From Actinopolymorpha rutila (lineage in GTDB: Bacteria; Actinomycetota; Actinomycetes; Propionibacteriales; Actinopolymorphaceae): a stretch of DNA of 64,000 nucleotides. The position numbers and the translations under genes are program-made. The notes under the pieces are model-generated. The model saw nothing but the letters and a program-made list of their open reading frames with translations, was not told where the DNA came from and did not search any database. Positions 1-64,000 of this stretch are shown here, one piece after another; position 1 is the first letter of the stretch; each line of letters starts with the position of its first letter. The stretch is taken from positions 1,240,001 through 1,304,000 of the forward strand of contig NZ_JACBZH010000001.1 in assembly GCF_013407855.1 (NCBI RefSeq), in the 5' to 3' direction.

Positions 1-1517
1 AAGATGGCCGGGAACACCGTGGTGCCCGACGGCCAGTCCAGGCACCAGCCCAGGGGCCGGATGTTGATCTTCGACTTCGGGTTCTCGAACTCCGCCCGCA
101 CCTGGTCGCGCGGCATCGGAATGGCCGTCGTCTTGAAGCCCGCGGCCTTCAGCTTCTGCGCCCGCACCGCCGACACCTGCGCGGAGATGTCGTTGTCGTT
201 GGAGTAGGCCCACACGACGTCGAAGCCGAGCTTGCCCGCCTTCTCCAGCATCTTCTTCGCCTTGACCGGGTCGCCGTCACCCTTGCTGCCGTTGCCGAAC
301 ACGTCGTAGTTGACGAAGCCCGGCGTGACGCGGGGCAGGATCGTGCTGGCCGGGACGTAGGTGAACGGGTTGTCGCCACCGGTCTTGTGCAGCGAGTCGA
401 ACGGCCACGCCGTGATCAGCGCCCTGCGCACCTCGAGCGGGATCCGCCGCGTGTCCAGGTAGATGAAATCGGTGCACGTGCCGTCACCGGTCATCATCCG
501 CTTCTCCGGCTCCTTGCCCTGGATCTTGGGCAGCAGCGAGGAGTCGACACCGTCGTAGGTGATCGCGGTCTGGTCAGGGCCGTTGTCGGCGATCAGCTGC
601 TCCTGCAGCTTGATCGGGTTCTGGCCGTACTTGAAGTCGTACTTGTCGACATACTGGTGGCGCACCGGATCCGTGGCCGGGTTCCACTGGTCGTTCTTGA
701 CCAGGACCAGCCGCTTGCCCTTCTGGTACGTGTCGAACTTGTACGGGCCGGTCGCCAGGGGGTGGTTGCCGTAGGCGTCCCTGGTGTCCTTCGCCTGCGG
801 GATAGGCGTGAACACCGGGAACGTCGCGTAGTAGGCGAGGTCCGGGAACGGCTTGGCCATCTTCAGGACGACCGTCTTGTCGTCCGGGGTCTCCACGCCG
901 GCGTAGTCCAGTCCACCACCCTTGGCCTTGGACTTGAACGGGCCCTTGTACTTCGTGCCGTCCAGGAAGTAGCTCTGCTGGTACGTCGGGCCGCCGGGCA
1001 GTTCCTCGGTGGCGAAGGACCGCTTCACCGAGTACGCGACGTCCTGCGAGGTCACCGCGGAACCGTCCTCGTACTTCAGCCCGTCCTTGAGGTGGAACGT
1101 CCACTGGGTGAAGTCCGCATTGTGCTCACCCAGGTCGGTGGCGAGGTCGGGGACCAGGTAGTACTTCCCGTCCGCCCGGAGTTCCAGCGCCGTGAGTGTG
1201 CGCGTCGTCAGTCGCGCCACGGACAGCGTGTCGATGTAGTAGTCCCGGGTGGGGTCGAACGTCTCCGGCGCCTGCACGGTGAGGACCGTCGCCGTACCAC
1301 CCTTCTGCGCGCCGGCGATGTCCTTGGCCGGCCCCTTGGCGTTGGCGTCCTCCACCACCTGGAAGCCCGCGCCCTTCGGAACCGCCGGCGACTCCTTCTG
1401 GTTCTGCTTTTGCTGCTGCTGCTGCGCCGCTCGCTCCGACGGAGAGGATCCCCCGCCGCAGGCGGTCAGGCCGAGGGCGAGTGCCCCGGCGACCGCCACC
1501 ATCCTCCGGTATCGCAT
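1..1517 (-). CDS. ABC transporter substrate-binding lipoprotein, family 5 (oligopeptide/dipeptide type), partial
   Basis: This extracellular solute-binding protein captures peptides, or related solutes such as oligosaccharides, for an ABC importer. It starts at ATG 1517, preceded by AGGGGAGTG. The N-terminus is a lipoprotein signal peptide with a perfect lipobox LTAC (Cys20). A Ser/Gln-rich linker (QQQQKQNQKE) follows, then the mature family 5 fold with segments such as ETFDPTRDYY, WTFHLKDGLKYEDG and DVAYSVKRSF, which are typical of DppA/OppA. About 505 residues are visible and the reading frame runs off the left edge without a stop, so the C-terminal lobe and any permease genes lie outside the window. 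Family assignment is firm; the substrate is unknown. Confidence 0.9.
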   Translation of the reverse strand, partial: MRYRRMVAVAGALALGLTACGGGSSPSERAAQQQQQKQNQKESPAVPKGAGFQVVEDANAKGPAKDIAGAQKGGTATVLTVQAPETFDPTRDYYIDTLSVARLTTRTLTALELRADGKYYLVPDLATDLGEHNADFTQWTFHLKDGLKYEDGSAVTSQDVAYSVKRSFATEELPGGPTYQQSYFLDGTKYKGPFKSKAKGGGLDYAGVETPDDKTVVLKMAKPFPDLAYYATFPVFTPIPQAKDTRDAYGNHPLATGPYKFDTYQKGKRLVLVKNDQWNPATDPVRHQYVDKYDFKYGQNPIKLQEQLIADNGPDQTAITYDGVDSSLLPKIQGKEPEKRMMTGDGTCTDFIYLDTRRIPLEVRRALITAWPFDSLHKTGGDNPFTYVPASTILPRVTPGFVNYDVFGNGSKGDGDPVKAKKMLEKAGKLGFDVVWAYSNDNDISAQVSAVRAQKLKAAGFKTTAIPMPRDQVRAEFENPKSKINIRPLGWCLDWPSGTTVFPAI

Positions 1518-1607
1518 GCCAACCCACTCCCCTGTCCGCGGTCGCTGCTCACTCGTAGCGGTCGCAGCCGTCGCTCACCCGTCGATGTGGAGATGCCGAT
1601 GCTGTGT

Positions 1608-1634
1608 TGCCAGATGCCAGATGCCAGATGCCAG
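1608..1634. repeat. 7-bp tandem repeat TGCCAGA, about four copies
   Basis: Four near-perfect head-to-tail copies of TGCCAGA lie in the 289-bp gap between the solute-binding protein start and the kinase terminator. The gap holds no gene I can support. The repeat sits in the likely 5' region of the solute-binding protein gene, so it could affect promoter spacing. Confidence 0.75.
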
Positions 1635-1756
1635 TTGCGAACTGCCGTCGTTCGGGCCGACGCTGTCGATCAAGCCGGTTGGAACGATAGGCGGAGCACG
1701 GGTGATCGGCGGTCACGAATCGGGCACGCTTGTCCATCGATGTGATGGCGTACGTG

Positions 1757-1781
1757 AAAAGCCCGGTGGGGTGCGGCTTTT
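1757..1781 (-). terminator. Intrinsic-type hairpin downstream of the PfkB kinase gene
   Basis: AAAAGCC (1757-1763) and GGCTTTT (1775-1781) form a stem with an 11-nt loop, 26 bp past the kinase stop codon. On the minus strand the hairpin ends in a T-rich arm, as in a rho-independent terminator. Because the arms are A/T-flanked it could also work for plus-strand transcripts. Confidence 0.55.
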
Positions 1782-1806
1782 TCGAGCCGCGTTCGGGTGC
1801 CTGCGT

Positions 1807-2751
1807 TCAGAGAATGACGTCGGCGAGTTCGTCGGCACGCGGCGGGTCCGCGCCCGGCCGGGTGCAGGTGAGCGCGGCGGCGGTGCCGGCCCGGGTGAGC
1901 AGACCGCGCAGGGTGCCCTCCGGCAGCGTCGGCCGCGGCTGCCGGAGGGCGGCGAGCAGGTCGAGGTCGTGCAGCCCCGCGAGCAGCGCGGCGCTGAACG
2001 CGTCGCCGGCGCCCACGGCATCCACGACGGACACCACCGGGGCGGTGACGTCCACCCTCGGCTGTGCCGGGCCGGCGGCGAACGCGCCGTCCGCGCCGAG
2101 AGTCACCACCACCAGCGCCGGTCCGCGTTCGCACCACCGGCGTACGACGTCGGCCGGAGCGGTGCCGGGATAGAGGTAGCCGAGGTCGTCCGCGCTGACC
2201 TTCACCAGGTGCGCGGCACCCAACTGGGCCTCGACCCGGTCGCGGGCGGCGTCGCGGTCAGGTTGCAGGTGCGGCCGGACGTTGGGGTCGAGGCTGATCG
2301 TCACAGTGCCGCGGTCGTGCTCGCGGGCGAGCCGCTTCTCCAGCACGCTCGCACCCGGCTCCAGCGCGAGGGCGAGCGAGCCGGTGTGCACCGCGGTCAC
2401 CTCGGCGGGGAACGGGTCGGGCAGCTCCTGCGCGGTCCACTGCCAGTCGGCGGTCCCGTTGCAGTAGAACTCGAACCGGGGCGAGCCGTGGGGGTCCAGG
2501 AACACGAACGCGAGCGTGGTCGGCTCGCTCGCGGTCACCGCGTACCGCGTCGACACGCCGTTGTCGGCGAGGTGGGCGCGCAGTTGGGCGCCGAAGGAGT
2601 CCTGCGACAGCCGGGCCAGCAGGGCCGTGGGGACGCCGAGCCGTGCCAGGCCGATCGCGACGTTGAACGGTGCGCCGCCGGGCCTGGCGCGGAAGACGCC
2701 CTGGTCGTCGCCCGCCAGGTCGATGAGAGCCTCGCCGATGACCGTGATCAC
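1807..2751 (-). CDS. PfkB-family carbohydrate kinase (fructokinase-like)
   Basis: This ribokinase-family enzyme is predicted to phosphorylate a sugar, most likely fructose, with ATP in the cytoplasm. The start is GTG 2751, preceded by CAGGAG 7 nt upstream; an ORF extending further upstream lacks family similarity. The 314-aa product begins ITVIGEALIDL and has the N-terminal PfkB signature (GGAPFNVAIGLARLG) and the C-terminal signature with the catalytic Asp in DAVGAGDAF near residue 260. Length fits the family (about 300-320 aa). It stands alone, tail-to-head behind the solute-binding protein gene. Fructokinase is a best guess; other 2-keto sugars or adenosine are possible. Confidence 0.85.
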   Translation of the reverse strand: MITVIGEALIDLAGDDQGVFRARPGGAPFNVAIGLARLGVPTALLARLSQDSFGAQLRAHLADNGVSTRYAVTASEPTTLAFVFLDPHGSPRFEFYCNGTADWQWTAQELPDPFPAEVTAVHTGSLALALEPGASVLEKRLAREHDRGTVTISLDPNVRPHLQPDRDAARDRVEAQLGAAHLVKVSADDLGYLYPGTAPADVVRRWCERGPALVVVTLGADGAFAAGPAQPRVDVTAPVVSVVDAVGAGDAFSAALLAGLHDLDLLAALRQPRPTLPEGTLRGLLTRAGTAAALTCTRPGADPPRADELADVIL

Positions 2752-2988
2752 GTGTCGTCTCCTGCGGTTCGGGGGGGTGCCAGCATCTCGCACGGGGCCG
2801 CTCCGGACGAGCACCGGGCAGCCCGTGAGCCGGGCGTGGGCCGGGACGTGCGCACGGCCGATGGCGGACCCGGCACGCGGGCGCTCCTCGTCCGCACTGC
2901 GTTCAGACCCTAGGGTCATCGGGATGGGCAGCCTCCGGTGCGGCGGAGGCGACGGAGGGGCCTGGCGGAAGGGACGAGGCGAACGGTG

Positions 2989-3813
2989 GTGAGCGACGTC
3001 GGCGCGACCGTACGCCGTCTCCTGCCGGTGATCGCCGTGGTCGGCCTGCTCGGCGTGCTGGTCGTGGTGGCCGCGATGTCGGGTCCGGAGGTCACCGGGC
3101 TGCCGCTGCCCGGCCGCGGTCAGCGGGTGGTGACCCCGCCACCGGCGCCGACCGCGGGACCGACCGCGGCTCCGACACCGACCGTCAGTACGGCACCGTC
3201 GTCGGTGTCCGTTCCGGGATGGCTGGCGTGGGTGCCGGCCGTCTTCGGCGTACTCCTGCTGGCCGCGCTCGTCGTGCTGGTGGTCCACCTCGTCCGGCTC
3301 TACCTGCGGCACCGTCGCCCGCGGGACCGCGAGGAGGTGGACGTCGCCCCGCTGCCGGTGGAGGCCGCGGACGAGACCGGGCAGCGGTTGCGGGCCGCGG
3401 TGGACGCCGGCATCGAGGAGCTGGACGACGACGGAACCGATCCGCGCCGGGCTGTGATCGCCTGCTGGCTGCGGCTGGAGTCGGCGGCCGCGGCGGCCGG
3501 CACACCGCGCGCGCCGGCCGACACCCCCGGTGACCTGGTGGCCAGGATGCTGGCCGCGCACCAGGTCAGCGCGCCGGTGCTGCGCGGGTGCGCGGACCTG
3601 TACCGCCGGGCGCGGTACGCACCGGGTGAGGTCGAGGAGTCGATGCGTACCCAGGCGCGGGAGGCGCTGGGCCGGCTGCGGACCGAGCTCGCCGCGAGCC
3701 GACCCGCCGACGCCGCCGAGACCGCCGACGCCGCCGAGAGCAGCGCCGCCGCACCGGAACCCGCCGACGCTTCGGCCGGGCCTGGACCGGACTCGCGGGG
3801 CGTGGCCCGGTGA
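2989..3813 (+). CDS. DUF4129 domain membrane protein
   Basis: This 274-aa protein is the first gene of a five-gene MoxR/DUF58 operon. Tandem GTG codons occur at 2986 and 2989; I chose 2989, which sits behind a purine-rich stretch (GAAGGGACGAGG). An N-terminal hydrophobic helix (LLPVIAVVGLLGVLVVVAAM) and a second one (LAWVPAVFGVLLLAALVVLVVHLV) flank a Pro/Thr-rich extracytoplasmic linker. The C-terminal cytoplasmic half carries the DUF4129 pattern AVIACWLRLE through YRRARYAPGEV, followed by an Ala/Glu-rich tail. DUF4129 commonly accompanies MoxR, DUF58 and transglutaminase genes. Its stop overlaps the next start (GTGA), suggesting translational coupling. The molecular role is unknown. Confidence 0.8.
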   Translation: MSDVGATVRRLLPVIAVVGLLGVLVVVAAMSGPEVTGLPLPGRGQRVVTPPPAPTAGPTAAPTPTVSTAPSSVSVPGWLAWVPAVFGVLLLAALVVLVVHLVRLYLRHRRPRDREEVDVAPLPVEAADETGQRLRAAVDAGIEELDDDGTDPRRAVIACWLRLESAAAAAGTPRAPADTPGDLVARMLAAHQVSAPVLRGCADLYRRARYAPGEVEESMRTQAREALGRLRTELAASRPADAAETADAAESSAAAPEPADASAGPGPDSRGVAR

Positions 3814-4328
3814 ACGGGTGGACGCGGCGGGTGCCGGGCGTGCTGCGCGGGCTCGCGGTGACCGCGGTGGCGGCCGGGGTGGCGTACGCCCTGCTCGTGC
3901 TCGTCTTCCACGCCCGGGTGCCCTACCCGCTGTGTTTGGCGGTGGTGCTCGTCGTCGTCCTCGGCCGCCTGCTCACCCACGCCTTCACCCCGCCGCCGGC
4001 CGGACGGGCGCTGATCCGCGAGGACACCTCCGCCACGGTTTACGGCGTACCGGACCGGCCGTTCGCCGACGTCCGCCGCTGGGAGGAGCGGCTGGACCTG
4101 ATGCGCGGCGACCGCGACTATTACGAGCGCGTCGTCCGGCCCGCGATCGCCGCGGTGGTCGACGAGCGGCTGCGCGTCGGGCACGGTGTGACCCGGGACG
4201 ATCAACCCGAACGCAGCCGGGAGTTGGTGGGCGCCCGGGTGTGGGACCTCCTCACCGCCACCCAACCCCGCCGGCCGCCCTCGCCGGGAGAGCTGGCCGA
4301 CGTCATCGCCGAGGTGGAGGACCTGTGA
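3810..4328 (+). CDS. Small two-helix membrane protein of the MoxR operon
   Basis: This 172-aa protein of unknown function starts at GTG 3810, overlapping the previous stop by 4 nt, and ends overlapping the MoxR start. Two adjacent hydrophobic helices (roughly residues 10-32 and 36-52) are followed by a charged cytoplasmic domain containing RADVRRWEERLDLMRGDRDYYERVVRP-like helices, here beginning FADVRRWEERLDLM. Position and topology match the small membrane proteins often found next to MoxR in actinobacteria. Strict coupling on both sides implies it is made with the DUF4129 and MoxR proteins, probably as part of one envelope-associated assembly. Confidence 0.7.
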   Translation: MNGWTRRVPGVLRGLAVTAVAAGVAYALLVLVFHARVPYPLCLAVVLVVVLGRLLTHAFTPPPAGRALIREDTSATVYGVPDRPFADVRRWEERLDLMRGDRDYYERVVRPAIAAVVDERLRVGHGVTRDDQPERSRELVGARVWDLLTATQPRRPPSPGELADVIAEVEDL

Positions 4329-5311
4329 GCCAACCAGAGTTGCCGATTCCGACCGTCAGCGAACGCTGTCAACAAGTACTTGACGCCGTGTCGGGTGTCG
4401 TGGTCGGCAAGCGGGCGGCGCTCGAACTCGTTCTCGCCGGCATCCTGGCCGGTGGGCACGTACTGCTGGAAGACCTTCCAGGGTTGGGAAAAACCCTCAC
4501 CGCGCGGACGTTCGCGCAGGCGCTGGGTGTGGAGTTCCGGCGTATCCAGTTCACTCCCGACCTGCTGCCGGCCGACGTGACCGGCTCCTCGTTGTACGAC
4601 CAGCGCACCCACGACTTCACGTTCCGGCGCGGTCCGGTGTTCACCAACCTGTTGCTGGCCGACGAGATCAACCGCACTCCGCCGAAGACCCAGGCCGCGC
4701 TGCTGGAGGCGATGCAGGAGCGGCAGGTCTCGGTCGAGGGTGAGACCCACCTGCTGCCGACGCCCTTCCACGTGCTGGCCACCGCGAACCCGATCGAGTA
4801 CGAGGGCACCTACCCGCTTCCGGAGGCGCAGCTGGACCGGTTCCTGCTGCGGGTGTCGTTCGGCTATCCGGAGTCGGAGGAGGAGTTCGACGTCCTGCGC
4901 CGCCGGATGTCGCGCCGGCAGGAGGAGGCACAGGTCGCCGCCGTGGTCGACCCGCCGACGCTGGTCGCCATGCAGCGTTCGCTGGAGGACGTCGCGGTCG
5001 AGGACTCCATCGGGCGGTACGTCGTCGAGGTCGTTCGGGCGACCCGGGCCGACCAGCGGGTGCTGGTGGGCGCCTCGCCGCGGGGTTCGCTGGCCCTGTT
5101 GCTGCTGGCCCGGGCGAAGGCGGTGCTCGCCGGCCGCGACTTCGTGGTGCCCGAGGACGTGAAGGACGTCGTCGTACCCGCTCTCGCCCACCGGATCACG
5201 CTGCGCCCGGAGATGTGGCTGCAGCGGATCGACCCGGCGCAGGTGGTGGCGGAGGCGCTGGCGACCGTGCCGGCACCGGCGAGCGCGGCCCTGCCGACCT
5301 ACACGGGCTGA
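4325..5311 (+). CDS. MoxR-type AAA+ ATPase
   Basis: This 328-aa AAA+ ATPase is of the MoxR family, whose members act as chaperones that remodel or activate partner proteins, often ones with VWA or DUF58 domains. The start is GTG 4325, overlapping the upstream stop. The Walker A motif is EDLPGLGKT (about residues 50-58), the Walker B is LLLADEINRTPPKTQAALLE (about 109-128), and sensor/arginine elements include ATANPIEYEGTYPLPEAQ and GASPRGSLAL. The C-terminal lid domain (AAA_lid) is complete and the length is typical. It lies between DUF4129 and DUF58 genes, so its partner is presumably the DUF58 protein just downstream. Confidence 0.92.
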   Translation: MSQPELPIPTVSERCQQVLDAVSGVVVGKRAALELVLAGILAGGHVLLEDLPGLGKTLTARTFAQALGVEFRRIQFTPDLLPADVTGSSLYDQRTHDFTFRRGPVFTNLLLADEINRTPPKTQAALLEAMQERQVSVEGETHLLPTPFHVLATANPIEYEGTYPLPEAQLDRFLLRVSFGYPESEEEFDVLRRRMSRRQEEAQVAAVVDPPTLVAMQRSLEDVAVEDSIGRYVVEVVRATRADQRVLVGASPRGSLALLLLARAKAVLAGRDFVVPEDVKDVVVPALAHRITLRPEMWLQRIDPAQVVAEALATVPAPASAALPTYTG

Positions 5312-5321
5312 ACGGGCCGAC

Positions 5322-6746
5322 GTGCGGATCTCCCTCTCGGATCGCCTGCCGGTTCCTCTCCGGGCCCGGCTCTCGACGGGCGCGGGCGGCGCCCCGGGCT
5401 GGTCGCCGACGCCGGCGTTGCGCCGGGCTCTGGTGGTCACGCTCGCGCTGCTGGTCGCGGCCGTGCTCACCGGCCGGGTGGACCTGGTGGTGCTCGCCAC
5501 GCCGTTCGCGGTGGGCACGTCGGCGGCGCTGCTGCGCCGGCCGCGCGGGCTGCCCACGGTCCGGGTGAGCGCGGCGGAGGGAGCGGACCCGGCTGGTCCG
5601 AACCCGGCGGACGGCCAGAGTTCGGCGGACGGCCAGAGCCCGGGCGGGGCCGGAGACCTGGTGGAGGGCGCCGACCTGCACGTGCTGGTCGACGTCCGGG
5701 CGGCCGACGCCGCCTACGACGTCGCCCTGGTGCAACGCGAGCAGCCGCCGTGGCTACGCGACCGGACCCGTGCCCGCACCCTCGCGGCCGCGGTGCCGGC
5801 CGACGCGGGTACGCGGTTCACCCTCACCGGCCAGCTGGCCCGGTGGGGCCGCTACGTCGTGCCTCCCGTGCGGGTGCGCGCCGCGGCCTGCGACGCCCTG
5901 CTGACCTGCGCGCCGGTGACCTCCGACTCCGTCGCGGTACGCGTGTTCCCCCGCACCGAGCCGTTCGCCGCCGACGAGGCGATGCCGAACGCCGCCGGCC
6001 TGGTGGGCGTGCACCGGTCCCGGCGGTTCGGCGAGGGCGGCGAACTCGCGGGCATCCGCCAGTTCGCGCCAGGCGACCGGCTGAGGCGGATCGACTGGCG
6101 GGCGTCGCTGCGTACCGGCGAACTCCACGTCGCGCAGACCCTGTCCGACCGGGACGCCGAACTCGTGCTCGTGCTCGACGTACTGCACGAGGCCGGCCGG
6201 TCGGAGGGCATAGACGGCGCGCCGAGCGTGCTCGACACGACGGTGCGCGCCGCGGCCGGGATCGCCCAGCACTACCTCGGCCGCGGCGACCGGGTACGGC
6301 TGCTGGAGTACGGCGGGCGCAACCGTGCTCTGCGCGTCGGCTCCGGCCGCCGGCACTTCGTCGCCGCGCTGGAGTGGCTGCTGGCCATCCGGGCGGGGGA
6401 GGGGCCGCACGATCCGGCGGCCGGCATCTTCGCCCGGCAGATCCTGCCGCAGCAGGCGCTGCTGGTGGTCCTCACGCCGTTGCTCGACCAGCGCAGCGTG
6501 GCGCTGCTGGCCCGGCTGGCCCGCAGCGGCCGGACCGTGCTCGCCGTCGACACTTTGCCCGACTCGGCCCGCCCCGACCGCGAGAACCCCTGGACGCCGG
6601 TGGCGTTCGGGCTGTGGCGGCTGGAGCGGCGCAACACCGTCGCCCAGTTGCTCGAACACGGCGTACCCACCGTCACCTGGGCCGGCGCCGGCTCCCTCGA
6701 CCAGGCGCTGCGCGACGTCTCCCGACGAGCGGCGGCACCGCGATGA
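5322..6746 (+). CDS. DUF58 domain protein (MoxR partner)
   Basis: This 474-aa membrane protein carries a C-terminal DUF58 domain. It starts at GTG 5322, 10 nt after the MoxR stop. Two hydrophobic N-terminal helices (about residues 36-65) precede a long Ala/Gly/Asp-rich region with a short repeat (ADGQSSADGQS) and then the domain hallmark GDRLRRIDWRASLRTGELHV near residue 250, followed by a VWA-like segment LVLVLDVLHEAG. DUF58 proteins pair with MoxR ATPases in many bacteria, and some are linked to cell-envelope assembly. The gene overlaps the next by 4 nt (ATGA). The substrate or complex is not inferable here. Confidence 0.85.
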   Translation: MRISLSDRLPVPLRARLSTGAGGAPGWSPTPALRRALVVTLALLVAAVLTGRVDLVVLATPFAVGTSAALLRRPRGLPTVRVSAAEGADPAGPNPADGQSSADGQSPGGAGDLVEGADLHVLVDVRAADAAYDVALVQREQPPWLRDRTRARTLAAAVPADAGTRFTLTGQLARWGRYVVPPVRVRAAACDALLTCAPVTSDSVAVRVFPRTEPFAADEAMPNAAGLVGVHRSRRFGEGGELAGIRQFAPGDRLRRIDWRASLRTGELHVAQTLSDRDAELVLVLDVLHEAGRSEGIDGAPSVLDTTVRAAAGIAQHYLGRGDRVRLLEYGGRNRALRVGSGRRHFVAALEWLLAIRAGEGPHDPAAGIFARQILPQQALLVVLTPLLDQRSVALLARLARSGRTVLAVDTLPDSARPDRENPWTPVAFGLWRLERRNTVAQLLEHGVPTVTWAGAGSLDQALRDVSRRAAAPR

Positions 6747-7333
6747 GCTACGCCGGGATGATGCGGGACGCGCTGACCGGTGCCGGCGACGCCGTACGCC
6801 GGGTGCGGCGGGGTGCCCTCCTCGTGCGGGCCGCGGTCGCGGTGACCGGCTTCGTGGCCCTGGTCCTCGTCCTGCCGGCGACCGTCCTCGGGCCGCTGTC
6901 GCTGCTGGTCTGCGCGGCGCTGGCGCTGGTGTCCGCCGTGCTGCCGGGCACGTGGGCCGTGCTGGCCCTGGAGCTGCTCGCCATGGCGGGCTGGCTGGTG
7001 CGCACGACGGCGTTCGACTCCTCGGGGTCCTGGTGGGCGCTGGTCGTGCTGGCCGCCGCGGCATACCTCCACCACACCGGCAGCGCGCTCGCGGCGGTCC
7101 TCCCGCTGGACGCCGTGGTCGCCGGGTCGGTCCTGCGCCGCTGGCTGGCTCGGTCGGCGGCGGTGGTCGCCGGCACCGCGGTGGTCGCCGCCCTCGCCCT
7201 GGGGGTGGCCGGCCGCCTTCCGGTCGCGCCGACGGTGGCGGTCCCGGTGCTCGGCGTACTCCTCGCGCTGTTCGTGGTGGGTGTGGTCGCCTACGCCCGC
7301 GCGCCCCGGACGGACCCCGAGTCCGGTGAGTGA
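6743..7333 (+). CDS. Polytopic membrane protein ending the MoxR operon
   Basis: This 196-aa hydrophobic protein starts at ATG 6743, overlapping the DUF58 stop (ATGA). About five to six transmembrane helices are visible, for example residues 28-50 (AAVAVTGFVALVLVLPATVL) and the C-terminal pair (VAGTAVVAALALGVAGRL, VPVLGVLLALFVVGVVAYA). I recognise no family. It occupies the place where many MoxR/DUF58/DUF4129 clusters carry a large transglutaminase (DUF3488) gene, which is absent here, so it may be a lineage-specific component of the same complex. Confidence 0.65.
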   Translation: MSYAGMMRDALTGAGDAVRRVRRGALLVRAAVAVTGFVALVLVLPATVLGPLSLLVCAALALVSAVLPGTWAVLALELLAMAGWLVRTTAFDSSGSWWALVVLAAAAYLHHTGSALAAVLPLDAVVAGSVLRRWLARSAAVVAGTAVVAALALGVAGRLPVAPTVAVPVLGVLLALFVVGVVAYARAPRTDPESGE

Positions 7334-7355
7334 CCGCCGGGCCGGTCCCGCCGGG

Positions 7356-8516
<1,161 letters not shown>

Positions 8517-8679
8517 CCCCGCCCTCGGGTGGGTCCGCCTTCGGGTGGGTCCGCCCGGAAACGCCCGTCCTCCGTACGGGTGACGGCTCGCGTTCCGGGC
8601 GTGGTGACTCCGTTTCGGTGCGACGCTGGTGGTGGCCGCACGCCCGTGCGCGTCGCCACCGGCCGGTAGAGGGGGAGCC

Positions 8680-9438
8680 GTGATCAAGCCGAGCAGTTTC
8701 GCCAAGGGCAGCCCCTGCTGGGTGGACACGACGGTGCCCGACATGGAGGTGGCGCGCCGCTTCTACGGCTCGGTGTTCGGCTGGGCGTTCGCCGACCAGG
8801 GCCGCGACTACGGCCACTACACGATGTGCCTGCTGAACGACATTCCGGTGGCGGCGCTGATGCCGCCGCAGCCGGGCGACGGCGCACCGCCGATGTGGAA
8901 CGTCTACCTCGCCACACCGGACGTCGACGCCGCGGCCAGGGTGGCCGGCCAGCACGACGGCAAGCTGATCGTGCAGCCGATGGACGTGGCCGACAGCGGG
9001 CGGATGGCGTTCGTCGCGGACCCGACCGGCGCGACCTTCGGCCTGTGGCACGGGCGCGGCCACCTCGGCGCCGGGCTGTGGGGCGACCCGGGCGCGGTGA
9101 CCTGGAACGAACTCGCCACCCCCGACGGTGCCGTCGCCGACGCGTTCTACCAGGCGGTCTTCGACTACGACGAACAGGCGCCGGTGAACGACCCCGGCGT
9201 CACCGTCTGGAAGGCGGGCGGGCACGAGGTGTGCAGCCGGCGGGAGACCACCGAGGGGGCGGCGCAGTGGATCACGTACTTCGCGGTCGCCGACACCGAC
9301 GAGGCGGTCGGGAAGGTACGCAGGCAGGGCGGCCGAGTCGAGCGTGAACCCTGGGACAGCCCGCACGGGCGGCTGGCGTGCGTGGCCGACCCGGCCGGGA
9401 TCTCGTTCCGGCTGGCCGGTCCGGTGGCCGCGGCCTGA
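8680..9438 (+). CDS. VOC-family protein with two glyoxalase-like domains
   Basis: This 252-aa protein consists of two vicinal-oxygen-chelate modules. The start is GTG 8680 behind AGAGGGGGAG. Module one (about residues 10-120) has PCWVDTTVPDMEVARRFYGSVFGW and module two (about 130-245) has VTWNELATPDGAVADAFYQAVF, both typical of the actinobacterial hydroxylase-like/CFP30B group. This group is common next to secondary-metabolism or stress genes, but its substrate is mostly unknown. The 163-bp upstream gap contains two copies of a CTTCGGGTGGGTCCG-like repeat (8523-8553). No operon partner is evident. Confidence 0.85.
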   Translation: MIKPSSFAKGSPCWVDTTVPDMEVARRFYGSVFGWAFADQGRDYGHYTMCLLNDIPVAALMPPQPGDGAPPMWNVYLATPDVDAAARVAGQHDGKLIVQPMDVADSGRMAFVADPTGATFGLWHGRGHLGAGLWGDPGAVTWNELATPDGAVADAFYQAVFDYDEQAPVNDPGVTVWKAGGHEVCSRRETTEGAAQWITYFAVADTDEAVGKVRRQGGRVEREPWDSPHGRLACVADPAGISFRLAGPVAAA

Positions 9439-9494
9439 GCCTCACCTCCCGCTAGGGACCTTCCTCCGAAGGGGCTGACCGCGCGTGCCGGCCC

Positions 9495-9500
9495 CAGAAT
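9495..9500 (+). promoter_or_regulatory. -10-like CAGAAT before the GNAT gene
   Basis: CAGAAT ends 6 nt before the ATG at 9507 and no ribosome-binding site is visible. This matches the leaderless pattern seen at several other genes in the window. Confidence 0.35.
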
Positions 9501-9506
9501 GTCCCG

Positions 9507-10040
9507 ATGAGGAGTTCCGGTGAAGGTGCGGGTGTGCGGATCCAGCGGGGCGAGCAGCATCCGGAAGCGGTCGCCCGTCTGCTGGCAGCACTGCCGGAGT
9601 GGTTCGGAATGCCGTCCGCGGTGGAGGAGTACGTCGCCTCGGCCCGGCACCTGCCGACGTACGCCGCCGTCCGCGACGGCGGCACCTCGGAGGGCGACAT
9701 GGAGCGCGACGTGGAGGGCGACCGGGTGGGCGACGTGGTGGGCGTACTGCTGCTCACCCGGCACTTCTCCGCCGCCGAGATCCACCTGATGGCGGTGCAC
9801 CCCGAGCATCACCGGCGGGGCGTCGGGCGCGCACTGATGGAAGCCGTGTGGACCGACCTCGCGGCCGAGGGGGTGCACCTTCTCCAGGTCAAGACGCTGG
9901 GTCCGAGCCACCCGCACGAGGGGTACGCGCGTACCCGGGAGTTCTACCGGGCAGCGGGTTTCCGGTCGCTGGAGGAGATCGAGGGGGTCTGGCCGGGCAA
10001 CCCGTGCCTGCTCATGGTCGCGTGTCTGCGGCATGGCTGA
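9507..10040 (+). CDS. GNAT-family N-acetyltransferase
   Basis: This 177-aa acetyl-CoA-dependent acyltransferase has an unknown acceptor. The acetyl-CoA-binding motif A is clear: IHLMAVHPEHHRRGVGRALMEAV (about residues 93-115), with R/Q-x-x-G-x-G/A as RRGVGRA. The C-terminal segment TREFYRAAGFRSLEE is the usual motif B. An unusual acidic insertion, GGTSEGDMERDVEGDRVGDVVG (about residues 58-79, quoted here in the parts GGTSEGDMERD and VEGDRVGDVVG), made of repeated xGDx units, interrupts the region before the central strand. The 3' end overlaps the convergent DUF2568 gene by 29 bp. The start at ATG 9507 is supported only by a -10-like box. Confidence 0.85.
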   Translation: MRSSGEGAGVRIQRGEQHPEAVARLLAALPEWFGMPSAVEEYVASARHLPTYAAVRDGGTSEGDMERDVEGDRVGDVVGVLLLTRHFSAAEIHLMAVHPEHHRRGVGRALMEAVWTDLAAEGVHLLQVKTLGPSHPHEGYARTREFYRAAGFRSLEEIEGVWPGNPCLLMVACLRHG

Positions 10041-10467
10041 CGCCCGCCGCCGGCCCTGAGTTCGTGGCGTCGGGCGACGGCAGAACCTGCGCCAGTACGG
10101 CGGTGAGGACGACCGTCACCGCGAACGCCACGCCCAGGGTCCGATGGCCGGTGAGGAACAGGCCGACCGCGGCGGCACCGAACACCAGCACCTTCACCGT
10201 GACCATGGCGGCCGGGTTGTGGAACGTCGCGTTCGGCGCCGCGAACAGTCCCCACAGCACCGCCGCGACCAGTGGCACGCCGACGCCGAGGGCGATGCGC
10301 ACCGCCAGCGGGGACGCGCCGCGCGACGCCACGTAGCCGAGGGCGCCGAGCGCACAGAGTTCGAGGGCGAAGACGGCGGCCAGGTTGACCCAGGCGGCCG
10401 CGGTTCCGACGCCGCCGGCCGCGATTCCGCCGGCTGTGATGCCACTTGTCCCGACAGCACCGGTCAC
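10012..10467 (-). CDS. DUF2568 (YrdB-like) membrane protein
   Basis: This 151-aa membrane protein has four predicted helices: WVNLAAVFALELCALGALGYV, VRIALGVGVPLVAAVLWGLF, MVTVKVLVFGAAAVGLFL and a last helix ending VLTAVLAQVL. The ELCALGALGY and WGLFAAPN segments are typical of the YrdB/DUF2568 family, whose function is unknown. It starts at GTG 10467, preceded by GAGGG. It is divergent from a TetR gene, and the shared 145-bp intergenic region contains four palindromes of one type, two of them close to this start. I infer it is a target of that repressor. It may export or sense the inducer, but nothing shows this directly. Confidence 0.8.
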   Translation of the reverse strand: MTGAVGTSGITAGGIAAGGVGTAAAWVNLAAVFALELCALGALGYVASRGASPLAVRIALGVGVPLVAAVLWGLFAAPNATFHNPAAMVTVKVLVFGAAAVGLFLTGHRTLGVAFAVTVVLTAVLAQVLPSPDATNSGPAAGVSHAADTRP

Positions 10468-10506
10468 GGTGAGCCCTCATCTCTCGTACGAGTCCGAGTC
10501 GAAAAC

Positions 10507-10592
10507 GAGAGCACCGCTCTCGCCTGAGAGCACTGTCCTCTCCTGGAATGCTGGTGTCAAGAGCGGCGCTCTCGGATGTGAGCGCCGCTCTT
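10507..10592. promoter_or_regulatory. Cluster of four 15-bp palindromic operators (GAGAGC-N3-GCTCTC)
   Basis: Four related sites sit between the divergent DUF2568 and TetR genes. Site 1 (10507-10521) is a perfect GAGAGC-ACC-GCTCTC. Site 2 (10526-10542) is an imperfect version beginning GAGAGCACT. Site 3 (10559-10573) is AAGAGC-GGC-GCTCTC, and site 4 (10578-10592) is GTGAGC-GCC-GCTCTT. Sites 3 and 4 together also form a 13-bp inverted repeat with an 8-bp spacer. Site 4 lies just upstream of the likely -10 box (CAGACT, 10601-10606). The layout fits autorepression by the TetR protein and control of the divergent gene. Confidence 0.7.
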
Positions 10593-10600
10593 GGATGTGG

Positions 10601-10606
10601 CAGACT
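10601..10606 (+). promoter_or_regulatory. -10-like CAGACT, leaderless promoter for the TetR gene
   Basis: CAGACT ends 6 nt before the ATG at 10613, and the fourth palindrome of the operator cluster ends 8 bp upstream of it. There is no Shine-Dalgarno sequence before the start. Confidence 0.45.
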
Positions 10607-10612
10607 CCGACC

Positions 10613-11368
10613 ATGCCCGAGGCCAGGACCACCGCGACGAGAACGACCGCGACGAGGGCCAAATCCAGCCCGCGCGAGCGCGCCCGCGCGGCGTTCACCC
10701 GCGACATCCTGGACATCTCGCGCCGGCAGATCGCCGAGTCCGGCGCCGCTGCCCTGTCCATGCGGGCGGTCGCCCGCGAGCTCGAGGTCGCGTCCTCGGC
10801 GCTCTACCGCTACTTCCCGAGTCGGGACGCGCTGCTGACGGCGTTGATCATCGACGCGTACACCGCGCTCGCGGACCGGGCCGAGGCCGCCCACGCGCGG
10901 GTGGCCGCGGACGACTTCCTCGGCCGCTGGCAGGCCGGGTGCCACGCCGTCCGTGACTGGGCCCGCGACAGTCCACACGAGTACGCCCTGGTCTACGGGT
11001 CGCCCGTGCCCGGCTACGCCGCGCCGCAGGAGACGATCGAAGCGGCCGGAAGGCTTCCGTACCTCCTGCTCGGCGTGGTCCGGGACGCATGGGAGGCCGG
11101 CGCTCTCGGCGAGCCGGCCGACACGGAGACCCCGGCGCTGTCCGCGCCGATGGCCGAGCAGGCCAGGCACCTGGCCGCGGCGACCGGCCTGGAGGAGCTG
11201 CCCGACGCGGTGCTGGTACGCGCCGTGATCGCCTGGACGCAGGTCTTCGGCGCGGTGAGCCTCGAACTCTTCGGCCATTTCGTGGGCGGGTTCGCCGACA
11301 ATGCGCCGTTCTTCGCCACCTCGGTCGACCTGATGGCCCACGCCGTGGGGCTGCGCGCCCGGACATAA
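10613..11368 (+). CDS. TetR/AcrR-family transcriptional regulator
   Basis: This 251-aa repressor has an N-terminal helix-turn-helix (about residues 25-70: AALSMRAVARELEVASSALYRYFPSRDALL) and a TetR C-terminal ligand-binding domain with GRWQAGCHAVRDWARDSPHEYALVYG-like helices (WDWARD-type motif seen here as VRDWARDSPHEYALVYG). The basic Thr/Ala/Arg N-terminal extension is unusual. It is divergent from DUF2568 across four palindromes and probably represses both itself and that gene. Its stop overlaps the start of the S9 peptidase gene (TAATG), so the peptidase may be co-regulated. The ligand is unknown. Confidence 0.9.
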   Translation: MPEARTTATRTTATRAKSSPRERARAAFTRDILDISRRQIAESGAAALSMRAVARELEVASSALYRYFPSRDALLTALIIDAYTALADRAEAAHARVAADDFLGRWQAGCHAVRDWARDSPHEYALVYGSPVPGYAAPQETIEAAGRLPYLLLGVVRDAWEAGALGEPADTETPALSAPMAEQARHLAAATGLEELPDAVLVRAVIAWTQVFGAVSLELFGHFVGGFADNAPFFATSVDLMAHAVGLRART

Positions 11369-13497
11369 TGGCCGGTATGACTGACGCCGCCCGGCCCGCC
11401 GCCGACCAGCAGCCCGCGTCCTCCGCGCCCCCCACGAACCCCGCGACCGGAGAGGAAGCCGCCGACCCCTACCACTGGCTGGAGGACGTCACCGGCGAGG
11501 AGGCGCTGGCCTGGGTGCGCGAACGCAACGACGAGACCCTGGCCGGCCTTGCCACCGGACAGCGGTTCGAGGAGTTGCGTACGCAGATCCGGGAGGTGCT
11601 CGACTCCGACGACCGGATCCCCTACGTCGCGCGCCGTGGCGGCCTGCTCTACAACTTCTGGCAGGACGCCGAACACCCGCGCGGCCTGTGGCGGCGGACC
11701 ACCCTCGAGTCCTACCGCACCGACCACCCCGAGTGGGACGTGCTCCTCGACGTCGACCGGCTCGCCGCCGACGAGGGCGAGAGCTGGGTGTGGAAGGGCG
11801 CGCCGGTGCTGCGCCCCGAGTTGCGGCTGGCGCTTGTGGAGCTGTCCCGTGGCGGCGCGGACGCGACCGTCGTCCGCGAGTTCGACCTGCAGACGCGCAC
11901 CTTCGTCCAGGACGGCTTCCAGCTGCCCGAGGCGAAGAGCTTCGTCGGCTGGATCGACGCCGACCGCATCTACGTCGGCACCGACTTCGGTCCCGGTTCG
12001 CTGACCTCGTCCGGCTACCCCCGCATCGTGAAGGAGTGGCGGCGCGGCACCCCGCTGGCGGAGGCGGAGACCGTCTTCGAGAGCAAGCCCGACGACGTGC
12101 TGGCCTACGGCGGGCACGACTCGACGGAGGGGTTCGAACGCGACTTCGTCCGGCGCCGGATCGAGTTCTACGCCGGCGAGACCTATCTGCGCACCGGTGT
12201 CGACCTGGAGCGCATCGACGTACCCAACGACGCCGAGGTCGACGTCCAGCGCGAGTGGCTGATGGTCGTCACCCGCACACCGTGGACGGTCGACGGCACC
12301 ACCTATCCCGCGGGTGCGTTGCTGGCCGCGCCGTTCGAGGACTTCCGGGCAGGCAAGCGCGCCTTGACAGTGTTGTTCGAGCCCGACGAGCACACGTCGC
12401 TGGCCGGGTCCGTCTGGACCCGCCACCACCTGATCGTCAACACGCTGTCCGACGTCAAGAGCCGGCTGGAGGTGCTCACCCCGCCGACGCCCGCGACCGG
12501 CGCGCAGGGTGTCAACCCCGGCTGGACACGGCGACCGCTGTCCGGCGTACCCGAGTTCGGCAGTGTCGGGCAGGTCGGCGCCGACCCGCACGACAACGAC
12601 GAGTTCTTCCTGCAGACCAGCGGCTACACCGAGCCGGCCACGCTGCGGTACGGCACGGTCGACGGTGACCTCGAGCCCGTCAAGCAGGCGCCGGCGATGT
12701 TCGACACCGAGGGCCTGCGGGTGCGGCAGTTGTTCGCCACCTCCGACGACGGCACCCGGATCCCGTACTTCGTGGTCGGCTCGGAGCGGCCCGCCGCCGA
12801 CGCGCCGACGCTGCTCGTCGGCTACGGCGGTTTCGAGATCCCCAACCTGCCCGGCTACCAGGCTGCGACCGGGCGCGCGTGGCTGGCCCGCGGCGGCACC
12901 TACGTCGTGGCCAACATCCGCGGCGGCGGAGAATACGGCCCGCGCTGGCACCGCGCCGCGCTGCGGGAGAACCGCCCGCGTGCGTACGAGGACTTCGCCG
13001 CCGTCGCGCGTGACCTGGTGGCCCGCGGCATCACCGAGCCCTCCCGGCTGGGCACCCAGGGCGGCAGCAACGGCGGCCTGCTGATGGGCGTCATGCTCAC
13101 CCGCTACCCCGAGCTCTTCGGCGCGATCGTCTGCCAGGTGCCGCTGCTGGACATGAAGCGCTACCACCGGCTGCTGGCCGGCGCCTCCTGGATGGCGGAG
13201 TACGGCGATCCCGACGACGAGGGCGACTGGGCGTTCATCTCGAAGTACTCGCCGTACCACAACGTCCGTGCCGGGCAGCCGTACCCGCCCACGCTGTTCA
13301 TGACCTCGACCCGCGACGACCGGGTGCACCCCGGGCACGCCCGCAAGATGGTGGCCCGGATGCGCGACCTCGGTTACGACGTGGCGTCGTACGAGAACAT
13401 CGAGGGCGGACACGGCGCGGCGGCCGACAACGAGCAGCTGGCGTTCCGCAACGCACTCGCGTACGAGTTCCTGTGGCGGCAGCTCACGAAGTCCTGA
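11368..13497 (+). CDS. S9-family serine peptidase (prolyl oligopeptidase type)
   Basis: This 709-aa cytoplasmic prolyl oligopeptidase-like enzyme hydrolyses short peptides after proline or a related residue. The N-terminal beta-propeller begins DPYHWLEDVTGEEALAWVRERN, a family hallmark. The C-terminal alpha/beta-hydrolase contains the nucleophile Ser567 in GGSNGGLLMG, the catalytic Asp in STRDDRVHPGHARKM and His682 in EGGHGAA. There is no signal peptide. ATG 11368 forms TAATG with the TetR stop; a second in-frame ATG is at 11377 and cannot be excluded. The gene ends before a short TGACAGCGC repeat and is convergent with an LGFP gene. Confidence 0.92.
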   Translation: MAGMTDAARPAADQQPASSAPPTNPATGEEAADPYHWLEDVTGEEALAWVRERNDETLAGLATGQRFEELRTQIREVLDSDDRIPYVARRGGLLYNFWQDAEHPRGLWRRTTLESYRTDHPEWDVLLDVDRLAADEGESWVWKGAPVLRPELRLALVELSRGGADATVVREFDLQTRTFVQDGFQLPEAKSFVGWIDADRIYVGTDFGPGSLTSSGYPRIVKEWRRGTPLAEAETVFESKPDDVLAYGGHDSTEGFERDFVRRRIEFYAGETYLRTGVDLERIDVPNDAEVDVQREWLMVVTRTPWTVDGTTYPAGALLAAPFEDFRAGKRALTVLFEPDEHTSLAGSVWTRHHLIVNTLSDVKSRLEVLTPPTPATGAQGVNPGWTRRPLSGVPEFGSVGQVGADPHDNDEFFLQTSGYTEPATLRYGTVDGDLEPVKQAPAMFDTEGLRVRQLFATSDDGTRIPYFVVGSERPAADAPTLLVGYGGFEIPNLPGYQAATGRAWLARGGTYVVANIRGGGEYGPRWHRAALRENRPRAYEDFAAVARDLVARGITEPSRLGTQGGSNGGLLMGVMLTRYPELFGAIVCQVPLLDMKRYHRLLAGASWMAEYGDPDDEGDWAFISKYSPYHNVRAGQPYPPTLFMTSTRDDRVHPGHARKMVARMRDLGYDVASYENIEGGHGAAADNEQLAFRNALAYEFLWRQLTKS

Positions 13498-13520
13498 CGC
13501 GCACCGGCGCAAGGCTGGGT

Positions 13521-13556
13521 TGACAGCGCTGACAGCGCTGACAGGGTTGACAGCGG
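13521..13556. repeat. 9-bp tandem repeat TGACAGCGC, about four copies
   Basis: Two perfect and two degenerate copies of TGACAGCGC fill the 63-bp gap between the convergent S9 peptidase and LGFP/M15 genes. No hairpin is obvious. Confidence 0.6.
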
Positions 13557-13560
13557 TCAC

Positions 13561-14940
13561 TCACCGGCCGTTCGAGGAGAAGTGCTGGTAGTCCGGGTAG
13601 GCCCAGCGCGCGCCCCATGGCCAGCCCAGCCCGCGCATGGTGCGCTCCACCGGGTCGCCGCGCACGATCATCCCCGGGCGCACGTTGCCGCGGTCGAGGT
13701 AGGTGGCCGAGCCCGGCGGATAGACCCGGCTCGGCGTGACATAGGGGTTCTCGAACGTGTTGATGTCGATCGCGTTCCCGTAGGAGTGCTGGGACAGCTT
13801 GTATGGGTTGCCGGTGACCTTGCGACAGTTGAACGCCGAGGTGTTGTCGGCGGCCATCGAGGCCTCGTCGCTGCCGTGGTACTTGTCCACCCGGCGAACC
13901 TGGCGGATCACCCACCAGTTGGCGTGGGCGTACTTGAACACCAGGGTGATCTGGCTCACCACGTCGGCCCGGACGACGATCAGGCCCCAGTGGTCGTCGC
14001 CGTCGAACTGGCGGAACGGCACGCTGATCATCCGCAGCCCGGACGGTGGCACCGGGCAACCGCTGCGGTAGGTGTAGGGAAGGTCGCTGGCCCGCGGCGT
14101 ACGTACCGAGGTGGAGAAGGGGACGCGGATGTAGACGGCTCGGCGCTGGTGGAGGTCCTGCAGGGACGCGTGCTGGAAGTCCTGCCGGTAGCCGTACGAC
14201 GTGCCTCGCATGTAGCCGGTGGGTACGCCGATCCACGACGCCTCGGCACCGATCCGAAGGTACTTCGCCAGCACCGCGCCGCGGATCTCGCGGGCTCCGG
14301 TGCTCGGGGAGTACCAGATTTGGCCGCTGGAGAACCCCGTCACCCGTACGCCCGGCCGCTTGCCGGCGTGCTCGGTGATCGTCGGAATGCCCATCGACCC
14401 GGCCGAGCCGCCCAGGGCGAGATAGCGCGCCAGCGTCGGCCCGTAGACGCTCTGCGCGCCGGTCGCGGGTGTCCAGTAAACCCTGCTCTGGTAGAAGTTC
14501 TGCACCCTGGCGCCGCGTCCTGAGGTGTACGCCGCGCTGGTCGGCAGGCCGAGGGCACTGGCCGAGGCGCCGAGTCCGAGGTAGTAGGTGAGGAAGGGGT
14601 CGAGCACCTCCCACGCGCTGGTGGCCGGGGAGTAGTAGATGTGGCCGTGGGCGTAGACGCGGCGGTACCCACGCGGGACCGCCACCACTGGCGACGTCGG
14701 TGGGCCGAGCACGCCGGCGGGGCCGCCGAGTTGCTGGTAGCGAGCCTCGATCGCGGCCGCCGGGCTCACCGCCGGTGCGGTAGCCGGGTTCGGCGCATTC
14801 CCTGCGAGCGCCGAACCCGGTGGCAACAGCACGCTCAGCACACAGGCGAGGAGCAGGCCCGGGACCGTTCCGCGGGCCGCCGCCCGGCGTCCGCTGCCCG
14901 GGCACCCCGAGCAGCCGGCACGCGTTGTTTCCTCGTTCAT
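13561..14940 (-). CDS. Secreted LGFP-repeat protein with M15-type peptidase domain (four LGFP repeats)
   Basis: This 459-aa exported cell-wall protein starts at ATG 14940 behind GGGGGGAC. A hydrophobic signal sequence (GLLLACVLSVLLPPGSALA) is followed by four LGFP repeats, e.g. ARYQQLGGPAGVLGPPTS, YYLGLGASASALGLPTS and YLALGGSAGSMGIPT. The C-terminal domain (about residues 300-459) has zinc-peptidase motifs of the M15 D-Ala-D-Ala carboxypeptidase group: SQHSYGNAIDIN and PDYQHFS. LGFP repeats are thought to bind the cell wall, so this is probably a wall-anchored peptidoglycan peptidase. The last 170 residues closely match the 15874-17700 product, so the two are paralogues. Confidence 0.85.
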   Translation of the reverse strand: MNEETTRAGCSGCPGSGRRAAARGTVPGLLLACVLSVLLPPGSALAGNAPNPATAPAVSPAAAIEARYQQLGGPAGVLGPPTSPVVAVPRGYRRVYAHGHIYYSPATSAWEVLDPFLTYYLGLGASASALGLPTSAAYTSGRGARVQNFYQSRVYWTPATGAQSVYGPTLARYLALGGSAGSMGIPTITEHAGKRPGVRVTGFSSGQIWYSPSTGAREIRGAVLAKYLRIGAEASWIGVPTGYMRGTSYGYRQDFQHASLQDLHQRRAVYIRVPFSTSVRTPRASDLPYTYRSGCPVPPSGLRMISVPFRQFDGDDHWGLIVVRADVVSQITLVFKYAHANWWVIRQVRRVDKYHGSDEASMAADNTSAFNCRKVTGNPYKLSQHSYGNAIDINTFENPYVTPSRVYPPGSATYLDRGNVRPGMIVRGDPVERTMRGLGWPWGARWAYPDYQHFSSNGR

Positions 14941-15041
14941 CGCTGTCCCCCCGACGCGCGATGCGGCACCTGTGTCAGGTGTGTGTCAAACGGAGGTTGA
15001 CACGCGTCGAGGAGGGCGTACGGCAAAAGGAGGAAACCCAA

Positions 15042-15085
15042 ACGCGGCGCCGCGATCGGGGTGGGCCCCGGTCGTGACGCCGCGT
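15042..15085 (-). terminator. Intrinsic terminator after the lipoprotein gene
   Basis: ACGCGGCG (15042-15049) pairs with CGCCGCGT (15078-15085), and an inner stem of about nine pairs (CGATCGGGG with CCCCGGTCG) extends it. On the minus strand it is followed by TTTGGGTTT, a weak U-tract. It lies 15 bp past the lipoprotein stop and isolates that operon from the next LGFP gene. Confidence 0.6.
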
Positions 15086-15099
15086 CGAGGTGTGGTCGG

Positions 15100-15870
15100 T
15101 CAGCGGGTGATGAGCGTCCTCAGGTATCCGGCCAGCGCGCCGTGGTCGACCGTCGCCTCACCGGTCCCACGCTGGACGATGGCCAGCCCGACCCGTCGGC
15201 CCTGCCGGACCACGGTCTCGTCCCACCTGCTCGGGTCGGCTCTGGGGCCGACCTCGTGCCGGGAGTCGAACAGCGTGTCGGCGTCCGGCCGGCCCACCAG
15301 CGCGACCTGTCGCGGGGTGGTCAGTTTGGCCTTGGCGGACGGCTGCTTGCACCGGGCCAGCATGTCCGCCAAGCCGTGGACGAACTGCTTCGCCGACGCC
15401 TCGGAACGGTAGTCGAGGACCAGCGCCACCGCGGACTTGCGCCCCGGGGCGCGGTAGGTCTGCTCGAGTGCGTTCGCCGGGACCGGCAGCGGTGACAGCC
15501 GCTCGACGCCGGGGCAGCCCAGCGGGACGATCGAGGCAGCCACCTCCTTCGGGTCACGCCGGCGGACCGGCTGGCCGTTGGAGACGAACCCCTCCTCGGG
15601 TGCGTCCGGCTCGACGTAGGGCTTGAAGTCCGACCCGAGCCGGTCGGCCGCCGGGAGGTTCTTCCTGGTGAGCGGCCCGGCCGTGGTGGCGGGTGGCTTG
15701 GGCATGGGCGGATCGCCGGCCTTGGTGCCGGCGTGGTCGGCCGCGCCCCGGGCCGCCCTGGTGCTGTCGGCGGCGTTGGTGGTGTCCGTCGCGGGGGACC
15801 CACACGCGCCGCAGACCAGGGCCAGCCCGCCGATGGCCAGCCCGGCGAGGAGTTGACGAGTTCGCTGCAC
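15100..15870 (-). CDS. Putative exported lipoprotein of the LGFP operon
   Basis: This 256-aa protein of unknown function starts at GTG 15870, only 3 nt after the stop of the upstream LGFP/M15 gene, so the two are co-transcribed and probably coupled. The N-terminus (LLAGLAIGGLALVCGACGS) is a lipoprotein-like signal with a non-consensus lipobox (CGAC, where a Leu is expected at -3). A Thr/Ala/Pro-rich linker follows, then a globular domain with two cysteines (LGCPGVERLS and LARCKQPS) spaced as in sensor-type extracellular domains of mycobacterial lipoproteins and PknH. That similarity is only a suggestion. Attachment to the membrane next to wall peptidases suggests a wall-sensing or accessory role. 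Confidence 0.7.
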   Translation of the reverse strand: MQRTRQLLAGLAIGGLALVCGACGSPATDTTNAADSTRAARGAADHAGTKAGDPPMPKPPATTAGPLTRKNLPAADRLGSDFKPYVEPDAPEEGFVSNGQPVRRRDPKEVAASIVPLGCPGVERLSPLPVPANALEQTYRAPGRKSAVALVLDYRSEASAKQFVHGLADMLARCKQPSAKAKLTTPRQVALVGRPDADTLFDSRHEVGPRADPSRWDETVVRQGRRVGLAIVQRGTGEATVDHGALAGYLRTLITR

Positions 15871-15873
15871 TGC

Positions 15874-17700
15874 TCAGCCGCCGTTCTCGGAGAAGTGCTG
15901 GTAGTCGGGGTAGTTCCAGCGCGCGCCCCACGGCCAGCCCCTGCTTCGCAGCGTGGACTCGACCGGGTCGCCGCGCAGGATCATTCCCTTGCGCTTGTTA
16001 CCGCGGTTGAGATAGGTGTCCGAACCCTCAGGGTAGACGTTGGCGGAGGTGACGTAGGGGTTCTCGTACGTGTTGATGTCGATGGCATTTCCGTAAGAAT
16101 GCTGGGAAAGCTTGTACGGATTGCCGGTGACCTTGCGACAGTTGAAGGCCGAGGTGTTGTCGGCGGCCATCGCCTTGATGTCGTCACCCTGGTAGACGTC
16201 GACCGGGTTGACGCGGCGGAACGGCCAGCCGTGGTCATAGGCCGCGCGGTAGACCGCGGTGATGTCGCCGACGACGGTCGAACGCACCACTATCGTGCCG
16301 TACTGGTCGTCGTTGGAGAAGTTCCGGAACGTCACCCGCAGCATCCGCAGCGACGACGGCCCGACCGGGCAGCCACTGCGGTAGGTGTAGGGGATGTCGG
16401 AGGCCGTCGGCGTCTTCGACGTCACGGTGAACGGCATCCGGACGTAGGCCTTCTTCGTCGACGAGTAGTACTCCATCGCAGCGTACTCGAAGCCCTGCCA
16501 GTCGCCGTACGACGTCTGCTTGTGGTAGGTGTTCGGCAGGCCGATCCGCGACGTCTCGGCCCCGATCGAGAGGTACCTCGCCAGGGTCACGCCGCGAACC
16601 TCACGGGCACCGGTGTTGCTGGAGTACCAGATTCGCCCATTCTTGAACACCGTGACCCGTGAGCCCGCCTTCTTGCCCGCCTTCTCGGCCACGGTCGGCA
16701 GGCCGAGCACGCCGGAGGATCCGCCGAGCTGGAGGTAGCGGGCGAGGGTCGCACCGTAGACGCCCTGCGCGCCGGTGGTGCTGCTGTAGTAGACGCGGCC
16801 CTTGACGAAGTTCTGCACGGTGACGCCGCCAGGGGCCGAGTACGCCGCGCTGGTGGGCAGGCCGAGCGGGCTCGCCGAACCACCGAGCTTGACGTAGTAG
16901 TCGACCATCACACCGGTCAGGTCCCATGCGCCGGTCGACGACGACCAGTAGATGCGGCCGTGTTCGAACGCGCTGAGCCGGGCGCCGGCGGGCTGCGACG
17001 AACCCTCGCCGTGGGTGGGCAGCCCGAGCTTGCCCGCCTCGCCGCCGAGGGCGAGGTAGCGCGCCAGGAGCGGGCCGTACACGCCGCGCGCCCCGGTGGC
17101 CGCCGAGTAGTAGATGCGTCCGCCGGTGAAGCGCTGGATCAGGACTCCGGCCCGGGCGCCGGCGTACTCCGCGCCGGTCGGGAAGCCGAGCTTGCTCTCC
17201 TGAGCGCCCAGGAAGTCGTAGTAGTTCTGCATCGGGCCGGTGCGGACGTCCCACGCGCCGGTCGAGGCCGAGTAGTAGATGCTGCCGTGCTCGAACCCGC
17301 GGACGTAGCCACCGGTGATCGCGGTGACCTCCGAGGTCGCCGCGCCCAGGACGCCGGTGCTCCCGCCGAGGGTCTGGTAGCGCGCCTCGATCGCGGCGGC
17401 GGCGTCGGCCGCGGTGGCCGGATCCTTCGGTGCGGGCAGCTTGTCGGCGGTGGGGATGGGCGTCGGAGTGGGCGTGCCGACGGTGGGCGTGGGCTCCGGC
17501 GTCGGGGTGGCGGTGCCGGTGGGCGTCGGCCGGGCCGTTGGTGTCGGTGACGCCGTCGGGGTGGCGGTCGGCTTCGGTGTCGGCACGACGGGTGTCGCGC
17601 CGGCCGACGGCGCGAGTGCGCCGGCCCCGACCAGGACCGCACCGGTGAGCGCGGCAACCGCCTTGGCGTGCAGCCGCGCTCGTACGCGAACGGCGTTCAT
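15874..17700 (-). CDS. Secreted LGFP-repeat protein with M15-type peptidase domain (six LGFP repeats)
   Basis: This is a 608-aa exported wall protein. I chose ATG 17700, preceded by AGGGGAG; a longer ORF upstream is not credible. The signal peptide (AAVAALTGAVLVGAGALAPSAGA-like, with hydrophobic core ALTGAVLVGAGALAP) is followed by a 45-residue Pro/Thr/Val repeat (TPTASPTPTARPTPTG), typical of wall-spanning stalks. Six LGFP repeats follow (e.g. YYDFLGAQESKLGFPTG, YLQLGGSSGVLGLPT), then an M15 peptidase domain with SQHSYGNAIDIN and PDYQHFS. It is first in an operon with the lipoprotein gene at 15870. Compared with its paralogue at 13561 it has two extra LGFP repeats and the stalk. Confidence 0.87.
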   Translation of the reverse strand: MNAVRVRARLHAKAVAALTGAVLVGAGALAPSAGATPVVPTPKPTATPTASPTPTARPTPTGTATPTPEPTPTVGTPTPTPIPTADKLPAPKDPATAADAAAAIEARYQTLGGSTGVLGAATSEVTAITGGYVRGFEHGSIYYSASTGAWDVRTGPMQNYYDFLGAQESKLGFPTGAEYAGARAGVLIQRFTGGRIYYSAATGARGVYGPLLARYLALGGEAGKLGLPTHGEGSSQPAGARLSAFEHGRIYWSSSTGAWDLTGVMVDYYVKLGGSASPLGLPTSAAYSAPGGVTVQNFVKGRVYYSSTTGAQGVYGATLARYLQLGGSSGVLGLPTVAEKAGKKAGSRVTVFKNGRIWYSSNTGAREVRGVTLARYLSIGAETSRIGLPNTYHKQTSYGDWQGFEYAAMEYYSSTKKAYVRMPFTVTSKTPTASDIPYTYRSGCPVGPSSLRMLRVTFRNFSNDDQYGTIVVRSTVVGDITAVYRAAYDHGWPFRRVNPVDVYQGDDIKAMAADNTSAFNCRKVTGNPYKLSQHSYGNAIDINTYENPYVTSANVYPEGSDTYLNRGNKRKGMILRGDPVESTLRSRGWPWGARWNYPDYQHFSENGG

Positions 17701-17878
17701 GTGCTCCCCTTCACCAGAACTCGTCAGGCCACGCCACGAAACCGGCGGACCCCAGGTGGGCAGGTGCGCACACCGGCCCGGTCGTGCAAGGTAGTACTCC
17801 CGGGCCGCGAAGATCGTTGCGCGCGAACGGCGTTCTTCCACGGAAGAAGGTCGCAGCGGCTGGGGAGATCGGAGTCTA

Positions 17879-18542
17879 GTGCTCGGCAACGACGACTGGT
17901 ACCCCGGAAGACCGCTGGTCGTCCAGGAACGCTGGCGCGACCAGTTGTGGAGCGCGGTGCCGCACGTACTCGTCGAGGACGGCGACTGGTACGTCACCCA
18001 CGTTCCCGCCCGTACGACCGCAACCAGGGCATGTCTCGAGGTGGGACGCCTGACTCGCGTCTCCCCGCATCGCGGTCGGCTGTGTTGTCGTCGTCGCGCG
18101 TAGAACACCGCTACGCGACTCCTCCTCCGCCTTGCCGGCCACGCGCGGATGAGCCACTCGCTTCACCGGCGGCCCACCTCGAAACACGCCCTCGCGAGCA
18201 GCGTCGGCGTTCCCGGGCGCGAGGGTCTCCCGCGTTCGGAACTCAAGCTGCCCGCGGACCACGGACCTCGTACTCGACGTACAGGTGCGCCCGGACGGTT
18301 CGTGGACCTGGAAGGACCGCGAGGACTTCGGCGAGGCGGTTCGCCGGGGTGTGCTCGACGGAGAGCTGCTCGGCACCCTGGAAGACCACGCGCAGTCCGT
18401 GCTCATGCAGGCGAAGGCGCGCACCGGCCCGTTCGCGGCGAAGTGGCCGGCCTGGCAGCCGGATCCGGCATGGCCACGCCCAGCGCTTCCGGCTGCTTAC
18501 CGGCCGGACGGATCGGCGTGGTCCGCCCGGCTACCAGGGTGA
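17879..18542 (+). pseudogene. Decayed DUF402-family gene
   Basis: Three pieces of a DUF402 protein lie in order on the plus strand. The 5' piece (GTG 17879, with GGGGAG upstream) encodes DDWYPGRPLVVQERWRDQLW, then SAVPHVLVEDGDWYVTHVPA, and runs into TAG at 18101-18103. A middle piece near 18203-18250, in the same frame, encodes VGVPGREGLPRSELKL. The 3' piece, in another frame up to 18542, encodes TTDLVLDVQVRPDGSWTW and WPAWQPDPAWP. Compared with the family as I remember it, there is an inserted or scrambled stretch of about 170 bp, a loss of roughly 60 codons between the middle and 3' pieces, and a frame change. DUF402 proteins are hydrolases of nucleoside phosphates or of related substrates in the characterised members. 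No single start-to-stop product is possible. Confidence 0.75.
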
Positions 18543-18550
18543 GGAGGCGC

Positions 18551-21223
18551 CTACCGCTTCCCGCGCTGGTCGTCACCGACCAGGCCGGCACGGCGAAGGG
18601 CATCCGCCAGTGCGGTGTCGCTGCCGCCGCGATCGTCGCGCCGGCCCGAGCCGCGCTCGCCGCGTTGGCCCTGCCCGCGCTGGTCGCGTTGGCCCTGTCC
18701 ACGCTGATCGGACCCGTCACGCCGGCCGGATCCGCCGCGCTGCCCAGCACCGCCGCGCTGCCCAGAACCGCGGCGCTGCCCGGACTCGCCGCGTGGAGCG
18801 GACCCACCAGCTCGCGGACCGGCGGGCGTCGTCCCGTCCGGCCGTGCGCCGCCGGACCGCGAACCGCCCGACCGCGAACCACCTGCCCGCGAACCGCCTG
18901 ACCGTGAACCACCCGGGCCACCGGACGGGGCGCCGCCGACCTCGTCGTCGAGCCGCAGGGTCAGCGACACCCGCTTGCGGGCGACGTCGACCTCGAGCAC
19001 CTTCACCTTCACGATGTCGCCGGGCTTGACGACCTCGCGCGGATCCTTCACGTAGTTTTTCGACATCGCCGACACGTGCACCAGACCGTCCTGGTGGACG
19101 CCCACGTCGACGAACGCGCCGAACGCCGCGACGTTGGTCACCACCCCTTCGAGCACCATCGCGGGCGCGAGGTCCTTGAGCTCCTCCACCCCTTCGGCGA
19201 ACGTCGCGGTGCGGAACGCCGGCCGCGGGTCCCGGCCCGGCTTCTCCAGCTCGGCAAGGATGTCGGTGACGGTCGGCAGGCCGAACGTGTCGTCGACGAA
19301 GTCCGACGGCTTCAGCCCGCGCAGGGTCGTGGTGTTGCCGATCAGCCCTCGCAGGTCACCGCCGACCGAGGCCAGGATGCGGCGTACGACGGGGTAGGCC
19401 TCGGGGTGCACGCTGGAGGAGTCGATCGGGTCGTCGCCCTGCGGAATGCGCAGGAAGCCCGCGCACTGCTCGAACGCCTTCGGCCCGAGACGGGGAACGT
19501 CCTTCAGCGCCCGCCGGGAGCGGAACGGTCCCTGTGCGTCGCGGTGTGCCACGAGGTTGCCGGCGAGGGTCTCGGTGATGCCGGACACCCGGGTCAGCAG
19601 CGGAGCGGAGGCGGTGTTGACGTCGACGCCGACGGCGTTGACGCAGTCCTCGACCACCGCGTCGAGGGAGCGGGACAGCTTCGTCTCGGACACGTCGTGT
19701 TGGTACTGCCCGACGCCGATCGACTTCGGGTCGATCTTCACCAGCTCCGCGAGCGGGTCCTGCAGCCGGCGGGCGATGGACACCGCGCCGCGCAGGGAGA
19801 CGTCCATTTCGGGCAGCTCGGCCGAGGCGTACGCGGAGGCGGAGTAGACGGACGCGCCGGCCTCGGACACCACCGCCTTGGTGAGCTTGAGCTCCGGCTG
19901 CCGGCGGATGAGGTCCTCGGCCAGCTTGTCGGTCTCCCGCGAGGCGGTGCCGTTGCCGATCGCGACCAGCTCGACGTGGTGCTCGCGCGCCAGCCGGGCG
20001 AGAGTGGCCAGCGACTCGTCCCATCGCCGGGCGGGCACGTGCGGGTAGATGGTGTCGGTCGCCACCACCTTGCCGGTGCCGTCGACGACCGCGACCTTCA
20101 CGCCGGTACGGAAACCGGGGTCGAGGCCCATGGTCGGCCGGGTGCCGGCCGGCGCGGCGAGCAGCAGGTCACGCAGGTTGGCCGCGAACACTCGGACGGC
20201 CTCGTCCTCGGCGGCCTGGCGCAGCCGCATCCGGAGGTCGATGCCGATGTGAACGAGAATTCGCGTGCGCCACGCCCACCGCACGGTGTCGGCCAGCCAG
20301 CTGTCGGCGGGCCGGCCCTGGTCGGTGATGGCGTACCTGTCGGCGATCCGGACCTCGAAGTCCGTGCGGCCCGGTGCGACGTCCGCCAACCCGTCGCCAA
20401 CCGGCTCCTCCGGCTCCAGGGCGAGGTCGAGGACCTCCTCCTTCTCACCGCGGAACGCGGCCAGCACGCGGTGGGACGGCAGTGAGGTGAAGCGCTCGGC
20501 GAAGTCGAAGTAGTCGGCGAACTTCGCCCCGGCCTCCTCCCGGCCGCTGCGCACCTTCGTCACCAGCCGGCCGCGCGACCACACCAGCTCGCGGAGCTCG
20601 CCGATCAGGTCGGCGTCCTCGGCGAACCGCTCGACCAGGATCGACCGGGCGCCTTCGAGCGCGGCGGCCGCGTCGGCCACGCCCCGGTCCGGATCGACGT
20701 GACCGGCAGCGGTCTCCCGCGGATCCAGCGACGGGTCGGCCAGCAGCGCGTCGGCGAGCGGCTCGAGCCCGGCCTCGCGGGCGATCTGCGCCTTGGTCCG
20801 CCGCTTGGGCCGGTAGGGGAGGTAGATGTCCTCCAGCCGGGCCTTGGAGTCGGCGGCCAGGATCCGGGCCTCCAGCTCCGCGTCGAGCTTGCCCTGCTCG
20901 CGGATCGAGTCGAGGACGGCGGCGCGGCGTTCCTCCAGCTCACGGAGGTAACGCAGGCGCTCCTCCAGCGTGCGCAGCTGCGCGTCGTCGAGGGTGCCGG
21001 TGACCTCCTTGCGGTATCGCGCGATGAACGGCACGGTGGCTCCGCCGTCGAGCAGCTCCACCGCGGACCTGACCTGCCCCTCGCGGACACCGAGCTCCTC
21101 GGCGATCCGCTGGTTGAGTGCGGCGGTCGTGGCGGCGGCCGACTGGGCCGACTGGGCCGACGACTCGGCCGGTTGGGCCGTCGTCCGGGCCGGGCTGGGG
21201 GCTGGCTCGGTGGCTTCGGTCAC
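18551..21223 (-). CDS. tex: Tex-family S1 RNA-binding protein
   Basis: This 890-aa cytoplasmic nucleic-acid-binding protein belongs to the Tex/Spt6-like family, implicated in transcription and toxin-gene expression. I chose GTG 21223, which has GGAG 8 nt upstream; GTG 21235 is also in frame. Visible modules are an N-terminal Tex helical region (IARYRKEVTGTLDDAQLRTLEERL), the YqgF-like domain (GLDPGFRTGVKVAVVDGTG), helix-hairpin-helix repeats (GISETLAGNLV-like: VSGITETLAGNLVAHR) and an S1 domain (GLVHVSAMSKNYV) near residues 690-760. An extra C-terminal tail of about 115 residues is Gly/Arg/Ser/Gln-rich (GGSRSGG and GQRGG repeats), a likely disordered RNA-binding extension. It is convergent with the DUF402 remnant, 9 bp apart. 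Confidence 0.93.
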   Translation of the reverse strand: MTEATEPAPSPARTTAQPAESSAQSAQSAAATTAALNQRIAEELGVREGQVRSAVELLDGGATVPFIARYRKEVTGTLDDAQLRTLEERLRYLRELEERRAAVLDSIREQGKLDAELEARILAADSKARLEDIYLPYRPKRRTKAQIAREAGLEPLADALLADPSLDPRETAAGHVDPDRGVADAAAALEGARSILVERFAEDADLIGELRELVWSRGRLVTKVRSGREEAGAKFADYFDFAERFTSLPSHRVLAAFRGEKEEVLDLALEPEEPVGDGLADVAPGRTDFEVRIADRYAITDQGRPADSWLADTVRWAWRTRILVHIGIDLRMRLRQAAEDEAVRVFAANLRDLLLAAPAGTRPTMGLDPGFRTGVKVAVVDGTGKVVATDTIYPHVPARRWDESLATLARLAREHHVELVAIGNGTASRETDKLAEDLIRRQPELKLTKAVVSEAGASVYSASAYASAELPEMDVSLRGAVSIARRLQDPLAELVKIDPKSIGVGQYQHDVSETKLSRSLDAVVEDCVNAVGVDVNTASAPLLTRVSGITETLAGNLVAHRDAQGPFRSRRALKDVPRLGPKAFEQCAGFLRIPQGDDPIDSSSVHPEAYPVVRRILASVGGDLRGLIGNTTTLRGLKPSDFVDDTFGLPTVTDILAELEKPGRDPRPAFRTATFAEGVEELKDLAPAMVLEGVVTNVAAFGAFVDVGVHQDGLVHVSAMSKNYVKDPREVVKPGDIVKVKVLEVDVARKRVSLTLRLDDEVGGAPSGGPGGSRSGGSRAGGSRSGGSRSGGARPDGTTPAGPRAGGSAPRGESGQRRGSGQRGGAGQRGGSGRRDGSDQRGQGQRDQRGQGQRGERGSGRRDDRGGSDTALADALRRAGLVGDDQRGKR

Positions 21224-21405
21224 GTGTAGCTCCACTTCGCGTGCACGACGTTCGTACGGCCGACTGTCATCGGTGCCGACCTGGGGCGGGCGTGTTCAGA
21301 GCATCGTGCCAGGTCCCACCCCCGGCCGCGCCCGGCCGTCCACAGCCCCGCCGCGCGAAGTCGGCCGTACACAGCTGCACAGGTCGGCTCTACGACGCGG
21401 ACGGG

Positions 21406-22878
21406 TCAGAGGGGCCGGGTGGAAGGCGCCACCGGATCGGGCAGCACGCCGCGTCCGGTGAGGTCGTGGTCCACCCGTGCCGCGCAGGCCCGTCCCTCGG
21501 CGATCGCCCACACCACCAGGCTCGCGCCTCGCTGGGCGTCGCCGCAGCAGAAGACGCCCGGGGCGGTCGTCTCCCACCCGTCGTCGACGAGGACCGTGCC
21601 GTTACGCGGGTCGAGCTGCACATCGAGCTGGTCCAGCAGCGATGTCGCGTCGGGTCCGACGAACCCCGCCGCCAGCAGCACGAGATCCGCGGGCAGGTCC
21701 TCCTCGCTGTCCCGTACGACGTGGAACCACCGGTGACCGCGCGCGTCGAACCGGCGCTCCACCACGGCTGTGCGCACCTGGCGTACGTGACCTCGTTCGT
21801 CACCCACGAAGGCGACCACCTCGCGGGACCAGTCCTCCACCACGCCCTCCTCGTGCGCGGGAGAGACCCGATGCACCCTGGGCCACTGCGGCCAGGGGTT
21901 GTTCTCCTCGTCGCGCAGCTGCGGAGGCCGGGGGTTGTGGTCGAGCTGGCGGACCTCGACCGCGCCCTGCCGGTTCGCCGTGCCCAGGCAGTCGGCCGCG
22001 GTGTCCCCGCCGCCGATGATGACGACGTGGCAGCCGATCGCGTCGATCGCGGGCGTACGGAGGTCGCCGGCCTCGACCCGGTTGGCCTGCGGGAGGTAGT
22101 CCATCGCCTGGTGGATCCCGGCGAGGCCGCGTCCGGGCAGGTCCAGCTCGCGCGGTCGCAGCGCACCGACAGCGAGGACGACGGCGTCGTACTGCGCACG
22201 CAGCCACGCACCGGACACGTCCGTTCCCGCGTCGACTCCCGGGCGGAAGCGCACGCCCTCCGCCGCGAGCTGGCCGAGCCGCCGGTCGATGACCCGCTTC
22301 TCCAGCTTGAAGTCGGGGATGCCGTACCGCAGCAGGCCGCCGATCCGGTCGTCGCGTTCGAACACGTGGACGTCGTGGCCCGCGCGGGCGAGCTGTTGCG
22401 CGGCGGCCAGGCCCGCCGGACCCGAACCCACCACCGCGACCCGCCGGCCGGTGCGGATCGGCGCCGGGCACGGGCGTACCCAGTCCCGCGTCCAGGCGTG
22501 TTCGATGATCGCGAGCTCGACCTGCTTGATGCTGACCGGCGCGGCGTTGATGGCGAGGACGCAGGCGGGTTCGCAGGGCGCGGGACACAGCCAGCCGGTG
22601 AACTCGGGGAAGTTGTTGGTGGCGTGCAGGGAGTCCAGGGCGCGGTGCCACTCGTCGCGGGCGACGTACTCGTTCCACTCCGGGATGAGGTTGCCGAGCG
22701 GACAGCCGGCGTGGCAGAACGGCACTCCGCAGTCCATGCACCGTGCGGCCTGGGTGCGCGCGGTCTCGGTCAGCGGCGGCTGGAGCACGGCCCGCCAGTC
22801 CCGCAGGCGTTCGGCGATCGGCCGCTTGCGGAACTCCACGCGCGCGTGGTGCAGGAATCCCCAGGGTTCGGCAGGCAT
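21406..22878 (-). CDS. gltD: Glutamate synthase small subunit (GltD-type FAD/NADPH protein)
   Basis: This 490-aa iron-sulfur flavoprotein is predicted to supply electrons from NADPH for glutamate synthesis from glutamine and 2-oxoglutarate. The N-terminal Cys clusters CMDCGVPFCHAGCPLGN and CPAPCEPAC bind 4Fe-4S centres. Rossmann motifs for FAD (VAVVGSGPAGLAAAQQLA, about residues 146-163) and NADPH (VVIIGGGDTAADCLG, about 285-299) follow, and the C-terminal GD motif (GVFCCGDAQRGASLVVWAI) is intact. No gltB (large subunit) gene flanks it; the neighbours are tex and a DUF1275 gene. It may partner with a distant GltB or serve another oxidoreductase. An 11-bp repeat array lies just upstream. Confidence 0.88.
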   Translation of the reverse strand: MPAEPWGFLHHARVEFRKRPIAERLRDWRAVLQPPLTETARTQAARCMDCGVPFCHAGCPLGNLIPEWNEYVARDEWHRALDSLHATNNFPEFTGWLCPAPCEPACVLAINAAPVSIKQVELAIIEHAWTRDWVRPCPAPIRTGRRVAVVGSGPAGLAAAQQLARAGHDVHVFERDDRIGGLLRYGIPDFKLEKRVIDRRLGQLAAEGVRFRPGVDAGTDVSGAWLRAQYDAVVLAVGALRPRELDLPGRGLAGIHQAMDYLPQANRVEAGDLRTPAIDAIGCHVVIIGGGDTAADCLGTANRQGAVEVRQLDHNPRPPQLRDEENNPWPQWPRVHRVSPAHEEGVVEDWSREVVAFVGDERGHVRQVRTAVVERRFDARGHRWFHVVRDSEEDLPADLVLLAAGFVGPDATSLLDQLDVQLDPRNGTVLVDDGWETTAPGVFCCGDAQRGASLVVWAIAEGRACAARVDHDLTGRGVLPDPVAPSTRPL

Positions 22879-22898
22879 GGTCCGGGCTTGGGTACGGG

Positions 22899-22941
22899 CT
22901 GGGTCTGGACTGGGTCTGAACTGGGTCTGGACTGGGTCGAA
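22899..22941. repeat. 11-bp tandem repeat CTGGGTCTGGA, about four copies
   Basis: Three full units (CTGGGTCTGGA, CTGGGTCTGAA, CTGGGTCTGGA) and a 10-bp partial unit lie 20 bp upstream of the gltD start. The array occupies the likely 5' leader or promoter region of gltD. Confidence 0.8.
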
Positions 22942-23063
22942 CTGTTGGTCGGTCGGCGCGCAAGCCGGCGTTGACAGTCACCGACGGGCGTCGACGTGCG
23001 TACGGCCATACCGATGCTAGCGCGGGCCCCGCGGGCCGGCCGGTTCCGCGACGGTCGTACGAA

Positions 23064-23900
23064 TCAGTCCGGGTTTGCGGGTTTCGCGTTGTCCACAAGG
23101 GTTTCAGGCGTACGCGCAGACCTGCGGTGGCGGAGGTCGCGCACCACGCCGAGTGCCACCACCGCGACGGCGGCGCTCACCTGCAGCACCGGAGCGAGCC
23201 TGCGTGCGTGGTCCAGCAGCAGCGCCTCGCCGGCCGCACCGACCACCACCGCCAGCAGCAGGGCCAGCCGGCGGAGGACGGTCGGCCGGGCCCCTGCGGT
23301 GGCGAGTTCGCTGGTGAGCATGGCCAGTGTGCCGGTGAGGTACGTCGTGGCCGCCGCGGGCAGGCACAGCGCGTTGACCGCCGCGCTCTGCGACCCCATG
23401 GCCAGCCCGGCGAGCACGATGAGCCCGGCCTGCGCCGGCCGCGTCGGCTGCCCGGCGGTGACCAGCCAGCCGGTGAGTACGACAGCCTGGGCGAGCGCCG
23501 TGATCGCCAGCGCCACGGTGATTCGCGGCGGCCACGGGTCCTGCGGGCTGGAACGCGCGGTGCGGAGCAGACGGGACACGAGGAACACGCCGGTGACGAA
23601 CGCGGCGATGGCGAAGATCGACGGCAGCAGGTCCCGGGCCGGCTGGGCCTTTCCGGCGGCGAGTCCGGTGAGCACGAGGTTGCCGGTCATCACGCTGGTG
23701 AACGCGCCCCCGAGGGCGGCGAAGCTGAGGGCGTCGGTCGCGCCCGAGCCCAGCGCCAGCAGGGTGAGTGCGGGCGTCGGCGGGGGCGGCGGGCGGTGCG
23801 AGGGCGAAGGTCCGGGCGCCGGCGAGGCCGGTGGCGTCCCGGACGGCTGGGGCCGTTCGGGCGGTTCTGACGGTTCTGGCAGTTCTGGCGGTTCGGTCAT
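23064..23900 (-). CDS. DUF1275 (YoaK-like) membrane protein
   Basis: This 278-aa integral membrane protein has about six helices. I chose ATG 23900 (MTEPPELPEP) because the upstream extension shows no family character. After a Pro-rich cytoplasmic N-terminus comes the DUF1275 hallmark GATDALSFAALGGAFTSVMTGNLVLTGLA, quoted as GATDALSFAALGG and FTSVMTGNLVL (about residues 43-68), and the second hallmark LAMGSQSAAVNAL. The family is widespread and its substrate is unknown, although a transporter role is often assumed. It is divergent from the FAD-enzyme gene, with a 197-bp region between them that holds no clear palindrome. Confidence 0.85.
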   Translation of the reverse strand: MTEPPELPEPSEPPERPQPSGTPPASPAPGPSPSHRPPPPPTPALTLLALGSGATDALSFAALGGAFTSVMTGNLVLTGLAAGKAQPARDLLPSIFAIAAFVTGVFLVSRLLRTARSSPQDPWPPRITVALAITALAQAVVLTGWLVTAGQPTRPAQAGLIVLAGLAMGSQSAAVNALCLPAAATTYLTGTLAMLTSELATAGARPTVLRRLALLLAVVVGAAGEALLLDHARRLAPVLQVSAAVAVVALGVVRDLRHRRSARTPETLVDNAKPANPD

Positions 23901-24097
23901 GTCGTCACCGACGATTCCACAACGGCACGGGTGTGGGCGCATCAGGAGGTTCGGCTCACGCCTCGAGTCCGCATCGTTGCCGGTGGGTCGTTGCGGCACC
24001 GCGCGGCCGGTATGTACGTTCCCCATGGACACACCGCCCGTCATGGTCGACGGTACGGGGCCGTACGCCCGGGCGGTGTCCGAGCGGGAGGTCCGCC

Positions 24098-25543
24098 ATG
24101 CGGATCGCGGTGGTCGGCGGCAGCCTGGCCGGGCTGGTCGCGGCGACGCTTCTCGGCAGGCGCGGGCACGAGGTGATCGTGCTCGACCGGGACGACCTGG
24201 CTCCGGCCGGTGACCTGGAGGCCGCCGCGGCGACGGCGTTCCGTGCGGGTGCGCCCCAGATCGTGCAGCTGCACGTGATCCGGCCGCTGGGCCGGCTGCC
24301 CGTGCGCGAACATCTCCCGGACGTGTACGCGGGCTGGCTGGACGCCGGCGTCGTGGAGTACTCCCTCGCCCAGCAGATGCCGCCCACCCTGGCCGACCGG
24401 TCGCCGCGGCCGGGCGACGACGAGCTCACCATGTTGTTGTTCCGGCGTTCGACCATCGACTGGGTGATCCGGCGAACGGCCGCCGCGGAGCCGCGCGTCA
24501 CCCTGTGTTCGGGCGTACGCGTCACCGGCCTGACGGCGACCGCCGGGGACCCGCCGCGGGTGACCGGGGTGACCACCGACGCCGGGACCGTCGAGGCCGA
24601 CCTCGTGCTGGACGCGTCCGGCCGGCGTACCCGCATCGACCAGTGGCTGCGTGGGATCGGCGCGCGCCCCACCGAGGTCACCGCCGCCGAGTGCGGCGTC
24701 GCCTACTACACGCGCTACTACCGGCTGCGGCCCGGCGCGACGCTGCCCGGCTCACCGGCGACGGTGGTGAACCTCCCGATGCGGAGGTTCATGCTGGCGA
24801 TGTTCGGCTGCGACCACGACACGGTGGGGCTGTGCCTCGTGCCGCCGGCGGAGGACCGCGCGTTCAAGGCGGTGCGGGACCCCGCCGCGTTCACCGCCGT
24901 TGCGCGCACCGTGCCGCAGGCGGCCGCCTGGCTGGACGCGATGGACCCGGAGACCGACATCTACCCGATGGGCGACCTGCACAACACGTTGCGCCGGTTG
25001 GTGGTGGACGGCACCCCCGTCGCGTCCGGGATCCTCGCCGTCGGCGACTCGCTGTGCACCACCAACCCGACCTTCGCCCGCGGGATCGCGTTCGCCCTGC
25101 AGGAGGTGATCCACCTGGCCGAGGCGGTGGGGGAGTACCCGGTCGAGGAGCTGACCAAGGTGATGGACGAGCTGACGTCCACCCGGATCGAGCCGTGGTT
25201 CGCCGACCAGGCCGCGATCGACGCCGCCCGGCTCGCCGCGCTGCGGCGGGCGCTTCGACGTACATCCGCGTCGGCTGAGTCGGCTGCGTCTGGTGGGCCG
25301 GCTGGGCCGGCTGGGCCGGCCGACGGGCGGGTCGACCTCGCATCGCTGCGTCAGGCGGCCGGCTTCGATCCCGAACTCTTCCGTGCCCAGGTCCGGCTGC
25401 TCGGCATGCTCACCCCGGCCGAGGAGATCCTGGCCGACCCGGTGGTCGTACGCCGGGTTCGGGAGATCCTGGCGAGCGTCGACCCGCCGCCGTTGCCGGA
25501 CCCGTCCGACGAGGAGCTCGCCGCCGCCCTGGCTGCGCGGTAG
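24098..25543 (+). CDS. FAD-dependent oxidoreductase (monooxygenase/halogenase fold)
   Basis: This 481-aa flavoprotein starts at ATG 24098 behind GGGAGG. The FAD-binding beta-alpha-beta motif MRIAVVGGSLAGLVAATLL opens the protein, and GDSLCTTNPTFARGIAFAL (about residues 315-333) is the second FAD-contact motif of group A flavin monooxygenases. LVLDASGRRTRIDQWL is also typical. A low-complexity Ala/Gly/Ser linker (SASAESAASGGPAGPAGPA) around residue 400 separates the catalytic fold from a C-terminal helical segment. The substrate is unknown. The gene is single, divergent from DUF1275 and convergent with a TetR gene; a link to the P450 beyond is possible but unproven. Confidence 0.8.
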   Translation: MRIAVVGGSLAGLVAATLLGRRGHEVIVLDRDDLAPAGDLEAAAATAFRAGAPQIVQLHVIRPLGRLPVREHLPDVYAGWLDAGVVEYSLAQQMPPTLADRSPRPGDDELTMLLFRRSTIDWVIRRTAAAEPRVTLCSGVRVTGLTATAGDPPRVTGVTTDAGTVEADLVLDASGRRTRIDQWLRGIGARPTEVTAAECGVAYYTRYYRLRPGATLPGSPATVVNLPMRRFMLAMFGCDHDTVGLCLVPPAEDRAFKAVRDPAAFTAVARTVPQAAAWLDAMDPETDIYPMGDLHNTLRRLVVDGTPVASGILAVGDSLCTTNPTFARGIAFALQEVIHLAEAVGEYPVEELTKVMDELTSTRIEPWFADQAAIDAARLAALRRALRRTSASAESAASGGPAGPAGPADGRVDLASLRQAAGFDPELFRAQVRLLGMLTPAEEILADPVVVRRVREILASVDPPPLPDPSDEELAAALAAR

Positions 25544-25564
25544 CTCGCGACGCAGCGCCGGGAT

Positions 25565-25605
25565 GTCGTACGAAACAAGTCGTACGAAACACGTCGTAAC
25601 GAAAG
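25565..25605. repeat. 14-bp tandem repeat GTCGTACGAAACAA, about three copies
   Basis: Two near-identical units and a degenerate third (GTCGTAACGAAAGAG) fill the gap between the convergent FAD-enzyme and TetR genes. GTCGTACGA-type palindromes recur to 25630. Confidence 0.7.
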
Positions 25606-25639
25606 AGTCGGTACGACGAGGCCGTACGAGGTGATTGCG

Positions 25640-26293
25640 TCAGTTCGCGGGCGAAGCTCCGCGCGCGCCCAGCCCGGCGACGAGGATGTCCACGCCGGCC
25701 TCGAAGCTGCGGTCGATCTCCGCCGCGTCCGCGGAGTCGAGCAGGTCACCCAGTGAGCCGTTGATCTCGGCGAGGACGAATCCGGAGACGAACGTGAGCA
25801 GCACGTTGCCGATCCGGCCCACCTCGGCATCGGGAAGGCCGGCGCGCCACAACGTGTGGCACAACGCCCCCCACAGCGGCCCCTCGCGCTGGATGAACCC
25901 GGGGTGGCCCAGCAGGTAGACGATCAGGTTGCTGTGCTGGTGAGCGAGCGCGCGGAAGCTGTGCCCGATCTGGCGCAGTTGCTCCGGCCAGGGCGTGTCG
26001 TCGTCGGCCGGTGTGATCCGCAGGTCGGCGACGGCCAGCTGGGAGATGCCCAGCAGCAGGGCCGCCTTGTTGGGCACGTGGTGGTACAGCGACATCGGGT
26101 TGACGCCCAGCGCAGCGGCGAGCTTGCGCATGCTCAGGCCCTCGATGCCATCCGCGTCGACCATTGCCAGCGCGGTGGAGTGGATGAGCTCGGGCGTGAG
26201 ATGGGGCGGGTCCTTCCGTGCTGCCTGCCGCACCTGCCGCGCCTGTTGCGTCCGGCCTGACCTGGTGACCATGGCTCGTACCGTATCAGCCAT
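25640..26293 (-). CDS. TetR-family repressor of the P450 gene
   Basis: This regulator has up to 217 aa, with a helix-turn-helix at about residues 50-75 (GLSMRKLAAALGVNPMSLYHHVPNKAALL) and a TetR_C-type effector domain (FRALAHQHSNLIVYLLGHPG, LLTFVSGFVLAEINGSL). It is divergent from a CYP102-type P450 gene, the arrangement of bacillary BM3R1/FatR-type regulators, which are relieved by fatty acids. I use ATG 26293: a TACCAT box ends 7 nt upstream, fitting a leaderless mRNA. That ATG lies inside one of two CATAC-GGT-GTATG palindromes. ATG 26272 is an alternative start. Autoregulation and repression of the P450 gene are inferred from this layout. Confidence 0.87.
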   Translation of the reverse strand: MADTVRAMVTRSGRTQQARQVRQAARKDPPHLTPELIHSTALAMVDADGIEGLSMRKLAAALGVNPMSLYHHVPNKAALLLGISQLAVADLRITPADDDTPWPEQLRQIGHSFRALAHQHSNLIVYLLGHPGFIQREGPLWGALCHTLWRAGLPDAEVGRIGNVLLTFVSGFVLAEINGSLGDLLDSADAAEIDRSFEAGVDILVAGLGARGASPAN

Positions 26294-26325
26294 ACGGTGT
26301 ATGGTAACTAGTCATACGGTGTATG
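26291..26325. promoter_or_regulatory. Twin 13-bp palindromic operators CATAC-GGT-GTATG
   Basis: Two identical sites, 26291-26303 and 26313-26325, are centred 22 bp apart (two helical turns) between the divergent TetR and P450 genes. The first covers the TetR ATG, and the region between them carries the likely -10 sequences. The identity of the copies and the phasing suggest cooperative binding of two TetR dimers. Confidence 0.75.
26301..26306 (-). promoter_or_regulatory. -10-like TACCAT, leaderless promoter for the TetR gene
   Basis: On the minus strand TACCAT ends 7 nt before ATG 26293 and overlaps the operator pair. There is no ribosome-binding site at that start. Confidence 0.4.
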
Positions 26326-26370
26326 GCTGCCCGCCCCGGGTGGCCCGGACCCGACGAGGAAGTGACGATC

Positions 26371-29300
26371 ATGGCCGACCTGCTCCCCATTCCCGGCCCG
26401 CGCGGCGTCCCGGTGCTCGGCAACACCTTCCAGGTGCCCGCCGACGGGCCGAGCGCCTACTTCGCCAACCTGGCGCGCGAGTATCCGGAGGGGGTCTTCC
26501 GGCTGGAGCTCGCCGGTCGGCAGGTGATCTTCGTCCACGACCCCGACCTCGTGGCCGAGGTGTGTGACGAGTCGCGCTTCTACAAGCCGATCGACCCGCC
26601 GCTCAGCCACGTTCGTGACTTCGGCGGCGACGGGCTGTTCACCGCCAGGTCGGACGAGCCGGCCTGGGGCCAGGCGCACCGGATCCTGATGCCGGCGTTC
26701 AGCCAGCGTTCGATGAAGGCGTACTTCCCGCAGATGCTGGAGGTCGCCCAGCAACTCGTCTGCAAGTGGCAGGACCGGCAGGGCGCAGACCTCAGAGTGG
26801 CCGAGGACATGACCCGGCTCACCCTGGACACGATCTCCCTCACCGGGTTCGGCCACCGCTTCAACTCCTTCGACGCCGAAGAGCTCCACCCGTTCCTGCA
26901 GGCGATGGGCAACGCGCTGGTCGAGGCGATGATGCGGATGCGGCAACTGCCGTTCGTCACCAGCATGCGCCGCGGGCAGGACCGTGCGTACCGCGACGAC
27001 ATCCAGACCATGCAGAACCTCGTCGACGAGGTGATCCGCGAACGCCGCGCGGAGGGACGGACCGGCGGCAGCGACCTGCTCGGCCTGATGCTGGACGCCG
27101 CGGACCCCACCACCGGCGACCGACTGAGCGACGAGAACATCCGCAACCAGGTGTTGACGTTCCTCATCGCCGGCCACGAGACCACCAGCGGGCTGTTGTC
27201 GTTCGCTCTGTATCTGCTGCTGCGCAACCCGCACGTGCTCGCCCAGGCCTACGCCGAGGTCGACCGGCTGCTGCCCGGCGACAGCGTTCCGACGTACGAG
27301 ACCGTGATGAAGCTGGAGGTCATCCCGCGCATCCTCGACGAGACGCTGCGCCTGTGGTCGCCGATCCCGAGCATCGGGCTCACCGCGTACGAGGACACCG
27401 TGCTCGGCGGGCGGTACCCGGTCGCCAAGGGGCAGAAGATCAGCGTCCTGCTCGCGCCGCTGCACACCCACCCGGGTGCGTGGGAACGACCGGACGAGTT
27501 CGACATCGACCGGTGGCTGCCGCAACGCAAGGCCGACCACCACCCGCACGCGTACAAGCCGTTCGGCAACGGCGAGCGGGCCTGCATCGGCCGGCAGTTC
27601 GCGCTCACCGAGGCCAGGCTGGCGATTGCCCTGGTGCTGCAGAAGTTCGCGCTGTCGGACCCGCACTCCTACCGGATGCATGTCAAGCAGACGTTGACGA
27701 TCAAGCCGGAGGGTTTCACCGTACGGGTGCGTGAGCGCCGCCCGCACGAGCGAGCGGTGCCGGCCACGGCCGCCAACGACTCCCGCGGGTCCGGTGCCGC
27801 GGCGGCAGCGTCCGCACTGGACGTGCGGGCGGTGGGGGTCTCGCTGCGGGTGGCGTACGGCTCCAACCTCGGCAGCACCGAGGACCTCGCGCAGCTGGTA
27901 GCCGAGCGGGCCTGCCAGTCGGGGTTCGACACCACGCTGACGACGCTGGACGTACTCGCCGACGACGTACCCACCGACGGTTTGCTGGTCGCGGTGACTG
28001 CGAGCTACAACGGCAAGGCTCCCGACAACGCGCAGCGCTTCGACCGATTGCTGGAGGATGGTGAACTAGCGCCGGAGTCCCTTGCCAGGTTGAAGTTCGC
28101 CGTACTCGGTGCCGGCAACACCCAGTGGGCGACCTACCAGGCCTTCCCCAGGCGGGTTGAGGCCGGGCTGCTCGCTGCCGGCGCGACCGCGGTGGTGCCG
28201 CGCGGCGAGGCCGACGCGGCCGGTGACTTCGACGGCATGGCGGAGACCTGGCTGGGTGAGCTGTGGACCGCGCTGGCACAGGAGTACGGCGCGGACACCA
28301 GTGCCGCGGACGGGCCGCGCTACCGGTTGGAGGTGCTCACCGAGGCCGACATCCGCCCGGCGGTGGTGTCCGACCAGGCCGTCCCGCTCACGGTCGTGAG
28401 CAGCGAGGACCTGGTCAGTGACGCGACCGGGCTGTGGGACTTCGCTGTGGAGGCGCCGCGTCCGGCGGCCCGGTCGGTGGTACTCGAGCTCCCTGAGGGA
28501 ATGACGTACAGGACCGGTAACCACCTGGCGGTGTTCGCGAAGAACGACCCCGAGCTGGTGGCCTGGGCGATGCGTCAGCTGCGCGTACGCCACGACCAGG
28601 TGGTCCGGCTGTCGCAGGAGGACGGCCGGCGCACGCACCTGCCGGTGGACGTCCCGGTGTCGGTCGAACTGCTGCTCTCGGAGTTCGTCGAGCTGCAGGA
28701 GGTGGCCACCAGAGCGCAGCTGCGCACCCTGCTCCGGTACACCGGCTGCCCCTGGACGACCCGCGAGCTCGAGGCGCTGTGCGGTGAGGTGCCGGAGGCG
28801 CAGCAGCGGTACGCCGACGAGATCCTCGCCAAACGGGTGTCGGTGCTCGGCATGCTGGAACGCTTCCCCGCGATCGAGTTGCCGCTCGCGGCGTTCCTGG
28901 AACTGGCCGGCCCGATCCGGCCGCGGTTCTACTCCATCTCCTCCTCGCCCGCGGTCGACCCGCGCAGGCCCCGGTTGACGGTCGGCCTGGTGGAGGGTCC
29001 TGCCTGGGCGGGCACGGGGGAGTACCGCGGGTTGTGCTCGCAGTACCTCGCTCGGCTGGAGCCAGGCGACGTGGTCTACGGCTACGTGCGTACGCCGGCT
29101 CCGGCGTTCGAGCCCCCTGCCGATCCCACCACGCCGATGGTGCTGGTCGGCCCGGGGACCGGCATCGCGCCGCTGCGCGGCTTCGTCCAGGAACGGGCCA
29201 CGCTGTCGGCGGCGGGTGAGCGGGTCGGCCCCGCGCTGCTGTTCTACGGTTGCCGGCACCCCGAGCACGACTGGCTGTACGGAGCGGAGTTCGCGGAGTG

Positions 29301-29589
29301 GGAGCGGGCCGGTGTGGTGTCGGTCCACGCCGCGTACTCGGCGGTGCCCGATCACCCGTACCGCTTCGTGCAGGACGCCCTGCTGGCACAGGGCGACGCG
29401 GTGTGGGCCGCGCTCGCCGACGGCGGTCACTTCTACGTGTGCGGCGACGGAGCACGGATGGCGCCGGCGGTGCGTGCGGCTTTGCTGGAGATCTTCCGCC
29501 GGAACACGGGCGGACCGGGCGCGAACGCCGACGAGTGGCTGGCCGAACTCGAGCGGGCGGGCCGCTACCAGCAGGACGTCTTCGCCTGA
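26371..29589 (+). CDS. Self-sufficient cytochrome P450/NADPH-P450 reductase fusion (CYP102 / P450 BM3 type)
   Basis: This 1072-aa cytosolic fusion is predicted to hydroxylate fatty acids or similar lipids below the terminal carbon. The start is ATG 26371 behind GAGGAAG, giving MADLLPIPGPRGVPVLGN. The P450 domain has the oxygen-activating I-helix AGHETTSG (about residues 267-274), an ExxR motif in DETLRLW, and the haem loop FGNGERACIGRQFA with Cys405. A flavodoxin domain (YGSNLGSTEDLAQLVAE, about residues 492-640) and a FAD/NADPH reductase (RPRFYSISSSPA, GPGTGIAPLRGF, VCGDGARMAP) follow. All key residues and the usual length are kept. It is controlled, by inference, through twin palindromes shared with the TetR gene. 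Confidence 0.95.
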   Translation: MADLLPIPGPRGVPVLGNTFQVPADGPSAYFANLAREYPEGVFRLELAGRQVIFVHDPDLVAEVCDESRFYKPIDPPLSHVRDFGGDGLFTARSDEPAWGQAHRILMPAFSQRSMKAYFPQMLEVAQQLVCKWQDRQGADLRVAEDMTRLTLDTISLTGFGHRFNSFDAEELHPFLQAMGNALVEAMMRMRQLPFVTSMRRGQDRAYRDDIQTMQNLVDEVIRERRAEGRTGGSDLLGLMLDAADPTTGDRLSDENIRNQVLTFLIAGHETTSGLLSFALYLLLRNPHVLAQAYAEVDRLLPGDSVPTYETVMKLEVIPRILDETLRLWSPIPSIGLTAYEDTVLGGRYPVAKGQKISVLLAPLHTHPGAWERPDEFDIDRWLPQRKADHHPHAYKPFGNGERACIGRQFALTEARLAIALVLQKFALSDPHSYRMHVKQTLTIKPEGFTVRVRERRPHERAVPATAANDSRGSGAAAAASALDVRAVGVSLRVAYGSNLGSTEDLAQLVAERACQSGFDTTLTTLDVLADDVPTDGLLVAVTASYNGKAPDNAQRFDRLLEDGELAPESLARLKFAVLGAGNTQWATYQAFPRRVEAGLLAAGATAVVPRGEADAAGDFDGMAETWLGELWTALAQEYGADTSAADGPRYRLEVLTEADIRPAVVSDQAVPLTVVSSEDLVSDATGLWDFAVEAPRPAARSVVLELPEGMTYRTGNHLAVFAKNDPELVAWAMRQLRVRHDQVVRLSQEDGRRTHLPVDVPVSVELLLSEFVELQEVATRAQLRTLLRYTGCPWTTRELEALCGEVPEAQQRYADEILAKRVSVLGMLERFPAIELPLAAFLELAGPIRPRFYSISSSPAVDPRRPRLTVGLVEGPAWAGTGEYRGLCSQYLARLEPGDVVYGYVRTPAPAFEPPADPTTPMVLVGPGTGIAPLRGFVQERATLSAAGERVGPALLFYGCRHPEHDWLYGAEFAEWERAGVVSVHAAYSAVPDHPYRFVQDALLAQGDAVWAALADGGHFYVCGDGARMAPAVRAALLEIFRRNTGGPGANADEWLAELERAGRYQQDVFA

Positions 29590-29606
29590 TCCGACGCGGG
29601 GCGGGT

Positions 29607-29626
29607 GCGGCGGTAGTTGCCGCCGC
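29607..29626. terminator. Hairpin between the convergent P450 and HNH genes
   Basis: GCGGCGG (29607-29613) and CCGCCGC (29620-29626) form a perfect 7-bp stem with loop TAGTTG, 18 bp past the P450 stop and 19 bp from the HNH stop. There is no U-tract, so it may be a bidirectional stop of the GC-rich type. Confidence 0.5.
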
Positions 29627-29644
29627 GCAGGAGCGTCATTGTTC

Positions 29645-31348
29645 TCAGGGGCGGAGGATTCGTCGTTGCGGGTCGGTCCATTCCGGGGGTACGTATTCGG
29701 GGTGGCCGTGGGTGCCCATGCGGACGTGCCAGCCTTTGTGGTGGACGGTGGTGTGGTGGTAGCGGCACAGGAGTACGCCGTTGGCGAGGTCTGTGGGTCC
29801 GCCATCGTCCCAGGCGGTCATGTGGTGGGTGATGCAGCGTGGTTCGGGAATCTGGCAGCCGGGGAAGTGGCAGTGGCTCCCGTCGCGGATGGCCAGCGCA
29901 CGCCGCTGGTGTTCTTTGAAGAACCGGTCGGAACGGCCCAGGTCGAGGACTTGCCCGTCCCCGCCCAGGACGACCGGAACGAGGTCGGCCTCGCACGCCA
30001 ACCGGCGCACGGTCGCCGCGGAGATCGGCTTTCCGTCGGTGCCGAGGTAGCGGGCTGATCCGCCGCCTCCACAGGTGGGGCAGCCGTCGTGGGGGTCGAT
30101 GGCAGCTTCCGGCCCCGCCGCGCCCTCCTCGGGTTCAGCGTCGTCCTCCGGATCCGTTCGGGGACGGGGTTCCGGTTCGCGGTCGGTGTTCGGTTGTGGT
30201 TGTGATTCGTGCCCCGGTGCTCGCGGTGGGGGTATCCCGTCCGCGAGTGAGCCGGTACCGGGTGATCGTCGTTTCTCCTTACCTGCTTGGCCTTCGTCCT
30301 GGCCTTCTGCCTCCTCCGGCTTCGGCTCCCCGGCCTGGCCGGTCTTAGTGTCCTTGGTGGTCTTGGTGGCGGCGTTTTTGGTGGTGGCGTATTTGGGGTC
30401 TGTGCAGGGGCAGGTGCAGGGTCTGGGGCGGATGATGGTTGCGGTGTCGTCGATGGTTCCGGCACCGGTGCCCTTCAGCAGGGTCTCGAAGGGGATGGTG
30501 ACGGCGACCTGGGGTGGTCTGCCGCCGCGGACGGGTGCGGTCGCGGCGGTGGCGAGCAGGCCGAGGGCTTCGGCGAATGCGTCGCCTCGGCGTTGGTCGA
30601 TGGGCCGCCGGTCCGGCTCGGCTCCTTTGACGGGTTCGGCGAGGGGTTCGATGATTTTGCGGAGCAGTTCCATCTCCCACGCGGGCAGGGTGATGTGCAC
30701 CGACTCCGACTGCGGGATGCCGTTGGGGACGTAGCGCAGGGACCGTTTCTGCTCGGCCTTGCGGTCCTTGCGTTCCAGCTCCTCCCGCATCCGCCGGTCG
30801 TACTCCTCCGGCGCGATCCGTTCCAGCAGTTTCTCGCCCAGCACCCGTAGCTCGTCGGGGTTGGCGAACCGGGCTTTGGTGATCAGGAACTCCTCGGCCT
30901 GGTGGCGTTCGTCCAGGCCCACGTACTCGGGGAGCTTCTTGATCGCGTCGGCGATCACCTGCGCCTGCCGCACCGACACCAGCCCGGCTGCGAGAGCTTC
31001 GCCGGTCAGCCGGACCTCTTTGTCGAGGTCGCGGGCCAGGCCGACCGCGGCGGAGGACTCGTGCTGACTCATCCGCTGAGCCGTCCGCAGATACACCGTC
31101 GCGTTCGGCGCACCGGTCAACCTGCCGATGTCACAGGCCTCGGCCTGACGCACCAACGCCAACTCCAGTGCTTCGATGCGGGCCTTCTTCGCCCGCACCT
31201 GCGCGATCAGCGACCCGACCTCGCCGACATCCAGGGAGCCTTTCGGCGTCACCCACGCGTCGTCGAGAGAAGCGTCGAGTTGGTCGAGCGCAGCCTGGAC
31301 CCGGCCGGCGGCGCCACCGGCCGGGACATCCCAGCTGCTCGAAGACAT
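29645..31348 (-). CDS. DUF222/HNH-endonuclease family protein, copy 1
   Basis: This 567-aa protein has an N-terminal DUF222 (13E12-like) region (VRAKKARIEALELALVRQAE, QRMSQHESSAAVGLARDLD, EELERKDRKAEQKRSL) and a C-terminal HNH nuclease module with CHFPGC, ITHHMTAWDDGG and LCRYHHTTVHHKGWHV, so the metal ligands are present. A cysteine-rich segment (CTCPCTDPKY) and a low-complexity Lys/Glu/Pro linker separate them, followed by CPTCGGGG. It starts at ATG 31348; TAGCAT ends 6 nt upstream. A second copy at 54364-56124 is nearly identical except in the linker. The family is abundant in actinobacteria and its biological role is not established. Confidence 0.9.
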   Translation of the reverse strand: MSSSSWDVPAGGAAGRVQAALDQLDASLDDAWVTPKGSLDVGEVGSLIAQVRAKKARIEALELALVRQAEACDIGRLTGAPNATVYLRTAQRMSQHESSAAVGLARDLDKEVRLTGEALAAGLVSVRQAQVIADAIKKLPEYVGLDERHQAEEFLITKARFANPDELRVLGEKLLERIAPEEYDRRMREELERKDRKAEQKRSLRYVPNGIPQSESVHITLPAWEMELLRKIIEPLAEPVKGAEPDRRPIDQRRGDAFAEALGLLATAATAPVRGGRPPQVAVTIPFETLLKGTGAGTIDDTATIIRPRPCTCPCTDPKYATTKNAATKTTKDTKTGQAGEPKPEEAEGQDEGQAGKEKRRSPGTGSLADGIPPPRAPGHESQPQPNTDREPEPRPRTDPEDDAEPEEGAAGPEAAIDPHDGCPTCGGGGSARYLGTDGKPISAATVRRLACEADLVPVVLGGDGQVLDLGRSDRFFKEHQRRALAIRDGSHCHFPGCQIPEPRCITHHMTAWDDGGPTDLANGVLLCRYHHTTVHHKGWHVRMGTHGHPEYVPPEWTDPQRRILRP

Positions 31349-31354
31349 GATCGA

Positions 31355-31360
31355 ATGCTA
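31355..31360 (-). promoter_or_regulatory. -10-like TAGCAT before HNH copy 1
   Basis: TAGCAT on the minus strand ends 6 nt before ATG 31348. The same box and spacing are conserved before copy 2. Confidence 0.5.
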
Positions 31361-31424
31361 TCGGCCACCACCGACAAGACCTCGTGGTCCACAGCCGAGA
31401 TTCGTCAACGGAGGTAGGGATTTC

Positions 31425-32529
<1,105 letters not shown>

Positions 32530-32780
32530 GGTTTGCCTCCTTGTTCGTACGCCGGTGTCGATGGACCAAGCGTCGCGGCGGCAACCGCCCCCGGACGATG
32601 CCATCCGATCGCCGCCGCCCATGACATCTGTCCTGCCCCGGCCACGCCCGAACTGTCACAGGAGACCTGCCGAACGGGACTGTTGGCGGGAGGACTGTCA
32701 GAGCGGCCCGTACGAGCCGGCGGCTGACAGTCGGAAAGCGACCCGACGACGAACCCGACGACGAACCCGAGGACGGCACG

Positions 32781-33374
32781 ATGGCGGACACCGGCACCCG
32801 ACACCTGCTCGACGCGCTCTACCAGGACGGACTCGCCCACGACGCCGCGCAGGAGGACCGGCTGCTCCGCCGCCGCAACCTCGAGCCCGAGGCGGCCGCG
32901 CTGCTGTCCGTCGTACTCCAGTCGATGCGCGCGACCACGATGGTGGAGATCGGCACCTCCAACGGATACTCCGCGATCTGGTTCGCCTCCGCGCTGGCCC
33001 GGCGACACGGCAGGTTGCTGAGCGTGGACGTCGACGCGTCCGTGCAGGCGCAGGCCCGTACCAACCTGGAGGCCGCCGGGTTGGCCGCGACCGTCGAACT
33101 CCGGACCGCTGACGGTGGCGCCGTGCTGGCCGAGCTACCCGACGCGGGCCTCGACGTGTTGTTCCTCGACTCCGAGCGCCCGGAGTACCCCGGCTGGTGG
33201 CCGCATCCCGTACGCGTGCTGCGTGTCGGCGGCCTCCTCGCCGTCGACAACGTGCTCTCCCACCCGGGCGAGGTGGCGGAGCTCCGTGCGCTGGTGGAAC
33301 GCTCCGCCGAGCTGGAGTCGACCGTCGTACCCGTCGGCAAGGGCCTGTTGCTCGCCACCCGGCTGGCGACGTAG
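32781..33374 (+). CDS. SAM-dependent O-methyltransferase family protein
   Basis: This 197-aa class I methyltransferase resembles the catechol-O-methyltransferase-like (methyltransf_24/MT3) group. The SAM-binding motif I is MVEIGTSNGYSAIWFASAL (about residues 55-73), followed by the acidic SVDVDAS at the end of the second strand and LDVLFLDSERPEYPGWW, where the Asp would bind substrate or metal. GGLLAVDNVLSHPGEV is the usual later motif. ATG 32781 follows GAGGACGG. The preceding 250-bp gap carries three ACCCGACGACGA-type repeats (about 32741-32776). The acceptor is unknown. Confidence 0.8.
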   Translation: MADTGTRHLLDALYQDGLAHDAAQEDRLLRRRNLEPEAAALLSVVLQSMRATTMVEIGTSNGYSAIWFASALARRHGRLLSVDVDASVQAQARTNLEAAGLAATVELRTADGGAVLAELPDAGLDVLFLDSERPEYPGWWPHPVRVLRVGGLLAVDNVLSHPGEVAELRALVERSAELESTVVPVGKGLLLATRLAT

Positions 33375-33422
33375 TCAGCCGGGTGGCGCCTCAGCCGGTC
33401 AGCACCTCAGTCGTTCAGCAGC

Positions 33423-35258
33423 TCAGCCGTTCAGCTGGTCGAGGATCGGCCAGAGGTTCTCGTGGCCGGTCATGGTGGCGTAGTCGTACTGGCTGCCGCC
33501 CACCGCGCCGCCGTCCCGCACCGCGTTCACGAACGCCTGCACGCGGTCCGCCGTCACCGGCGTACTGCCCTCGCCGATGACTCCGCCCTCGACGTGCACC
33601 CGGCGGCCGGTGAGCGTCCTGGCCCGGGTCGTCTGGTCCTTCACCCAGGTGTAGACCTGCGATGCGGAGTAGTTCGACCGGAACGACCACAACGCCATGG
33701 GTACGACGGCCTCGCTGTTCGGCCCGATCGCCGACCAGGGGAAGCCCTCCCACCGGTTGCCGGGGTCGGTGCCGTAGGGCGAGGGCACGATCGCGCCGAT
33801 CACCGCCGCCGTACGGGTACGCACCTGTTGCAGGTGGGTGACGAGCCGCTGGTTGAACTGGTCGTGGGTGACCTCGCCGTCGGAACCGAACCGCTCGATG
33901 TCGACTCCCACCGCGTCGAACCGCTGCCCGCCCGGGCTCACGTAGGAGCCGATCGCCGCGGTGCGGCGTACGTCGCGTTCCAGGTTTCCGTAGCCGGGCA
34001 CGTACCACCCGACGACGCGGATCCCGGCCGCGTGTGCGGCGTCCAGCCACTGGCCCATCTCGGTCTCGTCGAAGAAGTCCTGCGCGCTGTTGAACCGCGC
34101 GGTGCCGAGGTAGAGCGTGCGTACGTCAGGCGCGCGCATGTCGGCCACCGACGACACCGGATCGAGAGTGGCGTAGTCCAGGGTGTCCACCCAGGTGCCG
34201 AGTCTGCGGAACGCGACGTAGGTGTCCACGGCCGTCCACGGGCTCCAGGTGCCGGTCGGCGTCGGCCGCACCGACTCGTACTGGAAGCCGTTCGGCGACC
34301 ACCCGAGCACCCGCACCGCCCCGTCGCCGTCGGTCGCGGTCGGCCCGGAGGAGAACGTGCCGCCCAGCGAGGTCCACGACGTCCACGCCGATCCGGCCCA
34401 GCGCAGCAGCCGCATGCTGTTGCCGCTGCCGCGCGCCACGACGTCCAGCAGGTTGGTGCCCGGTGAGGTCGCGGCGGGCTGGGAGCTCAGCAGGGTGGTG
34501 GTGCCGCCGACCCGCACCCACGAGTGCCACTGCCCACCGCCGAACCACTTCTGCGACAGTGTGTTGTCGACGTTGCGGACGAACACGTCCAGGCGTCCCG
34601 GACCCCACGACGTGGCCGCCGGGCTGGACGACATGACGCCACCCAGGCGTTCCCAGGCAGACCACTGTCCGGAGGCGAACGCCTTGTGGGACAGGCCGTT
34701 GTCGACGTTGCGGACGAACACGTCCAGCAGGCCGGGGCCCTGGGACGCGACGGCCGGCGCCGAGGTGAGCACGCCGCCCAGGCGTTCCCAGCTCTGCCAG
34801 CCGCCGGAGGTGTACGCGCGGTGCCACAGGGCGTTGTCGGTGCCGCGGGCGAAGACGTCCATCCGCCCGGGCGCCCACGAGGCGGCGGCCGGCTGGGACG
34901 CGAGGTCGCCGCCGAGGTTGAGCGTGCGCGTCCACGAGCCACCCGGATACCGGATCTGCTGCAGCAGGTCGCCGGCGGAGGAGGTGTTGAACAGGTCGGT
35001 ACGACCGGGGCTGTACGAGGTGACCGCCGGGCCGGTGCGTTCGGACGAGGGCAGCGGAATCGCCGCCGCCGGTGCGGCCGGACCCGCCACCACCGCGGCG
35101 GGACCCGCCACTGCCGCGGCCGGTCGTCCCGCGTCCGCCGCGGCGGAGGATCCCGTCGCGGTCATGCCCAGCGCCCCCGTGAGCAGCAGGGCCGCCGTAG
35201 CGGCGAACCTGGCCCGGGCGCCCGCCACCGATCGAGATCCGCGTTCCGCACGCATCAT
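33423..35258 (-). CDS. Secreted protein: PLL-like (DUF346) beta-propeller fused to a TIM-barrel-like domain
   Basis: This 611-aa exported protein starts at ATG 35258. The signal region (RFAATAALLLTGALGMTATGSSA) leads into an Ala/Val/Pro-rich linker and about five tandem blades of some 48 residues, e.g. SWAPGRMDVFARGTDNALWH and SWERLGGVLTSAPAVASQ. Blades of this type occur in PLL-like lectins, which bind sugars. The C-terminal half (about residues 350-611) has barrel-like segments TLYLGTARFNSAQDFFDE, GIRVVGWYVPGYGNLERDV, RFDAVGVDIERFG and EAVVPMALWSF. This resembles uncharacterised glycoside-hydrolase-type barrels (DUF4015-like). I infer an extracellular carbohydrate-binding enzyme, with the catalytic pair unassigned. 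Confidence 0.7.
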   Translation of the reverse strand: MMRAERGSRSVAGARARFAATAALLLTGALGMTATGSSAAADAGRPAAAVAGPAAVVAGPAAPAAAIPLPSSERTGPAVTSYSPGRTDLFNTSSAGDLLQQIRYPGGSWTRTLNLGGDLASQPAAASWAPGRMDVFARGTDNALWHRAYTSGGWQSWERLGGVLTSAPAVASQGPGLLDVFVRNVDNGLSHKAFASGQWSAWERLGGVMSSSPAATSWGPGRLDVFVRNVDNTLSQKWFGGGQWHSWVRVGGTTTLLSSQPAATSPGTNLLDVVARGSGNSMRLLRWAGSAWTSWTSLGGTFSSGPTATDGDGAVRVLGWSPNGFQYESVRPTPTGTWSPWTAVDTYVAFRRLGTWVDTLDYATLDPVSSVADMRAPDVRTLYLGTARFNSAQDFFDETEMGQWLDAAHAAGIRVVGWYVPGYGNLERDVRRTAAIGSYVSPGGQRFDAVGVDIERFGSDGEVTHDQFNQRLVTHLQQVRTRTAAVIGAIVPSPYGTDPGNRWEGFPWSAIGPNSEAVVPMALWSFRSNYSASQVYTWVKDQTTRARTLTGRRVHVEGGVIGEGSTPVTADRVQAFVNAVRDGGAVGGSQYDYATMTGHENLWPILDQLNG

Positions 35259-35498
35259 CGCTTCACCGACTCTCCGACACCACCGCGACCACAGCGGGAA
35301 CGCGGCGAAACCGAACACCTGTGAACTGTCCGATCCCGGACAGCGGAGACGGTACGCCCCGCACAGGGAGAAAGGCGGCGGAACGACCGAACCGGTGCCG
35401 AACCGAAACGCGGGCCGGCCGGTGGCGAAGTCGCGCAACCCACGACCGGTCGGCCGACGGCACGCGCGAAGGGCGGCAGCCGGAGGCCGTGCAGTTCC

Positions 35499-35504
35499 TA
35501 GGGT
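35499..35504 (+). promoter_or_regulatory. -10-like TAGGGT, leaderless promoter
   Basis: TAGGGT ends 6 nt before the ATG at 35511. CGGAGC between them is a poor ribosome-binding site, being only 2 nt from the start. Confidence 0.4.
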
Positions 35505-35510
35505 CGGAGC

Positions 35511-36029
35511 ATGGCGTACTTCACGTTCACCATGGCCACGCTCGTGGTGGGGGCGCTCGTGCACACCCTGGTCGACCACTCCCCACAGCGGCGCACCCGG
35601 CCCCGGGTGATCGAACTGTGGCTGCTGTGGTTCGTGGTGGGTGGCGGCGTGTGGTCCACCTTCGGCGGACTCAGCCACCTCGGGCCCAACTCCAGTGAGG
35701 TCGCGGCGTCGATCGGGTACCACCGGAGCTTCTTCCAGTGGGAGGTGGGCTGGGCCGACATCGCGATCGGGGTGCTCGGCGTGGGCTGCGTCCGGAAGCG
35801 GGACAGCTGGCTCACCGCGGCCGTCGTCGCGCTCGCGGTTCTCTACTGGGGCGACGCGGTGGGACACGTCATGCAGCTGATCGCGCATGACAACACCGCG
35901 ACGGCCAACGTGGGCGCCATTCCGGCCGACGTGCTGCAGCCGCTGGTCGCGGTGGTGCTGCTCGTGGAGTACCGGCGGCACCAACCGGCCGGCGGCCGGA
36001 CCACGACCGGAACCAAGGCCGCCGACTGA
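35511..36029 (+). CDS. DUF6790-type membrane protein
   Basis: This 172-aa protein has four predicted membrane helices: FTMATLVVGALVHTLVDHS, LWLLWFVVGGGVWSTFGGL, WADIAIGVLGVGC, and a C-terminal pair including YWGDAVGHVMQLIAHDN. Conserved His/Gly/Asp residues inside the helices (GLSHLGP, WGDAVGHV) resemble the DUF6790 family, whose function is unknown; I assign it from memory of that pattern. It is not clearly in an operon; nagB starts 92 bp downstream with its own ribosome-binding site. Confidence 0.65.
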   Translation: MAYFTFTMATLVVGALVHTLVDHSPQRRTRPRVIELWLLWFVVGGGVWSTFGGLSHLGPNSSEVAASIGYHRSFFQWEVGWADIAIGVLGVGCVRKRDSWLTAAVVALAVLYWGDAVGHVMQLIAHDNTATANVGAIPADVLQPLVAVVLLVEYRRHQPAGGRTTTGTKAAD

Positions 36030-36120
36030 CGCCGGCGCGTGGCAGACTCGGCGAGCGACCGGTTCGCGGGCCTCGAACGTCCAGGGTCCGCGCAGAGCAG
36101 CCCACGCCCGGAAGGAAACC

Positions 36121-36900
36121 ATGCGCCAGCTGCGCTACGACGATCTCACCGTGTCAGTCGCGACGTCCGCGGAGGCGGCCGGAGCCGCGGCCGCCGAACG
36201 CTTCGCGGCGGCCGTACGCGCCGAACTCGCCACCGTCGACCCGGGCGACGCGGTGGCGGTGATCCTGGCCACCGGCAACTCGCAGTTCGGCTTCGTGCGC
36301 GCGGTGCGTGAACGCGACGACATCGACTGGTCGCGGCTGGTCGTGTTGCACATGGACGAGTACGCCGGCATGGCCGCGGACCACTCGGCGAGCTTCCGCC
36401 GGTGGTTCGCCGACCAGCTGCTGCCGTACGTCACGCCGCGGGAGTTCCACGGCATCCGCGGCGACCACGAGCCGGTCGAGGAGGAGCTGGCGAGGTACTC
36501 CACGCTGCTGGCCGAGCTCGACCCGGCCGTGTGCGTGATGGGCATCGGCGAGAACGGCCACCTGGCGTTCAACGACCCGCCCGCCGACTTCGACACCACC
36601 GCGCTGATCCACCTGGTGGAGCTGGACGACGCGTGCCGGCGCCAGCAGGTGGGCGAGGGCCACTTCCCGTCGCTGGCGCAGACCCCGACGCAGGCGCTGT
36701 CGCTGACCGTGCCCGCGCTGATCCGGCCGCGGACGGTGCTGGTGGTGACGCCCGAGGCCCGCAAGGCGGAGGCGGTCCGCACCGCGCTGGAGGGCCCCGT
36801 CACTCCGCACTGCCCGGCGTCGATCCTGCGCACCATCGGCCACGCCCAGCTCTTCCTCGACGAGGAGTCGGCCGGGACGTTGCGCGACCAGGTCGGCTGA
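36121..36900 (+). CDS. nagB: Glucosamine-6-phosphate deaminase
   Basis: This 259-aa enzyme converts glucosamine 6-phosphate to fructose 6-phosphate and ammonia, the last step of GlcNAc/chitin use. The start is ATG 36121 behind GGAAGGAAA. The substrate loop and catalytic residues are present: LATGNSQFGFVRAV near the N-terminus, HMDEYAG (Asp79) and GIGENGHLAFNDPP (catalytic His147 with the following Asp), ending in a typical VTPEARKAEAV segment. Length fits the monomeric or hexameric short forms. No nagA or PTS gene lies beside it. It is convergent with the helicase, 10 bp apart. Confidence 0.92.
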   Translation: MRQLRYDDLTVSVATSAEAAGAAAAERFAAAVRAELATVDPGDAVAVILATGNSQFGFVRAVRERDDIDWSRLVVLHMDEYAGMAADHSASFRRWFADQLLPYVTPREFHGIRGDHEPVEEELARYSTLLAELDPAVCVMGIGENGHLAFNDPPADFDTTALIHLVELDDACRRQQVGEGHFPSLAQTPTQALSLTVPALIRPRTVLVVTPEARKAEAVRTALEGPVTPHCPASILRTIGHAQLFLDEESAGTLRDQVG

Positions 36901-36909
36901 CCCGGGCGG

Positions 36910-39549
36910 TCAGGCTCGGGTCAGGTCACCTGCGGGACCGACGGCGGTCACGACGAGTACGGCGGTGCCCGCCTCGTCGGAGGCGGCCAGGTCGATCTCG
37001 GCGGTGATGCCCCAGTCCCGGTCGCCGTTCGGGTCGTCGAAGATCTGCCGGACCAGCCAGCGGCCGGGCGCGGTGGCGTTGTCGGGGGCCGGGTCGGGGT
37101 CGGTGTCCACCATCAGGAACGCCGGCCCGCGCGCGTCCGGGCCGGTGCCGATCGAGTCGTACTCGGTGAAGTACTCCTCCAACGCCTCCGCCCACGCGCC
37201 GGCGTCCCAGCCGGACTCGGCGTCGAGCTCGCCGAGCTCGTCGTAGCGGCGCAGCGCCGCCTGCTCGACCCGGCGGAACAGCGCGTTGCGGACGAGCACC
37301 CGGAACGCCCGGGCGTTCGAGGTCACCGTCAATGGCTCCTTGACACCGATGCCCGGAGCACCTGCGGACAGCTCCTCCTCGGACGGGTTGCGCAGTCGTT
37401 CCCACTCGTCCAGCAGGCTGGAGTCGACCTGGCGGACCAGCTCTCCCAGCCACTCGATGAGGTCGGTCAGCTCCTCGGTCCGCGCGTCCTCGGGCACGGT
37501 CTGGCGCAGCGCCTTGTACGCGTCGGCGAGGTAGCGCAGCACCAGCCCCTCCGAGCGGGTCAGGCCGTACAGCCCGACGTACTCCACGAACGTCATCGCC
37601 CGCTCGTACATGTCGCGTACGACCGACTTCGGCGAGAGCTCGTGGTCGGCGACCCAGGGATGCCCGCGCCGGTACATCTCGTACGCCGCGTCGAGGAGGT
37701 CGACCAGCGGCTGCGGGTGGGTGACGTCCTCCAGCAGCTCCATCCGCTCGTCGTACTCGATGCCCTCCGCCTTCATCGCCGCGACCGCCTCGCCGCGCGC
37801 CTTCTGGCGCTGGGCGGACAGCACCTGCCGCGGGTCGTCCAGCGTGGACTCGATCACCGACACCACGTCCAGGGCGTACGTCGGTGACTCCTTGTCCAGC
37901 AGCTCGATCGCGGCCAGCGCGAACGGCGACAGCGGCTGGTTGAGCGCGAAGTCCCACTGCAGGTCGACGGTGAGCCGTACTCGCCGACCGGCCTCGTCGG
38001 GTTCGGCCAGCTGCTCCACCACACCACCGGCGAGCAGCGCGCGGTAGATCGCGATCGCCCGGCGGATGAGCCGGCGTTGTGCGGCCGGCTCCTCGTGGTT
38101 GTCGGTGAGCAGGTGGCGCATCGCGGCGAACGCGTCGCCGGGCCGGCCGATGACGTTCAGCAGCATCGCGTGGCTGACCGTGAAGCTGGACGTGAGCGGC
38201 TCGGGTTCGGCGGCGACCAGCCGCTCGAACGTGGGCTTGCCCCAGCCGATCGTGCCCTCCGGCGGCTTCTTGCGTACGACCTTGCGGCGCTTCTTCGGGT
38301 CGTCGCCGGCCTTGGCGAGCGCCTTCTCGTTCTCCACCACGTGTTCGGGTGCCTGCACGACCACCGTGCCGAGCGTGTCGTAGCCGGCGCGCCCTGCCCG
38401 CCCGGCGATCTGGTGGAACTCCCGCGCCTTGAGCAGCCGCACCTTCTGCCCGTCGTATTTCGACAGCCCGGTGAACAGCACCGTGCGGATCGGCACGTTG
38501 ATGCCCACGCCGAGGGTGTCGGTGCCGCAGATCACCTTCAGCAGCCCGGCCTGGGCGAGCGTCTCCACCAGCCGGCGGTAACGGGGCAGCATGCCGGCGT
38601 GGTGGACGCCGATGCCGTGCCGGACCAGCCGGGACAACGTACGGCCGAACCCGGCGGTGAACCGGAAGTGGCCGATCATCGCCGCGATCGCGTCCTTCTC
38701 CGCCCGGGTGCACATGTTGACGCTCATCAGCGCCTGCGCGCGTTCCAGCGCGGCCGCCTGGGTGAAGTGGACGACGTAGACCGGCGCCTGGTGGGTGCTG
38801 AGAAGCTCCTCCAGCGTCTCGTGCAGGGGAGTGGTGACGTACGAGAAGACCAGTGGCACCGGGCGCTCGGCCGCGTGCACGAGGGTGGTGGGCCGCCCGG
38901 TCCGCCGGGTCAGGTCCTCCTCGAACCTCCTGACGTCGCCCAGCGTCGCCGACATCAGGACGAACTGCGCGTGCGGCAGCTCGATCAGCGGCACCTGCCA
39001 GGCCCAGCCCCGGTCGGGCTCGGCGTAGAAGTGGAACTCGTCCATCACCACCTGGCCGACGTCGGCGTCCGCCCCGTCGCGCAACGCGATGTTGGCGAGG
39101 ATCTCCGCCGTGCAGCAGATGATCGGTGCGTCGGCGTTCACGCTGGCGTCGCCGGTCTGCATGCCCACCTTGTCGGCGCCGAACATCTCGCACAGCGCGA
39201 AGAACTTCTCCGACACCAGCGCCTTGATCGGCGCGGTGTAGTAGGTCCGCCTGCCCTGCGCCAGCGCGGCGAAGTGGGCGCCGGCGGCGACCAGGCTCTT
39301 CCCGGAGCCGGTGGGGGTCGCCAGGATCACGTTGGCGCCGGAGACGATCTCGATCAGTGCCTCTTCCTGGTGGGGATAGAGGGTGAACCCGCGTTCACCC
39401 GCCCAGGTGGCGAAGGCCTCGTAGAGGGAGTCCGGATCCGCGTCGGCAGGGTCGGCCGGCGGGTGCAGCTGCGTCAGCCGCGGGGCGGCCAGCGAGGGGG
39501 TGGGGACGGTGGACGTGGACGGCGGGGACAACGGATCAGTGAGCGACAT
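36910..39549 (-). CDS. DEAD/DEAH-box helicase with DUF3516 domain
   Basis: This 879-aa superfamily II RNA/DNA helicase is of the actinobacterial HelY/Ski2-like type. I use ATG 39549 (MSLTDPLSPP) with GGAAG upstream; ten more codons are open beyond. Motifs: Walker A ILATPTGSGKSLVAAG (about residues 77-92), motif II VVMDEFHFY (DEFH in place of DEVH), motif III VLMSATLGDV, and motif VI HQIAGRAGRAGYDTLG. The C-terminal 350 residues are the DUF3516 region, ending in an acidic segment. The role is probably RNA processing or repair. Its 5' end is 90 bp from the glyA stop, with a long hairpin between. Confidence 0.9.
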   Translation of the reverse strand: MSLTDPLSPPSTSTVPTPSLAAPRLTQLHPPADPADADPDSLYEAFATWAGERGFTLYPHQEEALIEIVSGANVILATPTGSGKSLVAAGAHFAALAQGRRTYYTAPIKALVSEKFFALCEMFGADKVGMQTGDASVNADAPIICCTAEILANIALRDGADADVGQVVMDEFHFYAEPDRGWAWQVPLIELPHAQFVLMSATLGDVRRFEEDLTRRTGRPTTLVHAAERPVPLVFSYVTTPLHETLEELLSTHQAPVYVVHFTQAAALERAQALMSVNMCTRAEKDAIAAMIGHFRFTAGFGRTLSRLVRHGIGVHHAGMLPRYRRLVETLAQAGLLKVICGTDTLGVGINVPIRTVLFTGLSKYDGQKVRLLKAREFHQIAGRAGRAGYDTLGTVVVQAPEHVVENEKALAKAGDDPKKRRKVVRKKPPEGTIGWGKPTFERLVAAEPEPLTSSFTVSHAMLLNVIGRPGDAFAAMRHLLTDNHEEPAAQRRLIRRAIAIYRALLAGGVVEQLAEPDEAGRRVRLTVDLQWDFALNQPLSPFALAAIELLDKESPTYALDVVSVIESTLDDPRQVLSAQRQKARGEAVAAMKAEGIEYDERMELLEDVTHPQPLVDLLDAAYEMYRRGHPWVADHELSPKSVVRDMYERAMTFVEYVGLYGLTRSEGLVLRYLADAYKALRQTVPEDARTEELTDLIEWLGELVRQVDSSLLDEWERLRNPSEEELSAGAPGIGVKEPLTVTSNARAFRVLVRNALFRRVEQAALRRYDELGELDAESGWDAGAWAEALEEYFTEYDSIGTGPDARGPAFLMVDTDPDPAPDNATAPGRWLVRQIFDDPNGDRDWGITAEIDLAASDEAGTAVLVVTAVGPAGDLTRA

Positions 39550-39576
39550 GGCGCTTCCATCGTGCCCTACGCCGTG

Positions 39577-39617
39577 CACGGCGGCCCAACCGCGCCGGAC
39601 GCGGGTGGGCCGCCGTG
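39577..39617. terminator. Long hairpin after glyA
   Basis: CACGGCGGCCCA (39577-39588) pairs perfectly with TGGGCCGCCGTG (39606-39617), and CCGCG/CGCGG inside extends the stem to a 5-nt loop. It lies 22 bp past the glyA stop and before the helicase start on the same strand, so it should separate the two transcripts. There is no U-tract. Confidence 0.6.
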
Positions 39618-39639
39618 GGCGTCAGCCGAGGTCGACGCC

Positions 39640-41127
39640 TCAGCCGAGGTCGATCGTTGGGTACAGCGGGTGGTTCGACAGCAGGTCGGCGGCCTGCTGG
39701 GAGACCCGGGTCGCCACCGCCTCGTCGAGCACGTGCGAGGCCTTCGACGGGGCGCCCTGCTTCGTGACGCCCGGCCTGGTCTGGCCGAGCACGGTGTCGA
39801 TCAGCGCGGCCACCTCGTCCAGCTCGGAGGTGCCGAGGCCGCGGGTGGTGAGCGCGGGGGTGCCGAGCCGGACGCCGGAGGTGTACCACGCGCCGTTCGG
39901 GTCCTGCGGGACGGCGTTGCGGTTGGTGACGATGCCCGACTCGAGCAGCGCCGCCTCGGCCTGGCGGCCGGTGAGGCCGTACGACGACACGTCCAGCAGC
40001 ACGATGTGGTTGTCGGTGCCACCGGTGACCAGCTTCGCCCCGCGCCTGGTCAGGCCCTCGGCCAGCGCCTTGGCGTTGTCCACGATCCGCTGGGCGTAGT
40101 CGCGGAAGTCCGGCTGCCGGGCCTCGGCGAGCGCGACCGCCTTCGCCGCCATCACGTGCGGCAGCGGGCCGCCGAGCACCATCGGGCACCCGCGGTCCAC
40201 CTGGTCGGCGAGCTCGGGCTGGCACAGGACCATGCCGCCGCGCGGGCCGCGCAGCGACTTGTGCGTCGTGGTGGTGGTGATGTGGGCGTGCGGCACCGGG
40301 TCGTAGTCGCCGGTGAGCACCTTGCCCGCCACCAGGCCGGCGAAGTGGGCCATGTCGACCATCAACGTCGCCCCCACCTCGTCGGCGATCTCGCGCATCG
40401 TCGCGAAGTTGATCAGCCGGGGGTACGCCGAGTAGCCGGCGACCAGGATCAGCGGGCGGAACTCCTGCGCCGCCCGGCGTACCTCGTCGTAGTCGATCAG
40501 GCCGGTCTCGGGGTCGGTGCCGTAGCTGCGCTGGTCGAACATCTTGCCGGAGATGTTCGGCCGGAACCCGTGGGTGAGGTGGCCGCCGGCGTCGAGGGAC
40601 ATGCCGAGCATCCGCTGGTTGCCCAGCTCGCGGCGCAGCTCGAACCAGTCCTGCTCGGACAGGTCGTTGACCTGGCGGACCTGCGCCTTCTCCAGCGCCG
40701 GCGCCTCGACCCGGTTGGCCAGCACGGCCCAGAACGCGACCAGGTTGGCGTCGATGCCCGAGTGCGGCTGGGCGTAGGCATGCGGCGCGCCGAAGAGCTC
40801 GCGGGCGTGCTCGGCGGCCAGCGCCTCCACGGTGTCGACGTTCTGGCAGCCGGCGTAGAAGCGGCGGCCGATCGTGCCCTCGGCGTACTTGTCGCTGAGC
40901 CAGTTGCCCATCGCCAGCAGGACCGCCGGCGAGGCGTAGTTCTCACTCGCGATCAGCTTCAGCGACTCGCGCTGGTCGTGGAGCTCGGCGCCGATCGCGG
41001 CGGCGACGCGGGGCTCCACCCCGGCGATCACCTCCAGCGCGCTCCGGAACGCGGTCGACTCGGTGCTGTTTCGAGGGCTGGTCCGGGTGGTGTTCTGCGG
41101 GCTGTCCTGGGGGGACGCGGGGCTCAT
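39640..41127 (-). CDS. glyA: Serine hydroxymethyltransferase
   Basis: This 495-aa PLP enzyme interconverts serine and glycine while loading one-carbon units onto tetrahydrofolate. The start is ATG 41127 behind [23 protein letters not shown] (substrate), [16 protein letters not shown] and the PLP-lysine segment [15 protein letters not shown] (Lys290) are intact. It is longer than the usual 415-430 aa: an N-terminal extension ([17 protein letters not shown]) and an internal insertion around [19 protein letters not shown] account for the difference. A ZTP riboswitch lies in its leader, so expression should respond to purine/folate shortage. A 13-bp copy of its 3' end (CAGCCGAGGTCGA) is duplicated just past the stop. 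Confidence 0.95.
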
Positions 41128-41151
41128 GGGGACCTCCTGTGGCGTACGGAA

Positions 41152-41240
41152 GGGGGCCCAGGCGCACGGCACTCCGTCCTTCGACGAGGCCGCTTCCCGA
41201 TGGTCGATCCCATCCCAACGCGCCAGTCACGGCCTGCACC
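41152..41240 (-). promoter_or_regulatory. ZTP riboswitch (pfl motif) in the glyA leader
   Basis: The minus-strand leader holds the conserved blocks in order: GTGACTGGCG (41221-41230), a GATGG/CCATC hairpin (GATGGGATCGACCATC), CCATCGGGAAGCGG (41190-41203), a CGGC/GCCG stem, and CGCCTGGGC (41156-41164). GGCGC in the first block can pair with GCGCC in the last, forming the pseudoknot of this class. ZTP riboswitches sense ZTP/ZMP, which build up when 10-formyl-tetrahydrofolate is low, and are known upstream of glyA and folD. The aptamer ends about 20 nt before the AGGAGG ribosome-binding site. CCCCCTTCC just after it could pair with GGAGG, so translational control is plausible. Confidence 0.85.
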
Positions 41241-41598
41241 GAGGCTATCGTGGCCGCCCGCCCGCGCGCAGCCACCCGTACCCGGACGCACCGGTACACC
41301 CCACGCCTGGTCCGCCGTGCCCGCCGACCCCGCGACGATCCGCCCGTGCCCGCCGTGTCCTCCATCGCCCCCATGTACGGCCGTGCCCGCCCGGACCGGG
41401 ACGGTCCGCCACGGCCGGATGCGCCTCGGCCCCGGTAAGACGGCGCCCTCTCCGGCGTTTGTGCCCTCACCCACCCGCTTCTGTAGACACTGGGATGAGG
41501 AATGTCTCAGGGACTTCTCTGGGCGGGACCGTTTCCGCAGTTCAGAGGCGGTACGCCGACCACGGGGCCGCAGGCTCCGAGCGTCGGGGGGTGAGGTT
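41241..41598. other. Non-coding gap between the glyA leader and the TPR gene
   Basis: About 360 bp separate the riboswitch from the start at 41599. Open frames here are short, overlap on both strands and have no recognisable family. The region must hold the divergent promoters of glyA and of the TPR gene. TGTAGACACT near 41485 on the plus strand is the only -10-like box I noticed. Nothing else is supported. Confidence 0.5.
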
Positions 41599-44500
41599 GT
41601 GGCGGCGCAGAAGGGACAGCACGGCGACTCGGGCAAGCCGGAGGAGTCGCAGGGACGGACGTGGGTCCGCTCGCTGGGAATGATCGGTCTGGTCCTCCTG
41701 GTGCTGGCGGCCCTGATCGAGACGATCACGGCCGGTACGCAGCGCCCGGTGGTGGGCGGGCTGGCCGTGCTCGCCGTGGCCGCGTTCGTGATAGCCGCGG
41801 TGGGGCGGCTGACCGAGCCGGAGAGCGTGCGCGCCGCCCGGGCGCAGGCCGCCGACGAGCCGGCGGAACCCGGCGAACGGACCGGCCCCTGGCAGGAGGA
41901 CGACGGTCCGTGGCGGGAGGACGCCGACGGGCCCTGGCAGGAGGAGGGCCGCGAGGGCGGCGACGGCGGCGACGGCGGCTGGAACGAGGGCGAGGGGCCG
42001 TGGAGCGAACGCGGCGAGCCCAGCGCGCCGGCCGAGCGGTCCGGCGGCTGGCAGGGCGAGCCGCCCGGAGCCCGCTCCGGTGCCCGCGGCCAGACCAGGG
42101 CCGCCACCCGGGTGCCCGGCCAGCGGCGGGAGCGCGGACGCAAGGCGCCGCAGGTTCCCGAGCGGACGTTCCCCCGGCTGTCGGAGCTGACAGAGGTGGT
42201 GCTGGGACCGACTCCGACGCACTACGCCCACCGCGGCCAGGCGCCGTACGTACGCCGCCCGGCCGCCGACGGCCGGCTGGCCGCGCTGCTGAACGCCGAC
42301 GGCGCGCCGTTCCCGTTCGTGGTCGTGGTCGGCCCGTCGAAGGCCGGCAAGTCGCGCACGGTCGTGGAGGCCGTGCGGTCGGTGCTCGGCGGCCGGGACC
42401 CGGGCGTGTTCGTTCCCGGCAGCGGCGAGGAACTCGCCGAGGCGCTGCGCGAGGAGGAGACCCTGCCCCGGGGACGCCAGCCGTGGGTGGTGTGGCTGGA
42501 CGACGTCACCGCCGCGGATCTGGTCCACCTGTCCGCGGACACGCTGGACCGGGCCGCCCGGCACGCCATAGTCGTGGCCAGCATGACCGACGAACGCTGG
42601 GACCAGGTGCTGGACAGCACCGGCGACGTGGCGGCCACCGCCAAGGCGGCGTTGCGCCGCGCGACGAAGGTGCCACTGGACTTCGAGCTGACCGTACGCG
42701 AGCGCGCGGAGGCCGAGCAGCTCTACCCGCAGCTGCAGATCAACGCCAGCATCGGCGAGGCGCTGATCGGCGGGGACCAGCTGGTGGCGAAGTTCCGCGC
42801 CGGCCGGGACGGGGAGCCCGCCGGCTACACGATCGTGCAGGCAGCGGTTGACGCGCGACGGGCCGGGCTGAACCGCCCGCTCACCGAGTCCGAGCTCCGC
42901 GGCCTCTACCCGCTCTACCTGCGCCGGGTGCGCATCGACCTCGACCCGACCACCGCGTTGTTCGAGGAGGGCATGGCATGGGCCACCGAACCTGTCGCCT
43001 CCGAGGTCTCGCTGCTGAGTTTTGTGGGGGGCGATGCCGGAGCGACGCAGGGAGGGATCGGCTCCGGGATCGGCTCGGGGATCGGTTCCGGGATCGGCTC
43101 GCCGGCCGGACCGGGTGCGCGGGGGAAGCAGTCGGCGCAGGAGAGTTCCGACGGTGCCCTGCAGGTTTTGGACTACGTGGTCGCGGTCGAGGAGGGACGC
43201 CACGGCCAGGAGGCCAGGCCGGTCTTCGACGCGATGTGGCAGGAGCTCATCGCCGCTGTTCCGCCCGATGACGCGTTCGACGTCGGCATCGGCGCGAGCC
43301 TGCGCGGCAACCAGTCCGCCGCCGAACTCGCGTTCCGCAAGGTGCTCGACCTCGACCACGCCGGCGAGGCGCCGCGGGCGGCGAACAACCTCGGCCTGCT
43401 GCTGCGCGAGCGCGGCGACGTGGCGGGCGCGCGGGCGGCGTTCCAGAAGGCGATCGACTCCGGGCACCCGGACGTCATGCCGCGAGCGGCGAACAACCTG
43501 GGCGCGCTGCTGCGCCAGCAGGGCGACGTGAGCGGTGCCCGCGGTGCGTACCAGAAGGCGATCGACTCCGGGCACACCGACGTGGTGCCCCGGGCGGCGA
43601 ACGACCTGGGCTCGCTGCTGCGCGGCCAGGGCGACGTCGCGGGTGCGCGGACGGCGTACCAGCGGGCGGTCGACTCCGGGCACACCGACGTGGTGCCGTC
43701 GGCGGCGCTCAACCTCGGCATGTTGCTGAAGGACCAGGGCGACGTCGCCGGTGCGGAGACGGCGTACGAACGGGCGATGGGGTCCGGCGACCCCGAGGTG
43801 GTGCCGGTCGCCGCGCTCAACCTGGGCTCGCTGCTGCGCGAGCAGGGCGACATGGCGGGCGCGCGGACGGCGTACCAGCGGGCGGTGGACTCCGGCCACG
43901 CCGAGGTGGTGCCGGTGGCCGCGCTGAACCTGGGTTCGCTGCTGCGGGAGCAGGGCGACATGGGGGGCGCGCGGACGGCGTACCAGCGGGCGGTCGACTC
44001 CGACCACCCGGGCGTGATGCCGGTCGCCGCGCTGAACCTCGGCATGTTGCTGAAGGACCAGGGCGATCCCGAGGGCGCCGAGGCGGCGTACCAGCGGGCC
44101 GTCGACTCCGGTGACGTGGACGTGGTGCCGATGGCGGCGCTCTACCGGGGTTCGCTGCTGAAGGACCAGGGCGACCTGGTGGGCGCGGAGACGGCGTTTC
44201 AGCGGGCCGTCGACTCCGGCCACCCCGACGTCGCACCGATGGCGGCGAACAACCTCGGTGTGCTGCTCACCGAGGAGGCCGACGTGGGCGGCGCCCGGGC
44301 GGCGTACGAGCTGGCGGTGCGGTCCGAGCACGCGGACGTGGCGCCGATGGCGGCGAACAACCTCGGTGTGCTGCTCACCGAGGAGGCCGAGGTCGACGAT
44401 GCCCGAGCCGCCTACCAGGTGGCGGTGGACTCCGGGCACGCGGACGTGGCGCCGATGGCGGCGCTGAACCTCGGTCTGCTGCTGGACGCGCAGGGCGACG

Positions 44501-44898
44501 TGGCCGGCGCGCGGTCGGCGTACGAGCTGGCGGTGGACTCCGGGCACGCCGACGTGGTGTCGGTGGCCGCGGTCAACCTCGGCACGCTGCTGCGCGACCA
44601 GGGTGACGTGGCCGGCGCGCGGTCGGCGTTCCACCTGGCGATCGACTCCGGGTTCGTCGACATCGCACCGGTGTCGGCCGGCCACCTGCGGGTGCTGCTG
44701 GCCGGGCAGGGCGGTTCGGTGAACGCCCGGCCGGCTGCCCGGATCGGCGCCGACCGGGTACGCGAGACCGCGGCACTCGGTGCCCGGACGGGCGAGCCCG
44801 GACCGGACGTCGACGTCGAGGGCACGGACGACCTGGGCACCATCGAGGCCATGGAGGAGGGGCTCGGCGAGGACGACGGGCCGAACGGGCGCCGCTAG
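41599..44898 (+). CDS. Membrane-anchored P-loop NTPase with 12 tandem TPR-like repeats
   Basis: I place the start of this 1099-aa protein at GTG 41599 (behind GGTGAGG); the frame is open far upstream but only as an artefact antisense to glyA and the helicase. Two membrane helices (about residues 25-70: MIGLVLLVLAALIETITAG, VVGGLAVLAVAAFVIAAVG) are followed by an acidic Trp/Gly linker with GPWQED, GPWRED and GPWQEE copies. Then comes an NTPase-like domain with Walker A GPSKAGKS (245-252) and Walker B-like WVVWLDD (296-302). A GIGSGIGSG linker leads to 12 repeats of 36 residues (598-1029; consensus LGSLLREQGDVAGARTAYQR). An acidic tail ends it. It looks like a STAND-type signalling or scaffold protein; function unknown. 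Confidence 0.8.
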   Translation: MAAQKGQHGDSGKPEESQGRTWVRSLGMIGLVLLVLAALIETITAGTQRPVVGGLAVLAVAAFVIAAVGRLTEPESVRAARAQAADEPAEPGERTGPWQEDDGPWREDADGPWQEEGREGGDGGDGGWNEGEGPWSERGEPSAPAERSGGWQGEPPGARSGARGQTRAATRVPGQRRERGRKAPQVPERTFPRLSELTEVVLGPTPTHYAHRGQAPYVRRPAADGRLAALLNADGAPFPFVVVVGPSKAGKSRTVVEAVRSVLGGRDPGVFVPGSGEELAEALREEETLPRGRQPWVVWLDDVTAADLVHLSADTLDRAARHAIVVASMTDERWDQVLDSTGDVAATAKAALRRATKVPLDFELTVRERAEAEQLYPQLQINASIGEALIGGDQLVAKFRAGRDGEPAGYTIVQAAVDARRAGLNRPLTESELRGLYPLYLRRVRIDLDPTTALFEEGMAWATEPVASEVSLLSFVGGDAGATQGGIGSGIGSGIGSGIGSPAGPGARGKQSAQESSDGALQVLDYVVAVEEGRHGQEARPVFDAMWQELIAAVPPDDAFDVGIGASLRGNQSAAELAFRKVLDLDHAGEAPRAANNLGLLLRERGDVAGARAAFQKAIDSGHPDVMPRAANNLGALLRQQGDVSGARGAYQKAIDSGHTDVVPRAANDLGSLLRGQGDVAGARTAYQRAVDSGHTDVVPSAALNLGMLLKDQGDVAGAETAYERAMGSGDPEVVPVAALNLGSLLREQGDMAGARTAYQRAVDSGHAEVVPVAALNLGSLLREQGDMGGARTAYQRAVDSDHPGVMPVAALNLGMLLKDQGDPEGAEAAYQRAVDSGDVDVVPMAALYRGSLLKDQGDLVGAETAFQRAVDSGHPDVAPMAANNLGVLLTEEADVGGARAAYELAVRSEHADVAPMAANNLGVLLTEEAEVDDARAAYQVAVDSGHADVAPMAALNLGLLLDAQGDVAGARSAYELAVDSGHADVVSVAAVNLGTLLRDQGDVAGARSAFHLAIDSGFVDIAPVSAGHLRVLLAGQGGSVNARPAARIGADRVRETAALGARTGEPGPDVDVEGTDDLGTIEAMEEGLGEDDGPNGRR
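43390..44685 (+). repeat. Twelve 108-bp coding repeats (36-aa TPR-like units)
   Basis: Twelve in-register units of exactly 108 bp, each starting with CTCGGC or CTGGGC (Leu-Gly), encode near-identical TPR-like helices; unit 8 starts CGG instead. A degenerate unit precedes and a partial one follows. The even length and high identity suggest expansion by recombination. Confidence 0.9.
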
Positions 44899-44938
44899 GT
44901 CCGGGCAACCCCGCCTTGACAACCGGCCGACCGGTTCG

Positions 44939-44986
44939 CCTCGCCCGCGGGCAACACCAGGCACCCATCCGGGCCCGCGGGCGAGG
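44939..44986. terminator. Bidirectional hairpin with 14-bp perfect arms
   Basis: CCTCGCCCGCGGGC (44939-44952) pairs with GCCCGCGGGCGAGG (44973-44986) around a 20-nt loop, between the convergent TPR and alcohol dehydrogenase genes. A second small palindrome (AACCGG/CCGGTT, 44921-44936) precedes it. Confidence 0.6.
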
Positions 44987-45053
44987 TTCCCCCACCGGTC
45001 GGTCGTTCCCCTGTCAGACAAGGACTCCTGGGCAAGGACTCGGCAAGGACGTC

Positions 45054-46103
45054 TCAGGGCTGCAACATCACCTTGACAGCGCGGCGCTCGTCCATGGCGG
45101 CGTACGCCTCTGGCGTCTTGTCCAGCGACAGCGTGAGGTCGAATACCTTCCCGGGCTCGATCGCGCCGGACAGCACATCGGGAAGCAGGTCGGGGATGTA
45201 CGTACGAGCCGGCGCCACGCCGCCCGCGACGTTGAGATTGCCGGAGAACATCGCCCGGATCGGCAGCTCCGCACCACCGGCGGGCACCCCGACGTAGCCG
45301 ATCTGGCCACCGGGCCGGGTCACCGCGAACGCCTGCTCCATCGAGCCCTTGGTGCCGACCGCCTCGAGCACCGAGTCGGCGAGCACCCCGCCGAGCAGGT
45401 CGCGTACCTTCGCGGCCCCTTCCTCGCCGCGTTCGGCCACGATGTCGGTGGCCCCGAACGCCTTCGCCAGCGCCTGCCGGGACTCGTGCCGGGACATCGC
45501 GACGACTCGCTCGGCTCCGAGCCGGCGGGCCGCGATCACCCCGCACAGGCCGACCGCGCCGTCGCCGACCACGACGACCGTACGGCCGGGCGCGACCCGG
45601 GCGGCCAGCGCCGCGTGGTGGCCGGTGCTCATCACGTCGGACAGCGTGAGCAGGCCGGGCAGCAGCGCCTCGTCGGGCGCCTCGGGCAGGCTCACCAGGG
45701 TGCCGTCGGCCTCGGGCACCCGGACGTACTCGCCCTGCCCGCCGTCCACCGGCAGCCCGTCGGCGTCGTCGCCACCCCAGGAGCCGAGCCGGTCGCAGGA
45801 CGTGGTGATCCCGTCGCGGCACGCCGGGCAGGTGCCGTCGCTGGCGACGAACGGCGCGATGACGAAGTCGCCGGACCGCACCGAGGTCACTCCGGAACCG
45901 ACCTCCTCCACCACGCCGACGAACTCGTGGCCGATCGGGTGCGGCTCGTCGGTGGGCACGACGCCCCGGTAGGGCCACAGGTCCGAGCCGCACACGCAGC
46001 TCGCGGTCACCCTGACGATCGCGTCGGACGCGTTGCGGATGGCCGGGTCGGGGCGGTCCTCCATCCGGATGTCGCCCTTACCGTGAATGACGGCAGCTCG
46101 CAT
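45054..46103 (-). CDS. Zinc-dependent alcohol dehydrogenase (MDR superfamily)
   Basis: This 349-aa medium-chain dehydrogenase starts at ATG 46103 behind TTGGAGGAAG. Catalytic zinc ligands are visible as Cys in VCGSDLWPYRG and as GHEFVGVVEEVGSGV. The structural-zinc loop has only three cysteines (CPAC and a later Cys in ITTSC), so that site may be incomplete. The Rossmann motif is VVVVGDGAVGLCGVIAARRLGA (about residues 168-189). YVGVPAGGAELPI and the C-terminal DERRAVKVMLQP are usual. The substrate is unknown. The gene is transcribed away from the beta-PGM/GH65 operon and shares a 147-bp gap with it. Confidence 0.88.
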   Translation of the reverse strand: MRAAVIHGKGDIRMEDRPDPAIRNASDAIVRVTASCVCGSDLWPYRGVVPTDEPHPIGHEFVGVVEEVGSGVTSVRSGDFVIAPFVASDGTCPACRDGITTSCDRLGSWGGDDADGLPVDGGQGEYVRVPEADGTLVSLPEAPDEALLPGLLTLSDVMSTGHHAALAARVAPGRTVVVVGDGAVGLCGVIAARRLGAERVVAMSRHESRQALAKAFGATDIVAERGEEGAAKVRDLLGGVLADSVLEAVGTKGSMEQAFAVTRPGGQIGYVGVPAGGAELPIRAMFSGNLNVAGGVAPARTYIPDLLPDVLSGAIEPGKVFDLTLSLDKTPEAYAAMDERRAVKVMLQP

Positions 46104-46237
46104 GCCACTTCCTCCAAGTCGGCTCAGTCGGACAGGCTCGTGATCCCCGCGTCTGCGAGGGTCGCACAGCTCGTCCCCAGTCGCCGAAGTGGGCGGTGGC
46201 AGCGCCCGGTTGACACCCGGATGCCCTACTTCGCCTG

Positions 46238-46243
46238 TAGCGT
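46238..46243 (+). promoter_or_regulatory. -10-like TAGCGT before the beta-PGM/GH65 operon
   Basis: TAGCGT ends 7 nt before ATG 46251. A TTGACA at 46210-46215 is 22 bp further up, too far for a normal -35. AGGGGA touches the ATG, too close for a good ribosome-binding site, so a leaderless start is preferred. Confidence 0.4.
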
Positions 46244-46250
46244 CAGGGGA

Positions 46251-46985
46251 ATGTTGGGACTACCGGACCAGATCACCGCGTGCCTGTTCGACCTGGACGG
46301 CGTGCTCACCACGACGGCCGAGCTGCACATGGCGGCGTGGAAGAAGGCGTTCGACGAGTTCCTGCGGGCACGCGACGGCGAGGGGTTCGCGCCGTTCACC
46401 GAGCACGACTACGCGGAGTACGTCGACGGGCTGCCGCGCGCAGACGGCGTCCGGGAGTTCCTCCGCTCGCGTGACATCACCCTGCCCGAGGGCACCCCGG
46501 ACGACGCGCCCACCGAGGCCACCGTCAACGGCGTCGGCAACCGGAAGAACGAGCTTCTTGCCCAGGTGATCGCCGAGCGCGGCGTGCAGCCCTTCCCCGG
46601 CTCGCTCCGTTATCTCCGTGCCGTCCGCGACGCGGGGCTGGCGGTCGGGGTGGTCACCTCGTCCCGCAACGGCGCGACGGTGCTGGCGGCCGCGGGGCTC
46701 ACCGACTACTACCGGACGCTGGTCGACGGCAACGTGATCGCCGACCGCGGCCTGAACGGCAAGCCGGCGCCGGATTCCTTCCTGGCCGGCGCGCAGGCGC
46801 TCGGTGTCGCGCCCGACCAGGCGGCGGTCTTCGAGGACGCGCTGGCCGGCGTCCAGGCCGGGCGGGCCGGCAGCTTCGGCCACGTCGTCGGGGTCGACCG
46901 CGCCGACCAGGCCGACGAGCTTCGCGCCCACGGTGCCGACGTGGTGGTCAAGGACCTCGCCGACCTGCTGGAGGAGGACGCATGA
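46251..46985 (+). CDS. Beta-phosphoglucomutase-family HAD hydrolase
   Basis: This 244-aa haloacid-dehalogenase enzyme is predicted to convert beta-glucose 1-phosphate to glucose 6-phosphate. HAD motif I is FDLDGVLTTTAELHMAAWKK, quoted as FDLDGVLT then AELHMAAWKK (nucleophile Asp near residue 13). Motif II is VVTSSRNG, motif III KPAPDSFLAGA and motif IV FEDALAGVQAGRA. The cap segment PRADGVREFL is typical of beta-PGM. The gene overlaps the GH65 gene by 4 nt (ATGA). This coupling of a glycoside phosphorylase with the mutase that uses its product makes the assignment solid. Confidence 0.9.
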   Translation: MLGLPDQITACLFDLDGVLTTTAELHMAAWKKAFDEFLRARDGEGFAPFTEHDYAEYVDGLPRADGVREFLRSRDITLPEGTPDDAPTEATVNGVGNRKNELLAQVIAERGVQPFPGSLRYLRAVRDAGLAVGVVTSSRNGATVLAAAGLTDYYRTLVDGNVIADRGLNGKPAPDSFLAGAQALGVAPDQAAVFEDALAGVQAGRAGSFGHVVGVDRADQADELRAHGADVVVKDLADLLEEDA

Positions 46986-49366
46986 GCGCCGCCGATCACC
47001 ACGACGGCGAGCGGGAGAAGCCCAGCTACGAGGTGGCGCCGTGGCAGCTGCGCTGGAGCGGCCTGGACCTGGAGGCGCTCAAGCGGACCGAGTCGACGTT
47101 CGCGTTGTCCAACGGGCACATCGGCATCCGCGGCTCCTTCGAGGAGGGCGAGCCGCGCGGCCTGCCCGGCACCTACCTCAACGGCTTCTTCGAGCGCCGC
47201 CCGCTGCCGTACGCCGAGGCGGGCTACGGCTATCCCGAGGACGGCCAGACCGTCGTCAACGTCACCGACGGCAAGATCATCCGGCTGCTGGTCGAGGACG
47301 AGCCGCTGGACATGCGCTACGGCGCGGCGCCCTTTCACGAACGCACGCTGGACTTCCGGTCCGGCACGCTGCGCCGGGTCACGGAGTGGGTCTCACCGAC
47401 CGGCCGGCGGGTACGCATCCGCTCCGAGCGGCTGGTGTCGTTCACCCAGCGTGCGGTGGCCGCGATCCACTATGAGGTGGAGGCACTGGACGGCCCGCTG
47501 AACGTCGTACTCCAGTCGGACCTGCTGGCCAACGAACCCGTCGAGGTGGCCACCGGCGACCCGCGGGTGGCCGCCGCCCTGGACCGCCCGCTGGTCGCCG
47601 ACTTCGCCATGGCCGAGGGCGACCACGCCGTTCTCGCCCACCACACCAGGCGTTCGGACCTTCGGGTGGCCGCGGCGATGGAGCACGAGTTCGGCACCGA
47701 GTGCGACCTGCGCCGGGAGATCCAGTCCGAGCAGGACCTCGCCCGGCTGACGGTCGCCACCCAGATCTCTCCGGGCACCGTGCTGCGGATGACGAAGTAC
47801 GTCGCCTACGGCTGGTCCGGCCAGCGGTCCATCCCCGCCCTGCGCGCCCAGGTGGACGCCGCACTGGCGGGCGCGCGGCGTATCGGCTGGCAAGGACTCC
47901 TTGACGAGCAGCGCTCCTACCTCGACGACTTCTGGTCCCATGCCGACGTCGAACTCGACGGGGACGCCGAACTCCAGCAGGCGCTGCGGTTCGCGTTGTT
48001 CCACGTGCTGCAGGCCGGGGCACGCGGTGAGACCCGGGCGATCCCGGCCAAGGGCCTGACCGGGCCGGGTTACGACGGTCACGCGTTCTGGGACACCGAG
48101 ACGTACGTGCTGCCCGTCCTCACCTACACCCAGCCGGACGCCGTACGCGACGCACTGGTGTGGCGGCACTCCACGCTGGACAAGGCATGCGCCCGGGCCC
48201 GCCAGCTCGGCCAGGCGGGAGCGGCGTTCCCCTGGCGGACCATAGACGGCCAGGAGTGCTCGGGATACTGGCCGGCCGGCACCGCGGCGTTCCACGTCAA
48301 CGCCGACATCGCCGACGCGGTCGCGCGCTATCTCGCGGTCACGGGCGACGAGGAGTTCGAACGCGCGTACGGCATCGAGCTGCTGGTGGAGACCGCCCGG
48401 CTGTGGATGTCGCTCGGGCACCACGACGTGCACGCCGGCTTCCGGATCGACGGGGTGACCGGCCCGGACGAGTACAGCGCGGTCGCGGACAACAACGTCT
48501 TCACCAACCTGATGGCGCAGCGCAACCTCCGGATGGCCGCCGTGCACTGCGAGCGTCATCCCGACGTCGCCCGGGCACTCGACGTCGACGAGGAGGAGGC
48601 CGCGCGCTGGCGTGACGCCGCGCACCGGATGGTGGTGCCCTACGACGAGTCCCTCGACGTGCACCCCCAGTCGGAGGAGTTCACCGACCACGCCGTCTGG
48701 GACTTCGCCGACACTCCGCCCGACCACTACCCGATGCTGCTGCACTATCCGTACTTCGACCTGTACCGCAAGCAGGTGGTCAAGCAGGCCGACCTGGTGC
48801 TCGCCATGCACCTGCGCGGCGACGCGTTCACGCCTGCGCAGAAGGCCCGCAACTTCGCCTACTACGAGCGGCTGACCGTGCGGGACTCCTCGCTGTCGGC
48901 GTGCACCCAGTCGGTGCTCGCCGCCGAGTGCGGCCACCTGGAACTCGCCTACGACTACCTCGCCGAGGCGGCCCTGGCCGACCTGCACGACCTGCACGAC
49001 AACGTGCACAACGGCCTGCACATCGCGTCGCTGGCGGGCGCGTGGATCGCGACGGTCGCGGGGTTCGGCGGGATGCGGGACCACGACGGGCAGCTGACCT
49101 TCGCGCCCCGGCTGCCGGAGGAACTCACCGGCATCGCGTTCCGGCTGTGCGTGCGCGACGGCCAGATCGGCGTACGGATCACCTCCGGGGAGGTGACGTA
49201 CGAACTCCTGCGGGGTCAGGAGCTGGCGACGTCCCACCACGGCGAGCCGTTCGTGCTGCGGGCGGGTGAACGCCGGACCCTGCCGATCCCGCCGCCGCCC
49301 TCGCACCGGCGACCCCGGCAGCCGCCGGGCCGGGAGCCCGCGCGCCGCCGCCAGACCTGGTCCTAG
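46982..49366 (+). CDS. GH65 glycoside phosphorylase (maltose/trehalose/kojibiose type)
   Basis: This 794-aa enzyme is predicted to cleave an alpha-glucosyl disaccharide with inorganic phosphate, releasing beta-glucose 1-phosphate and glucose. It starts at ATG 46982 inside the beta-PGM stop. The N-terminal super-sandwich domain begins around LRWSGLDLEALKRTESTFAL and has NGHIGIRGSFEEGEPRGLPG. The (alpha/alpha)6 catalytic domain has FWDTETYVLP and the general acid Glu497 in GVTGPDEYSAVADNN. Phosphate contacts (LSACTQSVLAAECGH) and the C-terminal jelly-roll are complete; a basic tail (RRPRQPPGREPARRRQ) is extra. The exact disaccharide cannot be read from sequence. Its stop codon lies in a terminator palindrome. 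Confidence 0.93.
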   Translation: MSAADHHDGEREKPSYEVAPWQLRWSGLDLEALKRTESTFALSNGHIGIRGSFEEGEPRGLPGTYLNGFFERRPLPYAEAGYGYPEDGQTVVNVTDGKIIRLLVEDEPLDMRYGAAPFHERTLDFRSGTLRRVTEWVSPTGRRVRIRSERLVSFTQRAVAAIHYEVEALDGPLNVVLQSDLLANEPVEVATGDPRVAAALDRPLVADFAMAEGDHAVLAHHTRRSDLRVAAAMEHEFGTECDLRREIQSEQDLARLTVATQISPGTVLRMTKYVAYGWSGQRSIPALRAQVDAALAGARRIGWQGLLDEQRSYLDDFWSHADVELDGDAELQQALRFALFHVLQAGARGETRAIPAKGLTGPGYDGHAFWDTETYVLPVLTYTQPDAVRDALVWRHSTLDKACARARQLGQAGAAFPWRTIDGQECSGYWPAGTAAFHVNADIADAVARYLAVTGDEEFERAYGIELLVETARLWMSLGHHDVHAGFRIDGVTGPDEYSAVADNNVFTNLMAQRNLRMAAVHCERHPDVARALDVDEEEAARWRDAAHRMVVPYDESLDVHPQSEEFTDHAVWDFADTPPDHYPMLLHYPYFDLYRKQVVKQADLVLAMHLRGDAFTPAQKARNFAYYERLTVRDSSLSACTQSVLAAECGHLELAYDYLAEAALADLHDLHDNVHNGLHIASLAGAWIATVAGFGGMRDHDGQLTFAPRLPEELTGIAFRLCVRDGQIGVRITSGEVTYELLRGQELATSHHGEPFVLRAGERRTLPIPPPPSHRRPRQPPGREPARRRQTWS

Positions 49367-49389
49367 GGCGCCCGCGCGGGCGCCCTAGG
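49362..49389 (+). terminator. 28-bp perfect palindrome overlapping the GH65 stop
   Basis: The segment is self-complementary end to end, with arms starting CCTAGGGCGCC and ending GGCGCCCTAGG. The GH65 TAG is inside the first arm. It can form a very stable hairpin, a likely terminator without a U-tract. Confidence 0.65.
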
Positions 49390-49404
49390 GATCTCGGCGG
49401 GGGA

Positions 49405-49488
49405 TACCTAGGTCCGTGGGGCCGGTCCGCGGCCTACCTAGGTGGGTCCGGCCCGTCTCTAGGTAACCCCCGCGCCGCCAAGATAGGT
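49405..49488. promoter_or_regulatory. Cluster of CTAGGTA-type motifs
   Basis: TACCTAGGT occurs at 49405-49413 and again at 49435-49443, exactly 30 bp apart. CTAGGTA follows at 49459-49465 and ATAGGTA at 49482-49488. The four copies lie between the GH65 terminator and the small ORF. They could be binding sites for an unknown regulator of the genes to the right. Confidence 0.45.
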
Positions 49489-49576
49489 AATCGGTGCCGA
49501 TGGCTGACGGCCCTTACCGAACGAGGATGGTGTCACACCGATCCGGACAGTCCGGAAGGTTCGAAAGGACACCATC

Positions 49577-49849
49577 ATGTTCAACCCCTACGTCACTCGC
49601 GAGCTGGCCCGGCAGCACCAGCAGGACCTGCTCGACCGGGCCGAGCGGCACAACCGGCGGGCGCTCGCCCGCAGCTACCGCCGGGCGCTCGCCCGCCGGC
49701 GCTCCGCGGCCGGTGCCGAGGGGCCCGGCCCGGACGACGCCGACGGTGCGGGCGGCCATCCCGGCGTAGGCACCAGCCCGCCGCGCAACCCGCGACCTGC
49801 GGGTAACTTGGCGGGGTGCGCAAAGTTCGTGGCGGGGCCAGTCAGGTGA
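49577..49849 (+). CDS. Small basic protein of unknown function
   Basis: This 90-aa product starts at ATG 49577, preceded by GAAAGGACACCATC. The first 40 residues, [20 protein letters not shown] and [20 protein letters not shown], form a basic helical segment resembling small actinobacterial proteins that begin with a short MFNPYL/T-type motif. The rest is Gly/Ala/Pro-rich and probably disordered. The last 34 bp overlap the LuxR-type gene in another frame, so the true C-terminus could be shorter if the frame is mis-called. Function unknown. Confidence 0.55.
49804..49809 (+). promoter_or_regulatory. -10-like TAACTT, leaderless promoter of the LuxR-type gene
   Basis: TAACTT ends 6 nt before GTG 49816 and there is no ribosome-binding site. 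It lies inside the coding region of the small upstream ORF. Confidence 0.4.
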
Positions 49850-52602
49850 TGGTGGGACGGGATCGCGAGCTGCACGTCCTCTCCCAGCTCGCGACCTCCC
49901 ACCGCGCCCAGGTCGCCCTCGTCGCCGGGGAGCCGGGGCTCGGCAAGACCCGCCTGATCCAGGAGTTCCTGGCGACGGTGGGCCCCGACGTCGAGGTCCT
50001 GGTCGGCAACGCCGTGCCCGGCTCCCTGTCCCGTCCGTACGAAGTGCTCCTCGACGCGCTGGACGGCCGCCCGTCCGGGCGTCCCGCCGACGAGAAGCTG
50101 CGGGCGGTCGTCGCCGACCCCACCCGCAGCCCCGTCGAACGCCTGCACGCGGGCCTCGCCCTGGTCGCCGACCTGGTGGGCGACCGGCCGGCCGTGCTGG
50201 TGTTCGAGGACCTGCACTGGGCCGACTCCGAGAGCGCGGCGTTGTTCGAACGCCTCGCCGACCAGGACGGCCCCCGGCTGCTGGTCGGCACCTACCGGCC
50301 CGAGGAGGTCACCAGCCGGCACCCCGTCGCCGGTCTGCTGGCCCGGCTGGAACGCCGCCAGCCCGTCCACCACGTCTCCCTGGAACGCCTCAGCGAGTCC
50401 GAGACCGCGGCCCTGGTCGCCGCGATCATCGGCATGCCCGCGCCGTTCCGGGTGATCGCCGCCATGCACCAGCGCACCGGCGGCAACCCCTTCTTCATCG
50501 AGGAGCTCCTGCGCGGCCACGAGGACGCCTGCCTGGACGAGCTCGCCGACCAGCCGCTGCCGTGGAGCCTCGCCGAGGTCCTCCGCCAGCAGGTGGACGA
50601 CCTGGAGCAGTCGGTCGTCGCGATCGCCGAGGCCGCCGCCGTGCTCGGCCTGCGGGTGCCGTTCGACCTGCTCGCCGCCGTCACCGGCACCGGCGAGGAC
50701 GATCTCATCGCCGCCCTGCGGGAGCTGGTCGTGTGCGGCGTCCTGGTCGAGGCCGGCGAGGACGAGTTCCGGTTCCGGCACTCGCTGGTGCGCGAGGCGA
50801 TCGCCGGGCGGCTGCTCGGCCGGCAACAGCGGCGGCTGCACGAGGCCGCGCTGGAGGCCCTGCTCGCGGCCGGCGGCTCCGATCCGGCGATGGTCGCCGG
50901 GCACGCCCGGGCGGCCGGACGCTACGACGAGATGCTGGACGCCGCCCGGCGAGGCGCCGCGTCGTACCTCTCCATCGGTTCGGCGTACCAGGCGCTGCGG
51001 CTGGCCGAGATGGGGCTGGACGAGGCCTGCGACGACGTCCCGCTGCTGGCCGCCGCCGCACAGGCCGCCTGGCTGGCCGGGCTGGTCGAGGACGCGCAGA
51101 AGTACGCCCGCCGCTGGCGCGACAACGCTGCCGCCCCGCGGGAGAGCGCCGATGCCCACTACCTGCTGATCCGGCTGGCCTGGGAGACCGACCAGCCCAC
51201 CGAGATGGAGCACCTCACCGACAGGGTCAAGCGGCTCATCTCCCATCTGCAGCCTGGCACGGACCAGGCCCGGGCGATGATCGCGGTCGCGCAATCGTGC
51301 ACGCTGCGGGACCGGATCGACGACGCCGTGGAGTGGGCGGACCGCGCGGCCGTGCTGGCGGAGAAGTTCGACATGCCGCGCGTGCGGCTGGCCGCCCTGG
51401 TGGAGAAGGGCATGGCCCTGACCGAGCGGTCGAGCACCAGCCACGAGGGCTGGCAGCTGCTGTACGGGCTGGTCGACCGGGCCGAGGAGCTCGGCGAGTG
51501 GGTGCTCGCCGCCCGGACGCTGAACAACCTCGTCCAGGAGGCGCCGCCGCCCGGGCCGGTTCAGCACACCGAGATGCTGGAACGCATGCGGGCCGCCGCC
51601 GAGCGGGCGGGGTTCGAGAAGCTCGCGGTCGCGGCGTACCACCAGGGCAAGGCGCGGTTGGCGATGCGGTCCGGTGACCTCGGCGCGGCGATCGCCGCAC
51701 TCGAACACGGCCGCGACCGCGAACGCGGGTACGAGCTGCGCGGCCGGCGGGCGGAGTACCACGCCGTCTTCCTCGCCGGGCTGTACCTCGAGGCGGGCGC
51801 GCTGGACCAGGTCGGGGCGCTGATCACCGAACTCCGCACCGCCGGTGGAGTCCGAGCGCTGACGGTGCCGGCGCTGACGTTCCACCTGGCCTGCCGGCGC
51901 GGTGACCTGGCGGCAGCCGAGCAGACCCTGGACGACGTACACGCCGCGCTGGCCGAACAGGCGTGGCGCAGCGCGTCACAGGCCCACGACCTGGTCTCGG
52001 CCGCGGTGCACGTCGGGCTTCCCCTTGCCAGGCTGGAGAAACTGGTCGGCGATCTCCTCGACGCCGATCTGTGGGACGACAGCCGGACGCTGGTCGACGC
52101 CCAGGTCGCCGAGGCGCGCGGAGACCTCCAGGCCGCGTCGGCCGGCTACCGCGCGGTGACCGACTCGCCCGTCCTGCCGGGATACGTCCGGGCCACCGCC
52201 CACATCGGCGCCGCGCGGCGCCTGCCGGCGGCGGGCTCCGGTGGTGCGGGTGGTTCGGGTGGTTCGGGTGGTGGTGACCGGGACGCCGTGCTCCGCCACG
52301 TCGAGGCGGCCACCGAACTAATGGCCAGGTGGAGCGGCTGGCGGGTGGCCCAGCTGGAACGCCTGCGCGATCAGCTCGGGTTGGCGGCGGCCGCCGACGC
52401 GGCCCCGGCGGCCGTCACCGGAGTAGGCACCCTCACCCGGCGCGAACGCGAGGTCGCCCTCCTCGTCGCCGACGGGCTCACCAACGCCGAGGTGGCCCGC
52501 CGGCTGTACATCTCACCGAAGACCGCCGCCATCCACGTGTCCAACATCCTGCGCAAGCTGGAGTTGACGTCGCGCACCGAGGTCGCCGACGCTCTGCGCT
52601 GA
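49816..52602 (+). CDS. Large ATPase regulator with C-terminal LuxR helix-turn-helix (LAL type)
   Basis: This 928-aa transcriptional regulator is of the MalT-like LAL group. I use GTG 49816 because of the -10-like box; ATG 49849 ([11 protein letters not shown]) is the alternative. The N-terminal AAA domain has Walker A GEPGLGKT (about residues 38-45) and Walker [17 protein letters not shown] (about 130). A long helical TPR-like middle follows, then a Gly/Ser linker ([14 protein letters not shown]), and residues about 870-925 form the LuxR HTH ([35 protein letters not shown]). MalT-like proteins control sugar uptake; it lies just downstream of the GH65 operon, so regulating it is an attractive but untested idea. 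Confidence 0.9.
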
Positions 52603-52604
52603 CA

Positions 52605-52632
52605 GGCCGGGTGGCGCCGGCGCCACCCGGCC
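52605..52632. terminator. 28-bp perfect palindrome between convergent genes
   Basis: A second 28-bp fully self-complementary segment, with arms beginning GGCCGGGTGGCGCC, lies 3 bp past the LuxR-type stop and 15 bp before the SDR stop. It is probably a bidirectional terminator. Confidence 0.65.
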
Positions 52633-52646
52633 GGCGGGCGATGGGC

Positions 52647-53462
52647 TCAGCCGGCGAACCCGCCGTCCACCGCGACGGCCGTACCCGTCACGTAGCGGCC
52701 TCCCTCTCCGGCCAGGTGCGCGACCATCGCCGCCACGTCCGCGGCCTCGCCGTACCTACCCAGTGAGGTGAGTGTGCTCTGCGCGTCGGCGCCCGGACTG
52801 TCGGCGGGGTTCATGTCGGTGTCGGTCGGCCCGGGATGGACGAGGGTCGCGGTGATGCCACGTCCGCCGAACTCCCGGGCCAGCGCCCTGGTCAGCCCGA
52901 GCAGGGCGGACTTGCTCGTGGCGTACGCGGTGAACCCGGGGAAGGCCACCCGCTCGGCGACACAACTGCCGATGGTGATGATCCGTCCGCCGTCGACCAG
53001 GTGTGGCACCGCTGCCTGTGCGGCGACCAAGGGCGCGCGCACGTTGACGGCGAGGCTCCGGTCGATGTCGTCAACGGTGAGTTGCTCCAGCGGACCGAGG
53101 ACACCGAGACCCGCGTTGTTCACCAGGATGTCGAGCCGGCCGAACTCCGCGACCGTCGTCTCCACCGCCGTGCGGACCGCGTCCGCATCTGCGCTGTCGG
53201 CCTGGACGGCAAGTGCTCGGCGGCCCGCTGCCTTGATGGCGGCCACGACGTCCGCGGCCCGGTCGGCGCGCTGCTGGTAGGTGAGGACGACGTCGGCGCC
53301 GTCCGCGGCGAGCCGGGTGGCCACGGCCGCGCCGATGCCACGGCTGCCGCCGGTCACCAGTGCCACCTTTCCGGTCAGCGGGGCGATCTGGCCGGTCTGG
53401 GTTGGCAGGGCTGTCTGAGCTGTCTGGGCCGGCTGGGTCGAGGAACTGCTGCTGAAGGACAT
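52647..53462 (-). CDS. Short-chain dehydrogenase/reductase (SDR)
   Basis: This 271-aa NAD(P)-dependent oxidoreductase belongs to the classical SDR family. I chose ATG 53462 (MSFSSSSST), with CAGGAT 6 nt upstream. A Ser/Thr/Gln-rich extension of about 28 residues precedes the cofactor motif ALVTGGSRGIGAAVA. NNAGLGVLGPLE, the catalytic Ser in IITIGSCVAER and the Tyr/Lys pair in YATSKSALLGLT are all present, and the C-terminal VTGTAVAVDGGFAG is typical of 3-oxoacyl-ACP reductase-like members. The substrate is unknown. The ORF is open upstream to 53750 but those residues show no similarity. Confidence 0.9.
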   Translation of the reverse strand: MSFSSSSSTQPAQTAQTALPTQTGQIAPLTGKVALVTGGSRGIGAAVATRLAADGADVVLTYQQRADRAADVVAAIKAAGRRALAVQADSADADAVRTAVETTVAEFGRLDILVNNAGLGVLGPLEQLTVDDIDRSLAVNVRAPLVAAQAAVPHLVDGGRIITIGSCVAERVAFPGFTAYATSKSALLGLTRALAREFGGRGITATLVHPGPTDTDMNPADSPGADAQSTLTSLGRYGEAADVAAMVAHLAGEGGRYVTGTAVAVDGGFAG

Positions 53463-53468
53463 GCGTCG

Positions 53469-53474
53469 ATCCTG
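53469..53474 (-). promoter_or_regulatory. -10-like CAGGAT before the SDR gene
   Basis: CAGGAT on the minus strand ends 6 nt before ATG 53462. No ribosome-binding site is visible at that start. Confidence 0.35.
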
Positions 53475-53563
53475 TCGGCGTGCCGCCGTGAAGTCCGGCG
53501 GCATTCGGACGCGGCGTTCGAGCGTTGGCGATCTTGGGTCTCGGGCTCGCCGACCGATCCCGC

Positions 53564-54259
53564 TCAGCCGCCGAGCACCGCGTCGTACACGTCGCGTACC
53601 CACCTGCTGTCGTCCAGTGCGGCGTGGTGGGCGTAGTGAGCGGGATCGATGCCGAGCCGGCGCAGAACCGCCGTCCGGTCGAGCGTGTACGTGGGAACGC
53701 CGATCCTCCCCGCGACCAGGCTCCACACGCAGACGAGCCGGCCCCGCCACGGCGACGCCATCGGGGCCGATCCCGTGGGGTCCGATGCGATGACGTCCGC
53801 CGGGAGCAACTCGGTCGTGTGCAGCAGATGACGGAAGCTCTCGGCGTCGAACGACGGAACCGCGCCGACCAGGACTGCCTGCCCGGCGAACAGTTCGAGC
53901 AGCCGGGCGGCCGCGGCTCGGTAGCTCACGACGTTGGGATGGTCTGCCGCAACGGGGCTTCCGACGAGTTGTGGGTGCCGTTGGTGGAAGCCACCGACGT
54001 CCAGCGACCGGCGGCGAACCTCACCCGGATCGTCGACGTCGAAGCCGAGTTCGTCGAGGCGGACGAACGCGTGGAACTGGTGCTCGCGTCCATCCGGCTC
54101 GCGGCGGATGGTCGCAATCTCCCAGATCCGCCGGCCGCTCGGAGCCCACGGACTGGCCAGGCCGTCGGTCTCGGTGTCACAGAACACCAGAGGAGCTTCG
54201 TCGGCGGACTCGGTCGGCTGGGTGGCGCCCGGCTGGTGGACCGAGAACGGTGCTGGCAT
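53564..54259 (-). CDS. DnaQ-like 3'-5' exonuclease domain protein
   Basis: This 231-aa DEDD-superfamily exonuclease probably acts on nucleic-acid 3' ends. It starts at ATG 54259 with GAAGG upstream; the ORF is open further but that part lies antisense within the HNH copy 2 region. Motif I is LVFCDTETDGLASPW with the Asp/Glu pair (about residues 25-32), a central AAARLLELFAGQAVLVGAVPSFD contains the second Asp (quoted as LLELFAGQAVLVGAVPSFD), and ALDDSRWVRDVYDAVLGG carries the third. The His expected before the last Asp appears in YAHHAALDD. It lies between an SDR gene and HNH copy 2 without a clear operon. Confidence 0.8.
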   Translation of the reverse strand: MPAPFSVHQPGATQPTESADEAPLVFCDTETDGLASPWAPSGRRIWEIATIRREPDGREHQFHAFVRLDELGFDVDDPGEVRRRSLDVGGFHQRHPQLVGSPVAADHPNVVSYRAAAARLLELFAGQAVLVGAVPSFDAESFRHLLHTTELLPADVIASDPTGSAPMASPWRGRLVCVWSLVAGRIGVPTYTLDRTAVLRRLGIDPAHYAHHAALDDSRWVRDVYDAVLGG

Positions 54260-54363
54260 CGTGTGACCTTCGCCGTGAGGAAGTGGGGTAGATGGTGTTC
54301 GTGAACGTACACGGCTGACGGGCTGAGCGATCCCGAGCCGGAGCCGAAGGACGCCGATCGTCT

Positions 54364-56124
54364 TTATGGGCGGAGGATTCGTCGTTGTGGGTCGGTCCAT
54401 TCCGGGGGTACGTATTCGGGGTGGCCGTGGGTGCCCATGCGGACGTGCCAGCCTTTGTGGTGGACGGTGGTGTGGTGGTAGCGGCACAGGAGTACGCCGT
54501 TGGCGAGGTCGGTGGGTCCGCCGTGGTCCCAGGCGGTCATGTGGTGCGTGACGCAGCGTGGTTCGGGGATGGTGCAGCCGGGGAAATGGCAGTGGCTCCC
54601 GTCGCGGATGGCGAGCGCACGCCGCTGGTGTTCTTGGAAGAACCGGTCGGAGCGGCCGAGGTCGAGGACTTGCCCGTCTCCGCCCAGCACGACGGGGATC
54701 AGGTCGGCCTCGCACGCCAACCTGCGCACGGTCGCGGCGGAGATCGGCTTGCCGTCGGTGCCGAGGTGGCGGGCTGATCCGCCGCCTCCGCACGTCGGGC
54801 AGCCGTCGTGCGGGTCGATGGCACCCTCCGGTCCGAGGCCGGCCTCCGGCCCCGCCGCACCCTCCTCAGGCTCGGCGTCGGCTCTCCGCCCGGCGTCCAC
54901 GCCCGGGTTGGCGGCACCGCCCGGAACCTGACCGGTATCCGGTTCCGTTCCGGTCGCGGGTTCCGGCTCCGCTTCGGTGTTCGGTTGTGGGTGCTGCCCG
55001 GGTGCTCGCGGTGGGGGTATCCCGTCCGCGAGGGAGCCGGTGCCGGGTGATCGCCGTTTCGGCTTGCCGGCTTGGCCTTCGTCCTGACCTCCTGCCTCCT
55101 CCTGCTTCGGAACGCCGGTGTCATCAGCGTTCTTGGTGCTGTTGGTGTTCTTGGTGGTGGCGTATTTGGGGTCTGTGCAGGGGCAGGTGCACGGTCTGGG
55201 GCGGATGATGGTTGCGGTGTCGTCGATGAAGCCGGCACCGGTGCCCTTCAGCAGGGTCTCGAAGGGGATGGTGACCGCGACCTGCGGCGGTCTCCCGCCG
55301 CGGACCGGTGCGGTCGCAGCGGCGGCGAGCAGGCCGAGGGCTTCGGCGAACGCGTCACCGCGGCGCTGGTCGATGGGCCGCCGGTCCGGCTCGGCTCCTT
55401 TGACGGGTTCGGCGAGGGGTTCGATGATTTTGCGGAGCAGTTCCATCTCCCAGGCGGGCAGGGTGATGTGCACCGACTCCGACTGGGGGATGCCGTTCGG
55501 CACGTACCGAAGGGACCGCTTCTGCTCGGCCTTGCGGTCCTTGCGTTCCAGCTCCTCCCGCATGAGCCGGTCGTACTCTTCCGGCGCGATCCGCTCCAGC
55601 AGTTTCTCACCCAGCACGCGTAGTTCGTCGGGGTTGGCGAACCGGGCTTTGGTGATCAGGAACTCCTCGGCCTGGTGGCGTTCGTCGATGCCGACGTACT
55701 CGGGGAGTTTCTTGATCGCGTCGGCGATGACCTGCGCCTGTTTCGACGACACCACACCGGCCGCCAGCGCTTCGCCGGTCAGCCGGGCCTCTTTGTCCAG
55801 GTCGCGGGCGAGACCGACCGCGGCGGAGGACTCGTGCTGACTCATCCGCTGAGCCGTCCGCAGATACACCGTCGCGTTCGGTGCGCCGGTGAGTTTGCCG
55901 ATGTCACAGGCCTCGGCCTGGCGCACCAGCGCCAGTTCGAGTGCTTCGAGGCGGGCCTTCTTCGCCCGCACCTGCGCGATCAGCGACCCGACCTCCTCCG
56001 CGCCCAGGAAGCCTTTCGGCGTCACCCACGCGTCGTCGAGAGAAGCGTCGAGTTGGTCGAGCGCAGCCTGGACCCGACCGGCAGCACCGCCACCGGCCGG
56101 GACGCCCCAGCTGCTCGAAGACAT
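54364..56124 (-). CDS. DUF222/HNH-endonuclease family protein, copy 2
   Basis: This 586-aa paralogue of the protein at 29645-31348 has the same N-terminal DUF222 region, Cys cluster (CTCPCTDPKY), CPTCGGGG and HNH motifs (CHFPGC, VTHHMTAWDHGG, LCRYHHTTVHH). Differences are a few substitutions (for example FLGAEE against SLDVGE near residue 43) and a longer linker, with an added stretch around PDTGQVPGGAANPGVDAG. It ends in TAA where copy 1 ends in TGA. The HNH ligands are all present. TAGCAT lies 6 nt upstream of the ATG, as in copy 1. Such families multiply in actinobacterial genomes; whether they are mobile is unknown. Confidence 0.9.
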   Translation of the reverse strand: MSSSSWGVPAGGGAAGRVQAALDQLDASLDDAWVTPKGFLGAEEVGSLIAQVRAKKARLEALELALVRQAEACDIGKLTGAPNATVYLRTAQRMSQHESSAAVGLARDLDKEARLTGEALAAGVVSSKQAQVIADAIKKLPEYVGIDERHQAEEFLITKARFANPDELRVLGEKLLERIAPEEYDRLMREELERKDRKAEQKRSLRYVPNGIPQSESVHITLPAWEMELLRKIIEPLAEPVKGAEPDRRPIDQRRGDAFAEALGLLAAAATAPVRGGRPPQVAVTIPFETLLKGTGAGFIDDTATIIRPRPCTCPCTDPKYATTKNTNSTKNADDTGVPKQEEAGGQDEGQAGKPKRRSPGTGSLADGIPPPRAPGQHPQPNTEAEPEPATGTEPDTGQVPGGAANPGVDAGRRADAEPEEGAAGPEAGLGPEGAIDPHDGCPTCGGGGSARHLGTDGKPISAATVRRLACEADLIPVVLGGDGQVLDLGRSDRFFQEHQRRALAIRDGSHCHFPGCTIPEPRCVTHHMTAWDHGGPTDLANGVLLCRYHHTTVHHKGWHVRMGTHGHPEYVPPEWTDPQRRILRP

Positions 56125-56130
56125 GATCGA

Positions 56131-56136
56131 ATGCTA
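56131..56136 (-). promoter_or_regulatory. -10-like TAGCAT before HNH copy 2
   Basis: TAGCAT on the minus strand ends 6 nt before ATG 56124, identical to copy 1. Confidence 0.5.
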
Positions 56137-56279
56137 TCGGCCACCACCGACAATGGCTCTTCGCTCGTTGGGCGAGTATCTCCTTCTGGTGCAGGAGATT
56201 CGTCGTACCGAGGTGGAGGCTCGAAGAGGGTGCGGACATCATGTGGGCGTCGCCGCGAGGAGGGTGGGAGGCTGCGTTC

Positions 56280-57215
56280 GTGAACGTACGCGAGGCGCTG
56301 GCACGGCGCGAGGAGGAGCGGGCACGGCTGGTGGACCGGCTGGCCCGGCTGCTGGCCGACGACCCGAGGGTGCTGGCCGGTTGGCTGCACGGTTCCGTCG
56401 GGCGTGGTGAGGCCGACGGCCTGAGTGACCTGGACGTCACCGTCGTGATGGCCGACGAAACCTTGGTCGCGGCCGCAGGAGGGCCGAGCCGGCCCACGAC
56501 CTACGAGTGGGTACGAACCTCCCCGCGCGGCCGGTTCGTGGCCGGCCTGGGCACTCCCACGTTGCTGACCGAGGCGCCGCAGAACGCGCCGGCCGGCGGG
56601 GCGTTCCTGACGTCGTTCTTCCCCGGGGAGTACGGCCCGCACGGAGTCGACTGGGAATGGGTTCCCCGGTCGGCCGCGGTGCGGCCGGAACGCGCCGTGG
56701 TCCTGCTCGACCGGTCCAACGCGACGGCACCGGAGTGCCCGAGCCGGCCGGAGCGCGGCCGCGACGAGCCGCCACTCCCGGAGCCGGCGTCGCGGTCGCC
56801 GCTGGAGGTGGCGGTCGCGGAGTGCTGCTCGTTCTGGTCGATGCTGATGTGGGCGGGCAAGTCCGCCGCGCGCGCCCGCCCGGACGGCTGCGCGACGCTG
56901 CTGGCGTACGCCGTCCGGTCGCTGGACGTGGTGACCCGGTTCGCCGGGGTCACGCCGCCTGCCGACCCTGTCGCGGCCGAGACCGGCAACCCCACGTCCA
57001 CGGCCGGGGATCGGCTTCGGTCGCAGGCCGGGTCCCTGTGGTTGCTCGCAGACCGGATGGACGCGCTCGCTCCACGCCTGGGTGGGCTCGGCGTGGACCT
57101 TCCCGAGGGGGTGAGCCCGGCGGTCCGGACGTACCTGCGCCTGGTCGATTCGCTGGTCGAGGCGAACGGACCGCTGTCCGAAGACGGCCATCCGGTTGGG
57201 GGTCGCGAGGCGTGA
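56280..57215 (+). CDS. Nucleotidyltransferase-domain protein
   Basis: This 311-aa protein has an N-terminal polymerase-beta-like nucleotidyltransferase domain: LHGSVGRGEADGLSDLDVTVV (quoted in part as GSVGRGEADGLSDLDV) gives the GS...DxD metal-binding pattern at about residues 38-53. Unlike kanamycin-type enzymes the rest is not recognised; EVAVAECCSFWSMLMWAGKS and the C-terminal helices look like a substrate domain. I chose GTG 56280, behind GGGAGG; ATG 56241 is an in-frame alternative. Such proteins may be antibiotic-resistance-like or regulatory nucleotidyltransferases. It lies between HNH copy 2 and the GH42 operon. Confidence 0.75.
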   Translation: MNVREALARREEERARLVDRLARLLADDPRVLAGWLHGSVGRGEADGLSDLDVTVVMADETLVAAAGGPSRPTTYEWVRTSPRGRFVAGLGTPTLLTEAPQNAPAGGAFLTSFFPGEYGPHGVDWEWVPRSAAVRPERAVVLLDRSNATAPECPSRPERGRDEPPLPEPASRSPLEVAVAECCSFWSMLMWAGKSAARARPDGCATLLAYAVRSLDVVTRFAGVTPPADPVAAETGNPTSTAGDRLRSQAGSLWLLADRMDALAPRLGGLGVDLPEGVSPAVRTYLRLVDSLVEANGPLSEDGHPVGGREA

Positions 57216-57343
57216 GACCCGATTGCCCTGCGTACGTTGAACGTTTTCCCACTTCCCGCGTCCCAGGCAAGCCACGGTTGACGTCCACGGGCTGATCGCG
57301 CTCCTCCCGCCGGCCGAGGTCGGGATGGGAGGATGACGGCGAA

Positions 57344-57385
57344 CAGAACCAGCACGATCAGAACCAGCAGGATCAGAACCACGGC
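57344..57385. repeat. 15-bp tandem repeat CAGAACCAGCACGAT, nearly three copies
   Basis: Units at 57344-57358 and 57359-57373 differ by one base; a third partial unit follows. The array lies just before the GH42 gene start, in its probable leader. Confidence 0.75.
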
Positions 57386-57400
57386 GAAGGGACGACTCGG

Positions 57401-59455
57401 ATGGCGCAGGACGACCGCGACGCGGACGTGAACTTCGGTCAGGTCCTCTACGGCGCCGACTACAACCCCGAGCAGTGGCCCGAGGACGTGTGGGACGAGG
57501 ACGTCCGCCTGATGCGGGCGGCACATGTCACCACGGTGAGCGTGCCCGTGTTCGGCTGGGCCGCACTGCAGCCGGACGAGGAGACGTTCACCTTCGACTG
57601 GCTGGATCGCGTGCTGGACAAGCTGGCCGCGCAGGGCGTCCGGGCGAACCTCGCCACCGCGACCGCCTCGGTTCCGGCGTGGGTGACCCGCCGCTACCCG
57701 GACGTGCTGGTCGTCGACGAGGACGGAATCCGCCGCCGGCACGGCAACCGGCACACGTTCTGCCCGTCCTCGCCGAACTTCCGCCGGCTGTCCACCGCCC
57801 TCGTCCGCAAGATCGCCACGCGGTACGCCGACCACCCGGCCCTGCAGCTGTGGCACATCGGCAACGAGTACGGCACGTTGTGTTACTGCGACCTGTGCGC
57901 GGACGCGTTCCGCCAATGGCTGCGCGAGCGGCACGGCAGCCTCGACCAGCTCAACCGCAACTGGAACACCGCGTTCTGGGGACACACGTTCACCGACTGG
58001 GCACAGGTCGAACCCCCGGTCAGCAAGGGCGAACGCGCCATCCAGGCGTTGCGCATCGACTGGCACCGGTTCGCCTCCGATGCGCTGCTGAACTGCCTGC
58101 GCGCCGAGGTGGCGGTGATCCGCGAGGTGACGCCGCACGTCCCGGTCACCACCAACCTGATGGGTGCGTTCTTCCCGCTCGAGTACCACCGCTGGGCGCG
58201 CGAACTCGACGTCGTGTCGTGGGACAACTACCCGCGCCCGAACGACCCGCCGGAGACGGTGGCGTTCAACCACGCGCTGATGCGCGGGCTGCGGGAGGGC
58301 CAGCCGTTCCTGCTGATGGAGCAGAGCCCCTCCCAGCAGAACTGGCAGCCCTACAACTGGATCAAGCCGCCGGGCCTGCTGCGGCTGCAGTCCTACCAGG
58401 CGGTCGCCCAGGGCGCGGACTCGGTGATGTACTTCCAGTGGCGGCGTTCCCGCGGCGGCATCGAGAAGCTGCACGGTGCGGTGGTGGAGCACCACGGCCG
58501 CTCCGACGCGCGGGTCTTCCGCGAGGTGGCCGAGCTCGGCCGCGAGCTGGAGGCCCTCGGCACCCGCACGACCGGCGGCCGGGTCGCCGCCCGGGCCGCG
58601 GTGTTGTTCGACTGGCCCACCTGGTGGAGCCTGCGGTTCTCCAGCGGGCCGAGCGTCGACCTGGACTACCTCGAGCAGTGCCGGTCGGCGTACACCCCGC
58701 GGCACCAGCTCGGCGTACAGACCGACGTGCTCGCACCGGACGCTGACCTCTCGGCGTACGACCTGATCGTGGCCCCGGTGCTCACCATGGTCGAGGAGCC
58801 GGTCGCCACCGCGATCGCCGACCGCGTACGCGAAGGAGCGACGTTCGTCGCCACCGCCTTCACCGGACTGGTCGACCAGCACGACCTCGTCCACCCCGGC
58901 GGCGCACCCGGCCCGTTGCGCGACGTGCTCGGCCTGACCGTCGAGGAGACCGACGCGCTCCCGCCGGACCGGACGAACGCGGTCCGGCTCGGCGCCGATG
59001 TGGGAACGTTGCCGGCCGGCACCGAACTCCCCGCCGGAATCCTGTGCGAACGGCTGTTCCTGGAGGGCGCGAAGCCGGTGGGGGAGTACACCCGCGACTT
59101 CTACGCCGGCGAGCCGGCCCTCACCCGCAACTCCTACGGCCAGGGTCAGGCGTACTACCTGCCCACGCTGCTCACCGGCGACGGGCAGCGCCGTCTCCTC
59201 ACCGCTCTGTGCACCGAGGTGGGCATCGGCTCACCGCTCGCCGGCGGCGCTCCGCCACCGGCCGGGATGGAGGTGACCCGCCGGGTCGGACCGTCCGGAG
59301 CGGGTGTGCTCTACCTGCTCAACCACGGTGCGGACGCGGCGCGCGTGCGGTTGCGTCCGGGCGTGCACACCGACCTGCTCACCGGGCGGACGTACGACGC
59401 GGAGGTGTCGGTGCCACTGCGCGGCGTGCTGATCCTGGCCGAGCCGACCAGCTGA
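57401..59455 (+). CDS. GH42 beta-galactosidase
   Basis: This 684-aa glycoside hydrolase family 42 enzyme releases beta-linked galactose (or arabinose) from short oligosaccharides. It starts at ATG 57401 after GAAGGGACG. The N-terminal barrel has YGADYNPEQWPEDVWDEDV, the acid/base Glu156 in HIGNEYG and the nucleophile Glu307 in LLMEQSPSQQNW. The zinc-binding cysteines of the family (HTFCPSSP, LCYCDLCADAF) are present. Trimerisation and small C-terminal beta domains follow, ending in SVPLRGVLILAEPTS. There is no signal peptide, so it acts in the cytoplasm. It leads an operon with a 2-hydroxyacid dehydrogenase, an aldolase and a dehydratase. Confidence 0.94.
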   Translation: MAQDDRDADVNFGQVLYGADYNPEQWPEDVWDEDVRLMRAAHVTTVSVPVFGWAALQPDEETFTFDWLDRVLDKLAAQGVRANLATATASVPAWVTRRYPDVLVVDEDGIRRRHGNRHTFCPSSPNFRRLSTALVRKIATRYADHPALQLWHIGNEYGTLCYCDLCADAFRQWLRERHGSLDQLNRNWNTAFWGHTFTDWAQVEPPVSKGERAIQALRIDWHRFASDALLNCLRAEVAVIREVTPHVPVTTNLMGAFFPLEYHRWARELDVVSWDNYPRPNDPPETVAFNHALMRGLREGQPFLLMEQSPSQQNWQPYNWIKPPGLLRLQSYQAVAQGADSVMYFQWRRSRGGIEKLHGAVVEHHGRSDARVFREVAELGRELEALGTRTTGGRVAARAAVLFDWPTWWSLRFSSGPSVDLDYLEQCRSAYTPRHQLGVQTDVLAPDADLSAYDLIVAPVLTMVEEPVATAIADRVREGATFVATAFTGLVDQHDLVHPGGAPGPLRDVLGLTVEETDALPPDRTNAVRLGADVGTLPAGTELPAGILCERLFLEGAKPVGEYTRDFYAGEPALTRNSYGQGQAYYLPTLLTGDGQRRLLTALCTEVGIGSPLAGGAPPPAGMEVTRRVGPSGAGVLYLLNHGADAARVRLRPGVHTDLLTGRTYDAEVSVPLRGVLILAEPTS

Positions 59456-59503
59456 CCGCCCGCCACGGGTGGTCGCACAGGAGCACGGAGAGGGGGACGG
59501 GCG

Positions 59504-60544
59504 ATGACCTTCCGCGTCGGAGTCACCCGCGACTTCCGTGCACCCGACGGGAGCATCGGCTGGGGTGACATCGGACTGTCGGCGCTGGAACAGGTGCCCG
59601 GAGTGGAGTGGGAGTTCCTGCCGGCCGACCCGTGCGGCGAGCGGCATGGGCTCGACGAGCTCCCGGCCGAGGTCGTCGCGGCGTACGACGGCCTGCTGGT
59701 GCTCACCCCGCGGGTGAGTGCCGCGTCGCTGACCCGCGCCGACCGGCTGCGGATCGTGGCGCGGTTCGGCGTCGGCTACGACAACGTGGACGTGGCCGCG
59801 TGCACCGACGCGGGCGTCGTGGTCACCATCACCCCCGACGGAGTGCGTCGTCCCGTGGCCGTCTCCGCGCTCGCTCTCCTGCTGGCGTTGACCCATCGGG
59901 TCCGGGTCAAGGACCAACTGGTGCGCACCGGGCGCTGGCAGGACAAGCTCGACCACCTCGGGGTCGGCGTCACCGGCCGCACCCTCGGCGTGGTCGGCTG
60001 GGGCAACATCGGCCAGGAGGTGTCCCGGGTCTGCGCCCCGCTGGGCATGCGCCGGCTCGCCGCGGACCCGTACGCCGACGCCTCGGCCGCGGCACGGGCC
60101 GGCGTCGAACTCGTCGACCTGGACGAGCTGCTGGCCCACTCCGACTTCGTGGTCCTCACCTGCGCCCTGACGCCGCAGACGCGCGGCCTGATCGACGCCG
60201 AACGGCTGGCCGTGATGAAGCCGTCGGCGTTCCTGGTCAACGTCGCCCGCGGGCCGGTCGTCGACCAGCAGGCGTTGACGCGGGCGCTCACCGAACGGAG
60301 GATCGCCGGCGCGGCGCTGGACGTGTTCGACCCCGAACCACCCTCGCCCGACGACCCGCTGCTCCTCCTGGACAACGTCCTGCTGGCACCGCACGCGATC
60401 GCCTGGACCGACGAACTCGCGCTCGGCAACGGCCGCAGCGCGGTGCAGGCGATCCTCGACGTGGCCGCCGGGCGCCGTCCCACCCACGTGGTCAACCCGG
60501 AGGCGTGGGCGCCGCCCGCCCCGAGCGAAGGAGCCGACCGATGA
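59504..60544 (+). CDS. D-2-hydroxyacid dehydrogenase family protein
   Basis: This 346-aa NAD(P)-dependent dehydrogenase starts at ATG 59504 behind GAGAGGGGG. The Rossmann motif GVVGWGNIGQEVSRV (about residues 163-177) and the catalytic triad appear in order: Arg in LVNVARGPVVD, Glu in ALDVFDPEPPSPDDP and His in LLAPHAIAWTDE. Members interconvert 2-keto acids and D-2-hydroxyacids, e.g. glyoxylate, hydroxypyruvate or phosphoglycerate. It follows GH42 by 48 bp and overlaps the aldolase start (ATGA). In this setting reduction of a 2-keto acid or semialdehyde product of the aldolase is likely, but the substrate is not shown. Confidence 0.88.
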   Translation: MTFRVGVTRDFRAPDGSIGWGDIGLSALEQVPGVEWEFLPADPCGERHGLDELPAEVVAAYDGLLVLTPRVSAASLTRADRLRIVARFGVGYDNVDVAACTDAGVVVTITPDGVRRPVAVSALALLLALTHRVRVKDQLVRTGRWQDKLDHLGVGVTGRTLGVVGWGNIGQEVSRVCAPLGMRRLAADPYADASAAARAGVELVDLDELLAHSDFVVLTCALTPQTRGLIDAERLAVMKPSAFLVNVARGPVVDQQALTRALTERRIAGAALDVFDPEPPSPDDPLLLLDNVLLAPHAIAWTDELALGNGRSAVQAILDVAAGRRPTHVVNPEAWAPPAPSEGADR

Positions 60545-61449
60545 GCCAGCCCGACCACCCGCAGCACCCTGGGCACTCCGAGCACTCCGAGCACTCCGAG
60601 CACTCCGGCCACCCCGGGCAGCCCGAGACCGCCGTACATCAGGCGATTCGTGCGGGCGAGCTCGTCGTGGGCACGTTCGTGTTCGAGTTCGCCACCGCGG
60701 GCGTCGGCCGGCTGGCGGCCGGCGCCGGCGCGTCGTTCGTCATCTACGACACCGAGCACACCGGCTGGACGTGGGAGACCATCGGCCGGCTGGTGGCGAC
60801 CACGCGGGGCACCGGCGCCGACAGCTACGTCCGGGTGCCCACCACCAACCGCTCGGAGATCTCCCGGGCGCTGGACGTCGGCGCCCGTGGGGTGATGGTC
60901 CCGATGGTGGAGTCGGCCGAGCAGGCGAGCACCATCGTGGCGTGGGCGAAGTACCCGCCGGCCGGCCTGCGCGGTGCGGCGTTCGGCCTGGCCCACGACG
61001 ACTACGTACGCGGTGACGGTGCCGCCTACATGCGCAGGTCCAACGCCGACAACCTCGTGTTGACACAGATCGAGACCGCCGCCGGGCTGGCCGCCGTGGA
61101 GGAGATCGCCGCGGTCGAGGGCGTGGACGTGCTGTGGGTCGGGCAGTACGACCTGACCACCAGCATGGGCATCCCGGGCGAGTTCGACCACCCGGACTAC
61201 CTGGCCGCGCTGGACCGGGTCGCGACGGCCGCGCGTACGCACGGCAAGGTTGCCGGCTTCATGGCCGGAACCCCTGCCGAGGCGGCGACGCTGGCCGAAC
61301 GCGGCTTCTCGATGTTCGCCTACAGCGGCGACCTGTGGATCTACCAGGACGCGCTCCGGGCCGGGATCAGCGACGTACGGGGGAAGGCGCAAGCCGGCCT
61401 TGCGGCAGGCGCTCGTAACGGCCAGAAGCCAACTGAGGCTGCGAAGTGA
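60541..61449 (+). CDS. HpcH/HpaI-type class II aldolase (2-keto-3-deoxy acid aldolase)
   Basis: This 302-aa metal-dependent aldolase is of the RhmA/GarL group. It starts at ATG 60541 in the preceding stop and has an odd His-rich N-terminal stretch, PGHSEHSEHSEHSGHPGQPE (about residues 10-29), absent from typical family members. The rest is normal: VIYDTEHTGWTWETI (catalytic His), YVRVPTTNRSEI (Arg), LTQIETAAGLAAVEEI (metal Glu) and GQYDLTTSMGIPGEFDHPDY (metal Asp). It should cleave a 2-keto-3-deoxy acid to pyruvate plus an aldehyde. Its stop overlaps the next start by 4 nt, so all four genes are translationally linked from the dehydrogenase on. Confidence 0.88.
   Translation: MSQPDHPQHPGHSEHSEHSEHSGHPGQPETAVHQAIRAGELVVGTFVFEFATAGVGRLAAGAGASFVIYDTEHTGWTWETIGRLVATTRGTGADSYVRVPTTNRSEISRALDVGARGVMVPMVESAEQASTIVAWAKYPPAGLRGAAFGLAHDDYVRGDGAAYMRRSNADNLVLTQIETAAGLAAVEEIAAVEGVDVLWVGQYDLTTSMGIPGEFDHPDYLAALDRVATAARTHGKVAGFMAGTPAEAATLAERGFSMFAYSGDLWIYQDALRAGISDVRGKAQAGLAAGARNGQKPTEAAK
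60574..60609 (+). repeat. 9-bp coding repeat CACTCCGAG (His-Ser-Glu), about four copies
   Basis: Three perfect CACTCCGAG units and a fourth CACTCCGGC lie at the 5' end of the aldolase gene and encode the HSEHSEHSE run. The copies are identical in DNA, consistent with recent slippage. Confidence 0.85.
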
Positions 61450-62675
61450 GGATCACCGACGTCCGCGTCGCCGAGGCGCCGATCGGTTCGGGGTTCGCCA
61501 ACGCGGTCATCGACTTCTCCGCGATGACCGTCTCGGTGGTGGCGGTGGAGACCGACCGGGTGGTCGACGGCGAGCGCGTCGTCGGCTACGGCTTCAACTC
61601 CAACGGCCGCTACGCCCAGACCGGAATCCTCACCGGCCGACTGCTCCCGCGCCTGCGCGCGTGCCAGCCCGAGCGGCTGGTCGACCCCGAGACCGGATTG
61701 CTGGACCCGATCACCGCGAACGCGGTGATGCGGACGAACGAGAAGCCCGGCGGGCACGGCGACCGGGCCGTCGCCGTCGGCATCCTGGACATGGCGCTGT
61801 GGGACGCCGCGGCGAAGGCGGCCGGCCAGCCGCTGCACCGGTTGCTGCGGACCCGCCTCGGCCGGTCCGCCCCCGAGTCCGCACCGGAGTCCGCGCCGGA
61901 GTCCGCGCCGGAGTCCGCGCCGGAGTCCGCACCGCAGGAGGACTCGGTCTGGGTCTACGCCGCCGGCGGCTACTACTACCCCGACGGCACGGTCGGCTCC
62001 CTGCGGGAGGAGATCCGCGGCTACCTCGACCTCGGCTACCGCGACGTCAAGATCAAGATCGGCGGCGTCTCGCTCGCCCAGGACGTCGAACGCGTCGAGG
62101 CGGTGCTCGACCTGTTGCCCGGCGGCTGCCGGCTGGCCGTCGACGCCAACGGGCGGTTCGACCTGCCGACAGCCCTGGCGTACGCCGATGCGCTGTCGGT
62201 GTACGACCTGAGGTGGTACGAGGAGCCGCTGGACCCCCTGGACTACCTCGGCCACGCGGTGCTCGCCGAGGCCTGTCCCTGGCCGCTGGCCACCGGCGAG
62301 AACCTGTTCGCCGAACCAGAGGTGCGCAACCTCGTCCGCCACGCCGGCCTGCGCGCGGACCGGGACGTAGTGCAGATGGACCCGTCGCTGAGCTACGGAG
62401 TGCCGGAGTACGCCGCGATGCTCGCCTGTCTGGACGGTGCCGGGTGGTCGCCGGCACGCTGCGTGCCGCACGGCGGCCACCTGTACAACCTCGCCGTGGC
62501 AGCGGCTTTCGGACTCGGCGGGTGCGAGTCGTACCCGCGGGTCTTCGAGCCGTTCGGCGGATTCGCCGACGACGCGCCGGTGGCCGGCGGGCGGGTCCGG
62601 CCCGGAGACCGTCCGGGGGTGGGGATCGAGGGCAAGGCCGACCTGCACCGACTGGTGCGCGGGCTGTTCGACTGA
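61446..62675 (+). CDS. Enolase-superfamily sugar-acid dehydratase (D-tartrate dehydratase-like)
   Basis: This 409-aa mandelate racemase/muconate lactonising enzyme starts at ATG 61446 overlapping the aldolase stop. The lid domain precedes a barrel with YRDVKIKIGGVSLA (KxK), metal ligands in LAVDANGRFD, WYEEPLDPLDY and ATGENLFAE, and CVPHGGHLYNLAVAAAFGLGG, whose HGGH and GGCES segments resemble D-tartrate dehydratases. The closing SYPRVFEPFGGFADDAPV is also of that type. It should dehydrate an acid sugar to a 2-keto-3-deoxy acid for the aldolase. Six 4-residue repeats (SAPE) form an extra loop after residue 140, before the barrel. Confidence 0.87.
   Translation: MRITDVRVAEAPIGSGFANAVIDFSAMTVSVVAVETDRVVDGERVVGYGFNSNGRYAQTGILTGRLLPRLRACQPERLVDPETGLLDPITANAVMRTNEKPGGHGDRAVAVGILDMALWDAAAKAAGQPLHRLLRTRLGRSAPESAPESAPESAPESAPESAPQEDSVWVYAAGGYYYPDGTVGSLREEIRGYLDLGYRDVKIKIGGVSLAQDVERVEAVLDLLPGGCRLAVDANGRFDLPTALAYADALSVYDLRWYEEPLDPLDYLGHAVLAEACPWPLATGENLFAEPEVRNLVRHAGLRADRDVVQMDPSLSYGVPEYAAMLACLDGAGWSPARCVPHGGHLYNLAVAAAFGLGGCESYPRVFEPFGGFADDAPVAGGRVRPGDRPGVGIEGKADLHRLVRGLFD
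61866..61937 (+). repeat. 12-bp coding repeat encoding SAPE, six copies
   Basis: Six 12-bp units starting at codon 141 of the dehydratase gene (TCCGCGCCGGAG type) encode SAPE five times and SAPQ once. DNA identity among the middle units indicates slippage. Copy number changes would keep the frame. Confidence 0.9.
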
Positions 62676-62720
62676 CCAGCCGTCAAGCCGGCCTTGCCCC
62701 GGGAGTGGGCGTGGGCCCGG

Positions 62721-63308
62721 TCAGCCCATCGTCTTCGCGCCGTCCAGGGACTCCCGGATGATGTCGGCGTGGCCCGAGTGCTGGGTGGTCTCGGCGATCA
62801 TGTGCAGGACGACCCGACGAGTGGACCACCGGGCGCCGGGCTCGAACCACGGCGCCTCCGGCAGCGGATGCGACGCGTCCAGGTCGGGCAGCGACGAGAT
62901 GAGCTCGTCGGTGCGGCGGGCGACCTCGGCGTAGTGGTCGAGCACGCCGGCGAGCGTCTCGCCCGGGAGCAACCGGAACTCCTCCGCCCAGCTCGCCAGG
63001 ACCTCCTCGCTGTACTCCATGCTCGCCGGGCCTTCGACGATGAACCGCGCCCAGTTCTCCTCCACCGACGCGACGTGCTTGATCAGGCCGCCCAAGCACA
63101 GCTCGCTCGCGGTGGTTCGCATGGCGGCCTGCTCGTCGGTGAGGTCGCGGGTGGTGTGGCGCAGGAAGAACCGCGCGTGGGCGAGGGCGGCCAGCAGGTC
63201 TGCCCGCTCGCCGGTGGTGGAGGCGGCCGACGCGGCGGCGGATGCGGCGGCGGACTCGGAGACGGACGCGGCGGTGGACGTGAACTGGTTCGAGGCCGAG
63301 TTGCTCAT
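62721..63308 (-). CDS. DinB/DUF664-family protein
   Basis: This 195-aa protein starts at ATG 63308 behind GGAAAGGAA. After an Ala/Ser-rich N-terminus (SVSESAAASAAASAASTT) comes a four-helix DinB fold: LLAALAHARFFLRHTTRDL, a His in GGLIKHVASVEENWARF, and VLHMIAETTQHSGHADIIRE. The three spaced His residues (in KHVASVEE, QHSGHAD and neighbouring positions) fit the metal site of the superfamily. Actinobacterial members are often annotated as mycothiol-dependent or damage-inducible enzymes. It is convergent with the dehydratase gene 46 bp away. Substrate unknown. Confidence 0.85.
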   Translation of the reverse strand: MSNSASNQFTSTAASVSESAAASAAASAASTTGERADLLAALAHARFFLRHTTRDLTDEQAAMRTTASELCLGGLIKHVASVEENWARFIVEGPASMEYSEEVLASWAEEFRLLPGETLAGVLDHYAEVARRTDELISSLPDLDASHPLPEAPWFEPGARWSTRRVVLHMIAETTQHSGHADIIRESLDGAKTMG

Positions 63309-63663
63309 GGTGTTCCTTTCCGGAGGCGTTGATCCCAAGGTAGGAGCCCTACCGGCCACTTCCTGGCCTCAATACCGGACGTCGGAAACTTCTCCGGACC
63401 AGGACCACCGAGCTGATCGACATCACAGAGTGTCACCGCTTTCGGGCGGTCTCACGCCGACCGTGGTGGAGCATCCGAACCACTGTTTCTGCCCGGCACA
63501 ACCGATGCTCAATCCAGTTAGCCAGAATTTTCGGTGTGATTGTCGGGCCCTGTCGCGGCTTTTGCCGACCCAGTCTCGGGGCCTTGCCGCGCACCCGGGA
63601 AAGCCGCTCGACGCACACGGCAATTCCGCGATCGGCGACGGCCGCGAACCTATCCTGTCCGCT
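63309..63663. other. Divergent gap between the DinB and glycosyltransferase genes
   Basis: About 355 bp without a supportable gene, less GC-rich than the rest of the window. It should carry both divergent promoters. I see one loose inverted repeat, GAGCATC (63469-63475) and GATGCTC (63504-63510), and a TATCCT box just before the glycosyltransferase start. Short minus-strand frames here lack any recognisable family. Confidence 0.5.
63651..63656 (+). promoter_or_regulatory. -10-like TATCCT, leaderless promoter of the glycosyltransferase gene
   Basis: TATCCT ends 7 nt before ATG 63664, and no ribosome-binding site precedes that ATG. This favours ATG 63664 over the internal ATG 63697. Confidence 0.45.
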
Positions 63664-64000
63664 ATGCCTCTTCAGCGTCTCCTTCACCAACGCCCGATGA
63701 AGGTCGCCGTTCTCGGGCCCGTCGCGTGGCGAACACCGCCACGTCATTACGGACCCTGGGAACTCGTCACCAGCCTGCTCACCGAAGGGCTGGTCGCCCG
63801 CGGACTCGACGTCACGTTGTTCGCCACGCTCGACTCGCACACGGGCGCCACCTTGGACGGGATCTGCCCGAACGGATACGCCGAGGATCCCGGTCTCGAC
63901 GGCCGGGTGTGGGAGGCGATGCACATCGCGTACGCCTTGGAGCGTTCGGGGGAGTTCGACCTGGTGCACAGCCATCTGGACTGGTTGCCACTGGCGTTCT
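63664..64000 (+). CDS. GT4-family glycosyltransferase, 5' part only
   Basis: The first 112 codons of a GT-B glycosyltransferase are visible; the gene runs off the right edge. After a short N-terminal segment (MPLQRLLHQRP) the Rossmann-like start is VAVLGPVAWRTPPRHYGPWE followed by LVTSLLTEGLVARGLDVTLF, the usual acceptor-domain opening of family 4 retaining enzymes. EFDLVHSHLDWLPLAF is the typical D-x-V-H-x-H motif. An in-frame ATG at 63697 (MKVAVLGP) is the alternative start. The likely role is transfer of a sugar to a glycan or a small molecule. Confidence 0.85.
   Translation, partial: MPLQRLLHQRPMKVAVLGPVAWRTPPRHYGPWELVTSLLTEGLVARGLDVTLFATLDSHTGATLDGICPNGYAEDPGLDGRVWEAMHIAYALERSGEFDLVHSHLDWLPLAF

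Follow-up and report, generated by a model that had tools for sequence, protein, structure and literature searches.

Organization of the probable operon

The window, by which we mean the whole 64,000-nucleotide stretch of DNA from the soil actinobacterium Actinopolymorpha rutila that was analyzed, contains four intact open reading frames that run in the same direction on the + strand. These encode a GH42 beta-galactosidase (57401..59455, 684 aa), a D-isomer 2-hydroxyacid dehydrogenase of the NAD type (2HADH; 59504..60544, 346 aa), an HpcH/HpaI class II aldolase (ALD; 60541..61449, 302 aa) and an enolase-superfamily dehydratase of the mandelate-racemase (MR) subgroup (DHT; 61446..62675, 409 aa, with a GTG start). 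The closely packed four-gene set given in a preliminary description of this DNA is confirmed by the ORFs and Pfam domains. That description also had the last three genes overlapping by ATGA, which is correct for the 2HADH stop and ALD start (60541..60544, +), whereas the ALD stop and DHT start share GTGA (61446..61449, +). GH42 does not overlap 2HADH, as 48 nt lie between them.

In all four genes, and against every relative, divergence at codon position 3 exceeds that at positions 1 and 2 by ~1.6 to 7 fold, indicating that these are real genes; all four are under purifying selection. Scanning of the operon region revealed no terminator-like site, although it should be noted that the same scan yielded fewer sites than did its shuffles. 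The four genes likely form a shared operon and would be co-transcribed. The leader of GH42 holds a 15-bp tandem repeat (57340..57381, +), which is missing in three relatives and is not a conserved operator. A shared operator 5' of GH42 was thus rejected, as the repeat is private to the window and the alignment contains no conserved palindrome.

Enzyme families and catalytic residues

Catalytic residues are readable in all four proteins, as had been claimed, and the assigned families, including the resemblance to tartrate dehydratase, are upheld by Pfam matches, residue positions and solved relatives. GH42 contains the catalytic, trimerisation and C-terminal domains of its family (PF02449/08532/08533; 497 bits for the catalytic domain; PDB 3tts, 692 bits), with E156 (in GNEYG) as the acid/base and E307 (in LLMEQSP) as the nucleophile. 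It is the sole match in a GH42 family search of the genome and, as its N-terminus shows no obvious signal peptide, is probably intracellular. 2HADH (2-Hacid_dh/2-Hacid_dh_C, 202 bits) presents the catalytic residues R249, E278 and H297, and GWGNIG and D188 mark it as NAD-type; its top-scoring models are phosphoglycerate dehydrogenase and glyoxylate/hydroxypyruvate reductase. ALD scores above the Pfam cut-off (HpcH_HpaI, PF03328, 106 bits), with the His, Arg and two metal ligands in place (H73, R98, E178 and D204). Its best NCBIfam match is 2-dehydro-3-deoxyglucarate aldolase (GarL), although the 136 and 132 bits obtained with the GarL equivalogs miss the cut-offs of 393 and 407, and ALD likewise falls well under the cut-offs of the HpaI and YfaU models. 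A 9-bp tandem repeat (60573..60607, +) encodes HSEHSEHSE in a variable N-terminal extension of ALD.

DHT (MR_MLE_C, 120 bits) possesses the KxK motif, the D/E/E metal ligands and the His-Asp dyad of its subgroup, and its match to solved TarD-type structures (PDB 4kem, 426 bits; 2dw7/1tzz, 417 bits) settles the predicted fold. DHT is 54–55% identical to the characterized D-tartrate dehydratase TarD (Bll6730, PDB 1tzz/2dw6/2dw7) and keeps every catalytic residue (K100, K204, D233, E259, E285, D312 and H342, corresponding to TarD K102, K184, D213, E239, E265, D292 and H322), as well as the NEKPGGHG and GFNSNGRY segments. The two proteins differ, however, in the segment following the catalytic His, which reads HLYNLAVA..GGCESYP in DHT and HQMSLNIA..GGNESYP in TarD, and in the pairing of DHT with an aldolase. 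They also differ in phylogeny, with the Actinopolymorpha clade falling outside, and as sister to, the clade that contains TarD and the tartrate-linked relatives (98/95 support for the latter). The closest relative beyond the genus, L052, adjoins a DHDPS-family aldolase gene; L052 is, however, a long branch, and the support for its grouping is 90/81. Genes for tartrate dehydrogenase and tripartite-transporter binding proteins adjoin several DHT relatives, a Rhodococcus relative adjoins PdxA and DUF1537 genes, and no HpcH/HpaI aldolase was found near DHT relatives outside Actinopolymorpha. DHT reached none of the specific dehydratase model cut-offs, scoring 48 bits with the galactonate dehydratase model, where the cut-off is 311. 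Within the linker between the two DHT domains, a 12-bp tandem repeat (61865..61934, +) encodes (ESAP)n; the relatives have fewer copies or none. DHT is a TarD-like protein that lies outside the known tartrate clade and has joined an aldolase, which makes it a specific candidate for a novel activity on sugar acids.

Comparison across Actinopolymorpha and other genera

The gene-order comparison that had been called for showed that the order GH42-2HADH-ALD-DHT occurs in four of the six Actinopolymorpha genomes. As the flanking genes are also syntenic among these four species, the shared order is weak evidence. In A. alba, GH42, the ALD/2HADH core and DHT are scattered within one pectin-degradation island that also holds GH78, GH29, GH127 and a pectinesterase-family protein; GH42 is there a separate unit, ~9.6 kb off, with opposite-strand genes between. 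A. pittospori contains ALD and 2HADH but no GH42 orthologue, and its DHT lies ~1.1 Mb away.

In five genomes, 2HADH and ALD are followed in a conserved cassette by genes for a VOC protein, a four-carbon acid sugar kinase of the DUF1537 family and a regulator of the FCD type. This cassette is found without GH42 or DHT and often adjoins GH78. Our literature search, which was narrow, found no description of this cassette. The ALD/2HADH core adjoins GH78 in Actinoallomurus, where it is also near GH28, and in Thermocatellispora, and GH78 and an aldo-keto reductase (AKR) flank it in three genomes. The cassette in other genera contains no such dehydratase, and among four genomes of other genera that were checked, three lack a DHT orthologue altogether; ALD therefore does not necessarily depend on DHT for its substrate. 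The cassette VOC protein resembles methylmalonyl-CoA epimerase rather than OtnI, and its kinase meets no DUF1537 equivalog cut-off. No DUF1537 kinase is encoded within the window operon, and the single DUF1537 gene of this genome (at 2,252,203) is unrelated to the cassette kinase at the cut-off used. The comparison splits the four-gene set, with ALD and 2HADH constituting an older core.

Proposed role and alternative explanations

We tentatively propose that the four genes form a lineage-specific Actinopolymorpha catabolic operon for oxidized plant (pectic) sugars, the substrate being putative. GH42 would trim beta-linked galactose (or arabinopyranose) off imported oligosaccharides. Independently, DHT would convert a sugar acid to a 2-keto-3-deoxy acid by removing water, an aldarate being the probable substrate given that the tartrate-site residues are kept. 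ALD would cleave this 2-keto-3-deoxy acid to pyruvate and an aldehyde acid, and 2HADH would use NADH to reduce a 2-keto product, e.g. hydroxypyruvate or glyoxylate. While the families, residues, gene order, selection and conservation are direct results, we infer the reaction order and the substrate as well as co-transcription and what GH42 does. This proposal is favored by the enzyme families and active sites, by the gene order kept in four species, by the separate clade of DHT, by the A. alba island, by the GH78 and GH28 neighbors in Actinoallomurus and GH78 in Thermocatellispora, by the best models of ALD and the reductase-type models of 2HADH, and by L052, whose aldolase neighbor represents a second pairing of a DHT-type protein with a pyruvate-type aldolase. 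Actinopolymorpha populations in plant biomass, moreover, express pectin glycosidases (PMC9594917). Against it stand the cassette lacking DHT, the distant DHT of A. pittospori, the missed model cut-offs, the absence of an HpcH/HpaI aldolase near DHT relatives beyond the genus and the long branch of L052. UxaC, moreover, is found in all six Actinopolymorpha species, such that galacturonate has another route.

That the sugar freed by GH42 itself feeds the route, as the preliminary description suggested, is very improbable. In this scheme, galactose or a galactosyl acid would be oxidized to galactonate, from which DHT would remove water; ALD would then cleave the resulting acid, and the product would be reduced. 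The common strand, short gaps and order conserved in four species do agree with such a route, as does a lactonase family elsewhere in the genome. However, flanking synteny weakens the argument from order, other genera carry the core without GH42, A. pittospori lacks a GH42 orthologue and A. alba has GH42 apart, and the supply of galactose to DHT in the form of galactonate was rejected as the main reading given this separation and the low model score. Nothing ties galactose itself to the dehydratase-aldolase-reductase route. The lack of a dehydrogenase and lactonase in the operon, which had been pointed out earlier, is not informative, since two SMP-30/gluconolactonase-type proteins and nine AKR-family matches are encoded elsewhere in the genome. 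The sugar-acid type of route and the shared operon are nonetheless upheld in outline.

DHT might instead be a D-tartrate dehydratase yielding oxaloacetate, with ALD decarboxylating oxaloacetate (which aldolases of the HpaI type are known to do as a side reaction) or acting separately, and 2HADH reducing pyruvate or oxaloacetate. The identity to TarD, its full catalytic set and the tartrate genes beside several relatives speak for this, yet we consider it rather unlikely given the separate clade, the altered segment after the catalytic His, the absence of tartrate dehydrogenase and tartrate transporter homologues beside the operon and an aldolase that would be superfluous in a simple tartrate route. 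ALD and 2HADH could also serve a four-carbon acid (threonate/erythronate type) route, in which 2HADH would oxidize the acid to a 2-oxo acid, the VOC protein isomerize it, the DUF1537 kinase phosphorylate it and ALD cleave or decarboxylate the product, DHT replacing the kinase branch in the window species. Both L-threonate and D-erythronate have the 2R configuration that a D-2-hydroxyacid dehydrogenase would need, and TarD is itself a C4 enzyme. The cassette conserved in five genomes, the PdxA and DUF1537 neighbors in Rhodococcus and the action of DUF1537 kinases in L-threonate and D-erythronate use (PMC10580937) are also in line with this route. It is, however, likewise rather unlikely, as the VOC protein is not OtnI-like, the kinase is below every equivalog cut-off and has been lost from the window genome, and the glycosidase neighbors are left unexplained.

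Further routes were considered. For the RG-II sugar Dha, ALD would release pyruvate and D-threuronate, oxidation of which would give D-tartrate for conversion by DHT to oxaloacetate; in the other genera, D-threuronate would instead be channeled via D-threonate by an AKR and a DUF1537 kinase. By our own derivation (Dha C5 left and C6 right in Fischer projection, hence D-threo), the stereochemistry fits a TarD-like enzyme, but we regard the route as highly doubtful. L-rhamnose oxidation via GH78, AKR and ALD was attractive given the genes flanking the core in three genomes, but was rejected as no rhamnonate dehydratase was identified there, 2HADH and the kinase are unexplained and the nearest solved AKR relatives are not sugar 1-dehydrogenases. 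An apionate route was set aside, as an OiaX-like RuBisCO-like protein and an OiaK-like kinase adjoin the core in A. pittospori only and are below cut-offs, as was a fungal-type galacturonate route (AKR, L-galactonate dehydratase and aldolase), the dehydratase being absent from the non-Actinopolymorpha genomes. Dehydration of D-threonate by DHT is disfavored, as the enzymes with reported activity on this acid do not include TarD (PMC10079672).

Comparison with known systems

The operon is a new arrangement of familiar enzymes that probably helps in the use of plant cell-wall sugars. If ordinary, it is one further rearrangement of the dehydratase-aldolase-reductase theme, while the cassette of pectin-degrading actinobacteria could reveal how soil bacteria use rarer plant cell-wall acids. 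The earlier statement that no standard pathway matches was too strong, as the logic of the E. coli galactarate/glucarate route (garD/gudD, garL, garR, garK) does: both combine a dehydratase, an HpcH/HpaI pyruvate-lyase aldolase and a product reductase, and ALD scores best with GarL-type models, albeit below cut-off. These three family roles occur together in the operon, although its components are not orthologous to the gar enzymes: the dehydratase (TarD-like, of the enolase superfamily) and the reductase (a D-2-hydroxyacid dehydrogenase) come from families unrelated to those of gar, GH42 is joined, and no kinase or transporter is present.

In the Bifidobacterium fum locus for fucosyllactose and fucose, a beta-galactosidase, among other glycosidases, likewise neighbors genes for an L-fuconate dehydratase and an aldolase of 2-keto-3-deoxy acids (PMC6817895, PMC5080750). 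Unlike the operon, this locus also encodes a mutarotase, a lactonase, a transporter and a regulator of the LacI type. The dehydratase and aldolase of fum, the latter of another family than ALD, act on fuconate (PMC6817895, PMC5080750), and the enzymes beside that beta-galactosidase act on fucose (PMC6817895). Finally, the ltnD-otnK-otnI-otnC clusters (PMC10580937) resemble the ALD/2HADH core outside the genus in having a DUF1537 kinase and a regulator, whereas their dehydrogenase, aldolase and VOC protein are non-orthologous and the window operon contains no such kinase.

Gene content of the operon and its surroundings

The four genes were all found on the plus strand, as the preliminary description had proposed: a GH42 beta-galactosidase (57401-59455, 684 aa), a D-isomer 2-hydroxyacid dehydrogenase (2HADH; 59504-60544, 346 aa), an HpcH/HpaI aldolase (ALD; 60541-61449, 302 aa) and an enolase-superfamily dehydratase (DHT; 61446-62675, 409 aa). 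The enzyme families named there agree with Pfam and with the active-site residues. GH42 ends 48 nt before 2HADH, and the ATGA overlap reported for the last three genes holds for 2HADH/ALD, whereas ALD and DHT overlap by GTGA. In codon comparisons with relatives, no internal stops were seen in the four reading frames, and every comparison showed about 1.6- to 7-fold more differences at codon position 3 than at positions 1 and 2. Two in-frame tandem repeats, HSE at the ALD N-terminus (60573-60607) and ESAP in the DHT linker (61865-61934), are shorter or missing in relatives.

Upstream of GH42 lie a weakly nucleotidyltransferase-like gene (Polbeta-type; 56241-57215, plus strand) and a long ORF (54364-56124) resembling DUF222/HNH proteins by eye, both syntenic in sister species, and a convergent mycothiol-S-transferase-family gene (62721-63359, minus strand) follows DHT. 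Elsewhere in the window, the C-terminal part (approximately residues 1770-2080) of a very long ORF (38077-44898, 2273 aa) has matches among TPR-repeat proteins, O-GlcNAc transferase being one. The sequence to the right of the window, followed until about 8 kb beyond the operon, encodes glycosyltransferases, a GH130-like protein and a TetR regulator, and no sugar-acid genes. Elsewhere in the genome (6.95 Mb, one contig) there are two SMP-30/gluconolactonase-type proteins over cut-off and nine AKR-family matches, and UxaC occurs too; the lack of dehydrogenase and lactonase genes in the operon thus proves little either way.

Conservation within and outside the genus

The order GH42-2HADH-ALD-DHT is identical in four of the six Actinopolymorpha genomes (the window's, G002, G004 and G005). 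As these are close relatives (87-96% protein identity) in which the flanking genes are syntenic as well, the common order is weak evidence by itself. Among 393 genomes of the order, ALD orthologues (E<=1e-50) occur in six, all of this genus, and DHT relatives are sporadic (25 genomes). Genes in unannotated relatives were called by a simple ORF and GC3 script, followed by Pfam or tblastn, so that small genes may be missed.

In A. alba, where loci L051 and L020 are contiguous, GH42 (plus) is followed by an SDR, two permeases, a solute-binding protein and GH78 (all minus), then by 2HADH-ALD-VOC-DUF1537 kinase-FCD regulator-AKR (plus), DUF6807, a cupin-like ORF and DHT (plus), and finally by a LacI-type protein, GH29, a Big_7 protein, GH127 and a pectinesterase-family protein; this locus is a pectin-degradation island. 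The 2HADH-ALD pair of A. pittospori neighbors a DeoR regulator, a solute-binding protein, a RuBisCO-like protein, a DUF1537 kinase, GH127 and an Asp/Glu racemase; DHT is separated from this pair by about 1.1 Mb, and GH42 has no orthologue in this genome (best match 42%). The RuBisCO-like protein and kinase adjoining the pair there (L050:9127-18722) are OiaX-like and OiaK-like, their NCBIfam scores falling well short of the respective cut-offs.

A cassette of 2HADH-ALD-VOC-DUF1537 kinase-FCD, for which no literature description was found, is conserved in Actinomycetota (L020:977-6329, L064:5934-13208, L066:5085-13206, L101:7510-11719 and L102:1232-5459), with G793 and G795 among the genomes carrying it beyond Actinopolymorpha. 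Actinoallomurus iriomotensis and Thermocatellispora tengchongensis combine it with AKR and a divergent GH78, both of which accompany it in three genomes. Plasmids of Mesorhizobium and Bradyrhizobium also carry ALD and 2HADH as a pair (about 40% and 50% identity), accompanied by an ABC sugar transporter. A DHT orthologue was absent from three of four non-Actinopolymorpha genomes checked; that of the fourth, Pseudonocardia (56%), has a tartrate context. Since the set separates in relatives, we conclude from these sequence comparisons that ALD and 2HADH form the core, which GH42 and DHT joined in Actinopolymorpha. In Pseudonocardia sp. CNS-004, the ALD orthologue (L065:10001-10749) is in two pieces in two frames meeting near position 10216, reflecting either a frameshift or a sequencing error.

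Relationships of the dehydratase

DHT shares 54% identity with the characterized D-tartrate dehydratase TarD (Bll6730) and retains every TarD catalytic residue, and it probably uses TarD chemistry. Phylogenetic analysis of 36 sequences places the six from Actinopolymorpha in one clade (support 100/100) that groups with L052, from another family of the order (90/81, long branch). Both fall outside the clade (98/95) of TarD and members linked to tartrate genes, so that, by clade, DHT is not a member of the isofunctional TarD family. Members of the TarD clade adjoin a tartrate dehydrogenase gene in Mesorhizobium, Jannaschia and Pseudonocardia, and others have tripartite-transporter proteins nearby. 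Past the catalytic His, DHT reads HLYNLAVA...GGCESYP, as opposed to HQMSLNIA or HQFSLHIA...GGNESYP in the TarD clade. None of 23 DHT relatives from other actinobacterial genomes had an HpcH/HpaI aldolase nearby. At L052:7972-11232, the TarD-like dehydratase adjoins a DHDPS-family gene and a LacI regulator, a candidate second new sugar-acid route. On a Rhodococcus antarcticus plasmid (L010:171-7859), a TarD-like dehydratase lies between PdxA, two DUF1537 kinases, a DeoR regulator and a class II aldolase; this is a four-carbon acid cluster.

Proposed route and comparison with known systems

Functional statements are drawn here from families and neighbors, for which the most economical reading would be a dehydratase-aldolase-reductase route like garD-garL-garR, the pathway of this kind in E. 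coli. A sugar acid would be dehydrated to a 2-keto-3-deoxy acid, which would be cleaved to pyruvate and an aldehyde acid, the latter then being reduced to a hydroxy acid. For ALD the top-scoring models are of GarL type; for 2HADH they are those of phosphoglycerate dehydrogenase and of glyoxylate/hydroxypyruvate reductase. Every one of these scores falls far short of its cut-off.

A plain D-tartrate route, to which the catalytic residues of DHT would be suited and from which its clade sets it apart, is unlikely, and we are similarly doubtful of a four-carbon acid route inherited from the DUF1537 cassette, a kinase-bearing arrangement found outside the four-gene operon. Far less probable is that the operon serves the use of Dha from rhamnogalacturonan II (RG-II). 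Retro-aldol cleavage of Dha would give pyruvate and D-threuronate, whose oxidized form is, by our own Fischer derivation, D-tartrate; the gene for this oxidizing step is absent from the operon. In plants, Dha is confined to RG-II (PMC12168206). The galactose route of the preliminary description, in which the sugar released by GH42 feeds the pathway, likewise seems very improbable.

Alongside the proposed garD-garL-garR-like route, the preferred view of GH42 is instead that it acts as a glycosidase on the same plant oligosaccharides and does not supply the substrate. The link to pectin is drawn from the neighborhoods in A. alba, Actinoallomurus and Thermocatellispora, and from a published finding that Actinopolymorpha expresses pectin glycosidases (PMC9594917). 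A parallel is offered by the Bifidobacterium fum locus, where a beta-galactosidase lies beside a dehydratase and an aldolase that act on another sugar (PMC6817895).
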